A stretch of 64,000 nt of DNA from Microlunatus sp. Gsoil 973 (GTDB taxonomy: Bacteria > Actinomycetota > Actinomycetes > Propionibacteriales > Propionibacteriaceae): contig NZ_CP046122.1 of NCBI RefSeq assembly GCF_009707365.1, positions 3,038,001 through 3,102,000 on the forward strand, read 5' to 3'. This document shows, one piece after another, positions 1 through 64,000 of this stretch (position 1 is the first letter of the stretch; every line of letters starts with the position of its first letter). The notes beneath the pieces are model-generated. The model saw only the letters and a program-made list of their open reading frames with translations. It was not told where the DNA came from and ran no database searches. The translations under genes and the position numbers were made by a program.

Positions 1-78
1 GGCAGGTTGATCCTTTCCTGACCCAGGGACGCCGAGAGTTCCTGTGAGAGCGACTCCGACGCCGCATAGACTCCCTCC

Positions 79-1053
79 GTGGCAAACGCAGGTTGGTATC
101 CGGATCCAGGCGGCCAGCAGGGCATGTACCGCTATTGGGACGGGCACGCCTGGTCGGCGGTGACCACCTCGAACCCGGCCGCGCCACCACCCAGCCAGGG
201 CCTCGGCCAGTCAAGTCCCTCGGGAGGCGGGCAACAGCCCTACGGATCCGGTCAGTCCGGTGGCCAGCAGTACGGGCAGAACCAGTACGGGCAGAACCAG
301 TACGGGGGCATCCCGACACAGCCGAGTGCGTACCAGGCCTATCAGCAACAGACGAAGAAGCGCAGCGGCGTGGGCTGGTGGCTGGGCGGCGCCGCCGTCC
401 TGGTTGTGCTGATCATCGTCGGGGTGATGGTGATCCGGAACCTCGGCGGTGGCGGCGGCCTCAACGACCCGACGGGCGGTGGCGGCGGCTCGTCCAACCC
501 CTGCCCGACCACGACCACGCAGCCGTCAGCCAACCCGAACCATCCCAACGACGGCCGGGTGCACGGTGGTCCGATCTCCTATCCCCTACTGGGGCAACCG
601 TGGGGCGCACCGATGCCGGACTCGCGTGTGCCGTTCGGTACCGACGTACAGGAGCAGGCGATCACCACCGAAGCCAGCTATCAGCCGGGAAGCAACTGGG
701 TCGCGTCGGTGCTGATCGCCCAGTTGATCGCCGGCGACGGCTTCTTCACCCCGAAGGAGGGCACGAGCATCGTCGCCAGGTGCGTGGTCGGCGCCTTCTA
801 CGGGGACAACCCGGTCGAGCGGCACGATGAGGTGAGCAAGGCCATGAAGGTCGATGGCCACGACGCCTGGTACTTGCGCTCCCACCTGACCTTCGACATC
901 GAGGGTCTGCAGGCCAAGGGTGAGGTGATGACGATCGTTGTGATCAACGCCGGCGCCACCTCCGGTCTTTACTACGCATCGATCCCCGACAACGCCAAGC
1001 GATGGCAGGCGCCCGCGGACCAGGCGCTGGAGGGCATCACCGTCGACAAGTGA
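79..1053 (+). CDS. DUF2510 single-pass membrane protein
   Basis: Protein of 324 residues, function unknown. Residues about 4-30 form a DUF2510 module (GWYPDPGG, then YRYWDGHAW), a short aromatic domain common at the cytoplasmic N-terminus of actinobacterial membrane proteins. A Gln/Gly/Tyr-rich stretch follows (QNQYG repeated), then one transmembrane helix at about 97-120 (WWLGGAAVLVVLIIVGVMVI), a Gly-rich linker and an outer domain of roughly 185 residues that I do not recognise. The GTG at 79 is chosen because the DUF2510 motif begins three codons later. Its TGA directly abuts the TCA stop of the convergent glycosidase gene, so there is no room for a separate terminator. Confidence 0.85.
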   Translation: MANAGWYPDPGGQQGMYRYWDGHAWSAVTTSNPAAPPPSQGLGQSSPSGGGQQPYGSGQSGGQQYGQNQYGQNQYGGIPTQPSAYQAYQQQTKKRSGVGWWLGGAAVLVVLIIVGVMVIRNLGGGGGLNDPTGGGGGSSNPCPTTTTQPSANPNHPNDGRVHGGPISYPLLGQPWGAPMPDSRVPFGTDVQEQAITTEASYQPGSNWVASVLIAQLIAGDGFFTPKEGTSIVARCVVGAFYGDNPVERHDEVSKAMKVDGHDAWYLRSHLTFDIEGLQAKGEVMTIVVINAGATSGLYYASIPDNAKRWQAPADQALEGITVDK

Positions 1054-2421
1054 TCATGAACTGGTGCAATCGGCCAGACCGTGCCGGGCCTTCATGATCA
1101 AGACCCTGGTCGCGGCCTGTCGGACCTGGGCACGCAAACCCGGATCGTCGGCTGCATCCTGCCGCACGGCGTCGACCATCGGCTCGACATCGGCCGGCTG
1201 ACCGACGATCGAAAGGTCGCCACCGGCCCGGATGAACCGCAGCGCACGATGGCGTACGGCGACCCCGTTCAATGCCTTGCCGTCCAGATCGTCGGAGATG
1301 ATCACCCCGCCGAAACCGAGATCGCCCCGGATCATCCCGTCCAACACGGTTCGGGAGAAGGTGGCCGGACGGTTCGGGTCGATCTTGGTGTAGACCGCCG
1401 AGGACACCATCACCATGTCGACGCCTGACCGGATGCCCGCCCGGAAGCCGGCGAGCCTTCTGTCGTGACGGGTGGTCACGTCGTCTGTCACGTCCGTGCT
1501 GGTGTCGGTGTTGCCGCGGACGATGCCGAGGCCGGGGAAGTGCTTCACCGTCGTTGCGACACCGGCCGCCTCCATGCCGGTGATGAAGGCGACGTTCTTG
1601 CGTGCCACGACGTCCGGATCCGGGCCGTAGCCGCGATGCAACGCACCGATCGGCTGGTTGAGTGTGCCGATCGACGTCGGGACCACGTCCGACACGGGAG
1701 CCAGGTTCGCGGTGATCCCGGCCCGCTTGAGCTGACGGCCCCAGTGCCGCGCGTCCGATCGCAGTCGACCGTCGGAGATCGTTGCCTGTTCCTCGGCGCT
1801 GGGGACGGTGTCGAATCCGGGGCCGGCCAACCGCTGGACCAGGCCGCCCTCCTGGTCGGCGGCCAGCAGCACCTGCACACCGTGATCAGCGCCGACCCGC
1901 TGTTTGATCGAGGAGGTGACCTCGGAGATCGTGGACCGGCCGGCGGTGGAATTGCCCAGCAGCAGCACCGATCCGATCTTGAGCGAGGCGAGCCGGTCGG
2001 CCTCGCTGGTGGTCATGCCCGACGAGCTCGTGGCGGCCATGAACAGTTGGCCGACCTGCTGGTCAAGCGACAGTTCCCCGGCGAGGGTCGAGCAGCTTCC
2101 TGCGGGGGTGCCGGGCTTGTTGCTGGACGCGGGGTGACTCGGTGTCTTCGGCCCGCCCGCCGATGACGTCGCCTCCGGCGGGCTCGTCGGTGACGTGGAG
2201 CCCGCCGAAGTCGGGCCGGAGGAAGTGGGCGACGTCCTGCCGCCGGGCGAGGCCGCCGGGCTGGTCGCGTCGGAATCGGGCGTTACCGGCTGGCCACAGG
2301 CGGCCAGCGCAACTACCGCGGCCGCGGCCAGACCTGCAGCACCGACCCGGATGGTACGGCTGCAGCCGACCACAGATCGGCGTGCTGGGTGGTTCCGGGC
2401 TCGACGCTGCTCGGTGATCAC
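1054..2421 (-). CDS. Glycoside hydrolase family 3 lipoprotein (beta-N-acetylhexosaminidase-like)
   Basis: Exported hydrolase of the GH3 family, most like NagZ-type beta-N-acetylglucosaminidases that trim cell-wall fragments. From the GTG at 2421 it has 455 residues: a basic N-terminus, a hydrophobic core and a lipobox (LAAC) at about residue 42, then a Ser/Thr/Pro/Gly-rich linker to about 100, then the GH3 barrel. The barrel shows the family segment KHFPGLG followed by an Asp/Thr-rich loop, and SDDL carrying the expected nucleophile Asp. An alternative ATG at 2493 overlaps the stop of the upstream mycothione reductase gene (TGATG) and could couple translation, but it would put about 66 residues before the lipobox Cys, which is long. 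Substrate is inferred from the family. Confidence 0.82.
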   Translation of the reverse strand: MITEQRRARNHPARRSVVGCSRTIRVGAAGLAAAAVVALAACGQPVTPDSDATSPAASPGGRTSPTSSGPTSAGSTSPTSPPEATSSAGGPKTPSHPASSNKPGTPAGSCSTLAGELSLDQQVGQLFMAATSSSGMTTSEADRLASLKIGSVLLLGNSTAGRSTISEVTSSIKQRVGADHGVQVLLAADQEGGLVQRLAGPGFDTVPSAEEQATISDGRLRSDARHWGRQLKRAGITANLAPVSDVVPTSIGTLNQPIGALHRGYGPDPDVVARKNVAFITGMEAAGVATTVKHFPGLGIVRGNTDTSTDVTDDVTTRHDRRLAGFRAGIRSGVDMVMVSSAVYTKIDPNRPATFSRTVLDGMIRGDLGFGGVIISDDLDGKALNGVAVRHRALRFIRAGGDLSIVGQPADVEPMVDAVRQDAADDPGLRAQVRQAATRVLIMKARHGLADCTSS

Positions 2422-2492
2422 CCGCTCGACTCTGCCATGCCCGGCAGGTCCGCCCAAACCGGCGACATCTCGCCCGTGTCGGCGCTCTGCCA

Positions 2493-3869
2493 TCAGTCGA
2501 ATCGCAGGGACAGCAGTGCGTTCTCGACCAGCTCCGGCAGGGCGGGGTGGATCCAGTACTGACCCCGGGCCATCTCCGGCACGGCCAGTCCGAAGCTCAT
2601 CGCCTGGATCAGCGGTTGGATCAAGGTCGATGCCTGGGGTCCGATGATGTGGGCCCCGATCAGCTGCTTCGATCGGCGGTCGGCGATCAGCTTGGCGAAA
2701 TGTCTGGTGTCCTCCATCGCCCACCCGTAGGCGACACTGCCGTACTCCTGGACCGCGGTGACGAAATCGCGACCCTCATGGATCGCGTCCTGTTCGGTCA
2801 GCCCTACGGAGGCGACCTGCGGATCGGAGAAGACCGCGTGCGGAACGAACCGATGGTCGGACTTGATCATCGAATCAGGGTGCAACAGGTTGTGCTGGAC
2901 GACCCGGGCCTCGTGATTTGCCACGTGCTTGAGTTGATAGGGCGAAGAGACGTCGCCCAATGCGAAGACACCGTCCGCAGTCGTCTGCTGGTAATCGTCG
3001 ACGATCACCCGGCCCTCGTCGTCAAGATCGACCCCGGCGGCCGCGACGTCCAGCAGATCACCGTTGGGCCGGCGCCCGATGGCAACAAGGAGCAGGTCTG
3101 CCGTCAGGGTCCGTTCCCGGTCGGTGATCATCCGAATCCGCCCGTCGTCGCAAGCCTGCACCTCGGTGACGCGGGTGTTCCTGAGTACCCGCACCCGCTC
3201 CCCGATCAGGTCGGTGAACCGGGTCGCGACGTCGTCGTCCTCGTGCCGCAGCATCCGGTGGGAGCGCAGCACGACGGTGACGTCGACGCCGAAGGCGGAG
3301 AAGATGTGAGCGAATTCTGCAGCGATGAATCCACCGCCGAAAATGATCATCGACTCCGGGAGCTCGTCGATCCGCATCACGGTATCTGAGGTGTGCACGG
3401 TCACCTCGTCCAGTCCCGGAACGTCCGGCAGCACGGCGCGGCTGCCGGCTGCGATGACGATCCGGTCGGCGGTGATCTGATCATCGGCGACCTGCAGTGT
3501 CTTCGGGGCGACGAACCCCGCATGCTCGCGATAGAGCGTGACGTTGTGCGCCGCGGCCCGCCACTGCTCGCCGCCGGACGAGATCGGGTCGATGCGACCG
3601 AAGATCCGGTCCCGGATGGCTTTCCAGTCGGCCCGGTTGAAGGTCAGGTCGACGCCCAGGCGCGCGCCCTCGACCGGGCTGGTCGCCACGTCGGCGGGAA
3701 GGACGAACATCTTGGTCGGGATGCAGCCGAGGTTGAGACAGGTTCCACCGAAGACGGCGTTCGGGCCGACACCCTGATCGATCAGTGCCACGCTCTGGTG
3801 GGCGAACTGCTCGTCGACGATCGAGTTGCCGGATCCGGAGCCGATGACGCACAGATCGAAGTGCCGCAT
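2493..3869 (-). CDS. mtr: Mycothione reductase
   Basis: Flavoprotein disulfide reductase of 458 residues that would reduce mycothiol disulfide with NADPH, the actinobacterial counterpart of glutathione reductase. Visible: N-terminal FAD-binding IGSGSGN, redox-active pair in GGTCLNLGCIPTKM, NAD(P)-binding IIFGGGFIAAEFAH, second FAD segment DGVFALGDV, and the C-terminal dimerisation region with the His-Glu pair in HPALPELVENAL. The spacing and the IGSGSGNSIVDE start match mycothione reductases rather than lipoamide dehydrogenases. ATG at 3869 is chosen because it lies directly before RHFDLCVIGSGSGN. It is followed by the GH3 gene. Confidence 0.88.
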   Translation of the reverse strand: MRHFDLCVIGSGSGNSIVDEQFAHQSVALIDQGVGPNAVFGGTCLNLGCIPTKMFVLPADVATSPVEGARLGVDLTFNRADWKAIRDRIFGRIDPISSGGEQWRAAAHNVTLYREHAGFVAPKTLQVADDQITADRIVIAAGSRAVLPDVPGLDEVTVHTSDTVMRIDELPESMIIFGGGFIAAEFAHIFSAFGVDVTVVLRSHRMLRHEDDDVATRFTDLIGERVRVLRNTRVTEVQACDDGRIRMITDRERTLTADLLLVAIGRRPNGDLLDVAAAGVDLDDEGRVIVDDYQQTTADGVFALGDVSSPYQLKHVANHEARVVQHNLLHPDSMIKSDHRFVPHAVFSDPQVASVGLTEQDAIHEGRDFVTAVQEYGSVAYGWAMEDTRHFAKLIADRRSKQLIGAHIIGPQASTLIQPLIQAMSFGLAVPEMARGQYWIHPALPELVENALLSLRFD

Positions 3870-3898
3870 GTCCCGATCGTGCCATGCCGGATGGGCGG

Positions 3899-4091
3899 TG
3901 GCCTGCCCCTGGGGGTGTGGACTTGGTAACACATGGCGGGGTTTCGCGGGGCCCTGTCCCTAAAGGTGTGGAATTGGTAACACGTGGCGCGGTTTCGTGG
4001 CCGGCCCGCCCCTGGGGGTGTGGATTTGGTAGCACGTGGCACGAATTCGCGGCGGCACGGGCGCGCAGACCGAGTGAGCGGAGCGCGGACC
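3899..4091 (+). repeat. 51-bp repeat array A (3 units plus 41-bp flank)
   Basis: Three degenerate units with the core GGTAACACGTGGC (CACATG/CACGTG hexamers at 3930, 3981 and 4033, spacing 51 and 52). The array ends in a 41-bp segment (4051-4091) that is repeated with one mismatch and inverted at 18762-18802. The same 51-bp unit forms an eight-copy array at 18.8-19.2 kb in the opposite orientation. It fills the gap between the mycothione reductase and AlkD-type genes. No convincing coding region crosses it. Confidence 0.85.
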
Positions 4092-4138
4092 CCCTCCCTG
4101 GGCGACAGGGCGTCCCTCGATGTCCCGTCGGGCGACCG

Positions 4139-4879
4139 TCAGCTCGTGGTCCGAGCCGACCGGAGGCCGCGGTAGTGCCGACGCTGGTCGGGCGCCAGGT
4201 GCTCGATGGCGTAACGCAACGTGGTGCGTGGCAGTTCGGCGGCGTGATGATCAAGGAATTCCAACAGCTCCGCACGACTGACTCGCTTACCGGCCTCACG
4301 CAGCGACCAGCCGACCGCCTTGTGGATCAGGTCATGGGAGTCGTGGATCAGGATCAGCGCGATCCGGTAGGTGTCCTCGGTCTCGCCGCGACGAATGAAT
4401 TCGTGGGTGCTGATGATGGCGATCCGGCGCTCCCACAGCGACTCGGATCGGGCCAACCGATCAAGCACCGTACGGTCGCGATCGAACAGATATGCGCCGA
4501 CGACCGCGCGGCAGGACAGATCGACCAGATCCCAGTTGTTGATGGAGTCGGTGTTGTCGAGGTAGCAGCGGTAGATCCGAGTCTGTTCCCGCGGGTCCGC
4601 GCGCGGGAACCGGTAGGTCATGGCCAGCAGTGTCGCGAGTCGGTGTTCGTGGATCTCGCTGCGAAGCAACGGCAGCCAGGCGTCGACGTGGAAGGGCACC
4701 CTGGCGTACGGCTTGACGATCGACCGGATGACCGGGACCTTCACGCCGCTGAACCGATCACCGAAGCCGTACTCCCCCGGGCCGGTCTTGAAGTAGCCGG
4801 CCAGGAAGGCCGCCGTCTGCGGGTCGGCCGCGGTATGGAGCGCGTCCACCACCTCCGCCGGCGGATCCGGCACTGTCAT
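4139..4879 (-). CDS. DNA alkylation repair protein, AlkD family
   Basis: 246-residue all-helical HEAT-like protein of the AlkD family, whose characterised members excise N3- and N7-alkylated purines without flipping the base. The signature region INNWDLVDLSC (about residue 110) carries the Asp that corresponds to the key acidic residue of AlkD. Other family traits are YFKTGPGEYGFGD near the N-terminus and IRRGETEDTYRIA. ATG at 4879 overlaps the stop of the Nudix gene by 4 bases (ATGA), so the two are probably translated together. A role in repair or nucleotide sanitation would suit the pair; that is inference from proximity. Confidence 0.87.
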   Translation of the reverse strand: MTVPDPPAEVVDALHTAADPQTAAFLAGYFKTGPGEYGFGDRFSGVKVPVIRSIVKPYARVPFHVDAWLPLLRSEIHEHRLATLLAMTYRFPRADPREQTRIYRCYLDNTDSINNWDLVDLSCRAVVGAYLFDRDRTVLDRLARSESLWERRIAIISTHEFIRRGETEDTYRIALILIHDSHDLIHKAVGWSLREAGKRVSRAELLEFLDHHAAELPRTTLRYAIEHLAPDQRRHYRGLRSARTTS

Positions 4880-5367
4880 CCAGCGAGCACCCGGTCGATG
4901 ATCACGGCGTCCAGCGTGTCGACGTTGTCTGCCTCCGGCTTCGGACCGGGCCTCCACCAGCGCACCGCGGCGATCTCGGCATCCGGTTCGAACAGCGGGA
5001 CCGGATCGGGGTGTTCGTCGGGAAGTGTCGTCCGGTAGACGGCCACCCGCTCATCCGCTTCGCCCGGCGTCTCATACGAAGAGACCCCGACGAAGATCAA
5101 CTCCTCGGCGTGCAAACCGGTCTCCTCGGTCAGTTCGCGGACCGCCGCGGCGCGCGGCGACTCGCCGGCCTCGCGAGCCCCGCCGGGCAGTTCCCAATGC
5201 TGCCGCCACCGATCGAAGACCAGCAGCACCTGGCCACCGCGCTCGACGACGACGAACGAGGCCGCGAGCACGGCGTCGTGATCATCGTCCAGGCGATCCT
5301 CGGTGGCGGGGCCGAAAGACGTCAGACGGTAACCGAAGGAGTTGCTGGCCAGGAACTGGTTTCCCAT
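4876..5367 (-). CDS. Nudix hydrolase
   Basis: 163-residue Nudix-fold pyrophosphohydrolase with a complete Nudix box: GAREAGES, then REL, then EETGL (pattern G-x5-E-x7-REU-x-EE-x-GU) at about residues 65-87. This motif binds divalent metal and cleaves X-linked nucleoside diphosphates. Substrate cannot be read from sequence. ATG at 5367 is chosen because the fold begins shortly after it (MGNQFLASNSFGYRL). First gene of a two-gene unit with the AlkD-type gene, overlapping by ATGA. Confidence 0.85.
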   Translation of the reverse strand: MGNQFLASNSFGYRLTSFGPATEDRLDDDHDAVLAASFVVVERGGQVLLVFDRWRQHWELPGGAREAGESPRAAAVRELTEETGLHAEELIFVGVSSYETPGEADERVAVYRTTLPDEHPDPVPLFEPDAEIAAVRWWRPGPKPEADNVDTLDAVIIDRVLAG

Positions 5368-5844
5368 GGTCGGATCCTGACAGCATCCGCCCCCGGCCTC
5401 CACCCGATTCCCGCCTGACTCCTCCAGTGCCGCTGAATGGTTCCGTTGCATGATCAAGTGCGCGTCGTCGAGTTCCCGGAGTCCCCGCGCACCCTGGCCG
5501 AGCACCCGGACGGTGGGTTCCTAGCAGGCTGCCATCACCGGCAGGTAGTCGCCGTTGGGACCGGTCGCCGGGCCGTGCAGTGACGACGGTCGGACCCGGC
5601 GACCGCGGGCCGGCAGGGGACCCGCAAGACTGTGGTCGTAACACCGGGTCGACATCGAGGTCGCCGAGCGCTTCGGCGGAGACCGCCGCAGCGCTGCACC
5701 TCGGGCGTCGGGTTGCCGAGCGGGACCGACGGCGGCTCGTCGTGGACGGGGACGAAATGCCGGGCCTCGTCCGGAGCCGACCCGAGGCGAGGAGCGTCAC
5801 CTGGTGCAAGCCAGACCCTAAGAGATTGAGGTGAAGTTCGTACC
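5368..5844. other. 477-bp gap with possible decayed gene fragment
   Basis: No intact gene that I can support. On the minus strand, protein-like stretches appear in three different frames in succession (ARHFVPVHDEPPSVPLGNP at about 5.72-5.78 kb, EALGDLDVDPVLR at about 5.64-5.68 kb, and GPNGDYLPVMAAC ending at a TAG at 5521-5523). This would fit a gene broken by frameshifts, but I cannot name a family and it may be chance in high-GC DNA. The plus strand ends with the ribosome-binding site for the next gene. Confidence 0.35.
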
Positions 5845-7977
5845 ATGACCGACGAAGCCGCAGCCCCGGTGATTGCCGACGAACTGGCGGCGTCCAGCGA
5901 TGTCCTGGCCCGGGATCCCTACGTGACGCTGGTCGAGGGATCGTCCTTCTGCGTGTCCACCCATGCCGGGGCGATCCAGCCGGCCGGCGCGTACGGCCTG
6001 TTCGTCCGCGACACCCGGGTGCTGTCCCGCTGGGAACTGTTCGTCGACGGTGCGCCGGTCGACCCGCTCAGCGTGGTACCCGAGGAGCCGTTCAGCTGCC
6101 GCTTCGTCGGCCGCGCACCGGCCCGCCCCGGGCATGCCGACGCCACGCTGCTGGTCGAACAGCGCCGCTTCGTCGGCCAGGGCATGCGGGAGGACATCAC
6201 CCTGCACAACTACGGTCCGGAGCCGGCCGGCGTCGACCTGCTGCTGCGGATCGAGGCCGACTTCGCCGATCTGTTCGAGGTGAAGGATCGACGCAGCGCA
6301 GGTTCGGGCCGTACGGTCGGCAAGCGCTCGGTCGGCCACGACCTGGTCTTCTGGCTCGAGCACACGCCGAACGGTCGCGGGTTGCGGATCACCGCGCCGG
6401 ACGGCCAGGCGAACGGGGACGGCATCGTCTTCCGCGCCATCGTGCCGGCCCACGGCCGCTGGACGACCACCGTCGAGGTGCTTCCCAGTGTCGACGGCGA
6501 GGAGATCGCGGCGGTCTTCCCCGCCGACCGCCCGGTGGAGTCCGCCCGGCCGTCGGAGCGGGTGCGCGGCTGGAACAAGGCGGCTCCCGAGATCGCCGTC
6601 GGACATCAGGGGCTCGCCCAGGCGTTGGCGATCAGCCGCCGGGATCTTGGCGCCCTGCGGATCGTCGACGGTGATCATCCCGACGATGACGTGGTCGCCG
6701 CCGGGGCTCCCTGGTTCATGGCCCTCTTCGGCCGGGACTCGCTGCTGACCAGCGCCATGATGCTGCCGTACTTCCCCGAGTTGGCCCTGGGCACGCTCCG
6801 GACCCTCGCCCGGATGCAGGGCCGCAGGGTCGACCTGATGAGCGAGGAGCAGCCGGGGAAGATCCTGCACGAGGTACGCCTCGGTGCCGATCAGTCTCTG
6901 GCGCTGGGCGGCGCCAGCGTCTACTACGGATCCATCGACTCGACTCCGCTGTTCGTCCGGTTGGTCGGTGACGCACTGGGTTGGGGATTGCCGACAGAGG
7001 CGATCCGGGAGCTGATGCCGGCCGTCGACGCGGCCATGGCCTGGATCGAGGAGTACGGCGACAGCGACGGCGACGGTTTCGTCGAGTACCAGCGCTTCAC
7101 CGACCGGGGCCTGCTGCACCAGGGCTGGAAGGACAGCTTCGACTCGATCAGCTTCGCCGACGGCCGCCAGGCCAGGACGCCGATCGCCCTGGCCGAGGTG
7201 CAGGGCTACTGCTACGCGGCCTACCTGGCCCGGGCCGAACTCGCCGAAGCGTTCGGCGACGACGCAACCCGCCGCCGGTTTCAGGACCTGGCCGCCGCAC
7301 TGAAACGCCGCTTCCACGAGGCGTTCTGGCTGCCTGAGCAGGGTTTCTATGCGGTCGCTCTGGACGGTGCGAAACAACGGGTGGACAGCGTCACCTCCAA
7401 TATCGGGCACTGTCTGTGGACCGGGATCGTCGATGATCGAGTTGCCGGTCAGGTGGTCGAGCGGCTGATGTCGGAGGAGATGTTCACCGGATTCGGAATC
7501 CGGACCCTGTCCTCGACGGCCACCGCTTTCAACCCGGTGAGTTACCACAACGGCGCGGTCTGGCCGCACGACACCGCCCTGGTCGCCGCCGGCCTGGAGC
7601 GGTACGGGTTCCGCGCCGAGGCGGAGCAGGTGGTTGTTGCCCTGCTGGACGCGGCGGCCGCGTTCGGCGGCCGGCTGCCGGAACTGTTCTGCGGTTTCAG
7701 CCGGTCGGATGTGCCGATCCCGGTGCCCTACCCGACCTCATGTTCTCCCCAGGCCTGGGCGGCAGCTGTGCCGTTCGAGCTGATGAACATAGCACTCGGG
7801 ATCCGGGCCGATCTGCCACGCGCGTCGTTCCTGCTGCGGCCGATCATGCCGGTGATCGGCAGGTTGCGGATCGACGGACTTCGGCTCGGCCCGTACGCGA
7901 TGTCGATCAACGGCGACCCCGACGGCGTACGGATCACCGGACTCCCCGACGAGGTACGGTCCGGCGTCCAGTCCTGA
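5845..7977 (+). CDS. Glycogen debranching-like protein (GDE N-terminal domain plus (alpha/alpha)6 domain)
   Basis: 710-residue protein. Residues about 15-215 match the putative glycogen-debranching N-terminal domain (STHAGAIQPAGAYGLFVRDTRVLSRWEL is its typical beginning in part). The rest is a six-hairpin glucosidase-type domain with WFMALFGRDSLLTSAMM, HQGWKDSFDSI and YHNGAVWPHDTAL. Relatives are annotated as amylo-alpha-1,6-glucosidases, so it probably trims alpha-glucan or another oligosaccharide; the exact substrate is not established for most of this branch. ATG at 5845 has an AGGTGA ribosome site about 12 bases upstream. It stands alone between gaps, with no other glycogen genes in the window. 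Confidence 0.85.
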   Translation: MTDEAAAPVIADELAASSDVLARDPYVTLVEGSSFCVSTHAGAIQPAGAYGLFVRDTRVLSRWELFVDGAPVDPLSVVPEEPFSCRFVGRAPARPGHADATLLVEQRRFVGQGMREDITLHNYGPEPAGVDLLLRIEADFADLFEVKDRRSAGSGRTVGKRSVGHDLVFWLEHTPNGRGLRITAPDGQANGDGIVFRAIVPAHGRWTTTVEVLPSVDGEEIAAVFPADRPVESARPSERVRGWNKAAPEIAVGHQGLAQALAISRRDLGALRIVDGDHPDDDVVAAGAPWFMALFGRDSLLTSAMMLPYFPELALGTLRTLARMQGRRVDLMSEEQPGKILHEVRLGADQSLALGGASVYYGSIDSTPLFVRLVGDALGWGLPTEAIRELMPAVDAAMAWIEEYGDSDGDGFVEYQRFTDRGLLHQGWKDSFDSISFADGRQARTPIALAEVQGYCYAAYLARAELAEAFGDDATRRRFQDLAAALKRRFHEAFWLPEQGFYAVALDGAKQRVDSVTSNIGHCLWTGIVDDRVAGQVVERLMSEEMFTGFGIRTLSSTATAFNPVSYHNGAVWPHDTALVAAGLERYGFRAEAEQVVVALLDAAAAFGGRLPELFCGFSRSDVPIPVPYPTSCSPQAWAAAVPFELMNIALGIRADLPRASFLLRPIMPVIGRLRIDGLRLGPYAMSINGDPDGVRITGLPDEVRSGVQS

Positions 7978-8182
7978 TCCACCGCTGACCCGCCCAGGAC
8001 CACAAGCGGGTGACTCGCGATGGCAACCCACTGACGAGGGCAACACGCTGCCGGGCATACGCCGGGTCTTGGCCCTCCGCCGGCAGGTCAGGGCGAGTTC
8101 CCTCTCGAGATCACCGAGACAGCGATGTCGGTGCTCGTGCCTACCGTGAGTCCGGTGCATTTGTTCCAACAGGGAGGTCGAG

Positions 8183-8677
8183 ATGAGTGGCGGGCTGACG
8201 ACAGGACCAACGGGCGTTCCGGCACGACTGCCGGACGGCTACAACGACACCGGAGAACAGACACCGCTGGACTGGGCCGTCGTCCGGGTCCGGCTGGAGC
8301 AGGCCAAACACTTCTGGTTCAGCACCTCCGACGATCAGGGCGCCCCGCATGCCCGGCCGATCTGGGGAGCCTGGGTGGACGACAGGCTGTACGCCGACGG
8401 TGACGTGCACCACACCCGCTGGGGACGTGACCTGCTGGCCAACCCTCGCACCCAGGTCCATCTGGAGAGCGCCACCGAGGTGGTGATCGTCGACGGCGAC
8501 TTCTCGATGACCAACGACCTGACGCCGGAGTCGTTCGCCCGGGTGCAGGGCAGCTATCTGCGACGCTATGAGAGCTACCAGCCGGAGTCCGCCGACGGGC
8601 TGTTCATGGTCAAGCCGCGGCAGGTGCTCGCCTGGACCAACTTTCCCCGCGATGTGACTCGCTTCGACTTCAGCTGA
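8183..8677 (+). CDS. Pyridoxamine 5'-phosphate oxidase-fold protein
   Basis: 164-residue split beta-barrel protein of the PPOX superfamily, which binds FMN, F420 or heme. The recognisable core is AKHFWFSTSDDQGAPHARPIWGAWVDDRLY, of which the STSDDQGAPHARPIWGAW part is the family strand pair. I see no catalytic residues that would separate an oxidase from an F420-dependent reductase, so the cofactor is open. Start ATG 8183 is preceded by a good GGGAGG site. It is followed by a short inverted repeat at 8682-8710. Confidence 0.75.
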   Translation: MSGGLTTGPTGVPARLPDGYNDTGEQTPLDWAVVRVRLEQAKHFWFSTSDDQGAPHARPIWGAWVDDRLYADGDVHHTRWGRDLLANPRTQVHLESATEVVIVDGDFSMTNDLTPESFARVQGSYLRRYESYQPESADGLFMVKPRQVLAWTNFPRDVTRFDFS

Positions 8678-8681
8678 TCGA

Positions 8682-8710
8682 TCGTCGGATGGGTGCGGGC
8701 GGACCGACGA
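8682..8710. terminator. Small inverted repeat between convergent genes
   Basis: TCGTCGG at 8682-8688 and its exact reverse complement CCGACGA at 8704-8710, with a 15-base loop, between the convergent PPOX and phosphotransferase genes. No T-run, so a terminator role is only plausible. Confidence 0.3.
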
Positions 8711-8731
8711 CGATGGCGTTGCCAGAAGCGA

Positions 8732-9646
8732 TCACCGAACCACGTTCTGGCCCGAAATGCCGACCACCGCTTCGGCGAACTCCAGATCGGCCTCGATCCG
8801 GTCGGCGGAAAATCCCTCCGTGATGGACCGGCGCGCCCGGTGGACGGCCCAGTGCGCCTCGTAGCTGCGTCGCAGCCCCGGGTCGAGATCGGCCAGGTCA
8901 GCATCGATCCGGCTTCTCTGGGCAGCCTGTATGGTGCTCGCCCCGATGCTGCTCCACTGCAGACCGATCAATGCGTAGCGCCGGTCGCCGCGGGCGACGC
9001 CGAAGTTCCAGTCGACGACGCCGCTGACCCGGCCGGAGTCGTCGAACAGGACGTTGCCCGGCGTGTAATCGGTGTGGACCAGGTCCTTCCCGCCCATCCG
9101 CAGCGGCCGGCCCCCGTCCACCGCTCGCAGCGCACTGAGCAGCCGTCGGCCGCGCCGGCTGCGGCCGATCGTGGTTTCGAAGCCGCCGTACCCGGGTCCG
9201 TCGACAGGGAATGCCGCAGGTGGCGGGACCTCCGGATGATCATGGAGCAGTCCGGCGAACCGGTTGTTCGCCGCAACGAACTCCTCCGCGGTCGTCGTGT
9301 CCAGTCGCTCCGCATGCCGGCCGGGTAACCGTTCCTGCACGACGGCGAGGTAGCCGTCGGACAGTTCCAGCACCAGTTGATGGGCAGGGACCGGAAGACC
9401 GGCCGCCCGTGCCTCGTTCAGCACGGCCGCCGTCAACTGCATCATCGACAGCGGCGTTCGCGAACGGGTGAGCGCCGAACGTCGTCCGTCGGGCCAGTCG
9501 ACGAAGGCGGCGCTGCTGACGCCGCCCACCTGGTCGGCCAGCCCGGTCAGCACCAGGCCACTGCCGGTCCGGGCGTTGATCTCCTCGACCACCGCGGTCG
9601 GCGCCCAGGGATTCTCCGAGAGCCTGAACTCGATCGGATATGCCAT
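8732..9646 (-). CDS. Aminoglycoside phosphotransferase-fold kinase (first of four)
   Basis: 304-residue kinase-like protein of the APH/choline kinase superfamily. The catalytic loop HTDYTPGNVLF follows the H-x-D-x4-N pattern and is followed by the metal-binding segment VVDWNFG, where Asp is the DFG equivalent. No resistance claim is justified: actinomycete genomes carry many such kinases acting on unknown small molecules. ATG at 9646 gives the N-terminus MAYPIEFRL; the next gene upstream on this strand ends 95 bp away. Substrate unknown. Confidence 0.75.
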   Translation of the reverse strand: MAYPIEFRLSENPWAPTAVVEEINARTGSGLVLTGLADQVGGVSSAAFVDWPDGRRSALTRSRTPLSMMQLTAAVLNEARAAGLPVPAHQLVLELSDGYLAVVQERLPGRHAERLDTTTAEEFVAANNRFAGLLHDHPEVPPPAAFPVDGPGYGGFETTIGRSRRGRRLLSALRAVDGGRPLRMGGKDLVHTDYTPGNVLFDDSGRVSGVVDWNFGVARGDRRYALIGLQWSSIGASTIQAAQRSRIDADLADLDPGLRRSYEAHWAVHRARRSITEGFSADRIEADLEFAEAVVGISGQNVVR

Positions 9647-9741
9647 CTGTTGTGCCCCTTCCTGCGTTTCGGAGGGGCGCCCTTGAGGCCTGCCTCGCGC
9701 AGCGTGCCTCGCCGCGACGACGAGCCGCAACCGATATCGGG

Positions 9742-10545
9742 TCAGCGGCGCCAGGTGTACGGCGTGGTGGTCGACACCTTGACCAGCCCGGACCGTTCGA
9801 GGATCGGTCGGGAGTATTCGGTCGAATCGCTGTGGATGAATGTCTTGCCGATCCGGAGCGCCGACCTGGCCCGTTCGGCGGTGAGTGCCCGGTAGATGCC
9901 ACGCCCCCGCCATTCCGGCCGGGTGGCGCCGCCCCAGATGCCGGCGAAGTCCGTTCCCGCGACCGGTTCCAGGCGGCCGCAGCTGATCATCTGTCCGGCC
10001 ACCTCGGCGACCCAGATCTCCCAGTCGGGCCAGCGTTGCATGCCACGCAGGACGGCGGTGGCACGGTGGTCCGAAACCGGGTCGCCGAACACCTCGTCGG
10101 CCATCGCGCTCATCGCTCGGACATCGGCTTCGGCGGTGATCCTGCGCAGCATGACACCCTCGGGAAGTGCTACGTCGACAGCAAGGCCGGCTGCCGCGCC
10201 GACCATGATCGACTCGGGTTCCTCGGGAACGAATCCATGATCGGCCAGTGCCTCGTCTAGCCCCGGAGCCCGATCATGTCCGCGGGTCTTCCATTCCACG
10301 CTGCTGATCTCCGGCAGCCGCCGGTAGTGGTCGACGACCTGACCGACCCAGCCCCGGATGGTCACCTCGTCCGCACCGTGCAGACCCGGGTAGGTGACGA
10401 ACCCACGACCTCCGGCGAAGGTCACCAGGCGCAGCGGACCCAGGCGTACGACCTCGGTCGCGTTGGGCGTTTCGGCATCGGTCCGGAGTTGTTCGTCGTA
10501 CGCCTTGAGCAGCACAGCGGGATCCGGCACGGCGGCGGGCCCCAC
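9742..10545 (-). CDS. GNAT-family N-acetyltransferase
   Basis: 267-residue protein with a C-terminal GNAT domain (about 140-255). The acetyl-CoA loop appears as TRPEWRGRGIYRALTAERAR (R/Q-x-x-G-x-G/A type), preceded by the strand GGATRPEW and followed by a strand ending FIHSDSTEYSRPILERSG. The N-terminal half is probably a degenerate second GNAT-like domain. GTG at 10545 lies just after the TAG of ccsB (TAGGCGTG), so it may be read through as the last gene of the cytochrome assembly operon, though a functional link is unproven. Confidence 0.75.
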   Translation of the reverse strand: MGPAAVPDPAVLLKAYDEQLRTDAETPNATEVVRLGPLRLVTFAGGRGFVTYPGLHGADEVTIRGWVGQVVDHYRRLPEISSVEWKTRGHDRAPGLDEALADHGFVPEEPESIMVGAAAGLAVDVALPEGVMLRRITAEADVRAMSAMADEVFGDPVSDHRATAVLRGMQRWPDWEIWVAEVAGQMISCGRLEPVAGTDFAGIWGGATRPEWRGRGIYRALTAERARSALRIGKTFIHSDSTEYSRPILERSGLVKVSTTTPYTWRR

Positions 10546-10547
10546 GC

Positions 10548-11531
10548 CTAGATGCCGGCGTAGGAGTGCAGACCGGCGAAGAGCAGGTTGACCCCGATGA
10601 AGTTGAACCAGAAGACGGCCAGGCCGAGGATCGCGATCATGGCGGCCCGGGTGCCCTTCCAGCCCGCTGTCGAACGGGCATGCAGGTAACAGGCGAAGAT
10701 CACCCAGGTGACCAGGGCCCAGGTCTCCTTGGGATCCCAGCCCCAGTAGCGTCCCCAGGCGTACTCGGCCCAGACCGCCCCGGCGGCGATGGTGAAGGTC
10801 CACAGCGGGAAGGCGAAGGCGAGCACCCGGTAGGCGATCACGTCCATCCGCCGGGCATCCGGCAACCGGCCGAGCACGGATCCGACGGTGACCTTCTCCT
10901 CGGCGCGCTTCTTGATCAGGTAGAGGATCGAGATCAGTCCGCCGATGTTGAACGCCGACCCGCTGATCGCTGCGGCGGTGATGTGGATGATGAACCAGAC
11001 CGAGTGCAGCGCAGGCACCAGCGGCGCCACGGCGACGTAGAAGACGGTGATCGCCAGCCCGTTGCCGACCGTCGCCAGCAGGGTGACGGGCAGGCCAAGC
11101 CACCGCATGCCCATTCGGGCCAGCACCAGGTAGGCGGCGACGATGATCACCATCGCCATCGTGGTGAACTCGAACATGTTGCCCAGCGGCCAGCGACCTG
11201 CCGCGATGCCCCGCGCGACGACGCCGGCGATGGCGCAGGCCAGGCCGATCATGGTGAAGGACAGGCCCAGCCGGCCGAAGGTTTCCGAGCGCTGCCGCGG
11301 GGTGAGCGGTGCCGACCGCTCACTGACCGCCGGCGCGGAATCGGTGTTGGGCGCTTCCGGCCCGACCTCGGTTCCGCCGGCGCCGACCAACGCCGGTTCG
11401 CGGACGGGTTCGATCTGGTCGTTCTTGATCTTGCGGGCCGACGCCCATTCCACGGTGTGCATGGAGAAGGCGAGCAGATAGATCACCACCGAGGTGACCA
11501 GCGCGAGGCTGGAGAAGGTCTGAGCGGTCAT
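10548..11531 (-). CDS. ccsB: Cytochrome c biogenesis protein CcsB (CcsA/ResC family)
   Basis: 327-residue multi-pass membrane protein, the heme-handling half of the System II cytochrome c synthase. It carries the tryptophan-rich heme-binding loop GRYWGWDPKETWALVTW and surrounding membrane His residues (HSVWFIIH, ACYLHAR). With ResB it moves heme outward and attaches it to apocytochrome CxxCH motifs. The N-terminus has one helix, then an Ala/Pro-rich cytoplasmic linker to about residue 90, as is usual for the longer actinobacterial form. ATG at 11531 overlaps the resB stop (ATGA). Confidence 0.92.
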   Translation of the reverse strand: MTAQTFSSLALVTSVVIYLLAFSMHTVEWASARKIKNDQIEPVREPALVGAGGTEVGPEAPNTDSAPAVSERSAPLTPRQRSETFGRLGLSFTMIGLACAIAGVVARGIAAGRWPLGNMFEFTTMAMVIIVAAYLVLARMGMRWLGLPVTLLATVGNGLAITVFYVAVAPLVPALHSVWFIIHITAAAISGSAFNIGGLISILYLIKKRAEEKVTVGSVLGRLPDARRMDVIAYRVLAFAFPLWTFTIAAGAVWAEYAWGRYWGWDPKETWALVTWVIFACYLHARSTAGWKGTRAAMIAILGLAVFWFNFIGVNLLFAGLHSYAGI

Positions 11532-13177
11532 GTCGTCTCCTCCGTACGGAGTCCCTTGTTCCTCACGACGTCGTCGAGAAGGTCGGCCAGGTCCTCCTGT
11601 AGTCCGGTCCTGGCATCGGCACGATCCAGGCCGGCGATCTCGAACACAGTACTACCTTTCGTAGTACGCAGCCGAGCCCAGACCCTGCGGGGTCTGATGA
11701 ACAGCGAGAAGCACAGGCCGAGCACGGCGCAGCCGATGGCGACGATCGCGATGTAGACGCCGGGGCTGTCGCCCACCTGCAGCTTGATCCAGCGCTGCAC
11801 GCCGTCGAGTTGGATCGATCCGCCGCCGGGCAGCTTCTGCACATAGCCGGGCCGGAGGATGAACCGCAGCGGCTGGCCCGGCTTCTTGGGATCCATGATC
11901 TGCGTCATGCCGGTCTTGTCCAGCGTGTAGACACTCTCCGGCACACCGGTTTCCGGCCCGGGTCTGCCGGACCAGGCGTTCAGGAACAGCTGGGGATTGT
12001 AGAGACCGGGGAAGACCGAATGCGGGCCGGTGTTGTCGATCACTGCGCTGGGCAGGAACAGCCCCTCGAAGCCGAAGCGTTCGGGCCGCGCGTCCGGCGC
12101 CTTGATCGCCCCGGCGGAGGTGAAGTTGCCGTCCTGCGGCAGGAAGATGACCGGTCCGGAGTAGGCGACATTGCCGTTGCCGTCCTTGACCGTGACCACC
12201 GGCGCGTAGCCCCAGGCGACCAGATGAACCGTGCTGCCGTTGATGTGCAACGGATGATTGACCTGGATGGTCGCGTTGTGCGGCTTCTGCCCCGGCGCGT
12301 CGGTGACGGTGACGTTGGCCTTGAACTCCCGTGCCGCGCCGCGCTGGACCGCGCCCGTCTCGAACTTCACGTCGAAGGAGTTGACCTTGATGCTGAACGG
12401 TGTCAGCGACTTCTCGTTGAAGAGCGGCCCGGCCTTGAAGTCGTCGTACTGGGCGAGGTTGTTGGCGAACCCGTTGCCGACGACCACGGAACTGGTGCCG
12501 CGGAAGTTGGTCAGCCAGACGACGGCGACACCGACCAGCACGAACACCAGGCTGATGTGGAACAACAGGTTGCCGGCCTCGCGGAGGTAGCCGCGCTCTG
12601 CCGACACCGAGCCGTCGGCATGGCGTACCACCCGGTAGCGGCGGCGTTTCAGTCCGGCTGCGACCCGACCGATCACGGCGTCGTCGGCACCGGGCAGGTC
12701 CGCCGAGACGTAGGCGGGCATCCGGTGCAGGTACCGGGGAGTCCGCGGCGGCCGGGCACGCAGGGCCCTGAGGTAGACCGCGACGCGCGGAATGATGCAG
12801 CCGATCAGGCTGATGAACAGCAGTAGGTAGATCGCCGAGAACCATGGCGAGGTGTAGACGTTGAACAGCCCGACCTTGTCATAGATCGGCCCCAGCGTCT
12901 TGTGCTGGTCGAGGAACAGGTTCACCTGGACCGGGGAGATGCTCTCCTGAGGCACGAGAGATCCCGGGATGGCGGCCAGCGCGAGCAGGAAGAGCAGACC
13001 GAGCGCCGTACGCATCGTGGTCAGCTGGGTCCAGATGAAGCGCAGCCCGCCGAGGAAGCCGAGCGCCGGCGCAGCCGCAGAGCGGTGCTTCGGGCGAGAC
13101 TCCTCCGACCCGGCGATCACCTCCGGCGCGTCCGCTGCCCGGTCGTCGGTTGTTTCTTCGGTCCTGGTGTCGCTCAT
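11528..13177 (-). CDS. resB: Cytochrome c biogenesis protein ResB
   Basis: 549 residues, the second subunit of the System II cytochrome c synthase (Ccs1/ResB family). Three N-terminal membrane helices (about 45-70, 100-125, 200-225) are followed by a large outer domain and a final helix at about 470-495 (IAIVAIGCAVLGLCFSLFI) leading to an R-rich cytoplasmic tail. Typical phrases are LAAIPGSLVPQ in the first helix and YLREAGNLLFHISLVFVLVG, with the membrane His that is conserved in the family. It lies between ccdA and ccsB with a 2-bp gap and a 4-bp overlap, so the order resA-ccdA-resB-ccsB is a single transcription unit. Confidence 0.92.
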   Translation of the reverse strand: MSDTRTEETTDDRAADAPEVIAGSEESRPKHRSAAAPALGFLGGLRFIWTQLTTMRTALGLLFLLALAAIPGSLVPQESISPVQVNLFLDQHKTLGPIYDKVGLFNVYTSPWFSAIYLLLFISLIGCIIPRVAVYLRALRARPPRTPRYLHRMPAYVSADLPGADDAVIGRVAAGLKRRRYRVVRHADGSVSAERGYLREAGNLLFHISLVFVLVGVAVVWLTNFRGTSSVVVGNGFANNLAQYDDFKAGPLFNEKSLTPFSIKVNSFDVKFETGAVQRGAAREFKANVTVTDAPGQKPHNATIQVNHPLHINGSTVHLVAWGYAPVVTVKDGNGNVAYSGPVIFLPQDGNFTSAGAIKAPDARPERFGFEGLFLPSAVIDNTGPHSVFPGLYNPQLFLNAWSGRPGPETGVPESVYTLDKTGMTQIMDPKKPGQPLRFILRPGYVQKLPGGGSIQLDGVQRWIKLQVGDSPGVYIAIVAIGCAVLGLCFSLFIRPRRVWARLRTTKGSTVFEIAGLDRADARTGLQEDLADLLDDVVRNKGLRTEETT

Positions 13178-13179
13178 GA

Positions 13180-13947
13180 TCAGATCCCCGGTACGAAGTT
13201 GCCGGCCCAGCTGACCACGCGCAGCATCAACCGGTTCCAGAATCCGGTGACCAGCAGCAGGCCGACGATGATCATTCCGATACCGCCGATCCGCATCACC
13301 GCCTGTTGGTGCCGCCGGATCCGTCCGATTCCGTTGGCGAGCCGGCCGTAGGCCAGCCCCGCAACGACGAACGGCACGCCGAGGCCCAGCGCGAAAACGC
13401 CCGCAAGGATCGCGCCGCGCAGCGCGGTCCCCTCGTTCAGCGCCAGGGTCAGTACGGCGCCGAGGGTCGGCCCGATGCAGGGCGTCCAGCCCAGGGCGAA
13501 GACGATTCCGACCAGGGGCGCGGCGGCGACCCCGATCGCCGGAACGGAGGACAGGCGCAGGTCCCGCCGGCCGAACTTGATCACCCCGGCGAACATCAGG
13601 CCGAGCAGAATGATCACCACACCGAGGATCCGGCCGATCAGGTCACTTCTGGCGTACAGCAGGCCGCCGACCCGGCCCGCGATCACACCGGTGCCGACGA
13701 ACACCGCTGCGATGCCCAACACGAAGAGGCTGGTTCCTGCCAGGATGCGGCCGCGGTGTCGCCCACCGCCCTCGATCACCTCGGCTGCGCTGAGTCCGGA
13801 GGCGTAGGTCAGATATCCCGGTAGCAGAGGCAGCACGCACGGTGAGAAGAAGGAGACCAGGCCGGCGATCAGAGCGACCGGGATGGCCAGCACCATGGTG
13901 CCTCCGACGGCCGATGCCGCCCAATCCCCGATGTCCAAGGGATCCAT
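13180..13947 (-). CDS. ccdA: Cytochrome c biogenesis protein CcdA
   Basis: 255-residue membrane protein with six helices that carries electrons from cytoplasmic thioredoxin to the exported thioredoxin-like ResA. The paired redox cysteines are visible in FFSPCVLPLLPGYLTY (helix 1) and GWTPCIGPTLGAVL (helix 4), each in the Cys-Pro context of the DsbD/CcdA family. ATG at 13947 is taken; a GTG at 13956 is also possible. Located 13 bp after resA and 2 bp before resB. Confidence 0.92.
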   Translation of the reverse strand: MDPLDIGDWAASAVGGTMVLAIPVALIAGLVSFFSPCVLPLLPGYLTYASGLSAAEVIEGGGRHRGRILAGTSLFVLGIAAVFVGTGVIAGRVGGLLYARSDLIGRILGVVIILLGLMFAGVIKFGRRDLRLSSVPAIGVAAAPLVGIVFALGWTPCIGPTLGAVLTLALNEGTALRGAILAGVFALGLGVPFVVAGLAYGRLANGIGRIRRHQQAVMRIGGIGMIIVGLLLVTGFWNRLMLRVVSWAGNFVPGI

Positions 13948-13960
13948 GATCACCACCCGC

Positions 13961-14557
13961 TCATTTGCCGGCCGCCACGTCGTCGACGATGTCGACCAGG
14001 GTGTCCGTGCTGATGGTGCCGAGGATCCGCACGGCCAACCGGCCCTGTTCGTCAATCACCAGGGTCGACGGGATCGCACTGGGAGGGAGGTTGTCGAATT
14101 TGACCACCTGGCTGCCGTCCGGGTCGTAGATGCTGGGATAGGTGATCTTGTGGGCCCGCAGGAACGCCTGGGGTGCCGCTTTCGCCGGGTCGCGGCTGTT
14201 GATGCCGATGAACTGTGCCTTGGCGCCGAGCTTGTCACTGGCCGTCTGCAGGTCCGGCGCTTCCTTGCGGCAGGGTGGGCACCACGAGCCCCAGACGTTG
14301 ATCACCAGCACCTTGCCGGCATAGTCCGCGCTGTCGATCGTCTTTCCGTCGGTCAGCGACGGGCCGCTGATCACCGGTGCCTTCACCCGCTTGGCGACGG
14401 GTACCCGGGTGAGTTGTTGATCATGACCGACGTACCCGTTCTCGGTGCCGGTCTGGGCATCCCGGCCGGCGGAGTCGGTGCTGCAACCGGAGATCACCAG
14501 CAGGGCGCTGATGATCACCGCGGCGGCGGCCGTGAGCGAGCGGAGGCGGACGGACAT
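13961..14557 (-). CDS. resA: ResA/TlpA-type thioredoxin lipoprotein
   Basis: 198 residues: signal peptide with lipobox (LVISGCS, Cys at about 25), then a thioredoxin domain with the active site WGSWCPPCRKEAPDL and the later cis-Pro region. It would keep apocytochrome heme-binding cysteines reduced outside the membrane, receiving electrons from CcdA encoded next to it. ATG at 14557 overlaps the preceding phosphatase stop (TGATG), so it is translationally coupled. Confidence 0.9.
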   Translation of the reverse strand: MSVRLRSLTAAAAVIISALLVISGCSTDSAGRDAQTGTENGYVGHDQQLTRVPVAKRVKAPVISGPSLTDGKTIDSADYAGKVLVINVWGSWCPPCRKEAPDLQTASDKLGAKAQFIGINSRDPAKAAPQAFLRAHKITYPSIYDPDGSQVVKFDNLPPSAIPSTLVIDEQGRLAVRILGTISTDTLVDIVDDVAAGK

Positions 14558-15216
14558 CAGGCTCCGGCGACGAACTTCTTCGACCTGTGGTCAGGCAGCA
14601 ACTCGGCAGCCGGTTCGCGATACTCGATCCCGGTGATCCGGCCGTCCCGCAGGATGAAGGTGGTGATGCTGGCCAGGCTGCATTGGCGCTTGCGCGGATC
14701 GTGGGCGAAGCGACGACCCTCGACGTCCAGCCGGGCGATCCAGATCGGCAACTGGTGGGACACGACCAGCGCCTCGTGTCCCTCGGCCTGCTCGGCCGCA
14801 TCGTGGATGGCCACCCGCATCCGGGTCGCGATCTCGGTGTACGGCTCACCCCAGGTGGGCTTGAACGGGTTGCGGAAGTAGAGCCAGTATCGCGGATTGG
14901 TGAACGCGGAGTTCTTCGATCCGTCGAACCGTCGGCCCTGGAGATAGTTCTCCGCCTCGATCACCCTGCCATCGGTGATCACCGGCACGTCGAAGTTGGC
15001 CGCGATCGGCGTCATCGTCTCCTGGGCACGTTCCAGCGGGGAGCAACGCAGATGGACGATGTCCCAGTCCTTGACCGCCGACGCGACGAGGTCAGCCATC
15101 TGTCGACCGACCTCGGACAGGTGGAAGTCCGGCAGGCGGCCGTACAGAACGCCGGTCGGGTTCTCCACCAGACCGTGCCGCACCAGATGGACCAGTGTCT
15201 TGGTCGATTCGCTCAT
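14557..15216 (-). CDS. Histidine phosphatase (phosphoglycerate mutase-like)
   Basis: 219-residue histidine phosphatase superfamily protein. The nucleophile motif is LVRHGLVENPTGVLYGR at the N-terminus, the second catalytic His is in ALVVSHQLPIW, and Arg/Glu pocket residues occur in RCSPLERAQETM and IEAENYLQG. The same protein sits between hemL and the resA gene in M. tuberculosis (Rv0525, from memory), so the context is conserved, but its substrate is not known. It is separated from hemL by 26 bp and overlaps resA. Confidence 0.87.
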   Translation of the reverse strand: MSESTKTLVHLVRHGLVENPTGVLYGRLPDFHLSEVGRQMADLVASAVKDWDIVHLRCSPLERAQETMTPIAANFDVPVITDGRVIEAENYLQGRRFDGSKNSAFTNPRYWLYFRNPFKPTWGEPYTEIATRMRVAIHDAAEQAEGHEALVVSHQLPIWIARLDVEGRRFAHDPRKRQCSLASITTFILRDGRITGIEYREPAAELLPDHRSKKFVAGA

Positions 15217-15242
15217 CGTCTCCTGCCCGTTCGGTCCGCGCG

Positions 15243-16562
15243 TCAGTCGTGTTGGGCCGACTGTGCCGCGGCCTCGGCGGCACGCGGCAACGCCGCAACG
15301 ATACGGTCCAGCGCGGCGGAATCGTGAGCCGCCGACAGGAACCAGCCCTCGAACGCGCTCGGTGGCAGGTAGACGCCGTCGTCGAGCATGGAGTGGAAGA
15401 AGGCCTTGTACGCCTCGACCGACTGCGCCTGGGCAGCGGCGTAGTCGGGCACGGCAGTCACACCCTCGGCCACGAAGAAGACGCTGAACAAGTTCCCGGA
15501 TCCGGACACGAGGTGCGGGACGCCAGCCTTGTCCAAGGCGGCGTGCACCTCGGCCTTGAGTTGTTCGGCGGCCTTGTCGACGGTCTGGTAGACGTCCTCG
15601 GTGGCCAGCCGCAGCGTGGCCAGGCCGGCCGCGGTCGCCACGGGATTGCCCGACAGCGTGCCGGCCTGGTACACCGAGCCGACCGGCGCCAGATGCGCCA
15701 TGATGTCGGCCCGGCCGCCGAAGGCCGCGGCCGGGAAGCCGCCGCCCATCACCTTGCCGAAGGTCATCAGGTCGCCCCCGATGCCGTCCAGCCCGTACTG
15801 CCCGGACCTGCTGACCCGGAAACCGGTCATCACCTCGTCGGAGATGAACAGTGCACCGTGCTCGTGGCAGATGTCGGCCAGGAACCGGTTGAAGCCGATG
15901 CCGTCCCGGGTTCCCGGCTCGATGACGCCCATGTTGCCCGGCGCCGCCTCGGTGATCAGGCAGGCGATCTGCTCACCGAAGGTGGCGAACGCCTCGCGGA
16001 CCGCCTCCCGGTCGTTGTAGGCCACGACGATGGTGTCGGCCGTTGTTCCGGCCGTGACGCCCGGAGTGCCCGGGATGCCCAGCGTGGCCACTCCGGAACC
16101 GGCCGAGGCCAGCAGCGAGTCCACGTGCCCGTGATAACAGCCGGCGAACTTGATGATCTTGTCCCGGCCGGTGAAGCCCCGGGCCAGCCGGATGGCGCTG
16201 AGCGTCGCCTCGGTTCCGGAGTTGACCAGGCGGACCTGGTCGACCGGTGTCCGGTCGATGATCTCGGCGGCGAGCTCGACCTCGGCTTCGGTGGGAGCTC
16301 CGAACGAGGTGCCGCGCTGGGCGGCGTCGGCAACGGCCGACAGGACCTCGGGGTGGGCGTGGCCGAGCAGCATCGGACCCCAGGAGCAGACCAGGTCGAC
16401 GTACTCGTTGCCGTCGACGTCGGTCAGATAGGCGCCCTTGGCCTGTCTGATGAACCTGGGGGTACCGCCGACCGCGAGGAAGGCGCGTACCGGTGAATTC
16501 ACGCCTCCCGGCGTGACGGTTCGGGCGCGCTCGAAGGCGGCCGCGGAACGATCGACGTTCAT
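15243..16562 (-). CDS. hemL: Glutamate-1-semialdehyde 2,1-aminomutase
   Basis: 439 residues, class III PLP aminotransferase fold. It converts glutamate-1-semialdehyde, made by HemA encoded about 10 kb away, to 5-aminolevulinate in the C5 heme pathway. The PLP lysine is in [18 protein letters not shown], the start shows [13 protein letters not shown] and the aminotransferase motif [11 protein letters not shown], all diagnostic for HemL. ATG at 16562 overlaps the hemB stop (ATGA). Confidence 0.95.
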
Positions 16563-17555
16563 CGTTGCAACTCCGGTCTGGTCGCGTACTCCAAAGCCCA
16601 GTAGGTCAAGATGATGTCCGCGCCGGCCCGGCGGATCGAGGTCAAGGTCTCAGTGATCGCCGCGTCCCGGTCGATCCAGCCGCGTTCGGCGGCCGCTTCC
16701 ACCATCGAGTACTCGCCGGAGATGTTGTACGCCGCAACCGGCACGTCGACCGTGTCGGCGATCCGGGCGATCACGTCCAGATAGCTGAGCGCCGGCTTGA
16801 TCATCACGATGTCCGCGCCCTGATCAAGATCGAGCCGGACCTCGCGCAACGCCTCGCGGACGTTGGCCAGGTCCTGCTGGTAGGTCCTGCGGTCCCCTTG
16901 TAGTGAGGGAGGCCACCGCCTCACGGAACGGGCCGTAATAGGACGAGGAGTACTTCGCTGCGTAGGCCAGGATCCCGGTGTCGATGTGACCGGCCTGATC
17001 GAGTGCTTGGCGGATCGCGGCCACCTGGCCGTCCATCATGCCGCTGGGCCCGACCAGGTGTGCGCCGGCCTCGGCGTGCATGACCGCCATCCGGGCGTAG
17101 AGCTCGACAGTGGCGTCGTTGTCGACGGTGCCGGCCTCTGTCAACACCCCGCAGTGTCCGTGGTCGGTGAACTCGTCCAGGCAGACGTCACTCATCACCA
17201 ACAGGTCGTCGCCGACCTCGGCCCGGACCGCGGCGATCGCCAGGTTGAGGATGCCGTCCTCGGCCAGTGCTTGCGAGCCGGTGGCGTCCTTCTTGTCCGG
17301 CAGCGGCACGCCGAACAGCATGATCCCGGCCAGTCCGGCCCGAGCGCTGTCGTGCGCCAGCTTCTTGATCGATTCCAGGCTGTGTTGATCAACACCGGGC
17401 ATCGATCCGATCGGCCGAGGATCGGCGAGTCCCTCCGCGACGAACGCCGGCAGGATCAGTTGCCGCGGCTGGACAGTCGTCTCGGCGACCATCCGGCGGG
17501 TGACGGGGTTGGCGCGCAACCGGCGCGGCCGGTCGGGAAGGTTCAAACCAGGCAT
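16559..17555 (-). pseudogene. hemB: Delta-aminolevulinic acid dehydratase (porphobilinogen synthase), frameshifted
   Basis: HemB condenses two 5-aminolevulinate molecules to porphobilinogen. The gene is full length (997 nt, one more than 332 codons) but interrupted. The first frame from ATG 17555 reads through the metal-binding loop [14 protein letters not shown] and the first Schiff-base region [19 protein letters not shown], then derails. The second frame resumes as [20 protein letters not shown] and continues with the catalytic lysine in [10 protein letters not shown] to the end. Joining needs removal of one base in the GGG run at 16907-16909 (CCC on the coding strand). The loop has Asp where zinc-type enzymes have the middle Cys, as in other actinobacteria. 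Essential gene, so a sequencing error is likely. Stop overlaps hemL start. Confidence 0.9.
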
Positions 17556-17654
17556 GACAGGCACGAGTTTACGACCCGACGTAGTAGTCGCCTCATCGCG
17601 TACCGCGCCGGTCGGTCGTTCCCGCGTCGACGGCAGCGTGACGGCCGATGAGAT

Positions 17655-17668
17655 ATAACGGCTGTTAT
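17655..17668. promoter_or_regulatory. AT-rich palindrome between hemB and a membrane-protein gene
   Basis: ATAACGGCTGTTAT, matching its own reverse complement at 12 of 14 positions, in an otherwise GC-rich 143-bp divergent gap. TATAAC at 17654-17659 could be a -10 element for the plus-strand gene, which starts 39 bases further on. It looks like an operator overlapping a promoter. No regulator is identified. Confidence 0.4.
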
Positions 17669-17698
17669 TCTCCGGTGGTAACACCTGAGGAGTTGTCG

Positions 17699-18727
17699 AT
17701 GACTTCGTACGCCCTGTTCGCGGCGGTATTCCTTGCCTGCCTGGTCGAGGCTGTCGAGGCGACCACGATCGTCGTTGCGGCCGGCGCCAGCCGCAACTGG
17801 CGATCCGCCCTGACCGGCACTGTCGCGGCCGTGGTCGTGCTCGCGGTGATCGTCGCCGCCGCCGGTCCGGCGATCATGATGTTGCCGCTCGCGGTCCTGC
17901 GGGTGGTGATCGGCGGCCTGCTGTTGGTCTTCGGGCTGCAGTGGCTCCGCAAGGCGGTACTCCGGGCCGCCGGGGTCAAGGCGCTGCACGACGAGGACGC
18001 GATCTACCGGCGGGAGGTCGCCGCCGCATCCGCGGCCGCATCAACCCGCAGGGCCGGCGTCTCCGACTGGTACGCCTTCACGCTGTCGTTCAAGGGCGTC
18101 CTGTTGGAGGGTCTCGAGGTCGTCTTCATCGTGCTGACCTTCGCCACCAACCAGGGCAATCTCCCGGTCGCGGTCGTCGCCGCCGCGGCCGCGGTGTTGG
18201 TCGTGGTGACGATGGGAGTGATCGTTCGCGGTCCGCTGGCCCGGGTCCCTGAGAACGCGCTCAAGTTCGTCGTCGGCGTGATGCTCACCTCCTTCGGACT
18301 CTTCTGGGGCGCCCAGGGGGTCGGCGCCGACTGGCCGGGATCGGATGGGGCGCTGTTGATCATCGCTCCCGGTGTACTGGTCTTCTGCCTGCTGATGACC
18401 CTGGCCTTCCGGCGCCGACACGCCGCGGCTGTCGTGACCAGCACACCGGCCACTGGGCAGCCGACCACCACCAGGTCAGTCGTCGAGACGTCCACCGCGT
18501 CCACCGCGACCGCCACGGCGACCCGGACCGAACCCGGCCGGCTCGCCCGCTTCGGGCTGTTCTGGTACGACTTCGTGATCGGCGACGACTGGCAGATCGC
18601 CGCCGGCGTCGCCATCGCGTTGATCATCACCGGACTGGCAGCGGGTTGGACCGCAGCGTGGCTGATCCCGGTCGTCGTTGTCGCGTTCTTGATCCCGTAC
18701 GGCACCGCACGGGCCGCCCGCAGCTGA
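17699..18727 (+). CDS. Multi-pass membrane protein with two acidic repeat motifs
   Basis: 342 residues with about seven hydrophobic helices. Two helices contain related acidic motifs, [16 protein letters not shown] at the N-terminus and [16 protein letters not shown] at about 135, giving the pseudo-repeat layout of cation-exporter-like families (UPF0016/COG4280 type). A Thr-rich cytoplasmic linker (about 245-280) precedes a final pair of helices and a basic tail. Transport of a divalent cation is only an inference from the intramembrane Glu residues. ATG at 17699 has GAGGAG 9 bases upstream. Divergent from hemB. Confidence 0.7.
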
Positions 18728-18761
18728 TCTTCGTCGGCGGACCTCCCCCGCTCGGGGATGA

Positions 18762-19185
18762 GGTCCGCGCTCCGCTCACTCGGTCTGCGCGCCCGCGCCG
18801 CCGCGAGTTCGCGCCACGTGTTACCAAGTCCACGCTCCAGGGGCTGGGGCGCGGCGAATTCGTGCCACGTGTTACCAAATCCACGCCCGCAGGGGCAGGC
18901 CCCCGCGAAACCGCGCCACGTGTTACCAAATCGACGCCCGCAGGGGCAGGCCCCCGCGAAACCGCGCCACGTGTTACCAAATCCACCCCACGGGGCCGGG
19001 GCGCGGCGAATTCTGCCACGTGTTACCAAATCCACCCTCCAGTGGCCGGGGCGCCGCGAATTCCTGCCACGTGTTACCAAATCCACGCCCGCAGGGGCGG
19101 GCCCCCGCGAAACCGTGCCACGTGTTACCAAATCCACCCTCCAGGGTCGGGGCGCCGCGAATTTGTGCCACGTGTTGCGGAATCC
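18762..19185 (-). repeat. 51-bp repeat array B (8 units plus 41-bp flank, inverted relative to array A)
   Basis: Eight units with core CCACGTGTTACCAAATCCAC. The CACGTG hexamers start at 18815, 18866, 18917, 18968, 19017, 19068, 19119 and 19169, so the spacing is 51 bp (49-51). Units alternate between a type continuing GCCCGCAGGGGC and a type continuing CCTCCAGGG, and the last unit is degenerate (TTGCGG). The flank 18762-18802 equals the reverse complement of 4051-4091 with one mismatch. The 613-bp gap 18728-19340 holds only this array and a short 17-bp repeat. Apparent reading frames across it are periodic artefacts. Confidence 0.88.
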
Positions 19186-19249
19186 ACCCCCGGAGTGACC
19201 GGGCACCTCGGTGACCGGGCACCTGATGACCCCGGCAAGGGTCACCGGC

Positions 19250-19300
19250 CATTCGGGCGACCCGGCCATTCGGGCGACCGGGTCATTCGGGCGACCGGGC
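19250..19300. repeat. 17-bp tandem repeat, three units
   Basis: CATTCGGGCGA begins at 19250, 19267 and 19284 with the remainder ACCGGGT/CCCGGC, a 17-bp tandem repeat next to the 51-bp array and before the 3' end of the ChrB-like gene. Non-coding as far as can be seen. Confidence 0.75.
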
Positions 19301-19340
19301 ACCGGGCACGTGGGGCACCCGCCATCCCGCGGAGGCTGCG

Positions 19341-19946
19341 TCAGTGGCCCTCGGGTTCCTCGGCGTAGACCCGGGCGGCGTACTCCTCGAGCGCCTGCTC
19401 GCACCGGGCCAGTGCGGCGTCGGCCTCGTCCCGGCCGGGGGCCCCGAACCGGTCCCTTGCCTTCACCTTCTCCAGCCAGTTGACCAGTTTGGTGTAGTCG
19501 ACCTCGTTCTCCTCGAGTTCGGCGTAGGTGAAGTGGTTCTTGGCGTACTCCTTCTCCACCTCGGCAAGGAAGCCCTCACAGCGGTCGACGATCTCCTCGT
19601 ACTCGTCGGTGCGGGCTGCCTGGAAACTGCCCAATACGCTTTGCTCGCCGGACAACACGGACGATTCCAGCAGGACGCCGGTACCGTCCATGCCGACGAT
19701 CTCCCGCTGGAGTTTCCGCAGTGCCCGCTCGTTGGCCGGAGTGTGCGGGAGGGCGGCGACCGAGTTCTGCAGGTAGACCGCGCCCAGGGCCTTGATCCGC
19801 CGCCACACGGTCGCCCGCAGCCTGGTCGGCTCCGACGGGATCCGATAGATCAGCACCAGCCAGGACCCGCTGCCGCCTGAGGACTCGGGCGTCGCACGGG
19901 AAGTGGCCACGGCAGGCAGCATAGGCCGCTCATCCGGGCGGGCCAT
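19341..19946 (-). CDS. ChrB N-terminal-domain protein
   Basis: 201 residues matching the N-terminal domain of the chromate-resistance regulator ChrB: WLVLIYRIPSEPTRLRATVW, then RRIKALGAVYLQNSVAALP. The C-terminal half is helical and charged (EKEYAKNHFTYAELEENEVDY). The full-length ChrB C-terminal domain and the transporter ChrA are absent here, so a chromate role is not supported. Start could be ATG 19946, or a later codon near the SWLVLIYR strand. Followed, on the same strand, by nothing until the repeat arrays. Confidence 0.75.
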   Translation of the reverse strand: MARPDERPMLPAVATSRATPESSGGSGSWLVLIYRIPSEPTRLRATVWRRIKALGAVYLQNSVAALPHTPANERALRKLQREIVGMDGTGVLLESSVLSGEQSVLGSFQAARTDEYEEIVDRCEGFLAEVEKEYAKNHFTYAELEENEVDYTKLVNWLEKVKARDRFGAPGRDEADAALARCEQALEEYAARVYAEEPEGH

Positions 19947-19965
19947 GCGACCGGTCGGGTCGGTA

Positions 19966-20241
19966 CTAGGCGGTCCAGCCCAGCCATGCCTCGCCGGCGC
20001 TCATCCCGCCGAACCATACGACCGCGGCGATGAACGGCAGCGGGATCGTCCGCAGTGGTCGGCGCCGGATGACCCACAGACAGCCGAGACCGAACAACAC
20101 CACCCAGATGCCGATGAAGGTCGCGACCGCCCAGCCCGGCGCCATCAACCCGGATGCCAGGAAGAACGGAGCGAGCGCGACCATTGCCGCCAGGGCAAGC
20201 CCGCCGATCACGTACTGCACAACCCTGCGCCTGTCCGCCAT
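19966..20241 (-). CDS. Small membrane protein, three helices
   Basis: 91 residues with hydrophobic segments at about 9-30, 34-60 and 66-88 (VIGGLALAAMVALAPFFLAS, WAVATFIGIWVVLFGLGCLW, LPFIAAVVWFGGMSAGEAW) separated by basic turns. I do not recognise a family. ATG at 20241 is the natural start. It lies 19 bp before the ChrB-like gene on the same strand and may be cotranscribed with it. Confidence 0.6.
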   Translation of the reverse strand: MADRRRVVQYVIGGLALAAMVALAPFFLASGLMAPGWAVATFIGIWVVLFGLGCLWVIRRRPLRTIPLPFIAAVVWFGGMSAGEAWLGWTA

Positions 20242-20315
20242 GGCAACATCCTGGCAGCAGCCACGCCGATCCGCGGGCGATTCGCGAAGCGGATAGGGCC
20301 GGCACGGACGACGAG

Positions 20316-21485
20316 CTAACCGGTGTAGTCGGGAAGATCGATCGCCGAATGGGCGGGCTCGTCGTCGGAGGGTAAGGCGGGAAGCTGTTGCAGGATCCGG
20401 TTGCGCTGTTCCAGCGCCTCCGGAGTGCTGGGGAACATCGTCGCGTCGCCGGCGGTGACCAGATTCTGGTTGGCCTCGACGAACGGCCGGGCAAGCTTCT
20501 CGTAGCGATCGAAGGCGGTCGCGTAGTCACCGGTTGTCGCCAGCTCTCCGGCAAGCAGGTACGCGCCCACCAGGGCCGTACTCGATCCCTGTCCGGTCAG
20601 GAAGGACGGGGCGAAGGCCGCGTCGCCCACCAGCGCCAGCCGACCGGCCGACCAGCGAGGCATGCGGATCTGGGTGACCATGTCGAAGAAGAGATCCTCG
20701 GCCGACCGCATCGCCTCCACCATCCGCGGGACGAACCAGCCGTCGGACGCAAACGCCCGGCCCACCAGGTCACGTTGGGCCTGCGGATCCCGGAATGCGC
20801 CGAACGGCGGAATTGCGAGCGACAGGTTGAGGAAGCCGTGGACCAGCGGCCGGTCACCGACGGCATACAACGCAGCGGCCCGGCCGACCTCGTTCCAGAT
20901 CACCGCCTCGTGGGAGAGTCCGAACTCGTTGCGCAGGGTGAACCCGGCGAAGCAATAGCCGAGGTAACGGTGCAACGGCTCCTCGGGTCCGAATCTGATC
21001 GCCCGGGTGCTGGAGTGCACTCCGTCCGCGGCGATCACCAGATCGAACCGCTGCTTCGAACCGCTGCGGAACTGCACATCAACACCGTCGGCCCTCTCGT
21101 CCAATCCGGTGATCGATTCGTTGAAGCGATATTCCACACGCTCCTTCGTCGCGTCGTACAGCACCCGGGCAAGATCACCGCGGGGCACTTCGAGATCCCG
21201 GTCTCGATCTCCGTCCACCAGACGGTGCGGCCGGAGCGTGGCGATCGGGCTCCCGTCCGGCTCAACGAAGGTGACTGCCCGAGTGTCGATGTGCGCCTTC
21301 CCCAGCTCCCCGTGGATGCCCATCCTGCGAACGACTTCCACGGCGACGCCGCGGATGTCGATGGGATATCCGCCGCCGCGCAGTTGTGCCCCGCGCTCGA
21401 CGACGGTCACCTCGAAGCCGTGACGCTGCAGCCAGTAGGCCACTGCCGGCCCGGCGATACTGGCGCCGGAAACAAGGATCTTCAT
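20316..21485 (-). CDS. FAD-dependent monooxygenase (PHBH / TetX-like fold)
   Basis: 389-residue class A flavin monooxygenase. FAD-binding GASIAGPAVAYWLQRHGFEV is at the N-terminus, then GGGYPIDIRGVAVEVV, the DG motif IAADGVHSSTR at about 150, and the GD motif LALVGDAAFAPSFLTGQGSS at about 280. The enzyme would hydroxylate an aromatic or drug-like molecule using NAD(P)H and oxygen; relatives include tetracycline-inactivating and rifampicin monooxygenases, but substrate cannot be read here. It is divergent from a MarR gene with a perfect palindrome in the 132-bp gap, so induction by its substrate via MarR is likely. Confidence 0.85.
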   Translation of the reverse strand: MKILVSGASIAGPAVAYWLQRHGFEVTVVERGAQLRGGGYPIDIRGVAVEVVRRMGIHGELGKAHIDTRAVTFVEPDGSPIATLRPHRLVDGDRDRDLEVPRGDLARVLYDATKERVEYRFNESITGLDERADGVDVQFRSGSKQRFDLVIAADGVHSSTRAIRFGPEEPLHRYLGYCFAGFTLRNEFGLSHEAVIWNEVGRAAALYAVGDRPLVHGFLNLSLAIPPFGAFRDPQAQRDLVGRAFASDGWFVPRMVEAMRSAEDLFFDMVTQIRMPRWSAGRLALVGDAAFAPSFLTGQGSSTALVGAYLLAGELATTGDYATAFDRYEKLARPFVEANQNLVTAGDATMFPSTPEALEQRNRILQQLPALPSDDEPAHSAIDLPDYTG

Positions 21486-21582
21486 CGGTTCCTCCGAACC
21501 GAGCGGCGTCCCGCCGCCCCGAAATAGCTACCTTTGGTCCATATCGGAGGCCGCTCGATGGTGCGTACGCCTCGAACCACAA

Positions 21583-21603
21583 AGATACCTAACTTAGGTA
21601 TCT
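21583..21603. promoter_or_regulatory. Perfect palindromic operator, probably for the adjacent MarR protein
   Basis: GATACCTAA-C-TTAGGTATC with one more matching base pair at each end (10+1+10 bp, no mismatch). It ends 14 bases before the marR ATG, just upstream of its AAGGAG ribosome site, and 98 bp upstream of the divergent monooxygenase start. Spacing and symmetry are typical for MarR dimers. A weaker related sequence (CTACCTTTGGT) lies at about 21529-21539 nearer the monooxygenase gene. Confidence 0.75.
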
Positions 21604-21617
21604 AATCAAGGAGTTAT

Positions 21618-22112
21618 ATGCCGAGCAGTCCTCTCGAGGATCAGTTCGCCGATGTCATGGCCGTACTTCCGCGGATCAGTCGGCTGGGCTCGAGCCTGAA
21701 TCGCGGCGAACTGGTCGAGCGCGCGTTACGGGCGTCCGGCGTCAGTCTCGATCGGCCGTCGATGACCGTGCTGATGTCGCTGCGGATGGCCGACGGCCCG
21801 CTACGCATCGGGGAGATCGCCCGGCGGATGGAGGTTGCGGGGCCGCACGTGACGCGGCTCGTCCACGAGTTGGAACGGCGCGGACTGGCGAAACGGGTCG
21901 CGGATCCCGATGACAGGCGCGCCCGTCTGGTGGAGCTGACACCGGCCGGGGCCGACGCCGCGACCGGCTACATGCACGGGATCTTCGGGTGGTTCGGTGA
22001 AGCGCTGGCCGATTGGTCGGCGGACGACCTGCGCACGCTCGGCGCGTTGCTGTCGCGGCTCATCGACGATCTCTCCGCACACGCGGCGCGAACCGACGAC
22101 CGGACCGGCTAG
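21618..22112 (+). CDS. MarR-family transcriptional regulator
   Basis: 164 residues with a winged helix-turn-helix: LRIGEIARRMEVAGPHVTRL as recognition region, then the wing VADPDDRRARLVELTPAG, which carries the family DxR motif. MarR proteins are dimeric and usually released from DNA by small phenolic or drug ligands. ATG at 21618 has an excellent AAGGAG site at 21608. The palindrome just upstream suggests autoregulation and control of the divergent monooxygenase. Confidence 0.9.
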   Translation: MPSSPLEDQFADVMAVLPRISRLGSSLNRGELVERALRASGVSLDRPSMTVLMSLRMADGPLRIGEIARRMEVAGPHVTRLVHELERRGLAKRVADPDDRRARLVELTPAGADAATGYMHGIFGWFGEALADWSADDLRTLGALLSRLIDDLSAHAARTDDRTG

Positions 22113-22114
22113 CG

Positions 22115-22186
22115 ACAGGGAATCCCGTCCGCGTCGCTCGGGCGGCCGACACGGCCTCAGCAGACGATCGCGGACGCGATTCCTGT
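22115..22186. terminator. Long inverted repeat between convergent marR and hemD
   Basis: Arms 22115-22133 (begins ACAGGGAATC) and 22169-22186 (ends GATTCCTGT) pair over about 18 bp with one bulge and one mismatch, and a loop of 35 bases. It occupies the whole 81-bp convergent gap, so it probably serves as a bidirectional terminator. No U-tract is present, as is common in actinobacteria. Confidence 0.55.
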
Positions 22187-22193
22187 CACCGGA

Positions 22194-23852
22194 TCAGGAT
22201 GATCGGCGCCGGCTGGTGCGGCGTTGCGACGGCTTGGTGACCGGCTCGCCGGCCGCGACCAGGGCCTCGCGCCGCTCGGCGGCGAAACCGGCCAGCGCGT
22301 CGGCCAGTTCCAGCGCCGAGGGTTTGGCCGCGATGACGTCGACGCGCAGACCGTGTTCCTCGCAGGTCTTGGCCGTCGCCGGACCGATGCAGGCGATGAT
22401 CGTCGAAGTGTGCGGCTTGCCGGCGATGCCGACCAGGTTCCGTACCGTCGAGGAGGAGGTGAAGACAACCGCATCGAACTTGCCGGTCTTGATCGCCTCG
22501 CGAACCGGCGCCGGCGGCGGGGCCGCGCGGACCGTCCGGTACGCGGTGACATCCTCGACCTCCCAGCCGAGATCGGTCAGCGCAGCTGACAGGGTCTCGG
22601 TTGCGATGTCCGCGCGCGGCAGGAAGACCCGGTTGATCGGATCGAGAACGTCGTCGTACGGCGGCCATTCGGCAGCCAGGCCGGCGGCGGACTGCTCACC
22701 GGTCGGCACGAGGTCCGGTTCGATCCCCCAGGCCTTCAACGCGCCGGAAGTGGTCTCCCCGACCGCTGCCACCTTCAGGCCGGAGAACGCCCGCGCGTCC
22801 AAACCGTATTGCTCGAACTTCTCCCGTACGGCGCGGACGGCGTTGACCGAGGTGAACGCGACCCATTCGTAGCGACCCTCGACCAGCCCGCGAACCGCCT
22901 TGTCCATCTGCAGCGGACTGCGCGGCGGCTCGACCGAGATGGTCGGCACCTCCTCGCTGTGCGCGCCGTAGGTGCGCAGCCGCGCGGTCATCGAGGCCGC
23001 CTGGTCCTTGGTGCGGGGCACCAGCACGCGCCAGCCGAAGAGGGGCTTGGTCTCGTACCAGCTGAGCGCCTCGCGATTCTCCACTGCGGCGCCCAGGGTG
23101 AGGTGCACCAGTTCGGTGGCCTGGCACGGCACCGTCTTGAGTTCGGCGGGGATCCGGCCGAGCGTTGTGGTGATGCTGATCTGTTCGGTGCTGCCACCGT
23201 GCAGGGTGACGAGCGCCGGTTCGTCAGCCTCGCGCCCGACCGCGGTGGCCACGTCGACGAAGTCGCCGATCATGCTCACCCGGGTGCTCACCACCAGGGT
23301 TGCGACACCGGTCCATTCGGCGGCTGCGGTCTTGGCGAACCTGCCCTCGGTCGCGGACACGAAGTGCACGCCGCCGGCGTTGTTCAGGGCGACGCCGGCG
23401 TACTCCGGAACCGCTGTCAGGGAGCTGACACCGGGGACGACCTCGAAGTCCACCCCTCCGCGGACGCAGGCCGCTGCCTCGTCGGAGACGGCAGCATCGA
23501 GGAACGGGTCACCGCTGACCAGGCGCACCACGCGGGCTCCGCCGCCGGTGTGCTTGAGCACCGCCTTGGCGCGCGCCGACGGCGGCAGCGGCTTGCCTGC
23601 CTCGGACAGCCCGAGGATGGCGACCTCGGCACCATCGGCGAGCTTGATCGCCGGATGGTCGAGGATCTCGCGCTGGCTCTCGGAGTCGAGGATGACCGCG
23701 GTGGCCTCGCCCAGCGCAGCGATGGCACCCAGGGTCAGCAGGTCCGGGTCACCTGGACCTGTGCCGACGAAGATCACCCGGCCGCGTGCGGCAGGGGCAG
23801 CAGTAACGGAACTATCTCTAGGACGGGACTTGCGGGCCGACGATGTGCTCAC
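22194..23852 (-). CDS. hemD: Uroporphyrinogen-III C-methyltransferase / uroporphyrinogen-III synthase fusion
   Basis: 552-residue fusion. Residues about 25-260 are the SAM-dependent methyltransferase (SUMT/CobA) domain: VIFVGTGPGDPDLLTLGAI and RLVSGDPFLDAAVSDEA. Residues about 275-525 are the HemD synthase domain (GWRVLVPRTKDQAASM, FTSVNAVRAV, AVVFTSSSTVRNLV), which cyclises hydroxymethylbilane with inversion of ring D. The fused form is standard in actinobacteria (M. tuberculosis Rv0511, from memory). The C-terminus is a basic tail (SQRRTSRRRSS). GTG at 23852 is chosen because the long upstream extension lacks family similarity. Unlike the overlapping rex-hemA-hemC genes it is separated from hemC by 230 bp. 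Confidence 0.92.
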   Translation of the reverse strand: MSTSSARKSRPRDSSVTAAPAARGRVIFVGTGPGDPDLLTLGAIAALGEATAVILDSESQREILDHPAIKLADGAEVAILGLSEAGKPLPPSARAKAVLKHTGGGARVVRLVSGDPFLDAAVSDEAAACVRGGVDFEVVPGVSSLTAVPEYAGVALNNAGGVHFVSATEGRFAKTAAAEWTGVATLVVSTRVSMIGDFVDVATAVGREADEPALVTLHGGSTEQISITTTLGRIPAELKTVPCQATELVHLTLGAAVENREALSWYETKPLFGWRVLVPRTKDQAASMTARLRTYGAHSEEVPTISVEPPRSPLQMDKAVRGLVEGRYEWVAFTSVNAVRAVREKFEQYGLDARAFSGLKVAAVGETTSGALKAWGIEPDLVPTGEQSAAGLAAEWPPYDDVLDPINRVFLPRADIATETLSAALTDLGWEVEDVTAYRTVRAAPPPAPVREAIKTGKFDAVVFTSSSTVRNLVGIAGKPHTSTIIACIGPATAKTCEEHGLRVDVIAAKPSALELADALAGFAAERREALVAAGEPVTKPSQRRTSRRRSS

Positions 23853-24037
23853 GGGCGATTCTCGCGTTCTTCCTTCCGGATGAGATCGGAGTTGATCCCT
23901 CCCGGATGAACGAGCCCGGCTGACCGCGTCCACCTGTCGTGGGTAGCTCTCGTGGCGTGCGTGCTACGAACTACAGATGTGGCCGGATCGGCCGAGTACG
24001 CTCTTAGGTTTCTGGGTCTGCTGCTGAGTAGGAATTG

Positions 24038-24064
24038 TTGATCTTCAGTTTTTGATCTTCAGTT
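24038..24064. repeat. Direct repeat in the hemC-hemD gap
   Basis: TTGATCTTCAGTT occurs at 24038-24050 and again at 24052-24064 in an unusually AT-rich patch of the 230-bp gap between hemC and hemD. It may mark a hemD promoter or regulator site on the minus strand, but I see no clear -35/-10 pair. Confidence 0.5.
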
Positions 24065-24082
24065 GTTGGCTCACGGGCCTAT

Positions 24083-25192
24083 TCAGTTGTGCGCTGGTTT
24101 GCGCAACTCCTCGGGATCGATGATCGACAACACCCGCCGTGCCAGGCGCTCTCCCAGTTCTGCCGGATCGCCTTGCTGTCCGCGTCCGGAGATCTTGATC
24201 AAACCGCCGCGCCGGACCAGGTCGTCCGCCCCGGCAGGCCCTTGGTCAGGGACATCGCCGTGCGGAGGGTGTTGCGACTCGCCGTCCCCCTTCGTTCTCC
24301 CAATTACTCCGACCAGAGTCAAATCCGCGCCCGCATCGCGGACGGGCCCACCGTCGGCGATATCGGCGCCGGAGGTGATCTCCGCGCGCGCTCCCACCGG
24401 TGCAGTGCAGCCGGCCTCGAGAACGGCCAGGAAGCGCCGTTCGGCCAGGACTTCTGCCCTGGTGGCAGCGCTGTCGAGCCTAGTCAAAACGGAGCGGATA
24501 TCCGAATCGAGTTTCCGGGCCGCCTCGACGGCAAGCGCTCCCTGTCCGGGCGCCGGCAACAACTCCTCGTACGACAGCAGCCGGGCCGGCAGCCCGGAAA
24601 CGGTCAACTCCGCAGTCCGGCCCTCGATCCGGCCGTCGATCCGGCCCTCGATCCGGCCGAGCCGGCGGAGCCCGGCGGCGGCCAGCACGGTGGCGTCGTA
24701 CCGGCCCTCGCGCACCCGACGGAGCCGGGTGTCGACGTTGCCCCGGATCGGCTCGATCCGGACCTCGACCTCCCGCTCGTCGGCCAACTGCTGCAGTTGG
24801 GCGGCCCGCCGCGGAGCGCCGGTCCCGATCACCAGCGGCCGGCCGGCGGGAGGATCGTCGAGCCAGCGACCGACGATCACCTCGTGGGTGTCCTCGCGAT
24901 CGGGGTAGGCGACGATCTCCAGTTCGGTGACCGGCGCGGTCGGCAGGTCTTTCAGTGAATGCACGCCGATGTCGGCCGTACCGTCCAGCAGCGCGTCGCG
25001 GACGGCGCCGGTGAAGACCCCGGTTCCACCGATCTGGGTGAGTTCGCGCCGGTCGACATCACCCTGGGTGCTGATCGGGACGAATTCCGATTCCACGCCG
25101 TACGACGCCAGCGAGGCGGCGATCAGGTCCGCCTGGGCGCGGGCCAGGGGCGAATTGCGCGCGCCGATCCGTACCCGGGACCCCACGGTCAC
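24083..25192 (-). CDS. hemC: Hydroxymethylbilane synthase (porphobilinogen deaminase)
   Basis: 369 residues. HemC polymerises four porphobilinogens on a covalently bound dipyrromethane cofactor. Visible: N-terminus IGARNSPLARAQADLI, catalytic region HSLKDLPTAP, GTGAPRRAAQL, IRGNVDTRLRR, and the cofactor-binding Cys in FLAVLEAGCTAPVGA. GTG 25192 overlaps the hemA stop (GTGA). Oddities: an insertion of repeated RIEGRIDGRIEGR at about 178-190, and a possible compensating frameshift pair at about residues 305-317, where the alternative frame reads NTLRTAMSLTKG, more like a HemC C-terminal strand than the HPPHGDVPDQG encoded as given. Confidence 0.9.
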   Translation of the reverse strand: MTVGSRVRIGARNSPLARAQADLIAASLASYGVESEFVPISTQGDVDRRELTQIGGTGVFTGAVRDALLDGTADIGVHSLKDLPTAPVTELEIVAYPDREDTHEVIVGRWLDDPPAGRPLVIGTGAPRRAAQLQQLADEREVEVRIEPIRGNVDTRLRRVREGRYDATVLAAAGLRRLGRIEGRIDGRIEGRTAELTVSGLPARLLSYEELLPAPGQGALAVEAARKLDSDIRSVLTRLDSAATRAEVLAERRFLAVLEAGCTAPVGARAEITSGADIADGGPVRDAGADLTLVGVIGRTKGDGESQHPPHGDVPDQGPAGADDLVRRGGLIKISGRGQQGDPAELGERLARRVLSIIDPEELRKPAHN

Positions 25193-26517
25193 TCCGATCC
25201 CGTGATCAGCTCGGTGGAGGCGGCGGCGTCGGCCACCTCGGCCGCCTGGGTGGCGGCATCGGGCGACATCACCGCGGCGACCGTCTGCGGATCAAGGGCG
25301 AACAGCTCCCGGAGGGCGGCGGCGTAGTCCACCTGGCCCTGGTTGGCGGCGAACTCCTGCACCCGGACCGTCGGCTGGTGCAGCAACTTGTCGACCACGC
25401 GGCGTACGGTCTTGGCGATCTCGGCGCGTTGCCGGTCGTCAAGATCGGGCAGTCGCCCGTCGAGTCGCCTCAGCTCGGACTCCGTGACCTCGGCAGCCAT
25501 CGACCGCAGGGCGACCACGGTCGGCGTGACCTGCGAGGCCCGGCGCCGCGCCAGGAAATCATGCACCTCGAGGCGGACCAGCTCCCGCGCGGCGTCCACC
25601 TCCGCGGTCGACACACTGTCGTCGCCGGCTCGCAACAGTCGATCCAGATTGATCAGCGGGACGACCTCGGCGATCGCCGGCTCCGCGTCGGCCGGCAGCG
25701 CGAGATCGATCACTGCGCGCAGCGGCGTGTCGGCGATCAGCCCGCTGGTCAGCACCAGGTCGCGGGCACCGGTGCAGCTGATCACCAGGTCGGAGCCGGC
25801 GAGCACTGCCGGCAGGTCCGCCAGTGGCCTGGCGTGGCCGCCGATCGCGTCGGCCAGCCGGACCGCCCGGTCGAACGTCCGGTTCACCGCGGTCACGTCG
25901 GCTCCTTCGGCCGCAACGGTGCGGGCTGCCAGCGACGCCATCGATCCGGCGCCGACGACGGCCACCCGCACCCCGTCGAGGGATCCGGCCAGGGACTGGT
26001 ACTGGCGCAGGGCCGCCGTGACCATCGACCGTCCCGCCGACCCGATCGCGGTCTCGGTCTGCACCCGCTTCCCAACTCGGATGCCCTGCTGGAACAGGGA
26101 GTTGAGCACCGTGCCGACAGTGCCGACCTGCTGCGACCCGGACAGTGCGGCACGGACCTGGCCGAGGATCTGGTTCTCCCCGATGACCATCGAGTCCAGC
26201 CCGCCCGAGACGTTGAAGGTGTGGGCGACGGCACCCTCGTCGAAATAGACCGAGCAGATGCCCCGGAGCACGGTGGTGGCGACACCGGTCGCCTCGGCCA
26301 GTTGCTCGGTGATCTCGTCCAGGCCGGCGTGGAAGCGTCCGACCTCGGCATAGACCTCGGTGCGGTTGCAGGTGGACAACACCACGGCCTCGTCGATGTG
26401 TTCGCTGCGGGTCAGCGACTCGGCGAGCTTGGCCGATGCATCGGCGTCCATCGCCAGTCTCCCGAGCACCTCGAACGATGTCGTCTTGTGGGAAACACTG
26501 ACCACCAGGATGCTCAC
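25189..26517 (-). CDS. hemA: Glutamyl-tRNA reductase
   Basis: 442 residues. Reduces glutamyl-tRNA(Glu) to glutamate-1-semialdehyde, the committed step of C5 heme synthesis. Signatures: N-terminal VSVSHKTTSFEVLGRL, catalytic Cys in VLSTCNRTEVYAEV, substrate region GLDSMVIGENQILGQVR, NADPH-binding VAVVGAGSMASLAARTV, then the helical dimerisation domain. GTG at 26517 overlaps the rex stop (GTGA). Second gene of the rex-hemA-hemC unit and so probably under Rex control. Confidence 0.95.
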   Translation of the reverse strand: MSILVVSVSHKTTSFEVLGRLAMDADASAKLAESLTRSEHIDEAVVLSTCNRTEVYAEVGRFHAGLDEITEQLAEATGVATTVLRGICSVYFDEGAVAHTFNVSGGLDSMVIGENQILGQVRAALSGSQQVGTVGTVLNSLFQQGIRVGKRVQTETAIGSAGRSMVTAALRQYQSLAGSLDGVRVAVVGAGSMASLAARTVAAEGADVTAVNRTFDRAVRLADAIGGHARPLADLPAVLAGSDLVISCTGARDLVLTSGLIADTPLRAVIDLALPADAEPAIAEVVPLINLDRLLRAGDDSVSTAEVDAARELVRLEVHDFLARRRASQVTPTVVALRSMAAEVTESELRRLDGRLPDLDDRQRAEIAKTVRRVVDKLLHQPTVRVQEFAANQGQVDYAAALRELFALDPQTVAAVMSPDAATQAAEVADAAASTELITGSE

Positions 26518-27296
26518 GACGCAGTTGCCTTCTCGATGCTGCTCTTCTTGATGTTGACGCCGGTCGTGGCGACAACCGTCTCGCCGGTCTGTTCACCGGC
26601 CTGTTGTTCGTGGTAGGCCAGGATCTGCAACTCCTGGCCGAGATCAACCTTGCGCAGGTTGACGTCCGGCGGCACCGTCAACGCTGTCGGTGCAAAGTTC
26701 AGGATGCTCCTCACTCCGCAGGCGATCAGCCGATCGGTCACATCCTGGGCAGCCGAGGCAGGGGTGGCGAGCACGGCGATCCGCGGCGCGGTCCGGCGGA
26801 CGACCTTCTCCAGATCGGCAAGATCGGAGATCGGTACGCCGACGACCTCACGACCGATCAGCGCCGGGTTCGGGTCGAGCAGGGCGACGATCCGGAAACC
26901 GCGAGATCCGAAGCCGGAGTAGTTGGCCAGTGCGGTGCCCAGGTTTCCCAGGCCGACGATGATCACCGGCCACTCCTGGGCCGAGCCGATCTCCCGGCCG
27001 ATCTGAAAGCGCAGGTATTCGACGTCATAGCCGACACCGCGCGTCCCGTAGGTGCCCAGATAGGAGAGGTCCTTGCGAAGCTGGGCGGAGTTCACACCCG
27101 CGGCATCGGCCAGTTCGCCGCTGCTGATCGTGGTCACACCCTCGTCGGCCATCGCGTTCAGCGTGCGCAGATAGACCGGCAGCCGTGCGATGGTCGCGTC
27201 GGGGATGCCCTTCTCAGAGGCCGGCCGCTCGGAACGCATCTGCTCGCCCTGCTGGCCGATTCCCCCGCCGTGTGGCCGGGGCTGTGAGGGCGTCAC
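26514..27296 (-). CDS. rex: Redox-sensing transcriptional repressor Rex
   Basis: 260 residues. N-terminal winged helix (IPDATIARLPVYLRTLNAM, ELADAAGVNSAQLRKDLSYL) and a C-terminal Rossmann domain with VIIVGLGNLGTALANYSGF that binds NADH/NAD. The phrase GTYGTRGVGYDVEYL is the usual interdomain signature. NADH binding releases Rex from its operators, derepressing respiratory genes when oxygen is short. GTG at 27296 is preceded by GGAGG; an internal ATG at 27239 (MRSERPAS) is possible. A Rex operator-like site lies 53 bp upstream at 27349-27366, so rex probably represses itself with hemA and hemC. Confidence 0.93.
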   Translation of the reverse strand: MTPSQPRPHGGGIGQQGEQMRSERPASEKGIPDATIARLPVYLRTLNAMADEGVTTISSGELADAAGVNSAQLRKDLSYLGTYGTRGVGYDVEYLRFQIGREIGSAQEWPVIIVGLGNLGTALANYSGFGSRGFRIVALLDPNPALIGREVVGVPISDLADLEKVVRRTAPRIAVLATPASAAQDVTDRLIACGVRSILNFAPTALTVPPDVNLRKVDLGQELQILAYHEQQAGEQTGETVVATTGVNIKKSSIEKATAS

Positions 27297-27348
27297 GTGC
27301 CTTGTGCCTCCGATGTGTTCCAGTGCTCCGCGAACTCACTCTAGGAGC

Positions 27349-27366
27349 TTGTGAACGCGATAACAA
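27349..27366. promoter_or_regulatory. Rex operator (ROP) between rex and narG
   Basis: TTGTGAACGCGATAACAA. The Streptomyces coelicolor Rex operator consensus is TTGTGAA-N4-TTCACAA; here the left half is perfect and the right half differs at 2 positions (ATAACAA for TTCACAA). It is 53 bp upstream of rex and about 108 bp upstream of the narG start, in the divergent gap, so it could serve both directions. Confidence 0.75.
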
Positions 27367-27473
27367 ACCATCTGGTCGGCTGTTGCTCAGGCGTGAGGCA
27401 CGACCTGTCCATTTCGGGTGAACTCGGCGTGGGGTTCTTGCCAAGATCAGCAAACCGGTGCTTGTCTGGGTTC

Positions 27474-30400
27474 GTGGCTGGGGCACAGAAGCTTCCGGAC
27501 GTCGACGGTGCGGCGGGACGAGCACTGCTGGATACCGCCCGATTCTTCACGCGCTGGGAGGAGTCCGACGATCGCCGAGCGGTGTTTCGTCGGGGCGGCC
27601 GGTCCGGTGATGCGTTCTATCGGGACCGGTGGAGCCACGACAAGATCGTCCGATCCACCCACGGCGTCAACTGCACCGGATCGTGTTCCTGGAAGGTATA
27701 CGTCAAGGACGGGGTGATCACCTGGGAGAGCCAGCAGACCGACTATCCGTCGGTCGGCCCGGACCGCCCGGAGTACGAGCCCCGCGGTTGTCCGAGAGGA
27801 GCGGCGTTCTCCTGGTACACCTACTCTCCGACCCGGGTCCGGTATCCCTACGCGCGGCAGGTGCTGGTCGAGGCCTATCGGAGCGCCCGTCGGCAGAACC
27901 GGGACCCGGTGGACGCTTGGGCGGCGGTGGTCGGAGATCCCGACACGCGTCGCCGCTACCAGCAGGCCCGGGGCAAGGGTGGCCTGACCCGGATCAGTTG
28001 GGACGAGGCGCTGGAGATCATCGCGGCGGCCCACGTCCATACGATCAAGACCTACGGGCCGGACCGGTGCGCAGGGTTCTCCCCGATCCCGGCCATGTCG
28101 ATCGTCAGCCATTGCATCGGCACCCGCTTCATCCAGCTGATCGGCGGGGTGATGACGTCCTTCTACGACTGGTACGCCGACCTGCCGGTGGCCAGCCCGC
28201 AGGTCTTCGGCGACCAGACCGACGTCCCGGAGTCCGGTGATTGGTGGGACAGCACCTACCTGATGATGTGGGGCTCCAACGTTCCGGTCACCCGGACCCC
28301 GGACGCGCACTGGATGACCGAGGTCCGCTATCGCGGCACCAAGGTGGTCAGCGTCAGCCCCGACTACGCCGACAACACCAAGTTCGCCGACGAGTGGCTG
28401 CCTGCACAGGCCGGCAGCGACGCCGCGCTGGCGATGGCGATGGGTCACGTCGTCCTCAAGGAGTTCTTCGTCGACCGGCGGACACCCTTCTTCTCCGACT
28501 ACGTCAGCCGGTTCACCGATCTGCCCTTCCTGGTGCGGCTTGACCAGCGGGGCGACGGAACGTTCGTCCCCGGAAAGTTCCTCACCGAATCCGACCTGGT
28601 GCCGGCCCGCGGCCCGGAGAGCGATTGGAAGACCGTCGTCCTGGACGACGGCACCGGCCAACCGGTCGTGCCGAACGGCTCGATCGGCTTCCGCTACGCC
28701 GACTCCGGCGAAGGACGCTGGAACCTTGATCTCGGCAACGTCACGCCCCGGCTGACCCTGGCCGACAGTGGCGCCCCGGTCGAGGTCGCACTACCCGCCT
28801 TCACCGCCGCCGACGGAACCGGGGAGGTGCTTCGCCGCGGAGTGCCGGCGCAGCGCGTCGGTGATCATCTGGTCACCACGGTCTTCGACCTGATGTTGGC
28901 CCAGTACGGCGTCGGCCGGCCCGGGCTGCCCGGCGAGTGGCCGACCGATTACACCGACGTCGATCATCCGTACACGCCGGCCTGGCAGGCCGAGATCACC
29001 AGCGTGCCTGCCGAGCAGTGCATCAGGGTGGCCCGGGAGTTCGCCCGCAACGCCATCGACTCCGGTGGCCGGTCCATGATCATCATGGGCGGTGGGATCT
29101 GCCAATGGTTCCACGGCGACGCCACCTATCGGGCGGTCCTCGCGCTGTTGATGTTGACGGGTTGCCAGGGCCGCAACGGTGGCGGCTGGGCGCACTACGT
29201 CGGACAGGAGAAGTGCCGCCCGCTGACCGGCTGGCTGTCCCTGGCCAACGGGCTCGACTGGTCCCGGCCACCGCGCACCGTGCCGGGAACGTCGTACTGG
29301 TACATGCATACCGGGCAATGGCGCAACGACGGCTACAGCGCCGATGCCCTGCTCTCCCCGCTCGGATCCGGCCGGATGGCCGGCCGGCACACCGCTGACC
29401 TGATCGCGCAATCGGCCCGGCTGGGCTGGATGCCGTTCTATCCGCAGTTCTCCGCCAATCCGCTTGATGTCGCCGACCGGGCCGAACAGGCGGTCGCCGA
29501 CGGGCAGGCGCCGGACACTGCAAGCTTTGTGGCCGCGGAGTTGCGGGCGGGCCGGCTGGAGCCGGCGATCGCCGACATCGACGCGGAACAGAACTGGCCT
29601 CGCACCCTGGTGGTGTGGCGATCCAACCTGATCGGATCGTCAGCCAAGGGCAACGAGTACTTCATCAACAACCTGCTCGGCACCCGGTCCAATCTTCCGG
29701 AACCGCCTGATCAGCAGGCCGGGCCGCACCCGGCCGAGGTCCGCTGGCGGGATGACGCACCGCAGGGCAAGTTGGACCTGTTGGTGTCCGCGGACTTCCG
29801 GATGACGTCGACCACGTTGCACAGCGATGTCGTGCTGCCGGCCGCCACCTGGTACGAGAAGCACGACCTGTCGTCCACCGACATGCATCCCTTCGTCCAT
29901 GCCTTCAACCCGGCGATCGAACCGCCGTGGCAGGCCCGCACCGACTTCCGGCTGTTCACCGATCTGGCCCGCAAACTGTCCGAGCTGGCCGCCGGTCACC
30001 TGGACACGCGCAAGGACCTGGTGTCGGTGCCGATGCAACACGACACCGCGGGCGAGACCTCCCAGCCGCGCGGCGTCGTCCGGGACTGGTTGACCGACGA
30101 TCAGGTGGAGGCGGTCCCCGGCCGGACTATGCCGATCTTCACCGTGGTGGAACGGGACTACACCGCCATCGCCGACAAACTCGCCGCGGTCGGACCGCTG
30201 GCGGACCAACTGGGGTTCACCGTCAAGGGCACCACCTTCGAGTTGTCCCAGGCCTTGGACGGGCTGTCCCGCAGCAACGGTGTGATGCTCGGCGGCCGGA
30301 CCGACGGCCGACCAGCCATCGACACCGACGCCAAACTGGCCGAGGCGATCCTGCGGTTCTCCGGAACGACCAACGGAGCTCTTGCGGTCCAGGGATTCCG

Positions 30401-31187
30401 GCAGCTGGAACGCCGGGTCGGCAAGCGGCTCGCCGATCTTGCCGAAGGCTCGGAGGAGCGTCGGATCACCTTCGCCGACACCCAGGCGGCACCCACTCCG
30501 GTGATCACCTCGCCGGAGTGGTCAGGATCGGAGACCGGTGGCCGCCGTTATGCGCCGTTCACGGTCAACATCGAACGCCTCAAGCCGTTCCACACCCTGA
30601 CCGGGCGGATGCACTTCTACCTTGATCACGACTGGATGGCCGATCTTGGTGAGTCCCTGCCGCTCTACCGACCGCCGCTGGACATGCACCGACTCTTCGG
30701 CGAGCCGCGACTCGGCCGCAACGGCGCCCAAGTCACTGTGAGGTACCTGACACCGCACTCCAAGTGGTCGATCCACTCCGAATATCAGGACAACCTGTTG
30801 ATGCTGTCACTGTCCCGCGGTGGTCCGACGGTCTGGATGAGCTCGGACGACGCAGCCTCGATCGGGGTCGCCGACAACGAATGGGTCGAGGTGGAGAGCG
30901 GCAACGGTGTCTTCGTCGGCCGGGCGATCGTCAGTCACCGGATCCCCGACGGAATCGTGTTCGTCTATCACGTGCAGGAACGCACCATCGACGTACCGAA
31001 GTCGGAGCGCACCGGGCGCCGCGGCGGCACGCACAACTCGGTGACCCGGCTGATGATCAAGCCCACACATCTGATCGGCGGATACGCCCAGCTGTCCTAC
31101 ACGTTCAACTATCTGGGACCGACCGGCAACCAGCGCGACATCGTCGCGACCGTGCGGAAGCGCAGCCAGGAGGTGACCTACCGATGA
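27474..31187 (+). CDS. narG: Respiratory nitrate reductase alpha subunit
   Basis: 1237 residues, the usual NarG size. Mo-bis-MGD catalytic subunit that reduces nitrate to nitrite on the cytoplasmic face. The FS0 cluster ligands are in STHGVNCTGSCSWKVYV (His plus Cys residues), the molybdenum Asp is in FYDWYADLP, and EPRGCPRGAAFSWYTYSPTR is diagnostic. No twin-arginine motif is obvious in the short N-terminus. GTG at 27474 is chosen because it leaves about 46 residues before DAFYRDRWSHDK, as in relatives; a GTG at 27351 lies inside the Rex operator and is unlikely. Stop overlaps narH (ATGA). Head of narGHJI-narK. Confidence 0.93.
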   Translation: MAGAQKLPDVDGAAGRALLDTARFFTRWEESDDRRAVFRRGGRSGDAFYRDRWSHDKIVRSTHGVNCTGSCSWKVYVKDGVITWESQQTDYPSVGPDRPEYEPRGCPRGAAFSWYTYSPTRVRYPYARQVLVEAYRSARRQNRDPVDAWAAVVGDPDTRRRYQQARGKGGLTRISWDEALEIIAAAHVHTIKTYGPDRCAGFSPIPAMSIVSHCIGTRFIQLIGGVMTSFYDWYADLPVASPQVFGDQTDVPESGDWWDSTYLMMWGSNVPVTRTPDAHWMTEVRYRGTKVVSVSPDYADNTKFADEWLPAQAGSDAALAMAMGHVVLKEFFVDRRTPFFSDYVSRFTDLPFLVRLDQRGDGTFVPGKFLTESDLVPARGPESDWKTVVLDDGTGQPVVPNGSIGFRYADSGEGRWNLDLGNVTPRLTLADSGAPVEVALPAFTAADGTGEVLRRGVPAQRVGDHLVTTVFDLMLAQYGVGRPGLPGEWPTDYTDVDHPYTPAWQAEITSVPAEQCIRVAREFARNAIDSGGRSMIIMGGGICQWFHGDATYRAVLALLMLTGCQGRNGGGWAHYVGQEKCRPLTGWLSLANGLDWSRPPRTVPGTSYWYMHTGQWRNDGYSADALLSPLGSGRMAGRHTADLIAQSARLGWMPFYPQFSANPLDVADRAEQAVADGQAPDTASFVAAELRAGRLEPAIADIDAEQNWPRTLVVWRSNLIGSSAKGNEYFINNLLGTRSNLPEPPDQQAGPHPAEVRWRDDAPQGKLDLLVSADFRMTSTTLHSDVVLPAATWYEKHDLSSTDMHPFVHAFNPAIEPPWQARTDFRLFTDLARKLSELAAGHLDTRKDLVSVPMQHDTAGETSQPRGVVRDWLTDDQVEAVPGRTMPIFTVVERDYTAIADKLAAVGPLADQLGFTVKGTTFELSQALDGLSRSNGVMLGGRTDGRPAIDTDAKLAEAILRFSGTTNGALAVQGFRQLERRVGKRLADLAEGSEERRITFADTQAAPTPVITSPEWSGSETGGRRYAPFTVNIERLKPFHTLTGRMHFYLDHDWMADLGESLPLYRPPLDMHRLFGEPRLGRNGAQVTVRYLTPHSKWSIHSEYQDNLLMLSLSRGGPTVWMSSDDAASIGVADNEWVEVESGNGVFVGRAIVSHRIPDGIVFVYHVQERTIDVPKSERTGRRGGTHNSVTRLMIKPTHLIGGYAQLSYTFNYLGPTGNQRDIVATVRKRSQEVTYR

Positions 31188-32929
31188 GGGTGATGGCCCA
31201 GGTCGCGATGATCATGAATCTCGACAAGTGCATCGGATGCCATACCTGTTCGGTGACCTGTAAACAGACGTGGACCAACCGGGCCGGCATGGAATACGTG
31301 TGGTTCAACAACGTCGAGACCCGACCGGGCCAGGGCTACCCACGCCGGTATGAGGATCAGGAGCGGTGGCGCGGCGGCTGGCATCTCACCAGCCGCGGGA
31401 AGCTGCGGCTGCGTACCGGCAGCCGCTTGCGCCGGCTGGCGACGATCTTCGCCAGTCCGGTCCAGCCCAACATCTCCGACTACTACGAGCCGTGGACCTA
31501 CGACTACAACATGCTGACCGAGTCACCGCTCGGTGACGACGCACCGGTCGCCCGCCCGAAGTCGCTGCTCACCGGTCACGACACCAAGATCAAGTGGTCG
31601 GCGAACTGGGACGATGATCTTGGCGGCTCGCAGCAGTACGGTTCGGCCGATCCGCTGGTGCAGAAGGTCCGGGAGCGTTCGGAGGAGAAGATCCGCTTCG
31701 AGTTCGAACGGACCTTCATGTTCTATCTGCCGCGGATCTGCGAACACTGCCTCAATCCCAGCTGTATGGCGTCCTGCCCGTCCGGTGCGATCTACAAGCG
31801 CTCCGAGGACGGCATCGTACTCGTTGATCAACAACGCTGCCGCGGGTGGCGGCAGTGCATCACCGGCTGCCCGTACAAGAAGATGTACTTCAACCACAAG
31901 TCGGGAAAGGCGGAGAAGTGCACGCTCTGCTACCCGCGGGTGGAGGTCGGTCTGCCGACCGTGTGCGCGGAGACCTGCGTCGGCCGGCTGCGGTATCTGG
32001 GGATCTTCCTCTACGACGCGGATGCGGTGACCGCGGCCGCATCGGTGCCCGATGAGAAGGACCTCTACCAGGCGCAACTGGACCTGATGTTGGACCCGAA
32101 CGATCCGGCGGTGATCGCCGAAGCTCGCAAGCAGGACATTCCCGACTCCTGGTTGGATGCTGCGCGACGTTCGCCGGTCTATCAGCTGGCCAAGGTCTAC
32201 AAGATCGCTCTGCCGCTGCATCCGGAGTACCGCACCATGCCGATGGTCTGGTACGTGCCGCCGCTGTCGCCGGTGGTGGACCTGCTGTCGGAGCAGGGTC
32301 ACGACGCCGAGGACGCCGGCGTGCTGTTCGGCGCGATCGAGTCGCTGCGTGTCCCGGTCGAATATCTGGCCGAACTCTTCACCGCCGGCGACACCAACGT
32401 GGTGCTCGGCGTACTGCATCGGTTGGCTGCGATGCGTTCCTACATGCGTGACGTGACGCTCGGGCGGCCGACGGATCCGGGGATCCCGGAGGCGGTCGGG
32501 ATGACCGAACAGCAGGTGCAGGCGATGTACCGCCTGCTGGCGCTGGCCAAGTACTCCGAGCGCTATGTGATTCCGCCGGCCCACCTGGAGGAGGCACACA
32601 ATCTGGAGGAGATCGGCTGCTCGCTGGAGTTCGAGGACGGGCCGGGCATGTACGGCGCCGGTCCGATGGGCGAGGCCAGCGGCCAACCGGTGCCGGTAGC
32701 CGTGGAAACCTTCCACAGCCTGCGACAACGGCAGAGTTCCGACAGCGCCACCGATGCATCCGAGCTTCGCGGCCGGGTCAATCTGCTGAACTGGGACGGC
32801 AACGGCCGGCCACCCGGTCTGTTCCCCGAGACCCCTCCCGGAGATTCCACCCTCGGTCAGATCGACGCATCCGATCAGTCCAACCAGTCCGACCAGCCGA
32901 GTCGACCCGACCACGCAGCAGGATCATGA
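31184..32929 (+). CDS. narH: Respiratory nitrate reductase beta subunit
   Basis: 581 residues. Electron-transfer subunit with three [4Fe-4S] and one [3Fe-4S] clusters linking NarI hemes to NarG. Four Cys groups are visible: CIGCHTCSVTCKQTW, CEHCLNPSCMASCP, CRGWRQCITGCPYKKM (Trp replaces one Cys, as expected for the 3Fe cluster) and CTLCYPRVEVGLPTVCAETC. The last 60 or so residues form a hydrophilic Ser/Gln/Asp-rich tail (NQSDQPSRPDHAAGS) that is longer than in Escherichia coli. ATG 31184 overlaps the narG stop; ATG of narJ overlaps its own stop. Confidence 0.94.
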   Translation: MRVMAQVAMIMNLDKCIGCHTCSVTCKQTWTNRAGMEYVWFNNVETRPGQGYPRRYEDQERWRGGWHLTSRGKLRLRTGSRLRRLATIFASPVQPNISDYYEPWTYDYNMLTESPLGDDAPVARPKSLLTGHDTKIKWSANWDDDLGGSQQYGSADPLVQKVRERSEEKIRFEFERTFMFYLPRICEHCLNPSCMASCPSGAIYKRSEDGIVLVDQQRCRGWRQCITGCPYKKMYFNHKSGKAEKCTLCYPRVEVGLPTVCAETCVGRLRYLGIFLYDADAVTAAASVPDEKDLYQAQLDLMLDPNDPAVIAEARKQDIPDSWLDAARRSPVYQLAKVYKIALPLHPEYRTMPMVWYVPPLSPVVDLLSEQGHDAEDAGVLFGAIESLRVPVEYLAELFTAGDTNVVLGVLHRLAAMRSYMRDVTLGRPTDPGIPEAVGMTEQQVQAMYRLLALAKYSERYVIPPAHLEEAHNLEEIGCSLEFEDGPGMYGAGPMGEASGQPVPVAVETFHSLRQRQSSDSATDASELRGRVNLLNWDGNGRPPGLFPETPPGDSTLGQIDASDQSNQSDQPSRPDHAAGS

Positions 32930-33582
32930 CGCTCAAACGCAGGCGTGCCGCCGTACCCGCTGCCGACCGGCTGATCAGGCAGGTGGCCTCCTTCTGTCTC
33001 TGCTACCCCGACGACCTGGTCTCGGCCCGGCTCCCGGAGCTCGTGGCGATCATGGAATCCCAGCCGACCGGTCGCGGCAGGGATGCGCTGCTGGATTTCT
33101 TGCACGCATGGACCGCGATTGATCCCGATGAGCGTCGTCGTCGCTACGTCGATCTTTTCGATCTTGATCGTGGCCACGCGCTGTATCTGTCCTACTGGAC
33201 CGATGGGGACACCCGACGGCGAGGGCAGGCGTTGGCGCGGTTCAAGGCGCAGTACCGCAGCAGTGGGTTCCTGCTCGCCGATGATCAAGAACTGCCGGAC
33301 TTCCTGCCGATCGTCCTGGAGTACGCCGCCGTCGTCGATCCGCAGCAGGGCAGCCAGTTGCTCCAGGACTACCGGGCGTCCCTGGAGATGTTGCGGTTCG
33401 CACTGATCGACAGTGGATCGCCGTTCGCCCTGGTGGTGGCCGCGGTGTGTACGACGTTGCCGGGAGAGTCGCCGAGAAGCCGCGCCGAGGTGCAGCAGCT
33501 TGCTCCGCCGACGCCACCGGTCGAAACCGTCGGCCTGGAAAGTGTCGGACCGGTCAGTGTCGAGCTGGAGGCGTACTCGTGA
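32926..33582 (+). CDS. narJ: Nitrate reductase molybdenum cofactor assembly chaperone
   Basis: 218 residues, helical TorD/DmsD-related chaperone (NarJ) that holds apo-NarGH until the cofactor and FS0 cluster are inserted. Recognisable core: QVASFCLCYPDDL, DLFDLDRGHALYLSYWTDGDTRRRGQAL, PDFLPIVLEYAA (the first 20 residues of the middle one are the NarJ signature). The C-terminal part is Pro-rich. ATG overlaps narH (ATGA) and the stop overlaps the narI GTG. Confidence 0.92.
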   Translation: MTLKRRRAAVPAADRLIRQVASFCLCYPDDLVSARLPELVAIMESQPTGRGRDALLDFLHAWTAIDPDERRRRYVDLFDLDRGHALYLSYWTDGDTRRRGQALARFKAQYRSSGFLLADDQELPDFLPIVLEYAAVVDPQQGSQLLQDYRASLEMLRFALIDSGSPFALVVAAVCTTLPGESPRSRAEVQQLAPPTPPVETVGLESVGPVSVELEAYS

Positions 33583-34325
33583 ATCTGATCTTGTGGGGCA
33601 TCCTCCCGTACGCGATGATCGTCGTGCTGGTCGGCGGCACCATCTGGCGATACCGCTACGACAAGTTCGGTTGGACGACCCGATCGTCCCAGCTGTACGA
33701 ATCCCGTTTGCTGCGCTGGGGTTCCCCGCTCTTCCACTTCGGCATCCTTGTTGTGATCATCGGCCACCTTGCCGGGCTCGTGATTCCCGAGTCGTGGACC
33801 GCGGCGGTTGGCGTCACCGAACACGACTACCACCTGGTGGCTCTCAGCCTGGGCGCGCTCGCCGGTTTCTGCACCTTGATTGGAATCGGCATCCTGATCT
33901 TCCGGCGGCGGACCACCGGGCCGGTCTTCATGGCGACAACCAAGAACGACAAGACGATGTACGTGGTCCTCGTCGCGGCGCTGGTCTTCGGACTGCTGAC
34001 CACGCTGCTCTACGCCGGCGTCGGCGGCGGGCAGACGCACAACTATCGGGAGAGCGTCTCGCCCTGGTTCCGGTCACTGTTCATTCTGCAGCCCAAGATC
34101 GATTCGATGGCCGCCTCACCGCTGTCGTTCCGGGTCCACACCTTGATCGGAATGGCCCTCTTCGTGATCTTCCCGTTCACCCGATTGGTGCATGCCTTCA
34201 CCGTGCCCGTGCACTATCTCTTCAGGCCGTACATCGTCTATCGGAGCAGGGACGTCGGTCCGTCGGGCAGCCGCGCTCCCCGACCGGGCTGGGCTCCGGT
34301 GGGGACCCGGGACCGGGATCGCTGA
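33579..34325 (+). CDS. narI: Respiratory nitrate reductase gamma subunit (cytochrome b)
   Basis: 248 residues with five membrane helices. NarI binds two b hemes and oxidises menaquinol, passing electrons to NarH. Heme-ligand His residues are visible in HFGILVVIIGHLAG (helix 2) and HTLIGMALFVIFPFTRLVHA (helix 5). GTG at 33579 is set by overlap with the narJ stop (GTGA) and by the normal start NLILWGILPYAMI. The tail is Pro/Arg-rich and cytoplasmic. narK follows 9 bp later. Confidence 0.93.
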   Translation: MNLILWGILPYAMIVVLVGGTIWRYRYDKFGWTTRSSQLYESRLLRWGSPLFHFGILVVIIGHLAGLVIPESWTAAVGVTEHDYHLVALSLGALAGFCTLIGIGILIFRRRTTGPVFMATTKNDKTMYVVLVAALVFGLLTTLLYAGVGGGQTHNYRESVSPWFRSLFILQPKIDSMAASPLSFRVHTLIGMALFVIFPFTRLVHAFTVPVHYLFRPYIVYRSRDVGPSGSRAPRPGWAPVGTRDRDR

Positions 34326-34334
34326 GGGGATCCG

Positions 34335-35549
34335 ATGGCCGAAGTCAGCGCGACCGAGACCACGACGATCGCTCCCCGCGGACAGGCCCGCAACCTGGCG
34401 ATGGCCACCGCCGCCTTCGCCATCAGCTTCTGGGGTTGGAATGAGATCGGGCCGCTCGGAGCCCGGTATACCGACGAGCTCGGGTTGAGCAGCACCCAGA
34501 AATCCCTGTTGGTCGCCATACCGGTGCTGGTGGGGTCGTTGGGGCGCATCGTCTCCGGTGCGCTGACCGACCGGTACGGCGGCCGGCTGATGTTCACCGT
34601 CCTGTTGGTGATCTCGGCACCCTTTGCGTTCCTGGTCGGGATCGCCGGTGCTGAGCACTCCTACCTGTGGTTGTTGATCATCGGGTTCTTCCTGGGCATT
34701 GCCGGCACCACGTTTGCCGTCGGTGTCCCGTTCGTCAACGCCTGGTTCCCGCCGGAACGACGCGGGTCGGCGCTTGGCATCTTCGGCGCCGGGATGGGTG
34801 GCACGGCGTTGTCGGCCTTCTTCACGCCGCGGTTCGTGGGCTGGTTCGGATATCTGCCGACACATGTGATCATCGCCGTGGCATTGCTGGTGGGTGCCGC
34901 GTTGTGCTGGCTGCTGATGCGGAATGCGCCGGGGTGGCAGCCCAGCCGCCAACCGGTGGTGCCCAAGATCGCCGGTGCGCTGCGGCTCGGCGTCACCTGG
35001 CGGATGTCCTTCCTGTACGCGATCGCGTTCGGCGGCTTCGTCGCCTTCTCCACCTATCTGCCGACCTACATCCACGACATCTACGACTTCAGCCTCACCA
35101 AGGCGGGGACGCGGACGGCCGTGTTCGCGATCGTCGCAGTCATCGCCAGACCGATCGGTGGCGCACTGGCCGACCGGATCGGGCCGCGACGGGTGGTGGC
35201 GATATCACTGACCGGCACCGCCGTCATGGCGGTCATCGTCGCGCTGCAACCGCCACCCGACCTCGCCTCCGGTTCGACCTTCGTCGCGTTGGCGTTCTTC
35301 CTGGGTCTTGGTACCGGCGGTGTCTTCGCCTGGGTCGCACTGCAGGCGCCGCCGGACCGGGTTGGCAGCATCACCGGCGTCGTGGGTGCGATGGGCGGCA
35401 TCGGTGGCTTCTTCCCGCCGTTGGTGATGGGAGCGACCTACCATCTGGTGTTCCCTGACTACGGCCTCGGTCTTGCCCTGCTGACCCTGCTCGCCGTAGG
35501 CGGTCTGGCCTTCACCCTGCTCACCAAGAGCCAACCCCGCGCCACCTGA
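34335..35549 (+). CDS. narK: Nitrate/nitrite transporter, NarK family (MFS)
   Basis: 404 residues, twelve-helix major facilitator. NarK proteins import nitrate and/or export nitrite for the cytoplasmic reductase. The MFS loop motifs are GRIVSGALTDRYGGR (between helices 2 and 3) and RPIGGALADRIGPRR (between 8 and 9). The NarK nitrate-signature-like glycine runs GIFGAGMGGTALSAF and GVVGAMGGIGGFFPP are present in helices 5 and 11. Whether it is a symporter or antiporter cannot be told. Last gene of the nar unit, 9 bp after narI. Confidence 0.9.
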   Translation: MAEVSATETTTIAPRGQARNLAMATAAFAISFWGWNEIGPLGARYTDELGLSSTQKSLLVAIPVLVGSLGRIVSGALTDRYGGRLMFTVLLVISAPFAFLVGIAGAEHSYLWLLIIGFFLGIAGTTFAVGVPFVNAWFPPERRGSALGIFGAGMGGTALSAFFTPRFVGWFGYLPTHVIIAVALLVGAALCWLLMRNAPGWQPSRQPVVPKIAGALRLGVTWRMSFLYAIAFGGFVAFSTYLPTYIHDIYDFSLTKAGTRTAVFAIVAVIARPIGGALADRIGPRRVVAISLTGTAVMAVIVALQPPPDLASGSTFVALAFFLGLGTGGVFAWVALQAPPDRVGSITGVVGAMGGIGGFFPPLVMGATYHLVFPDYGLGLALLTLLAVGGLAFTLLTKSQPRAT

Positions 35550-35620
35550 CCCGCCCCGGGCCGCACTCGGTGCGCGCCGCCCAGCGTCACCCTCGTCGCT
35601 CGGGTCGCCCTCGTCGCAAG

Positions 35621-36022
35621 GTCAAACGTTGAGGTCGCAAGGTCGAAGTTTGAGCGTACGCATCAGATCCCCGCCGAAAACCAGCCACAGGATCAAACGT
35701 TGAGGTTCGGAATCGGGTGGCTCTCGGACGCACGAACCCGAACCCCGCACCCCGAACCCGATGTCGGAAGATCAAACTTTGAGGTCGCAAGATCGAAGTT
35801 TGAGCCTACGCACCAAATCCCCGCCGAAAACCAGCCACAGGATCAAACGTTGAGGTTCGGAATCGGGTGGCGGCTGCCGGGGGGGAAGAACCGAACCGTG
35901 GCGGCCGTTCCAGGCGCTCCCGCACCGCCGCGGGCCACCCGGTCCCATGTCGCAAGATCAAAGTTTGAGCGTACGCACCAAATCGGGCGCAGATTGAGCC
36001 GCAGGATCAACCTTTGACCTTC
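35621..36022. repeat. 150-bp direct repeats carrying eight TCAAA-N-TTTGA-like motifs
   Basis: A segment of about 100 bp at 35621-35720 recurs at 35771-35870 (offset exactly 150) and partly at 35948-36022. Each copy carries two or three palindromic 11-mers of the form TCAAA-N-TTTGA: starts at 35622, 35643, 35693, 35772, 35793, 35843, 35958 and 36007. Spacings are 21 and 50, then 21 and 50 again, then 49. The block is in the gap after narK and is not coding. Regular spacing of an inverted motif suggests repeated protein binding, but no regulator is identified. Confidence 0.85.
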
Positions 36023-36148
36023 GGTTCGGCGCCGGCGGGTGGTTCGGCGCCGGCGGGTGGTTCGGCGCCGGCGGGTGGTTCGGCGCCGGCGGGTGGTTCG
36101 GCGCCGGCGGGTGGTTCGGCGCCGGCGGGTGGTTCGGCGCCGGCGGCC
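36023..36148. repeat. 18-bp minisatellite, about 7 units
   Basis: GGTTCGGCGCCGGCGGGT repeated head to tail from 36023 (units at 36023, 36041, 36059, 36077, 36095, 36113, and a degenerate one at 36131), followed by decayed GC-rich copies to about 36180. Because the unit is a multiple of three, open frames appear on both strands (GSAPAG or AEPPAG peptides), but none has a start signal or extends into a recognisable domain, so I treat it as non-coding. Confidence 0.88.
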
Positions 36149-36211
36149 GGCTCGGCGCCACGCGGCCGGCTCGGCGCCCCGGGGTATCCGGACATCCGCC
36201 CTCGGCGACGA

Positions 36212-36541
36212 TCACTCGGTGTGGAAGACCTCCTCGGCAGGTGCCCACCACTGGTCATCCGAGGTCGTCTCCAGCGACTCCTGCATCGGGTCGGTGATCT
36301 TCCACCAATCCTGGGTGGTCGGATCGTCGGCCATCCGCTTCATATCGGCAGCCAGGTCCTCGCCGTGGTATTCGAAGTACGCGAAAAGCAGATTCTCCGG
36401 TTCGCGCAGAAAGATCGAATAGTTCTTGATTCCCGACTCGGCGATCTGGGCGAGTACGCCCGGCCAGACGTCGGCGTGGATCCGCTTGTATTCCTCGATC
36501 GCCTCCGGCTTGAGCCGGATGATCTGGGCAACACGCTGCAT
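36212..36541 (-). CDS. rhaM: L-rhamnose mutarotase family protein
   Basis: 109-residue dimeric ferredoxin-like fold protein of the RhaM/RhaU family, which interconverts alpha and beta anomers of L-rhamnose. Family features are RVAQIIRLKPEAIEEYKRIH, VWPGVLAQIAESGIKNYSIF, LLFAYFEYHGEDLAADM and TTQDWWKITDPMQ. Other rhamnose genes are not in the window, so it is isolated from a catabolic operon. ATG at 36541. Confidence 0.88.
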   Translation of the reverse strand: MQRVAQIIRLKPEAIEEYKRIHADVWPGVLAQIAESGIKNYSIFLREPENLLFAYFEYHGEDLAADMKRMADDPTTQDWWKITDPMQESLETTSDDQWWAPAEEVFHTE

Positions 36542-36570
36542 GCATTCTCCTGTGAGGGCGGGGCGATGGG

Positions 36571-36846
36571 TTACGAGCGAGCGGTCAATGCGGCGCGGAG
36601 ACGATCCCGGTCGACCCGCCAGAAATCATGCTGGCGGCCGTCGACAAAGGTGACCGGGACCTGATCGTTGTAACGCCGGGCCAGTTCCGGATCGGAGTCA
36701 ACGTCGATCTCCCGATAGCGATCTCCGGTCGTCGCGCACACCGCGGCGATCACCGCGACCGCATCGGCACACAGATGGCAACCGACGCGCGTCATCACCA
36801 CGACCCGCGCATCGTCGGAGCCGTTGCCGGTGCGCACTTCGCTCAT
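36571..36846 (-). CDS. Glutaredoxin-like thiol protein
   Basis: 91 residues, short thioredoxin fold of the glutaredoxin-like (DUF836) kind. CxxC motif is VGCHLCADA at residues 23-26, cis-Pro segment is VPVTFVDGRQ. In other actinobacteria this gene directly precedes rex and hemA; here it is separated from rex by the nar cluster. It lies divergent from the HAD-IB gene, 50 bp away. Redox partner unknown. Confidence 0.82.
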   Translation of the reverse strand: MSEVRTGNGSDDARVVVMTRVGCHLCADAVAVIAAVCATTGDRYREIDVDSDPELARRYNDQVPVTFVDGRQHDFWRVDRDRLRAALTARS

Positions 36847-36896
36847 GGTCAGAGTCTGGCACGGGCAGCGATCCGCCCCGCACTATGGTTGGCGTC

Positions 36897-37700
36897 ATGA
36901 CGACGCCGGCGCCGCTGATCCGTCCGGATGCCCAGGCGGCGGCGTTCTTCGATCTCGACAACACCGTGATCCAGGGTGCGTCGATCTTCCATCTCGCCCG
37001 CGGCCTCTATCGTCGCGGCTTCTTTCCGACCCGGCTCATTCTCAAGGGACTGTGGCTGCAGACCTGGTTCCGCGTGGTGGGGCGGGAGAATCCCGATCAC
37101 ATGCAGCAAGCCCGTGATTCGGCGCTGAACTTCATCGCCGGTCACACCGTTGAGGAGATGGCCGCGGCCGGTGAGGAGATCTACGAGGAGTCGATCCTGC
37201 CGAAGATCTGGCCCGGCACCCGGGCACTGGCCCAGATGCACCTGGACGCCGGTCAGCAGGTCTGGGTGGTCACCGCGGCACCGATCGAACTGGCGTCGAT
37301 CATCGCCAATCGGCTCGGGCTGAGCGGAGCAGTGGCGACCGTGCCGGAGACCGTCAACGGTGTCTACACCGGCCACTTGGTCGGAGAGCTGCTGCATGGT
37401 CCGGCAAAGGCCGAGGCCGTACGCGCTCTGGCCGTCGAACACGGATTCGATCTTGCTCGGTGCTTCGCCTACTCCGACTCGTACAACGATCTGCCGATGC
37501 TGTCGCTGGTCGGCCATCCCTGCGCGGTCAACCCGGACCGCCGGCTGGAGCACCATGCTCAGGAGTACGACTGGCAGGTCCGGGAGTTCCGCACCCATCG
37601 CCGGGCGGTACGCCTCGGGCTGCTCGGCACGGCATCGGCCGGCGCGGCCGCCGGCGCTCTGGCGGCGGGACTCAGCGTGCGCCGCATGTTCAAGCGCTGA
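36897..37700 (+). CDS. HAD-IB family phosphatase (SerB1-like)
   Basis: 267 residues of the HAD superfamily, subclass IB. Motif I FFDLDNTVIQGASIF, motif II VWVVTAAPIEL, motif III Lys in GPAKAEAVRAL, motif IV CFAYSDSYNDLPMLSLVG. A C-terminal hydrophobic helix (LLGTASAGAAAGALAAGLSV) suggests membrane association. Annotated in mycobacteria as SerB1/CicA-like; phosphoserine as the substrate is not established. ATG at 36897 is chosen; TATGGT ends 6 bases before it, which fits a leaderless transcript. An ATG at 36885 is an alternative. Confidence 0.83.
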   Translation: MTTPAPLIRPDAQAAAFFDLDNTVIQGASIFHLARGLYRRGFFPTRLILKGLWLQTWFRVVGRENPDHMQQARDSALNFIAGHTVEEMAAAGEEIYEESILPKIWPGTRALAQMHLDAGQQVWVVTAAPIELASIIANRLGLSGAVATVPETVNGVYTGHLVGELLHGPAKAEAVRALAVEHGFDLARCFAYSDSYNDLPMLSLVGHPCAVNPDRRLEHHAQEYDWQVREFRTHRRAVRLGLLGTASAGAAAGALAAGLSVRRMFKR

Positions 37701-38080
37701 CCGGCCGAATATGCAACCGGAGTGATAACCCTCCGTCGATTGCGCTCGGAATTACCGGTGTCACCAGAATCGGGTGAAGCCTCCGTAACCCGGCTTGGAT
37801 TCAATTCTGCAGAGGACCTTGTGGTTTCGAGGTGCACGCTGGCAGCGTGACTTGGGACGGAGGAGAAACCGCCTTTGCTCTGTTGGTCGGAGAAAGTGTT
37901 CAGTTCTCCGGTGACCGTCACGGACCGTCGACGGCCCCTGGCAGCCATCCGGCTTGTCGCGCTGCCCATCGGGCAGCGCGGATCGCCAGGTGAATTCGCC
38001 ACGACCATTCGGCAAATCAGATATCGCGGTGGTTTCCTCGGCCGCAACGGTTTGTTCGCGAGCGCCGAAAGGGGGAACCC
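37701..38080 (+). other. 380-bp leader of the giant surface-protein gene with hairpins
   Basis: No gene seen. Two perfect hairpins stand out: CACGCT/AGCGTG with a GGC loop at 37835-37849, and CGCGCTGCCC/GGGCAGCGCG with an ATC loop at 37958-37980 (10 bp). The sequence between has runs such as GGAGAAACCGCC and TCGGGTGAAGCC that recall actinobacterial riboswitches, but I cannot fold it to a known class. The ribosome site before ATG 38081 is GAAAGGGGG. Confidence 0.5.
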
Positions 38081-41000
38081 ATGGCACAGTCGAACTGGCC
38101 AGGCTCGAGCAGTCGGCCACGGCGGCGGCGCGCAGTCTCTGTCCTGACTGCCGCGCTGACTGCGCTCGGCGGGTTGCTGGCGCTGGTTCCGAACACGGCA
38201 CCGGCGACAGCCGGGCCGCCGCTGACGGTCACCGCGAAGGCCGTCCCGGCATCCGGCGGCAGCGTGCAGCCCGGCAGCAAGATCACCTACACGCTGCAGG
38301 CCAGCAGCGAGCAACCGCTGTCCGGCAGCGCGGTGGTTGTCGACGACCTTTCCGGCCTGCTGACGAATGCCGAAATCGCCTCAGCCGAACAGACCCTGAC
38401 CAGGCAGAATCTGTCGCTCGACCCGGCCACCAAGGACCTCACCTGGACACTGCCGGCACTGGGCACGGCGGGCGCGCCACGATCAACGGCGGCCACTTTC
38501 GTGGCGAAGACGTCCGCGGATGCACCAGCCGGGGCGAAGCTGACCACGGCGGCAGCTCTGGCGGGAAGCCGGTGCGCGGCAAGCGATCCGTGCGCCACCA
38601 CCCTCACTGTGGCTGCACGGGAAGCCAGCGAGTCGCCCGCGGCCACCTCCTCACCATCAGCGGCAAGGGCACCGTCCTCATCGCCAACTGCTCCTCGGTC
38701 GGCGGACAGTTCGTGGTCACCGGCCGGATCACCGGATGCGGCTCCATCCTCGGCTGCGCCCTCCTCCCCAGACCCAACGCCCTCCCCGACCGCCGACGCT
38801 CCTGTGCAGACAGGTCCCGTCGCGCCGGACCCGCCTTCCTCGTCTGCTTCAACGAGCCCGTCGACAACCTCGCGTCCCGCTCACCGCGGGATCCGGACGC
38901 CGGCACCCGATTCGGCGACCACGACGAAATCGCCGGCCACGGCGAAAGCAGCTGAGCGGGTGGGGCCATTCTCCGTGGTCAATCCCGGCCAACCGTGCCC
39001 GACGACAGCCCAGACAGCCACGCTCGTCGTTCAAGGATTCGAGATCGACGGCAACTGCCAGGTCAACGCGGCCGGCAATCTGGACTGGGAGAGCCCCGCG
39101 GTCGGCGATCAGCCGGTGGACCGCGACGGCCTCGGCGACGGCACCCAGTACGCCAGCGGCAGTGAGGGCAACTGGCCCAACTGGACCGGCGCCGCGGGCG
39201 GGGGCAGCGCATCGGGGCAGGCAGACATCAACGACGTTTACGCGTTCGCGACCAGGGACTCGGTCACCAACAACATCTGGGAGATGTTCGGTTTCAGCCG
39301 CGCGGCCTCCAGCGGCTCCATCGGCTACACGCTCGAGGTGAACCAGCGACCCAATCGGTCGACGAACCCCGCCATACCGGACCGTACGACCGGCGACTGG
39401 CGGTTCAACCTGACGCAGAACGGCAGCCGGCCGCTGGCCCTTGCCAACTGCCAGCGCTGGACGTCCAGCGGGCCGTCGTCGGGATCCTGGGGCGCCGTCA
39501 GTTGCCCGGACAACTTCTTCGCCGCAACCAGCACCGACGGGTTGTTCCTCGAAGCCGCGATGAACCTGACGGTGCTGACGGGTCAGGTTCCCGGGTGCGA
39601 CCTGATCGACAAGTTCAGCACCATCAACTTCCGCTCCCGGCAATCCCAGCAGTTCGACAGCTCGGCGCTGAAGGATTACATCAACCCGATCGAGGTGGAA
39701 GCCCCACAGGACTGCCTCGAACGAGAGATGACGACCACCGCCGCCGACACCACCCTCGGCGGGGACGTGACCGACACCGCGACGCTGACGGCAACCGGGG
39801 GCGGGCCGACTCCGACCGGGACAGTGACCTTCCGGCTGTTCGGCCCGTCCGCCTCGGCAGAGTGCAGCGGCGATCCCGTGTTCACCTCAGATCCGATTCC
39901 GCTCGTGGACGGCGAGGCCACCTCTCCGCCCTTCACACCGGCCGCGGCCGGGAACTACCACTGGGTGGTTTTGTACTCCGGTGAGGCGAACTACCTCGGT
40001 CTCACCAGCGCCTGCGGCGAGACGGGTGAAACATCGACCGTCGCGAGGGCAGCGGTCACCATCGTGACGGCGGCGAACGACGCCACGCTGCCCGACGCCA
40101 CCATCTCCGACTCCGCGACCGAATCCGGGGTCGACGGCGGGCCGGAACCGACCGGCACGCTGATCTTCACCGCGTACGGGCCGACCGATTCCGCCACCGC
40201 GGTGTGCGACGCCGTCGCCTTCACCTCCGACCCCGTGGAGCTCGAAGCCAGCGCGACGGGCATCGGGCAAGCGTCGGCCTCGTTCCACCCGACAACGGCT
40301 GGTACCTACTATTGGCGGGTCTCGTACTCGGGAGATTCGAACTACTCCCCACTGACGACCCCGTGCGGCGACGCCAACGAGAGATCGGTGGTCAGCAAGG
40401 CATCGCCGATCATCTCAACGTCCGCCACGTCGGCCGGCCCGGGCCAAGAGATCTCCGACACTGCCGTCCTGTCCAGGATCCAATCCCCCATCGGCGGCAC
40501 CGTCACCTTCGCCCTGTACGGCCCGTTCCCCGACTCCACGGGCCCCGACTGCAGCGCTGCCAACCTGGCGTTCCAGTCGACTGATCGGCCGCTCACCGAG
40601 GTCAACGGCGGATCGGCGGCACGTGCCACCTCCGAGCCCTTCGTCGTGCCGATGGATGCGCTGGGTATGCGCTACTTCTGGGTGGCGTCGTACACGGGTG
40701 ACGACAACAACGACGCCGTCGTCAGTGGGTGCGGCGCCAACGGTGAGACATCGCTGGTCCGCGGGACCCTCCCGACGATCACCACAACCGCGACCGACAC
40801 CATCACCCTCGGCGAAACGATCGCTGACGCCGTCCAGGTTGCCGGGCCGGCCGGCGGGCCGACGCCGACCGGCACCGTACGCTTCCTGGCCTACCCGACC
40901 GACGACACCGAGTGCGTGGGCAACCCGCTGTTCGAGTCGGACGCCATCGACCTGGTGAACGGGCGAGCGACGTCGGAGCCCTTCACCCCGCCCGCGGTGG

Positions 41001-41455
41001 GAACCTATCGATGGCGCGTCGCCTACTCCGGTGATGACGAATTCATCAGTCTGACCAGCGCCTGCAACGCCGACGGCGAGACGTCGGTGGTGACCAAAGC
41101 CACTCCGTCGATCTCCACCCAGGCGACCTCGGTGCAACTCGGCAGTTCACCAAGCGACACGGCGACCGATGTCGGCGTGACCGGAGTTGCCGGCATGCCC
41201 GCACCCACCGGCACCGTGACCTTCACGGCCTACGGGCCTTCACCGACCCCGGACTGCACCGGCCAACCCGCGTTCGATTCCGGGCCAATGGAACTCCGGC
41301 CCGGGGCCGCCCGGTGGAGTCGATCGCTACGGCCTCGTTCACACCACCGCCGCGAGCGGGCAGCTACTACTGGAGGGTCTCCTACTCCGGCGACGACAAC
41401 TACACGGCCCTTCCACAGAGCCCTTGCGGCGAGGCCGGTGAGACGTCCACCGTGA
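38081..41455 (+). CDS. Giant secreted surface protein, N-terminal part (frameshift-separated)
   Basis: As given, 1124 residues; it is really the front of one protein of about 3396 residues ending at 48270. A signal peptide (RRRRAVSVLTAALTALGGLL, cleavage after ATAG about residue 47) leads to a DUF11-like domain (50-185), a Ser/Pro-rich linker (about 190-300), a lectin-like or adhesin N-domain of about 240 residues (GFEIDGNCQVNAAGNLDWES, then DINDVYAFATRDS), and from about 548 seven Ig-like repeats (GTVTFRLFGPS, then YSGEANYLGLTSACG). The fifth repeat derails at about 41291-41313: one base seems missing and the rest is nonsense to 41455. The continuation is the next entry. Confidence 0.85.
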   Translation: MAQSNWPGSSSRPRRRRAVSVLTAALTALGGLLALVPNTAPATAGPPLTVTAKAVPASGGSVQPGSKITYTLQASSEQPLSGSAVVVDDLSGLLTNAEIASAEQTLTRQNLSLDPATKDLTWTLPALGTAGAPRSTAATFVAKTSADAPAGAKLTTAAALAGSRCAASDPCATTLTVAAREASESPAATSSPSAARAPSSSPTAPRSADSSWSPAGSPDAAPSSAAPSSPDPTPSPTADAPVQTGPVAPDPPSSSASTSPSTTSRPAHRGIRTPAPDSATTTKSPATAKAAERVGPFSVVNPGQPCPTTAQTATLVVQGFEIDGNCQVNAAGNLDWESPAVGDQPVDRDGLGDGTQYASGSEGNWPNWTGAAGGGSASGQADINDVYAFATRDSVTNNIWEMFGFSRAASSGSIGYTLEVNQRPNRSTNPAIPDRTTGDWRFNLTQNGSRPLALANCQRWTSSGPSSGSWGAVSCPDNFFAATSTDGLFLEAAMNLTVLTGQVPGCDLIDKFSTINFRSRQSQQFDSSALKDYINPIEVEAPQDCLEREMTTTAADTTLGGDVTDTATLTATGGGPTPTGTVTFRLFGPSASAECSGDPVFTSDPIPLVDGEATSPPFTPAAAGNYHWVVLYSGEANYLGLTSACGETGETSTVARAAVTIVTAANDATLPDATISDSATESGVDGGPEPTGTLIFTAYGPTDSATAVCDAVAFTSDPVELEASATGIGQASASFHPTTAGTYYWRVSYSGDSNYSPLTTPCGDANERSVVSKASPIISTSATSAGPGQEISDTAVLSRIQSPIGGTVTFALYGPFPDSTGPDCSAANLAFQSTDRPLTEVNGGSAARATSEPFVVPMDALGMRYFWVASYTGDDNNDAVVSGCGANGETSLVRGTLPTITTTATDTITLGETIADAVQVAGPAGGPTPTGTVRFLAYPTDDTECVGNPLFESDAIDLVNGRATSEPFTPPAVGTYRWRVAYSGDDEFISLTSACNADGETSVVTKATPSISTQATSVQLGSSPSDTATDVGVTGVAGMPAPTGTVTFTAYGPSPTPDCTGQPAFDSGPMELRPGAARWSRSLRPRSHHRRERAATTGGSPTPATTTTRPFHRALAARPVRRPP

Positions 41456-44400
41456 CACCTGCCGTTCCGACGATCGCCACCCAGGCGACCACCGCGACGC
41501 TGCCCAACGCGTCCGTCTCCGACACGGCAACCGTGACCGGGATACCCGACGCACCGATTCCGACCGGCACGGTGACCTTCCGACTGTACGGCGCGTCGGG
41601 CACGCCGGTCTGCACCGGAGATCCGGCGTTCGGCCCGGCGACAGTCCCGCTCACCGACGGGACGGCGACCTCCCCCGAGTTCTCACCGACTGTGGCGGGC
41701 GACTACTTCTGGTTGGTCGACTATTCGGGGGACGCGAACTACGAACCGGTCACCAGCACTTGTGATGATCCGAACGAGAAGTCGCGGATCACCAAGTCCG
41801 CGGTCCTGCTCACCTCGTCGGCGGCCGACGCCCGATTCGGGGACGAGATATCCGACACCGGCCTGCTCGTCGGGGTGGGCGATGTCGCGCCGACCGGGAC
41901 AGTGACCTTCACCGCGTACGGCCCGACCGACTCGGACGAACCGGTGTGCGAGGACGTCGCCTTCGCCCAGGCGGGCACAGATCTGCAGACCACCTCGCCG
42001 GGCACCGCCACAGCCGACGCCTCCTTCACACCCAGCGACCCGGGACGATATTTCTGGCGCATCAGCTACTCCGGCGACAGCAACTATGTCGACACCGTCA
42101 GCGACTGTGGTGCGCTGGACGAAGAGTCGAGGGTGACCGTTCCGAGTATCGACATCGCGAAGACCGCCACTCCGGACAGTTTCGGTTCCGCGGACAGCCC
42201 GATCACGTACAACTACCGGGTTACCAACACCGGCGACGCGACCCTGGACAACGTCCGCGTCACCGATCCGCACGACGGCCTGTCCGAGCTCGCCTGTGCA
42301 CCGGCGCAAGGCTCGAGTCTCGACCCGGGCGACGTGATGACCTGCACCGCCGTCTACGCCACCACCCAGGCAGACCTGAACGCCGGTTCGATCACCAACA
42401 CCGCCACCGTCACCGGCACCCCGCCCACCGGAGCGGACGTCACCGACACCGACCAGGCCGTCGTCACCGCCAACCAGGGACCGGACATCCAGATCGCCAA
42501 GAACGCCAGTCCCGGCAGCTTCGGGGCGGCCGGCACCCCGATCACGTACAGCTACCAGGTCACGAACACCGGCAACGTCACTCTGGACGACGTACGCGTC
42601 ACCGACCCGCACGTCGGACTCTCCGCAGTCTCCTGCGCGCCGGCGCAAGGCTCGAGTCTCGACCCGGGCGACGTGATGACCTGCACCGCCGTCTACACCA
42701 CCACCCAGGCAGACCTGAACGCCGGTTCGATCACCAACACCGCCACCGTCACCGGCACCCCGCCCACCGGAGCGGACGTCACCGACACCGACCAGGCCGT
42801 CGTCACCGCCAACCAGGGACCGGACATCCAGATCGCCAAGAACGCCAGTCCCGGCAGCTTCGGGGCGGCCGGCACCCCGATCACTTACAGCTACCAGGTC
42901 ACCAACACCGGCAACGTCACGCTCAACAATGTCCGCGTCACCGACCCTCACGATGGTCTGTCCGACCTGGCCTGTGCGCCGAACCAGGGCACCAGCCTCG
43001 ACCCCGGCGACGTGATGACCTGCACCGCCGTCTACACGACAACCCAGGACGACCTGAACGCCGGGAGCATCACCGACACCGCGACCGCGACCGGTGTTTC
43101 GGTGGCCGGTGACAACGTCCTCGACAGTGATGAGGCGCTGGTCACCGCCAGCACCGCGCCGGCGATCGACATTCAGAAGACGGCCGATCCGACCGAGTTC
43201 GGCACCGCCGGGACTCCGATCACCTACACCTACCAGGTCACCAACACCGGCAACGTCACCCTCGACGATGTTCGCGTGACCGACCCACATGTGGGACTCT
43301 CGGCGGTCTCCTGCGCCCCTGCCCAAGGCGCCACCCTGGAGCCCGGCGACCAGATGGACTGCACGGCGGTCTACACAACCACCCAAGGCGATCTCAACAG
43401 CGGATCGGTCACCGACACGGCAACCGTCGTCGGCAGCCCACCAACCGGTTCGAATGTGACCGACACCGACCAGGCATTGATCACCGCCAACCAGGGACCG
43501 GCGATCCAGATCGCCAAGACCGTCGCCCCGGACACCTTCGGCGCGGTCGGCACTCCGATCACCTACAGCTACCAGGTCACCAACACCGGCAACGTCACCC
43601 TGAACGACGTCCAGGTCACCGATCCCCATGACGGACTGTCGACCATCAGCTGCAGTCCGTCACAAGGTTCCAGTCTCGACCCCGGCTCCGCGATGTCGTG
43701 CACAGCAAGCTATTCCGCGACCCAGGCCGACTTGAACATCGGCTCGATCACCGACACCGCCACGGTGGTCGGGAGCCCACCAACCGGGCCGAATGTGACC
43801 GACAGTGATCAGGCGCTGGTCACCGCCACCACCGCGCCGGCGATCGACATCCAGAAAAGTGCCGAGCCCACCGAGTTCAGTGCTGCCGGAACGCCAATCG
43901 CCTACACCTTCGTGGTGACCAACACGGGCAACGTCACCCTCGACAATGTTGACGTCACGGACCCGCTCGACGGTCTGACCCCGATCGCCTGTGACCCCGC
44001 CCAGGGTGTCAGCCTTGACCCCGGGGACCAGATGACCTGCACGGCCGGGTACACCACGACCCAGGCCGACCTGAACCGCGGCGATATAGCCAACACCGCG
44101 ACCGTGGTGGGAGTGCCGCCGGCCGGCCCGAACGTGAGCGACTCCGACCAGCAGTTGATCACTGCCAATCAGGGGCCGGAGATCCAGATCACCAAGATCG
44201 CCGATCCGACCGAGTTCGGTTCGGCCGGCACTCCGATCACCTACACCTATCGGATGATCAACACCGGCAACGTAACCGTTGATGATGTTCGCATCACCGA
44301 CCCGCACAGTGGTCTGTCCGCCATCTCCTGTGCACCGGCCCAGGGTGCCAGTTTGGACCCCGGTGATCAGATGGACTGCACCGCTGTCTACACGACTACC

Positions 44401-47400
44401 CAGACGGATGTGAATCGCGGGGAAATCGTCAACACCGCCACGGTCACCGGGACGTCGCCTGCCGGAGACGTCACTGACACGGACACTGCGCTGGTCACGG
44501 CCGATCAGGGGCCGAACATCACAGTGACCAAAATCGCTGACCCGACCGAGTTCGGCTCGGCCGGCACGGTGATCAACTACGGCTACCTCGTAACGAACAA
44601 CGGAAACGTCACCCTTGATGATGTCCGGGTCACCGATCCACAGGTCGGGCTGTCCGCGGTCTCCTGCGCCCCGGCGCAAGGTGCCAGCCTGGCGCCGGGT
44701 GACACGATGAGCTGTACGGCGCGCTACACCACAACGCAGGCAGATCTGAATGCCGGCTTGATCACCAACATCGGAACCGTGACCGGTACACCGCCGACAG
44801 GTCCGGCTGTGTCCGACTCCGATGATGCGGCCGTCACCGCCAATCAGGTTCCCGCGATCACCATTTCCAAGATCGCGGATCCGGCAGAGTTCGGCGCCGC
44901 CGGCACGCCTATCACGTACACCTATCGAGTGACCAACACCGGCAACGTCACCCTCGATGATGTCCGCGTGACCGATCCGCATGTCGGGCTCTCCGCAGTC
45001 TCCTGCGCACCCGCCCAAGGCGCCACTCTGGAGCCCGGCGACCAAATGGACTGCACCGCGGCCTACACAACCACCCAAGCCGATCTCAACTCCGGATCAG
45101 TCACCAACACCGCAACCGTCGTCGGCCAACCACCCACCGGACCGAATGTCACCGACACCGATCAAGCGCTGATCACCGCCAACCAAGGCCCGAACATCCA
45201 GATCATCAAGATCGCAGAACCGGAGACCTTCGGCTCGGCCGGCACTCCGATCACCTACAGCTATCAAGTCACCAACACTGGCAACGTCACCCTTGATGAT
45301 GTACGGGTCACCGACCCACACGTCGGCCTCTCCGCAGTCTCCTGCGCCCCAGCCCAAGGATCCACCCTCGATCCGGGCGATCAGATGGACTGCATCGGCC
45401 GCTACACCACAACGCAATCAGACCTCAACGCCGGATCGGTCACCGACACCGCGACGGTAACCGGTGAACCACCAACAGGTAATGCCGTCACTGATTCCGA
45501 TCAAGCCTTGATCACTGCGAACCAAGGCCCAGCGATCACCATCCAGAAGACGGCAAATCCGACCGAGTTCGGCGCCGCCGGCACGCCCATCACCTACACC
45601 TACCAGGTCACCAACACCGGCAACGTCACCCTCGACGACGTCCGTGTCACCGACCCGCACGTCGGACTCTCCGCAGTCTCCTGCGCCCCCGCCCAAGGCG
45701 CCACGCTTGATCCGGGCGACCAGATGGACTGCACGGCGGTCTACACAACCACCCAAGGCGATCTCAACAGCGGATCAGTCACCAACACCGCAACCGTCGT
45801 CGGCAGCCCACCAACCGGTCCGAACGTGACCGACACCGACCAGGCATTGATCACCGCCAACCAAGGCCCGGCGATCCAGATCACCAAGACCGCCGCCCCG
45901 GACACCTTCGGTGCGGTCGGCACGCCGATCACCTTCACCTATCAAGTCACCAACACTGGCAACGTCACCCTTGATGATGTACGGGTCACCGACCCACACG
46001 TCGGCCTCTCCGCAGTCTCCTGCGCCCCAGCCCAAGGATCCACCCTCGATCCGGGCGATCAGATGGACTGCATCGGCCGCTACACCACAACGCAATCAGA
46101 CCTCAACGCCGGATCGGTCACCGACACCGCGACGGTAACCGGTGAACCACCAACAGGTCCTGCTGTCACTGATTCCGATCAAGCCTTGATCACTGCGAAC
46201 CAAGGCCCAGCGATCACCATCCAGAAGACGGCAAATCCGACCGAGTTCGGCGCCGCCGGCACGCCCATCACCTACACCTACCAGGTCACCAACACCGGCA
46301 ACGTCACCCTCGACGACGTCCGCGTCACCGACCCACACGTCGGACTCTCCGCAGTCTCCTGCGCACCCGCCCAAGGCGCCACCCTGGAGCCCGGCGACCA
46401 GATGGACTGCACGGCGGTCTACACAACCACCCAAGGCGATCTCAACAGCGGATCAGTCACCAACACCGCAACGGTGACCGGTGAACCGCCAACAGGTAAT
46501 GCCGTCACTGATTCCGATCAAGCCTTGATCACTGCGAACCAAGGCCCAGCGATCACCACCCAGAAGACGGCAAATCCGACCGAGTTCGGCGCCGCCGGCA
46601 CGCCCATCACCTACACCTACCAGGTCACCAACACCGGCAACGTCACCCTCGACAACGTCCGCGTCACCGACCCACACGCCGGACTCTCCGCAGTCTCCTG
46701 CGCACCCGCCCAAGGCGCCACCCTGGAGCCGGGCGATCAGATGGACTGCACCGGCCGCTACACAACCACCCAAGCCGATCTCAACAGCGGATCAGTCACC
46801 AACACCGCAACAGTCGTCGGCGCGCCGCCGACCGGACCCCTGGTGACCGACTCGGACTCCGCGGTAGTGGTCGCGAACCAGGCAGCCAACATCGACATCA
46901 CCAAGAGTGCCTTCCCCACTGAGTTCGGGGCGGCAGGAACACCGATCAACTACACCTACCAAGTCACCAACAACGGCAACGTCACCCTTGATGATGTTCA
47001 GGTCGTCGACCCCCACGCCGGACTGTCGACGATCGCCTGCAATCCGCCGCAACGCTCTAGCCTCGATCCTGGCGACACCATGCAGTGCACTGCCGAATAC
47101 ACCACCACCCAGGCCGACCTGAACCGCGGCGGGATCGTCAACACTGCGACGGTGACCGGCACGCCTCCAGCCGGAACCGAGGTCACTGATAGCGACTCCG
47201 CCCTAGTGATAGCGAACCAGTCGGCGAACATCAACATCATCAAGACCGCTTCGCCCACCGAGTTCGGCGCGGCGGGAACACCGATCACCTACACCTATCT
47301 GGTCACCAACAACGGCAACGTCACGCTCGACGACGTGTTGGTCACCGACCCGCACGACGGACTCTCGGCCATCACCTGCGATCCTGCGCAGGGCGCCCGC

Positions 47401-48270
47401 CTGGATCCGGGCGAGGAGATGACCTGTACCGCCGACTACACCACCACCCAGGATGATCTTGATGCCGGGGAGATCATCAACACCGGCACCACCAGCGGTC
47501 TCCCGGTCACCACCGACTCCACCAGCCCACGCCTGCCCGCAGCCCTCGCAGCAGAGCGCGTCTCCGATTCCGACACCGCCATCGTGACGGCGGACCAGAC
47601 ACCGAGCATCGCCATCTCCAAGAGCGCCGACCCAACGTCGGTGGATGCAGCCGGCGACAACATCATCTACTCCTACCGCGTGACCAACAACGGCAATGTC
47701 ACCCTGCACGACGTCCGGGTCACCGACCCGCACCAAGGGTTGTCAGACATCAGCTGCGAGCCGGCCCAGGGCTCGAACCTGGAGCCGGGTGAGCAGCAGG
47801 TCTGCACCGCGAGCTACCGAACCAAGCAGGCCGACATCGAGCGCGGCAGCATTGAGAACGTCGGCACCGTGGCAGCGCTCACGCCCAACGACACCACTGT
47901 GACTGCCAGTGACACGGCGATGGTGTCTGTGGTCGAGAAGCCGACGCCACCACCCACCCCAACTCCAACACCGTCGCCACCATCTCCCACGCCGACCTGT
48001 CCGCAGCCGCCGCCGGCGACGCCGTCACCGAGCCAGCCGCCGACACCGCCGGAGAGCCCGACGCCGCCGTCGACGAGTCCCACGCCGCCACCACCGTGTC
48101 AGCCAGTGGCAACGCCACCGACGAGCACACCAGCGCCGACGTCCGGGCCGGCGAACCTGTCAGGCACCGGAATCAACCCGTTGGTCGAAACGATCCTCGG
48201 TATCGGTGCCGCGCTGCTACTGGCTGGTGCGGTGCTTCTGGTCGTCCACCTGCGGCGGCGCCGCATCTGA
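41314..48270 (+). CDS. Giant secreted surface protein, C-terminal part with DUF7507/DUF11 repeats and sorting signal
   Basis: 2318 residues as an open frame, but the GTG at 41314 is not a true start; it is the continuation of the previous entry after a one-base deletion. It finishes Ig-like repeat 5, adds repeats 6 and 7, then has 17 copies of a 113-residue domain (42.1-47.9 kb). Each copy reads like ITIQKTANPTEFGAAGTPIT, TYQVTNTGNVTLDDVRVTDP, then CAPAQG and DSDQALITANQGP (DUF7507, TIGR01451-like). A Pro/Thr/Ser stalk follows, then LSGTG, a hydrophobic helix ETILGIGAALLLAGAVLLVV and RRRR, which is a sortase-type anchor. Likely a cell-wall-attached adhesin or stalk; no sortase gene is nearby. 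Confidence 0.87.
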   Translation: MESIATASFTPPPRAGSYYWRVSYSGDDNYTALPQSPCGEAGETSTVTPAVPTIATQATTATLPNASVSDTATVTGIPDAPIPTGTVTFRLYGASGTPVCTGDPAFGPATVPLTDGTATSPEFSPTVAGDYFWLVDYSGDANYEPVTSTCDDPNEKSRITKSAVLLTSSAADARFGDEISDTGLLVGVGDVAPTGTVTFTAYGPTDSDEPVCEDVAFAQAGTDLQTTSPGTATADASFTPSDPGRYFWRISYSGDSNYVDTVSDCGALDEESRVTVPSIDIAKTATPDSFGSADSPITYNYRVTNTGDATLDNVRVTDPHDGLSELACAPAQGSSLDPGDVMTCTAVYATTQADLNAGSITNTATVTGTPPTGADVTDTDQAVVTANQGPDIQIAKNASPGSFGAAGTPITYSYQVTNTGNVTLDDVRVTDPHVGLSAVSCAPAQGSSLDPGDVMTCTAVYTTTQADLNAGSITNTATVTGTPPTGADVTDTDQAVVTANQGPDIQIAKNASPGSFGAAGTPITYSYQVTNTGNVTLNNVRVTDPHDGLSDLACAPNQGTSLDPGDVMTCTAVYTTTQDDLNAGSITDTATATGVSVAGDNVLDSDEALVTASTAPAIDIQKTADPTEFGTAGTPITYTYQVTNTGNVTLDDVRVTDPHVGLSAVSCAPAQGATLEPGDQMDCTAVYTTTQGDLNSGSVTDTATVVGSPPTGSNVTDTDQALITANQGPAIQIAKTVAPDTFGAVGTPITYSYQVTNTGNVTLNDVQVTDPHDGLSTISCSPSQGSSLDPGSAMSCTASYSATQADLNIGSITDTATVVGSPPTGPNVTDSDQALVTATTAPAIDIQKSAEPTEFSAAGTPIAYTFVVTNTGNVTLDNVDVTDPLDGLTPIACDPAQGVSLDPGDQMTCTAGYTTTQADLNRGDIANTATVVGVPPAGPNVSDSDQQLITANQGPEIQITKIADPTEFGSAGTPITYTYRMINTGNVTVDDVRITDPHSGLSAISCAPAQGASLDPGDQMDCTAVYTTTQTDVNRGEIVNTATVTGTSPAGDVTDTDTALVTADQGPNITVTKIADPTEFGSAGTVINYGYLVTNNGNVTLDDVRVTDPQVGLSAVSCAPAQGASLAPGDTMSCTARYTTTQADLNAGLITNIGTVTGTPPTGPAVSDSDDAAVTANQVPAITISKIADPAEFGAAGTPITYTYRVTNTGNVTLDDVRVTDPHVGLSAVSCAPAQGATLEPGDQMDCTAAYTTTQADLNSGSVTNTATVVGQPPTGPNVTDTDQALITANQGPNIQIIKIAEPETFGSAGTPITYSYQVTNTGNVTLDDVRVTDPHVGLSAVSCAPAQGSTLDPGDQMDCIGRYTTTQSDLNAGSVTDTATVTGEPPTGNAVTDSDQALITANQGPAITIQKTANPTEFGAAGTPITYTYQVTNTGNVTLDDVRVTDPHVGLSAVSCAPAQGATLDPGDQMDCTAVYTTTQGDLNSGSVTNTATVVGSPPTGPNVTDTDQALITANQGPAIQITKTAAPDTFGAVGTPITFTYQVTNTGNVTLDDVRVTDPHVGLSAVSCAPAQGSTLDPGDQMDCIGRYTTTQSDLNAGSVTDTATVTGEPPTGPAVTDSDQALITANQGPAITIQKTANPTEFGAAGTPITYTYQVTNTGNVTLDDVRVTDPHVGLSAVSCAPAQGATLEPGDQMDCTAVYTTTQGDLNSGSVTNTATVTGEPPTGNAVTDSDQALITANQGPAITTQKTANPTEFGAAGTPITYTYQVTNTGNVTLDNVRVTDPHAGLSAVSCAPAQGATLEPGDQMDCTGRYTTTQADLNSGSVTNTATVVGAPPTGPLVTDSDSAVVVANQAANIDITKSAFPTEFGAAGTPINYTYQVTNNGNVTLDDVQVVDPHAGLSTIACNPPQRSSLDPGDTMQCTAEYTTTQADLNRGGIVNTATVTGTPPAGTEVTDSDSALVIANQSANINIIKTASPTEFGAAGTPITYTYLVTNNGNVTLDDVLVTDPHDGLSAITCDPAQGARLDPGEEMTCTADYTTTQDDLDAGEIINTGTTSGLPVTTDSTSPRLPAALAAERVSDSDTAIVTADQTPSIAISKSADPTSVDAAGDNIIYSYRVTNNGNVTLHDVRVTDPHQGLSDISCEPAQGSNLEPGEQQVCTASYRTKQADIERGSIENVGTVAALTPNDTTVTASDTAMVSVVEKPTPPPTPTPTPSPPSPTPTCPQPPPATPSPSQPPTPPESPTPPSTSPTPPPPCQPVATPPTSTPAPTSGPANLSGTGINPLVETILGIGAALLLAGAVLLVVHLRRRRI
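42145..47935 (+). repeat. 17 tandem 339-bp domain repeats inside the surface-protein gene
   Basis: Seventeen domains of about 113 codons. Divergence is uneven: repeats 10-14 (45.2-46.8 kb) are nearly identical at the DNA level, with a two-repeat unit duplicated at an offset of 678 bp (45271 matches 45949), whereas the first and last repeats are old and diverged. Repeats 2 and 3 (42.5-43.0 kb) are another recent pair. Confidence 0.88.
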
Positions 48271-49392
48271 TCACGGCAGTCGGGGGGTCAGCCGAAGATG
48301 CCGCGCCGCTGGTTGAGCAGTTCGTAAAGGCTGTGCTGGACGGTGTCCCGGACCTGATCGGTGACGTTGAACACCACCATCGGATCCTCGGCAGCCCCTT
48401 GGGGAAGTTCGTCGGTGGCGATCTGCTCGCCGAAGCGGGATGATCCACTTGCTCGGCAAGGGGATCATCCCGATCACACCCAGCAAGGGGAAGAGCGGAG
48501 TCACCGGGAAGTACGGCACCCCGAGGATCCGTGCCAGGGTCGGCATCTGCGCGACCTGCGGATAGATCTCCTCCGACCCGATGATCGAGGTCGGGACGAT
48601 CGGCACGCGGGCGCGAACCGCTGCCGACACGAATCCGCCGCGTCCGAACCGCTGCAGCTTGTAGCGCTCGGAGTACAGCTTGCCCAGCCCTTTGAAGCCC
48701 TCGGGAAAGACGGTCACCAGCTCGCCGCGGCCCAACAGCCGCTCCGCATCCTCCTGGCAGGCGAGCGTTACGCCGATCTTGCGCGCGAAGTCGCCGACGT
48801 ACGGCGTGTCGAACACCAGGTCGGCACCGAGGTTGCGGGCGTGCCGCTCGACCTCGTCGAAGATCACCGTCTGAAGGACGAGGGCGTCGATCGGCAGCGT
48901 TCCGGCGTGGTTGGCGACGAGCAGTGCCGCGCCATCGGTCGGAATGTTCTCCGCGCCCTGCACCTCGACGCGGAACCAGCTCCGCGCCAGCCGGTGCAGC
49001 GCCGGCAACACGATTGTCGTGGTGAACTCCGGATCGAAACCGAACTCGTCGACGGCGTAGTCACCGGACATCCGACGCCGCACGTAGTCGGCAAGCTCCT
49101 CGGTCGTGCCGGACCAGTCGACACCCCACCGGGATGCCAACCCCAGGGCCTCGCGGAGTGGGTCGTCCGCAACGGCGCGCAGCTGCTCGATCGGCACCGC
49201 GCGCAGTCCGGCAGCAAGCCGCTGCGCCGCGCCGATCAGGTCGGCCAGCAATCGCGAGAACTCCGACGAACGGCCTTCATGATCAGCTCCTGCGTACTCC
49301 TCATGAACACGGGCATCGCGATGATCATCTTCATGATGGCCCCCATGATCATCACGATGGTCGTCCAGCGGAATCACATCCGCATCAGCCAT
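48271..49392 (-). CDS. Lysophospholipid acyltransferase family protein, C-terminus frameshifted
   Basis: PlsC-like acyltransferase transferring an acyl chain to a lysophospholipid. After a His/Asp-rich N-terminus (DDHRDDHGGHHEDDH) come the catalytic motif NHAGTLPIDALVL (NHx4D), the glycerophosphate loop TVFPEGFKGLGKLYSERYKL and SIIGSEEIYPQVA. At PLPSKWII the frame breaks: an extra base in the GGG run at 48437-48439 replaces the normal end (FGEQIATDELPQGAAEDP, to RRGIFG and TGA at 48288-48290) by about 56 unrelated residues to 48271. Corrected length 367. ATG 49392 overlaps the epimerase stop. Matches the Rv0502 position after galE2 (from memory). Confidence 0.83.
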   Translation of the reverse strand: MADADVIPLDDHRDDHGGHHEDDHRDARVHEEYAGADHEGRSSEFSRLLADLIGAAQRLAAGLRAVPIEQLRAVADDPLREALGLASRWGVDWSGTTEELADYVRRRMSGDYAVDEFGFDPEFTTTIVLPALHRLARSWFRVEVQGAENIPTDGAALLVANHAGTLPIDALVLQTVIFDEVERHARNLGADLVFDTPYVGDFARKIGVTLACQEDAERLLGRGELVTVFPEGFKGLGKLYSERYKLQRFGRGGFVSAAVRARVPIVPTSIIGSEEIYPQVAQMPTLARILGVPYFPVTPLFPLLGVIGMIPLPSKWIIPLRRADRHRRTSPRGCRGSDGGVQRHRSGPGHRPAQPLRTAQPAARHLRLTPRLP

Positions 49393-50434
49393 GGCTGCCT
49401 CCGGAGGATCGCTCCACCCTCGGCCGCGCAGTTTCGGCGATCCGCCGCACCAGTTCACCGGCCCGCGGAACGCGGAGCCTGCCCGGCCGAAGGCCCGCGG
49501 CGAAGTCCTCGAGTGCGCGCCGGGTGGAGTACGCCGGACTGAATCCGGTGGCCGCGACGAACCGGCTGATGTCCATACTGCGACCATAGGTCACTGCGTC
49601 AATCCGATCGGCGGTCATGTCGGCCCAGCCGCTGTGCCGACCGAGCAGGGCCACCGATGGCGCAATCTGGGCAGGCATCGGGATCGCCGGCCGGTCCAGG
49701 ACGGCCAAGGCCTGATGCAGGGTGATGACGTCCGGCGCGGCCACGTTGAACGTGCCCGGAAGGTCGGTGTGGCTGACCAGATCGAGGGCGGTGACCGCGT
49801 CGACCGGATGCAGGAATTGCAGGCGGGCGTCGTAGCCCATCACAGTGGGGACCAGACGTAGCGACAGATACCGGGCCAGCGCGGAATCGGCATGGGCGCC
49901 GATCACGTCGGCGAACCGCAGGGTCGTGACGACGAGATCGGGACGACGGCGGGCCAGACCGTCGACGTAGCTCTCCATCTCCCTGGCGTCCTTGCCGAAT
50001 CCGGATCGCGGCTCGATCCGGGCGGCCATGTCCTCGGTGAACCGGGCGGGGTCCCTCGGCGAGGCGCCGTAGACGGCAGCCGACGAGCGCGCGATCAGCC
50101 GCCGTACGGATGTCGACGTCTGGCAGGCGGCCAGCAACTGCATCGTGCCGATGACATTGATCTCCTTCATCATCGACCGGCCGCCGGCGCCGGTCGGCGA
50201 GGAGACCATCCCCAGGTGCACGACCGTCTCCACCCCGGACCCGGCGATCAGTCTGCCGATGGCAGCGCTGCGGATGTCGGCCCGGACATATCTGGCCCGG
50301 CCGATGTCGTACTTGGGCGGCAGCACATCGACGCCGATGACTTCGAGGTCGTCATCGGCGGCAAGCGATCGGGCGAAACGGGCGCCCAGCGGCCGCGCAA
50401 CACCGGTGATCAGAATGACCCGCACGGGCACCAA
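49385..50434 (-). CDS. NAD-dependent epimerase/dehydratase (extended SDR)
   Basis: 349 residues. NAD-binding motif ILITGVARPLGARFARSL at the N-terminus, VVHLGMVSS, and an Arg/Ser/Tyr region in which the classic YxxxK is hard to see (SSAAVYGASPRDPARFTED, then SGFGKDAREMESYV), so catalysis may be altered. The Rv0501 (galE2) counterpart occupies the same position after bS22. GTG/ATG at 50434 starts PVRVILITG. Sugar substrate is unknown. Confidence 0.83.
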   Translation of the reverse strand: MVPVRVILITGVARPLGARFARSLAADDDLEVIGVDVLPPKYDIGRARYVRADIRSAAIGRLIAGSGVETVVHLGMVSSPTGAGGRSMMKEINVIGTMQLLAACQTSTSVRRLIARSSAAVYGASPRDPARFTEDMAARIEPRSGFGKDAREMESYVDGLARRRPDLVVTTLRFADVIGAHADSALARYLSLRLVPTVMGYDARLQFLHPVDAVTALDLVSHTDLPGTFNVAAPDVITLHQALAVLDRPAIPMPAQIAPSVALLGRHSGWADMTADRIDAVTYGRSMDISRFVAATGFSPAYSTRRALEDFAAGLRPGRLRVPRAGELVRRIAETARPRVERSSGGSHG

Positions 50435-50636
50435 ACTAGCCGGTCGAACGGCTCGCAGCCGCCCCCTCCCGCCGAGGGGTCAGTAATTGCCTCATCTGTG
50501 CGGTGTGTCGTCGCCGCCGGTCGCGAAACGGCGGCATCGGACGAAGCGATCGCCTTGACGACCGATCGGGCTGGGATGACCGGTCGAGTGATGATGACCG
50601 GTCGGGTCCGGGCCGGGCGCCGGACCGCCGGGCCGA

Positions 50637-50738
50637 CTACTTGCCGGCGCGGCGGCGCTGGATGCGTGTGCGCTTCAGCAGCTTGCGGTGCTTCTTCTTC
50701 GCCATCCGCTTCCGGCGCTTCTTGATAACCGAACCCAC
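50637..50738 (-). CDS. 30S ribosomal protein bS22 (AURKAIP1/COX24 domain)
   Basis: 33 residues, extremely basic: starts [18 protein letters not shown] and ends RRRAGK. It is nearly the same as the mycobacterial 30S protein bS22, which was first seen in ribosome structures near the decoding region, and matches the Rv0500B locus. Start is GTG at 50738, preceded by AGAGG; stop TAG 50637-50639. Too short for ordinary gene calling. It lies before the epimerase gene, as in mycobacteria. Confidence 0.9.
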
Positions 50739-50802
50739 TCTTGGACCTCTCGATCTCCCCGGGCCGAAGCCCCGGACCAACCCTTTGTTGGCATTTCAAA
50801 CA

Positions 50803-50816
50803 CGTGACGCGTCACG
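50803..50816. promoter_or_regulatory. Perfect 14-bp palindrome upstream of bS22
   Basis: CGTGACGCGTCACG, 65 bp upstream of the bS22 start in the 203-bp gap before the DUF4185 gene. It may be an operator or overlap the bS22 promoter on the minus strand; TTTGAA and TGCCAACA lie between it and the gene. No regulator known. Confidence 0.4.
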
Positions 50817-50934
50817 ATCACCGCCGCATATCGCCCGGTCGCTCAGACCCGCGCAGCACAGCATCGTCGGACAAGAAGTGAATCTTACCGGCGCGTACGG
50901 ATCGTGGCCAATCGTGGCCGGTCCCGGAGGTCAA

Positions 50935-50954
50935 GCGGCGCCTACAGGCGCCGC
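50935..50954 (-). terminator. GC hairpin at the 3' end of the DUF4185 gene
   Basis: GCGGCGCC/GGCGCCGC with a TACA loop, 8-bp perfect stem, overlapping the TAG stop and last codons (QGLGRRL) of the DUF4185 gene. No T-run follows. Confidence 0.55.
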
Positions 50955-52162
50955 CCCAAACCCTGGAAGCGGTACTGGCTGACGTGGTAGACGCTGTTGT
51001 CGCCGGTGTTCCACTGGCTCACGGTCAGGTGCAGATCGTCGAGCGTGGAGCCCGGGATGACATAGCTGCCGTAGAGCTGGGCCACGTGGTTGGCGTCCTG
51101 GGCGTCCCAGCTGGTGCCGTGCAACAGGGTGATCTTCTCGGTCTGCCGCAGATCCTGGGTCGGATGGTCGAGGACCATCGCATCGATCCGGTAGTTGGTC
51201 GGATCGAACCAGGTGAACACCCACCGGTCACCGAAGCGACGCAATGACGATTCGCCGATGATGTCGTCGCTGACGGTGTCCGGCCCGGCACCCCAGCGCC
51301 AGGTGTCGCCATCCTTGCCCCACGGCTGGTACGCGTCGGGATTGGTGAGGTCATCAGGTCGCACCCGGTGCAGGATCATCGGCGTCTGGCGGAGGAACTT
51401 GGATGTGTAGACGTAGACCCAGCCGTCCGCACCGAGTTCCCAGGTGGCGAGTTGCCACATCCGGTCGTACGCGTCTCCCGGGAATCGGGCGCCGGAGTCC
51501 TGCCAGGTCGCCCCGTTGTCCGCAGAGGTCCAGATCCCGCTCCAGATCACGTTGCCGAAGCCCTGGTTGACCACGGCATGCAGGTACATGGTGTCGCCGA
51601 GGGTGATCAGGTCCGACGGAATGATTGTCGAGATCTCGTCCCCATGTTCATACGGGATCAGCTGCGCGGCAGGATTGCCGCCGACAGCGCCGGAGAAGGT
51701 CACCCCGGCCCGCGGATTCGTGGTCGGCGACCACAATGCGGTCGGTGAGCGCCAGTTGTCACCCCAGTTGCCGCTGAAACTGTCGCCGAAGACGTACAGC
51801 GACCGGCCGTCGGGGCAGCGTCGGACCACACCGAGATCCACCCAGTCCAGGCCGTACTTGCTGGTGATTCCGGGTCCGGTCAGATCCTTGACCTTGGTGA
51901 TCTTGATGCCGTTCTCCTGGACCGGGGGATACTCCAGTCCGGTGTCCGCGGAGGCCGGCAGCGTGGCTCCCGCCAGACCCGCACCCAGCGCCCCGACGGC
52001 GCCGCCGAGCAGCAGTCTTCGGCTGCGGCTGCGCGGATTCGTGTCGCGTGGTGGGTTCGTGAGGTCTGTCCGACTCGTCGGGTTCGTCGGGTTGGTCGGG
52101 TTGGTCGGGTTGGTCGGAGGGGTTGCTGAAACCATCGAGTTGCTCACTTCCTTGTGTGCCAT
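50942..52162 (-). CDS. Tat-exported DUF4185 protein (possible GH183 arabinan hydrolase)
   Basis: 406 residues. N-terminus has a hydrophilic TNP tripeptide repeat (residues about 16-27), then a twin-arginine type signal (SRSRRLLLGGAVGALGAGLA, cleavage near LPASA). The mature part is a DUF4185 five-bladed propeller-like domain: LYVFGDSFSGNWGDNWRSPT, WTSADNGATWQDSGARFP, WVYVYTSKFLRQTPMILHRV. DUF4185 members were recently shown to be endo-D-arabinanases (family GH183). Microlunatus-like bacteria do not have mycobacterial arabinogalactan so the native target would be another arabinan or foreign wall; this is inference. GTG or ATG near 52162 is unclear because the TNP region is optional. Confidence 0.8.
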   Translation of the reverse strand: MAHKEVSNSMVSATPPTNPTNPTNPTNPTSRTDLTNPPRDTNPRSRSRRLLLGGAVGALGAGLAGATLPASADTGLEYPPVQENGIKITKVKDLTGPGITSKYGLDWVDLGVVRRCPDGRSLYVFGDSFSGNWGDNWRSPTALWSPTTNPRAGVTFSGAVGGNPAAQLIPYEHGDEISTIIPSDLITLGDTMYLHAVVNQGFGNVIWSGIWTSADNGATWQDSGARFPGDAYDRMWQLATWELGADGWVYVYTSKFLRQTPMILHRVRPDDLTNPDAYQPWGKDGDTWRWGAGPDTVSDDIIGESSLRRFGDRWVFTWFDPTNYRIDAMVLDHPTQDLRQTEKITLLHGTSWDAQDANHVAQLYGSYVIPGSTLDDLHLTVSQWNTGDNSVYHVSQYRFQGLGRRL

Positions 52163-52211
52163 CTGGTGTCATGCCGACCCGGGCATCCTAGCCACACAGT
52201 AGATTGGACCG

Positions 52212-53069
52212 ATGACACAGGCCGACGTCGACGATCTTGTGCATCGGCTGGGAATCACCGGAGTGCGGGCCGCCACGACGCTGCAGGCCGGCCAGGGAGG
52301 CAACGACCTGTGGCGGCTCGAACGTGCCGACGGCAACCTCGTGATCCGCGGTTTTCCACCAGGACGGCCCGCTCTCCTTGCCGAACGTGAGTCGCAGGCG
52401 CATCGATTCGCGCGCGATCACGGTCTCTGCGTGCCCACGGTGCAAAGCAGCCAGGTCCTCGACGGCCGGTCCTATCTGGTGATGGATCACGTGGCAGGGA
52501 CCCGGCTTGCCGATGCCCTGTGGGCCGGAGCAGACCCTGATGATCTTGGACGCCGCTCCGGTGCCGCGCTGGCGGCGCTGCACGCCATCAGCGATCCACC
52601 GCCGCCGTTGGTTGCCGCCCGGTCCTGGTTGGACTGGCCCGAGCCGATGCCCGACATCCGGCCGCTGCTGGAGCCGTACGACGTCGGGTCGGTCGTGCTG
52701 CACCTGGACTTCCACCCGGAGAATCTGATCATCACTCCCGACGGTCGGATCGCTGTCCTGGACTGGGCGAACTGTCTGACCGGTCCACCGACGGCTGACC
52801 TGGCCCGCGCTCTGTCGATCCTGGAGTTGATCATGGTTGCCGTGCCGAACCTGCCAGATGCCGCGGCACAGGCTGTCCGGCGTTACCGGGAAGGATTTCT
52901 GTCCGGTTACCGGCAGGCGGGCGGGAGTGACCGGATCCCCGATCCGGTGCGCGGGTGGGCGTACGCGGCACAGCGGCGGGACCTGGCCGGCAGCTGGGTA
53001 CCGCAGTGGTATCTGGACCGACTGGGGGAACGCGAGCACGCCCTGGTCGACGGTCAGAACATCCCGTAG
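52212..53069 (+). CDS. Aminoglycoside phosphotransferase-fold kinase (second of four)
   Basis: 285 residues. ATP-binding N-lobe with GGNDLWRLERADGNLVIRGF, catalytic loop LHLDFHPENLIITPDG (H-x-D-x4-N) and VLDWANCLTGPPTADLARAL. Looks complete for activity. ATG at 52212, divergent from DUF4185 gene by 49 bp. Its last 16 bases overlap the convergent PPOX gene end. Substrate unknown; no resistance role can be assumed. Confidence 0.78.
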   Translation: MTQADVDDLVHRLGITGVRAATTLQAGQGGNDLWRLERADGNLVIRGFPPGRPALLAERESQAHRFARDHGLCVPTVQSSQVLDGRSYLVMDHVAGTRLADALWAGADPDDLGRRSGAALAALHAISDPPPPLVAARSWLDWPEPMPDIRPLLEPYDVGSVVLHLDFHPENLIITPDGRIAVLDWANCLTGPPTADLARALSILELIMVAVPNLPDAAAQAVRRYREGFLSGYRQAGGSDRIPDPVRGWAYAAQRRDLAGSWVPQWYLDRLGEREHALVDGQNIP

Positions 53070-53497
53070 CTGCCGATGATCTCGAACTGGTAGATCAGCC
53101 GTTCCTCGGCGATCATGGTCTGTCGGAACTGCTCGAGCGGTAGCGGCTTGCCGTTCCAGAAGAGTGACCCCTCGGGCGGGTTCAGGCCGGCCTGCATCAC
53201 GGTGAACAGTGCAACGTTCTGATCCGCCGCCTCCGGGCCGTCCAGAATCGACACCCTGGTGTCCAGGCTCAGGTAGCTGTAGGAATCGTCGGGCGAACTG
53301 CCGAAGACGAACAGGGTGCAGCGTGGATCGCGGAGCACCAGGCCCGTTCGTTTGCGGGCCGCGGTGCCGGAGCTCCACAGCTTGCCGTCCACGACCGCGA
53401 TACCGCAGCGCACCGCATGTGGGCTGCCGTCGGGCCGGAGGGTGATCATCGCTGCTGCGTGATGGCCGGTCAGGTAGTCGGCGACCTTCGGGTCCAT
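53054..53497 (-). CDS. Pyridoxamine 5'-phosphate oxidase-fold protein
   Basis: 147 residues, PPOX-like split barrel: HHAAAMITLRPDGSPHAVRC, then VVDGKLWSSGTAARKRTGLVLRDPRCT (of which WSSGTAARKRTGLVLRDPR is the strand and phosphate-contacting pattern of F420-dependent relatives). Start ATG at 53497 (MDPKVADYL) is chosen; a further start at 53518 would add MIGNLLT. It overlaps the 3' end of the convergent kinase gene by 16 bp. Cofactor is open. Confidence 0.75.
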   Translation of the reverse strand: MDPKVADYLTGHHAAAMITLRPDGSPHAVRCGIAVVDGKLWSSGTAARKRTGLVLRDPRCTLFVFGSSPDDSYSYLSLDTRVSILDGPEAADQNVALFTVMQAGLNPPEGSLFWNGKPLPLEQFRQTMIAEERLIYQFEIIGSYGMF

Positions 53498-53622
53498 GGT
53501 CAGCAGGTTACCGATCATCCGCGCGTCCGGGCACCCTCAGATATCGCTTCTCGTCGCCGGATGTTCTGCGTTCCCGGATTGGATTCGGGGTCGGGTCCGG
53601 CTGTCTCCTAGGCTTGCGACCC

Positions 53623-54439
53623 ATGACCGAATCCGTCCTCTCTGGGCGGCCGACGCAGCGATCCGGGCAGACCGAGAGCCCGGGTCCGCGGACGAACCGT
53701 CCCGCTGCGCCGGCCTTCGCCAAGCTCTCCAGTCCATACTTCGGCATGCTCGTCGCCGGCTTCATCGGCGTGATGCTGATCAGCAACATCACGGGCACCA
53801 AGGGTGTCGTCCTCTTTCCGTTCCTCCGTTTCCATGCCGGCCCGTTCTCCATGCAAGGCCTGGTCACCGACGGCGCTTTCTATCTCTTCCCCGCCGCCTA
53901 CATCCTCGGCGATGTGATCAGCGAGGTGTACGGCTTCCGGGCCATGCGGCGGGTGATCATCGCCGGATTCGGCGTCCTGCTCTTCGCCTCGCTGTGTTTC
54001 ATCATCACCATCCATCTGCCGGCCGCGCCGTTCTACACGGGCCAGCAGGCCTTCGAGACGGTCGCCGGCGTCGTCCCCCGGTTCCTGGTCGCCGGGTTGG
54101 CCGGCTATCTGTGCGGTGAGTTCCTCAATTCCCTGGTCCTGGTGAAGATGAAGCAGCGCAGCGGGGGAACGCAAGCTGTGGGCCAGGCTGCTGGGCAGCA
54201 CCGTTGTCGGCGAGTTCGCCGACACCCTGGTCTTCTGCTCGATCGCGGCCGGCGCGCTGGGAATCTCGACCTGGGCCGATTTCACGAACTACACCGTGAT
54301 CGGTTTCCTGTGGAAGACGCTGGTCGAGATCCTCGTCATGCCGATCACCTACCGGGTGACTGCGGCGCTCAAACGCCGGGAACCGACCTATCAGGAAGCG
54401 CTGCGGGCGGCCGAAGCAGCCGCTGCCGACCCCCGCTGA
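53623..54439 (+). pseudogene. Queuosine precursor transporter (YhhQ/QueT-like VUT family), frameshifted
   Basis: Six-helix VUT-family membrane protein that would import preQ0/preQ1 for tRNA queuosine. Frame one has the family start SSPYFGMLVAGFIGVMLISNITGTKG and GAFYLFPAAYILGDVISEVYGF (parts of each), then GEFLNSLVLVKMKQRSG. After an extra G in the five-G run 54163-54167 the coding resumes one frame over: ERKLWARLLGSTVVGEFADT, LVFCSIAAGALGIS, then TVIGFLWKTLVEILVMPITY and a stop at 54439. Corrected length 271. ATG 53623 with TAGGCT 9 bases upstream suggests a leaderless transcript. Confidence 0.85.
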
Positions 54440-54458
54440 GATCCGGTGCAGCTGGAGA

Positions 54459-55409
54459 TCAGGCCCGAGCCGACCCGCCGGCATCGGTGATCATCTCCTT
54501 GACCCAGACAAGCGCGTCGCCGCGCTCGTCCGGATCGACGGCCGCAGCCAGGCCGCCGACGCCGCGGATGTTGGCGTACATCCGGGTCAGCACCGCCAGC
54601 CGATAGGCGGCATCCACCTGCTCCAGCAGAGTTTTCTGCGACCAGCCGGCGGAGCGCCACGGCTCGAGATAGATGTCGACCAGCCGGCGGATCTCCCGAT
54701 CGTCGAACGTCCTGCCGACCCTGCGGGTCAACCGACCCAGCGTCACCCGAAGGGTGCAGAACGGGTGGCTGATCACGCTGTCGCCCCAGTCGATGATCTT
54801 CAGTCGGCGGAGGCCGGCGTCGGTCAGCAGGTTGCCCTCGTGCAGATCGTCGTGCTGCAGCGCGGGCGGCACTCCGTCGGCGAGTACGGCAGACAGCTCG
54901 ATGATCTGCGGTCGGAGCGCTCCGATCGCGGTCAACTCCTCCGTGCTGATCCGGGGCGCGTCACCTGGCAGCGCCTGCAGACCGGAGAGGAGTTCGTCGT
55001 ACCAGCGGGTGAGCCGGACCGGGGAGAAGTCCGGCACCCCGGCGGCCGCAAGATCGGACACGTCGACCCGACGCTGGAGTTCGGCGTAGGGTCCGAGGGC
55101 TCGACGCCAGATCTCCAGTTGCTGATCCCCCGTCAGCTCAAGATCATCAAGTCGGCGACCGGCGTCGGCGATCAGGCTCCACGGCTGACCGGAATGTGTG
55201 ATCACCTCCGGCAGCAACGGATCGGCCAGGTCGCTGAGCAGGGCCAGCAGCCGGGTCTCATAGACCGTGTCGGCCTTGTTGATCTTCAGCCACCAAAGTC
55301 GACCTTGCGCCCTGACCTCGGCGATTTCGGACCACGGCCGGCTGCGCACCGGTGTGATCGCCGCGTCGGGCAGGACGCCGCGTGCCCATTCGATCGCCCG
55401 TTCGTCCAC
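54459..55409 (-). CDS. Aminoglycoside phosphotransferase-fold kinase (third of four)
   Basis: 316 residues. N-lobe WWLKINKADTVYETRLLALL, catalytic loop LQHDDLHEGNLLTD (H-x-D-x4-N) and LKIIDWGDSVISHPFCTLRV. A complete motif set suggests an active kinase. It is convergent with the queuosine-precursor transporter gene. The substrate is unknown. GTG or ATG start at 55409. Confidence 0.77.
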   Translation of the reverse strand: MDERAIEWARGVLPDAAITPVRSRPWSEIAEVRAQGRLWWLKINKADTVYETRLLALLSDLADPLLPEVITHSGQPWSLIADAGRRLDDLELTGDQQLEIWRRALGPYAELQRRVDVSDLAAAGVPDFSPVRLTRWYDELLSGLQALPGDAPRISTEELTAIGALRPQIIELSAVLADGVPPALQHDDLHEGNLLTDAGLRRLKIIDWGDSVISHPFCTLRVTLGRLTRRVGRTFDDREIRRLVDIYLEPWRSAGWSQKTLLEQVDAAYRLAVLTRMYANIRGVGGLAAAVDPDERGDALVWVKEMITDAGGSARA

Positions 55410-55476
55410 GACGGTCGACCCTGCCCTACCGCCGCCCGTACGTCCAGTTCATTGCTGAGCCGTCGCCGGCGTTGCT

Positions 55477-56115
55477 TCAGCTGCGCCGCTGCCCCAGCAT
55501 CCAGTCGTAGAGCGCCGGATCGTCGTAAGCGGCGGTCCAGGAATCGTGTCCGCCCGTCGGTTTGATCGTGGCGCGGACGTCACCACCCAGCTGCTCCAGT
55601 GCCGCGACCATGCGGGTGGTGCCGGTCACCGGGACCACCGGGTCGTCCTCGTTGTGGAACGCCCAGATCGGCAGTCCGACGAGCCGCCGGGCCATCCAGG
55701 GCCCAGCGTTTCCGCAGATCGGTACAACGGCGGCGAACCGCTCCGGATAACGCGCTGCCAGCTGCCAGGCGCCGATGCCGCCCATACTGAGTCCGGTGAG
55801 GTAGACCCGTTCCGGATCGACCGGATGGGTCGTCAGTAGCTCGTCCAGCAAAGCGTCCAGGGCTTCCTCCTGCCAGGTCCACCAACTGTCGGTCGGGCAC
55901 TGTGGAGCGGCCAGGATGAACGGCAGCTGCTGCCCTGCGGCGATCTGCTTGGGTGGACCGTGCACCGCTACCCGGTCAAGGTCATCGCCACGCTCGCCGG
56001 CGCCGTGCAGGAACAGCACCAGGGGCGACGGCTCGGCCAGCTCGTCGGGTCGATGCAGCCAATACGGCAGGTCGTAGGACCTGCTCACCGCTGCCTGAAA
56101 TCTCTTGGCCTCCAT
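55477..56115 (-). CDS. Alpha/beta hydrolase (phospholipase/carboxylesterase-like, prolyl oligopeptidase family)
   Basis: 212 residues. N-terminal PLVLFLHGAGERGDDLDRVA with oxyanion-hole HGAG, nucleophile elbow LTGLSMGGIGAWQLAARYP (GxSxG), acid in NEDDPVVPVTGT and the final His in TGGHDSWTAAYDDPALY. This is the layout of short dienelactone-hydrolase or esterase proteins (YtxM/YpfH type). ATG at 56115 is preceded by an unremarkable site. Substrate unknown. Neighbour kinases are not clearly related. Confidence 0.8.
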   Translation of the reverse strand: MEAKRFQAAVSRSYDLPYWLHRPDELAEPSPLVLFLHGAGERGDDLDRVAVHGPPKQIAAGQQLPFILAAPQCPTDSWWTWQEEALDALLDELLTTHPVDPERVYLTGLSMGGIGAWQLAARYPERFAAVVPICGNAGPWMARRLVGLPIWAFHNEDDPVVPVTGTTRMVAALEQLGGDVRATIKPTGGHDSWTAAYDDPALYDWMLGQRRS

Positions 56116-56178
56116 GCCAACAGTTGATCATGGAGCCGGCGACGACGCGGTACCGGGTCCGACCGGCACGCCACAGCC

Positions 56179-57138
56179 TCAGACCAGGCCGTCGACCTGC
56201 CGCAGGTTGGCAACGGTGAGTTGTCGCCTGCGTCGGGTCCATGCGGTGGCCAAGCCCTCCGGGGGTGGCGCGCCGATGATCGTCATCAGCAGGTGCACAG
56301 CCCGCCAGTCCGGCAGATCTCCGCCGCGCGCCCGCGCGTAGCTGTCCCAGAAGGCCCTGCGCAGCGTCGAGAACTCCGCTTCCCAGGCGAAGATCCCGAA
56401 GCCCCACTCGCCGAAGTCGAAGTCGCTCAGCGGGTGTTGCACACCGGCACTCTCCCAGTCGATCAGCCCGATCACCTGCTGATCGGCGCCGATCATGATC
56501 TGGCCCTCATTGAGGTCGCGGTGAGTGAGGGTGGGCGCGAGGTCCAGACACGGCCGGATGACCTCAAGCCAACGGTCGACCCGGGTCCCGGGCAACCCGG
56601 CGGCCTCGGCCAGCGCGTAACTGATCTTCTCCACGCGGCCAGGCTCGAGGTAGTCCACGAAGTGCCGCAGCTCCGCCTCGAACGGGTCGGGACTGTGCGG
56701 TGTCGGCGCCGCGATCGATTCGGGGACCTGGCTGACCGGGATGCTGTGGCAGTCGGCGATCACCTGGCCCAACCCGGTGAGCATGCGTTGCACAGCGACC
56801 AGGTCGGCGGAGTTCTCGTAGGCAGCCCAGGAGCGGGCGGCGTACCGGGAGATCACCGTCACCGGATACGGCCAGAACTCGTCGTCGGTGATCCGTCCGA
56901 GCAGCCGTGGCGCGGGAATGTCGTAGGCAGCCAACAGCGGCAGCGCCGCGGCCTCCCGGTCAAGGCCGGGCACCCAGCGGTGGCTGCGGGGAAGGAGCAG
57001 AACCCGGTCCGGCGCGAGCACAGCGAACCGGTGCCAGCCCTCTCCGGTCAACTCGATTCCGGACAGCTCGGGAACGCCCAGGTGAACGCGGAGGCGCTCC
57101 CGTTGGGGCGGCGTCAGGACGACGTCGAGTGCACTCAC
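56179..57138 (-). CDS. Aminoglycoside phosphotransferase-fold kinase (fourth), with altered catalytic loop
   Basis: 319 residues. The catalytic loop reads THRDLNEGQIMIGADQQ, so the H-x-D-x4-N asparagine that binds the second metal is Gln, while VIGLIDWESAGVQHPLSDF keeps the DFG-like Asp. N-lobe: VLLLPRSHRWVPGLDREAAA. It may be a degenerate kinase or use Gln in place of Asn. GTG at 57138 is chosen because SALDVVLTPPQRERL follows it and further codons are unlike kinases. Followed by the esterase gene on the same strand. Confidence 0.75.
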   Translation of the reverse strand: MSALDVVLTPPQRERLRVHLGVPELSGIELTGEGWHRFAVLAPDRVLLLPRSHRWVPGLDREAAALPLLAAYDIPAPRLLGRITDDEFWPYPVTVISRYAARSWAAYENSADLVAVQRMLTGLGQVIADCHSIPVSQVPESIAAPTPHSPDPFEAELRHFVDYLEPGRVEKISYALAEAAGLPGTRVDRWLEVIRPCLDLAPTLTHRDLNEGQIMIGADQQVIGLIDWESAGVQHPLSDFDFGEWGFGIFAWEAEFSTLRRAFWDSYARARGGDLPDWRAVHLLMTIIGAPPPEGLATAWTRRRRQLTVANLRQVDGLV

Positions 57139-57172
57139 CGAAGGAATGGTGCCGTGTCGGCGCGCTACGTCT

Positions 57173-57400
57173 CTAGCCGGTTTCGTAATAACTACCGCGG
57201 AGGTAGTCGTGGACCGCCTTCTCGGGAACCCGGAAGCTGCGCCCGAACCGGGCCGCTTCGAGCTCACCGGAATGGATCATCCGGTAGACAGACATCTTGG
57301 ACACGCGCATCACGGCTGCCACCTCGGCCACCGTGAGGAATTTCACTCCCGACAGTGACCCGTCCAGTGGGGTCACATCGGAAGAATCACTGTTCGCCAT
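57173..57400 (-). CDS. Excisionase-type helix-turn-helix protein (Rv0500A-like)
   Basis: 75 residues from ATG 57400 (79 from the GTG at 57412). A single MerR/excisionase-type HTH: FLTVAEVAAVMRVSKMSVYR, then HSGELEAARFGRSFRVPEKA. Similar small proteins lie next to proC in mycobacteria (Rv0500A), so it belongs to the conserved block rather than to a mobile element. Target unknown. Confidence 0.82.
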   Translation of the reverse strand: MANSDSSDVTPLDGSLSGVKFLTVAEVAAVMRVSKMSVYRMIHSGELEAARFGRSFRVPEKAVHDYLRGSYYETG

Positions 57401-57609
57401 GTGTGCACACACCTATCTGACGCACGTCCCGGCCGGCTTCCCCTCCGGCTCTGTTACGCGCATCTACTGTGAGACTAGTGGCAACAGAGGCACTTGGGAA
57501 AGTCGAGCGGCAACAATTCGGGCGACACGCCGCACCAGATGCTTGACCCGAAAGGATCTCTGGTCCTGATCCGTCACGAACCAGGCCCAGCAGGACCGCG
57601 GCGGACCGG

Positions 57610-58763
57610 TCAGAGGCCGGGATCGAGCCCGAGGTCGGGGAACACCGCGCGCCGAGTCGCCAGAATGGCCTGGTCCACCCGGCTCGACGGGTCGATTCCG
57701 GCGGTGATCGGGGTGAACTCGACCGGGCCGCCATCGGTCATGCTCATCGGGGCGCCCTCGCCGATCTCGTCCCGCCAGTTCTGCGGGATCGAGGTCTGCG
57801 GCGCGATCGGAGTTCCGGCGATGATCCCCAGCAGATGCGCCCAGGCCCGCGGCACCACGTCCTGCAGTGCGTAGCCACCGCCACCGGCGGCCACCCACCG
57901 GCCGCCGGTGAGGTCGGCAGCCAGTTCGGCCAGCGCCAGATAGGACGCCCGCTGGCCGTCGACGGTGAGCCGGAGGTCGGCCAGCGGATCGGCATAGTGC
58001 GAATCACAGCCGTGCTGGGTCACCAGGACGGTCGGTCGGAACGCGGCCAGTGCCTCCGGAACGATCGCATCGAAGGCCCGCAACCAGGCAAGATCATCGG
58101 TGCCCGAGGGCAATGCGATGTTGATCGCCGAACCCTCGGCATCCGGGCCACCGGTCTCATGCGGATAGCCGGTGCCGGGGAACAATTCGACGGGCGTCTC
58201 GTGCAGGCTGATCGTCAGCACGCGCGGATCGTTGTAGAAGATCGTCTGCACCCCGTCACCGTGGTGGACGTCGACGTCGACGTAGGCGACCCGTTCACAT
58301 CCCTCCTCCAGCAGCCAATCGATGGCGATGGCGAGATCGTTGTAGATGCAGAATCCGCTGGCGGCGTTCGGCATCGCGTGATGCAGACCGCCGGCGATGT
58401 TCACCGCACGGAGCACATCTCCGTTCCACACCGCCCGGGCCGCGTCCACACTCGCCGTGACGATCTGGCTCGACACCTCGTGCATCCCCGGGAAGACCGG
58501 GTTGTCGTCGGTGCCGAGGGCGAAGATCGGATTGGGTTCGCCGGCTCTGACGGCGTCGATGTAGGCGTCGGTGTGCACCCGGCGAAGTAGTCGATCATCT
58601 GTCGGCGACGGCTCGACCACCTGGAGATGATCAAGGATGCCCAGGGCGCGGGCCAACGTGACCGCGTTGCGTACCCGCCCGGGGCCCATCGGGTGGGTCG
58701 AGCCGAAGTCGTACCGGGCCAGGGCGTCGGAATAGATCAGCCGACCGACCGGGCCGCTGTCCG

Positions 58764-58767
<4 letters not shown>
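57610..58767 (-). CDS. acuC: Acetoin utilisation protein AcuC / histone deacetylase family
   Basis: 385 residues of the zinc deacetylase superfamily. Key residues are visible in GGLHHAMPNAASGFCIYND (His-His and zinc/tyrosine-pocket region), VDVDVHHGDGVQTIF (zinc Asp/His) and VLVTQHGCDSHYADPLADL. AcuC deacetylates acetyl-CoA synthetase in Bacillus; here the target is unknown. GTG 58767 overlaps the proC stop (GTGA), and it is the last gene of asd-proC-acuC. The run is on the minus strand. Confidence 0.88.
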
Positions 58768-61567
<2,800 letters not shown>

Positions 61568-61571
61568 GCCT

Positions 61572-62492
61572 TCAGCGGCGGACGAGGCCGCGAGCCAACA
61601 AGCTCAGATTGCCCGGCCGATCGGCGAATCGCCGCACCAGGTAGCCGTACCAGTCCGATCCGTACGGCAGCTGGATGCGTACGGTGTGCCCTGCCGCGAG
61701 CAGCCGCCGTTGTTCGGGCAGTCCGACGCCGTACAGGAACTGGAACTCCAGATCACCCGGCGCGCGTCCGGCCTGCACCGCAAGCGCCTCGGCGATCCTG
61801 ATCAAGCGCTTGTCGTGGGTGGCGATCATCGGATAGCCGTTGCCGTTGATCAGGATCTTGAGGCAGCGTACGTAGGACTTGTCGACGTCGGCCGGTCGGG
61901 CGTACGCGATCGCCTCGTCCTCCAGGTGGACACCCTTGACCAGCCGAACCCGCGAACGGGTGGCGGCAAGATCATGGCAGTCGCTTTCGGTTCTCCGCAG
62001 CCCGGAGTGCACCACGACGGCGGTGTCCGGGTAGTCCTGCCGCAGCTCCTCGGCCAGCGCCAGCGTCTCATCCGCCGCCCGGTGATCCTCCAGGTCGGCG
62101 ATGACGGTTGTCCCCGCGGCCCGGGCCGCAATGCAGATCACTCGGGCGTTCTCCAGCACGTCGTCACCGTCGGGTAGCTCCAGACCGATCGCCGCCGGTT
62201 TGATCGACACCTCCGCCCGCGTCGCCAGCTTCTCCTTGCGCAACCGGTCCACCAGATCGAGATACCTGCGCGTCCATTGATCCGCCTGGTCGCGATCGGC
62301 GGTTTCCCCCGCCAGATGTTCGAGGGTGACGGTCAGACCCTCATCGACCAACCGACGGGCTGCAGCGATCGCATCGTCCAGGTGATCGCCGGCGACGAAG
62401 TTGCGGACCAGCAGATCGGTTGGCGGAAAGCCGGTGATCATCCTTCTCACCGCGTCGTTCCGGGATATGCCGAGCAGCGTTTCCCGCAGCAT
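61572..62492 (-). CDS. Proline dehydrogenase
   Basis: 306 residues, monofunctional PRODH flavoenzyme barrel. It oxidises proline to pyrroline-5-carboxylate with FAD. Signatures: TLEHLAGETAD, VSIKPAAIGLELP, RVRLVKGVHLEDEA, FQFLYGV and the C-terminal LPYGSDWYGYLVRRFADRPG. A P5C dehydrogenase is not within the window. ATG 62492. No clear regulator. Confidence 0.92.
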   Translation of the reverse strand: MLRETLLGISRNDAVRRMITGFPPTDLLVRNFVAGDHLDDAIAAARRLVDEGLTVTLEHLAGETADRDQADQWTRRYLDLVDRLRKEKLATRAEVSIKPAAIGLELPDGDDVLENARVICIAARAAGTTVIADLEDHRAADETLALAEELRQDYPDTAVVVHSGLRRTESDCHDLAATRSRVRLVKGVHLEDEAIAYARPADVDKSYVRCLKILINGNGYPMIATHDKRLIRIAEALAVQAGRAPGDLEFQFLYGVGLPEQRRLLAAGHTVRIQLPYGSDWYGYLVRRFADRPGNLSLLARGLVRR

Positions 62493-62585
62493 CCGCCCTC
62501 CCTGTCCACGGGTCAGCGACCTGTTCGTCGGTTCGCAGCCACCCTAGCGACGACGGGGACATGCTTCGAGCCCCAGGTTCCGGGC

Positions 62586-63440
62586 TCAGGTGTGGCTGGC
62601 GACGCCTGTCGAATCCACCTGGTACGAGGTGCGGGCGGTGCCGGCCTCCAGGTGCAACCGGGCGAACGCCAACGACTCGGCGAGATCGATCTCGCGCTGC
62701 GCCCGGGTCGCGCTGCGCCGTGAATTGACCTCGAGCACGACGTGCCCGGAGTAGCCGGTCCCGGCCAGATACTGCAACGTCCGGTCCGCGTGCTGATCGC
62801 CCCGTCCCGGCACCAGGTGCTCGTCCTTCATCGACCCGGTGCCGTCGGTCAGGTGGACGTGGCCGAGCCGGTCGCCCCAGGACTTGGCCAGCTCGAGGGA
62901 CTGCTGGCCGGCGGTCGAGGCGTGGGAGAAGTCCAGGGTGAGATCGTCGTAGGCGAGTTGGGTCGGATCCCATTCAGGCAGGTAGGCCTTGAGCTCGGTG
63001 CCGCGCATCCGCCACGGATACATGTTCTCCAGACAGAACCGGACGCCGGTGCGGTCGGTCAGGTCGCGCAGTTTGGGAACGAAGTCACGCGCGTAGTCAC
63101 GCTGCCAGCGAAACGGCGGGTGCACCACGACAACGTCGGCATCAAGCTGCTTGGCTGCGGCGGCCGAGCGCTCGAGTTTGGCCCAGTTGTCGGTCCCCCA
63201 GGTGCGCTGGCTGATCAACAGGCAGGGCGCGTGGACCGAAACGACGGGGAGTTCGTGATAGTCGCGCAGCTTCTCCACGGCGTCGATGTCGGTGGAGACC
63301 GGATCGATTCCGACCATCAGTTCGATGCCGTCGTAGCCGAGCCGACCGGCGAGTTCGAAGGCACTCGACGTCGTCTCCGGATAGACCGACGACGTGGACA
63401 GCGCAATCCTGGGCGTCCGGACGTCGATGTTGTCTGTCAC
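62586..63440 (-). CDS. Sugar phosphate isomerase/epimerase (AP endonuclease 2-like TIM barrel)
   Basis: 284 residues, xylose isomerase-like barrel. Metal-ligand positions typical for the family: FCLENMYPW (Glu), LDFSHAST (Asp, His), LGHVHLTDGTG (His) and HVVLEVNSR (Glu). GTG at 63440 starts VTDNIDVRTPRIAL. TACATT lies about 8 bases upstream and GGAGGG abuts the GTG, so the transcript may be leaderless. Matches the Rv0498 position near proC (from memory). Substrate unknown. Confidence 0.8.
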   Translation of the reverse strand: MTDNIDVRTPRIALSTSSVYPETTSSAFELAGRLGYDGIELMVGIDPVSTDIDAVEKLRDYHELPVVSVHAPCLLISQRTWGTDNWAKLERSAAAAKQLDADVVVVHPPFRWQRDYARDFVPKLRDLTDRTGVRFCLENMYPWRMRGTELKAYLPEWDPTQLAYDDLTLDFSHASTAGQQSLELAKSWGDRLGHVHLTDGTGSMKDEHLVPGRGDQHADRTLQYLAGTGYSGHVVLEVNSRRSATRAQREIDLAESLAFARLHLEAGTARTSYQVDSTGVASHT

Positions 63441-63549
63441 CCCTCCAATGTAGTGCGGCGCGGACAATCCAGCGTGTCGGCAGCCTCGGTAGCCACCTTC
63501 TTCGGGGTTTGCACGCAGTGTCGGCACCGTGCCGCGTAGGCTGCGCGTC

Positions 63550-64000
63550 GTGCCGGAAGTCATGATCGGTTTTCCCCGGGCCTATGCGGAGTTCCCCAAC
63601 CCGGCGGACGACACCGAAGTGTTCAAAGTCGACCTCACGTGGTTGACGTCACGGTGGGAATGCATCTTCGGTCGGGGATGCGCAGGCATCTACGCCGACC
63701 GCCCCGACGACGGCTGTTGCACCCTGGGAGCCCACTTCGCCGACCTGGACGACGAGAAGCGGGTCCGGAAGGCGGTCAAGCGTCTCACCCCGGCGCTGTG
63801 GCAGAACTACAAGGAGGGCAAGAAGAACGGCTGGGTCGAGTACGAGGACGAGTCGACGGTCAACCCGGGCGAGGAGCCGGATCGCAAGACCCGGGTCCAC
63901 AACGGCGCCTGCATCTTCCTCAATCGGCCGGGGTTCCCGGGCGGTTACGGCTGTGCGCTGCATCACCTGGCGGCCAGCGAGGGCAGGGACTTCGTCGAGA
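63550..64000 (+). CDS. Conserved Cys-rich actinobacterial protein (Rv0495c-like), partial at window end
   Basis: Open from GTG 63550 to the last base (150 codons, no stop reached). Conserved segments: [70 protein letters not shown]. The Cys/His pattern suggests metal binding, but no function is known to me. Relatives sit at Rv0495c in M. tuberculosis, at the edge of the same block. TAGGCT at 63536-63541 ends 8 bases before the GTG, suggesting a leaderless start. The gene runs off the window. Confidence 0.82.

Follow-up and report, generated by a model that had tools for sequence, protein, structure and literature searches.

The divergent gap between rex, which encodes an NADH-sensing repressor, and narG, which encodes the alpha subunit of respiratory nitrate reductase, contains a Rex-like palindrome in Microlunatus sp. 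Gsoil 973 (genome size = 4.9 Mb, one contig). This arrangement raises the question of whether the element serves as an operator for the rex-hem genes, for the nar genes, or for both. We analyzed a window of 64 kb, which is the whole stretch of DNA under study, together with rex and narG loci from related genomes.

The rex-narG gap and its genes

The element, TTGTGAACGCGATAACAA, occupies positions 27349-27366 of the window and reads TTGTTATCGCGTTCACAA towards rex (minus strand); an earlier note on this DNA had given both its sequence and its coordinates exactly. It lies 52 bases from the start of rex (GTG at 27296, minus strand) and 107 bases from that of narG (taken as GTG at 27474), and it departs from the Streptomyces-type palindrome TTGTGAAN4TTCACAA at two of the 14 specified positions. 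Within the 64-kb window it was the sole match to this consensus at up to three mismatches. Shuffled windows of the same length contained a mean of 0.31 such matches, with at least one in 28 of 100, so the sequence alone is weak evidence across 64 kb; the site gains weight because the match falls in the gap before rex. The looser pattern TTGTGN8CACAA, also allowing up to three mismatches, was not enriched in the window (90 observed vs. 122 expected).

On one side of the gap, rex (26514-27296, minus strand; NCBIfam NF003992, 341 bits, cut-off 226) heads a hem operon in which the reading frames of rex, hemA and hemC overlap and hemD follows. The Rex protein matches solved PDB Rex relatives (best E = 3.3e-47). 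The downstream genes, all on the minus strand, are hemA for glutamyl-tRNA reductase (25189-26517; NF000744, 471 bits, cut-off 429), hemC for hydroxymethylbilane synthase (24083-25192; TIGR00212, 225 bits, cut-off 164), and a uroporphyrinogen-III methyltransferase/HemD fusion in a single reading frame (22194-23933; two domains, both below the model cut-offs). On the other side, the plus strand carries narG (27474-31187; TIGR01580, 1537 bits, cut-off 1084), whose start was set by alignment to residue 1 of its counterpart in the relative G011, followed by narH (31193-32929, start approximate but N-terminus observed; the longer ORF scores 741 bits with TIGR01660), narJ (32926-33582; TIGR00684, 121 bits), narI (33447-34325; PF02665, 299 bits), and a narK-type nitrate/nitrite transporter gene (34335-35549; MFS_1, and TIGR00886 with E = 1.5e-59, below the cut-off). 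The true start of narI is probably further in, the match to the relative G006 beginning at residue 23.

Several repeats were also observed in the window. The stretch after narK (35640-36180) is repeat-rich, with direct repeats that include AAGTTTGAGCSTACGCACCA and a short array of GGCGGGTGGTTCGGCGCC in tandem. Of 81 candidate matches to parts of 35620-36060, 40 were scored, giving at least 18 matches at other places in the genome. A large Ig-domain protein is encoded at 38081-41455, and downstream of it copies of a similar 18-mer are spaced 339 bp apart across 44662-46713 (at 44662, 45001, 45340, 45679, 46018, 46357, and 46696), a spacing that is a sign of a putative tandem repeat. The sequence GTGTGGAMTTGGTAACAC occurs twice, 51 bp apart, at 3915-3983.

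Conservation upstream of rex and the putative rex promoter

Our conservation search covered 96 genomes from the genus, family, and order to which this species belongs (its own genome counted), and rex was present in 75 of them. The element was found at up to three mismatches upstream of 62 of the 75 rex loci of the order (61/74 without our own genome), vs. 3 of 1500 dinucleotide-shuffled rex upstream regions that had either up to three mismatches to the consensus or an exact TTGTN7TTCACAA. This difference indicates that the element is real, while the 62 are not independent events, since many are close relatives. The 13 regions without the element, which count against its role as the rex-hem operator, comprised seven of 20 same-genus genomes, five members of the family from outside the genus, and G070, where a shifted near-miss form is present. 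Among the 62, TTGT is invariant and the TTCACAA columns reach 0.97-1.00, values that are inflated because these regions were chosen by this very motif. At its fifth position, the nar-side half has T in 43 regions and G in the other 19, and a TAGAGT-like hexamer is kept at a fixed distance from the element (0.92 each for T, A, and the final T).

These columns agree with the only promoter-like pair that a looser scan recovered in the gap, TTGTTA-17-TAGAGT, composed of a putative -35 hexamer inside the operator (27361-27366, minus strand) and a putative -10 hexamer (27338-27343, minus strand). Since the pair faces rex, the operator would extend over the -35 and the greater part of the spacer, and both the pair and the conserved columns place the site on the rex promoter. 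A scan for consensus promoters and terminators across 27200-27560 returned nothing at its threshold; its silence on narG carries little weight because the same scan misses the rex promoter too. The putative -35 hexamer falls on the nar-side half, TTGTT. It had been suggested in the earlier note that affinity may be tuned by an imperfect half-site, an idea that is not borne out, as TTGTT is the majority form (43/62) and also the -35 hexamer. Read as the -35 element, and being the more frequent variant across the order, the seemingly imperfect half accounts for the asymmetry of the operator and needs no tuning for nar.

These results suggest that the site is very probably the operator through which Rex autoregulates the rex-hemACD promoter and that the nar promoter is probably driven mainly by something else. 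The assignment to rex-hem had been made in the earlier note, and it is strongly supported by the conservation and by the overlap with the -35 of the rex promoter. Rex with bound NAD+ would cover the -35 hexamer and the spacer and so keep RNA polymerase off, and a rise in NADH would cause Rex to leave, allowing rex-hem expression. The nar-side half would read TTGTT because the same bases serve as the -35 element. The nar operon of this lineage would then stand directly against the operator, with its own promoter expected somewhere in the 107 bp beyond. This reading gains from an equal placement in Streptomyces avermitilis, where the DNase footprint of Rex on rex extends from -39 to -17, includes the -35, and contains the site TTGTGCACGCGTTCACAA (PMC5355995). 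The two mismatches count against it, given that some motif-bearing regions of Staphylococcus aureus were not shifted by Rex (PMC2883068 lists pgi, 5S rRNA, and hemE as 'No shift', and the shift of vicR required NAD+).

Across the whole genome, 31 places matched the consensus at up to three mismatches, compared with 13 for a reversed control pattern, and nine matched at up to two, the rex-narG site included. Fifteen of the 31 were inspected, namely the rex-narG site, two sites before the classical Rex targets atp and nuo, and 12 sites without an established target; one further site, near the classical target cydA, was also inspected. The first of the two precedes the atp operon (L119), in which a small gene is followed by those for the ATP synthase subunits, and the second (L124, L151) precedes a geranylgeranyl-reductase-like gene with nuo genes after it. 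Together with the Rex family match and the genome-wide count of 31 vs. 13, these sites favour the rex-hem operator assignment. Counted against it is the result for cydA, upstream of which no Rex-like site was found at up to three mismatches, a nearby match lying inside the gene. The cydA upstream region (L192, contig C1 of this genome, upstream of 4091485) contains several TACTAC/GTAGTA elements, which we take to be of the motif type used by BlaI-type repressors, and their presence suggests that cytochrome bd may be under other control.

The rex-nar junction and alternative readings of the site

In two relatives (G011 and G012), the gene order is rex, rhaM, a glutaredoxin-like gene, and a HAD gene. 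In the present genome, narGHJIK and the repeat-rich stretch separate rex from rhaM (36212-36541, minus strand; PF05336). A third relative, G006, has nar in the same rex-rhaM gap and is otherwise similar, but its narG lies about 3 kb from rex. A DUF7144 gene and a MalT/LuxR-type regulator gene were observed between the two (L106, 1175-4004). The rex-side DNA homology ends at the operator edge, at 27369 (G006), 27368 (G011), and 27370 (G012), and this end at 27368-27370 argues for the site being the operator of rex-hem. Homology resumes inside narG, at 27507 (G006) and 27540 (G011), and the nar-side leader (27367-27473, plus strand) does not align to the G006, G011, G012, and G019 loci save for 1-4 bases at the operator edge. 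At the DNA level, narG is 80-84% identical among this genome, G006, and G011, and rex (80-85%) and the HAD gene (79-85%) show similar identities among these three and G012. This similarity favours relocation of genes inherited within the genus over a recent import. This species and the three relatives differ at just the rex-nar junction.

Direct juxtaposition of the rex operator and nar was present only in this genome among those compared. No narG was found in the rex loci of 74 relatives within the 1.5 or 2.5 kb upstream, a reach beyond which the nar genes of G006 lie. The nearest same-contig rex-narG pair in the class was 66 kb apart among the 59 of 102 narG-bearing genomes (own excluded) with a listed rex position, a test in which fragmented genomes cannot exclude neighbourhood. 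We also compared narG upstream regions from 77 loci, of which 12 were dropped because they were duplicates, lacked narG or its start, or had no DNA upstream. Among the remaining 65 distinct regions (200-500 bp, own included), in which close relatives are over-represented (best 30 matches and a few more), only that of this genome contains a Rex-like site at up to three mismatches; the next best were two regions at four mismatches. This single occurrence likewise favours the rex-hem operator.

The search for a narG promoter bears on the same question. Between 27300 and 27480 on the plus strand, the looser scan found no TANNNT and no sigma-70-like pair, and no convincing match to NarL, FNR, or DosR consensus strings was found in the rex-narG gap. 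Three still looser -10 candidates (GAGCTT at 27345, AACCAT at 27366, and CAAGAT at 27442) are all unconvincing. AACCAT abuts the operator, with a best available -35 of 2/6, and CAAGAT has the best -35 of the three (3/6). With CAAGAT as the -10, the operator would be located approximately 90-105 bp upstream of the inferred start, presumably too far for simple blocking.

The earlier note had proposed that one operator acts on both sides, such that Rex would also repress the nar operon (narGHJIK) and accumulating NADH would relieve the repression of both haem synthesis and nitrate respiration. Several observations are in line with this proposal. The nar operon is divergent and the predicted site stands 107 bp before narG, a gene that has a Rex motif upstream in S. 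aureus as well, and AACCAT, if used as the -10, would place the operator inside the nar promoter. In S. aureus, DNA upstream of narG is shifted by Rex, narG mRNA is increased in a rex mutant, and a conserved promoter for SigA or SigB was likewise not found upstream of narG (PMC2883068); a Rex-like motif is also reported before narG in Parageobacillus (PMC13077300). Against it stand the lack of a recognisable sigma-70-like narG promoter, the poor -35 of AACCAT and the remote position implied by the slightly better CAAGAT, the 64 other narG upstream regions examined that have no site at up to three mismatches, such that the site is not kept with narG in related genomes, and the intervening 3 kb and two other genes in G006. 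The weight of the missing promoter is tempered by the fact that activator-dependent nar promoters may lack consensus elements. On balance, we consider shared control possible but rather unlikely. As the nar promoter is probably driven mainly by something else, any effect of Rex on narG would be incidental or secondary.

A related and doubtful possibility is that nar was captured into the Rex regulon by relocation against an existing operator, so that one site would throttle haem synthesis and nitrate respiration divergently; the notion of a regulon gained by gene relocation, rather than by evolution of a new site, belongs to this capture scenario and is equally doubtful. If nar were also controlled, the locus would offer a clear example from nature of an operon that entered a regulon because it came to adjoin an existing operator.

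Binding by a regulator of the CRP/FNR family in place of Rex is very improbable. The core TGTGAACGCGATAACA does fit TGTGAN6TCACA with one mismatch, which counts against the assignment to Rex, but in 43/62 regions the nar-side half has T at its fifth position where TGTGA would have G, and the position is that of the Rex site footprinted in S. avermitilis. Still less credible is a chance match whose conservation is due to the promoter only, a reading helped by the frequency of matches in shuffled windows, by the coincidence of some conserved columns with the -35 and -10, and by the motif-based choice of the 62, but opposed by the retention of the TTCACAA block in the spacer between the hexamers and by a conservation of 62/75 vs. 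3/1500 shuffles, which cannot arise from the hexamers alone.

Comparison with known Rex systems

Rex regulons were reportedly treated by Ravcheev et al. in 2012. In the titles and abstract openings of the open-licence papers listed, no description of a shared rex-nar operator was found. The S. aureus Rex regulon includes narG, nirC, and nirR (PMC2883068), and Rex control of narG is thus known; shared control would therefore be plausible here, yet of no new kind. The geometry is alike, with the motif at -107 from the narG start in that species and a gap of 107 bp between site and narG here. Unlike the S. aureus case, in which Rex shifts the DNA and narG mRNA rises, the present case is a prediction from sequence, and the site belongs to the rex promoter itself, which nar adjoins.

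Compared with the rex-hem loci of Streptomyces coelicolor and S. avermitilis, the present locus differs in three respects: the nar-side half is TTGTT, a divergent nar operon stands beside the operator, and no Rex-like site precedes cydA. The operator sequence itself is TTGTGCACGCGTTCACAA in S. avermitilis and TTGTTATCGCGTTCACAA here. As in both Streptomyces species, rex precedes hemA, hemC, and hemD, and the operator, here as read from the DNA, lies over the -35 of the rex promoter and between the -35 and -10. Overall, the element is most probably a textbook Rex autoregulatory operator, documented across an actinobacterial order in the genus Microlunatus and its relatives.
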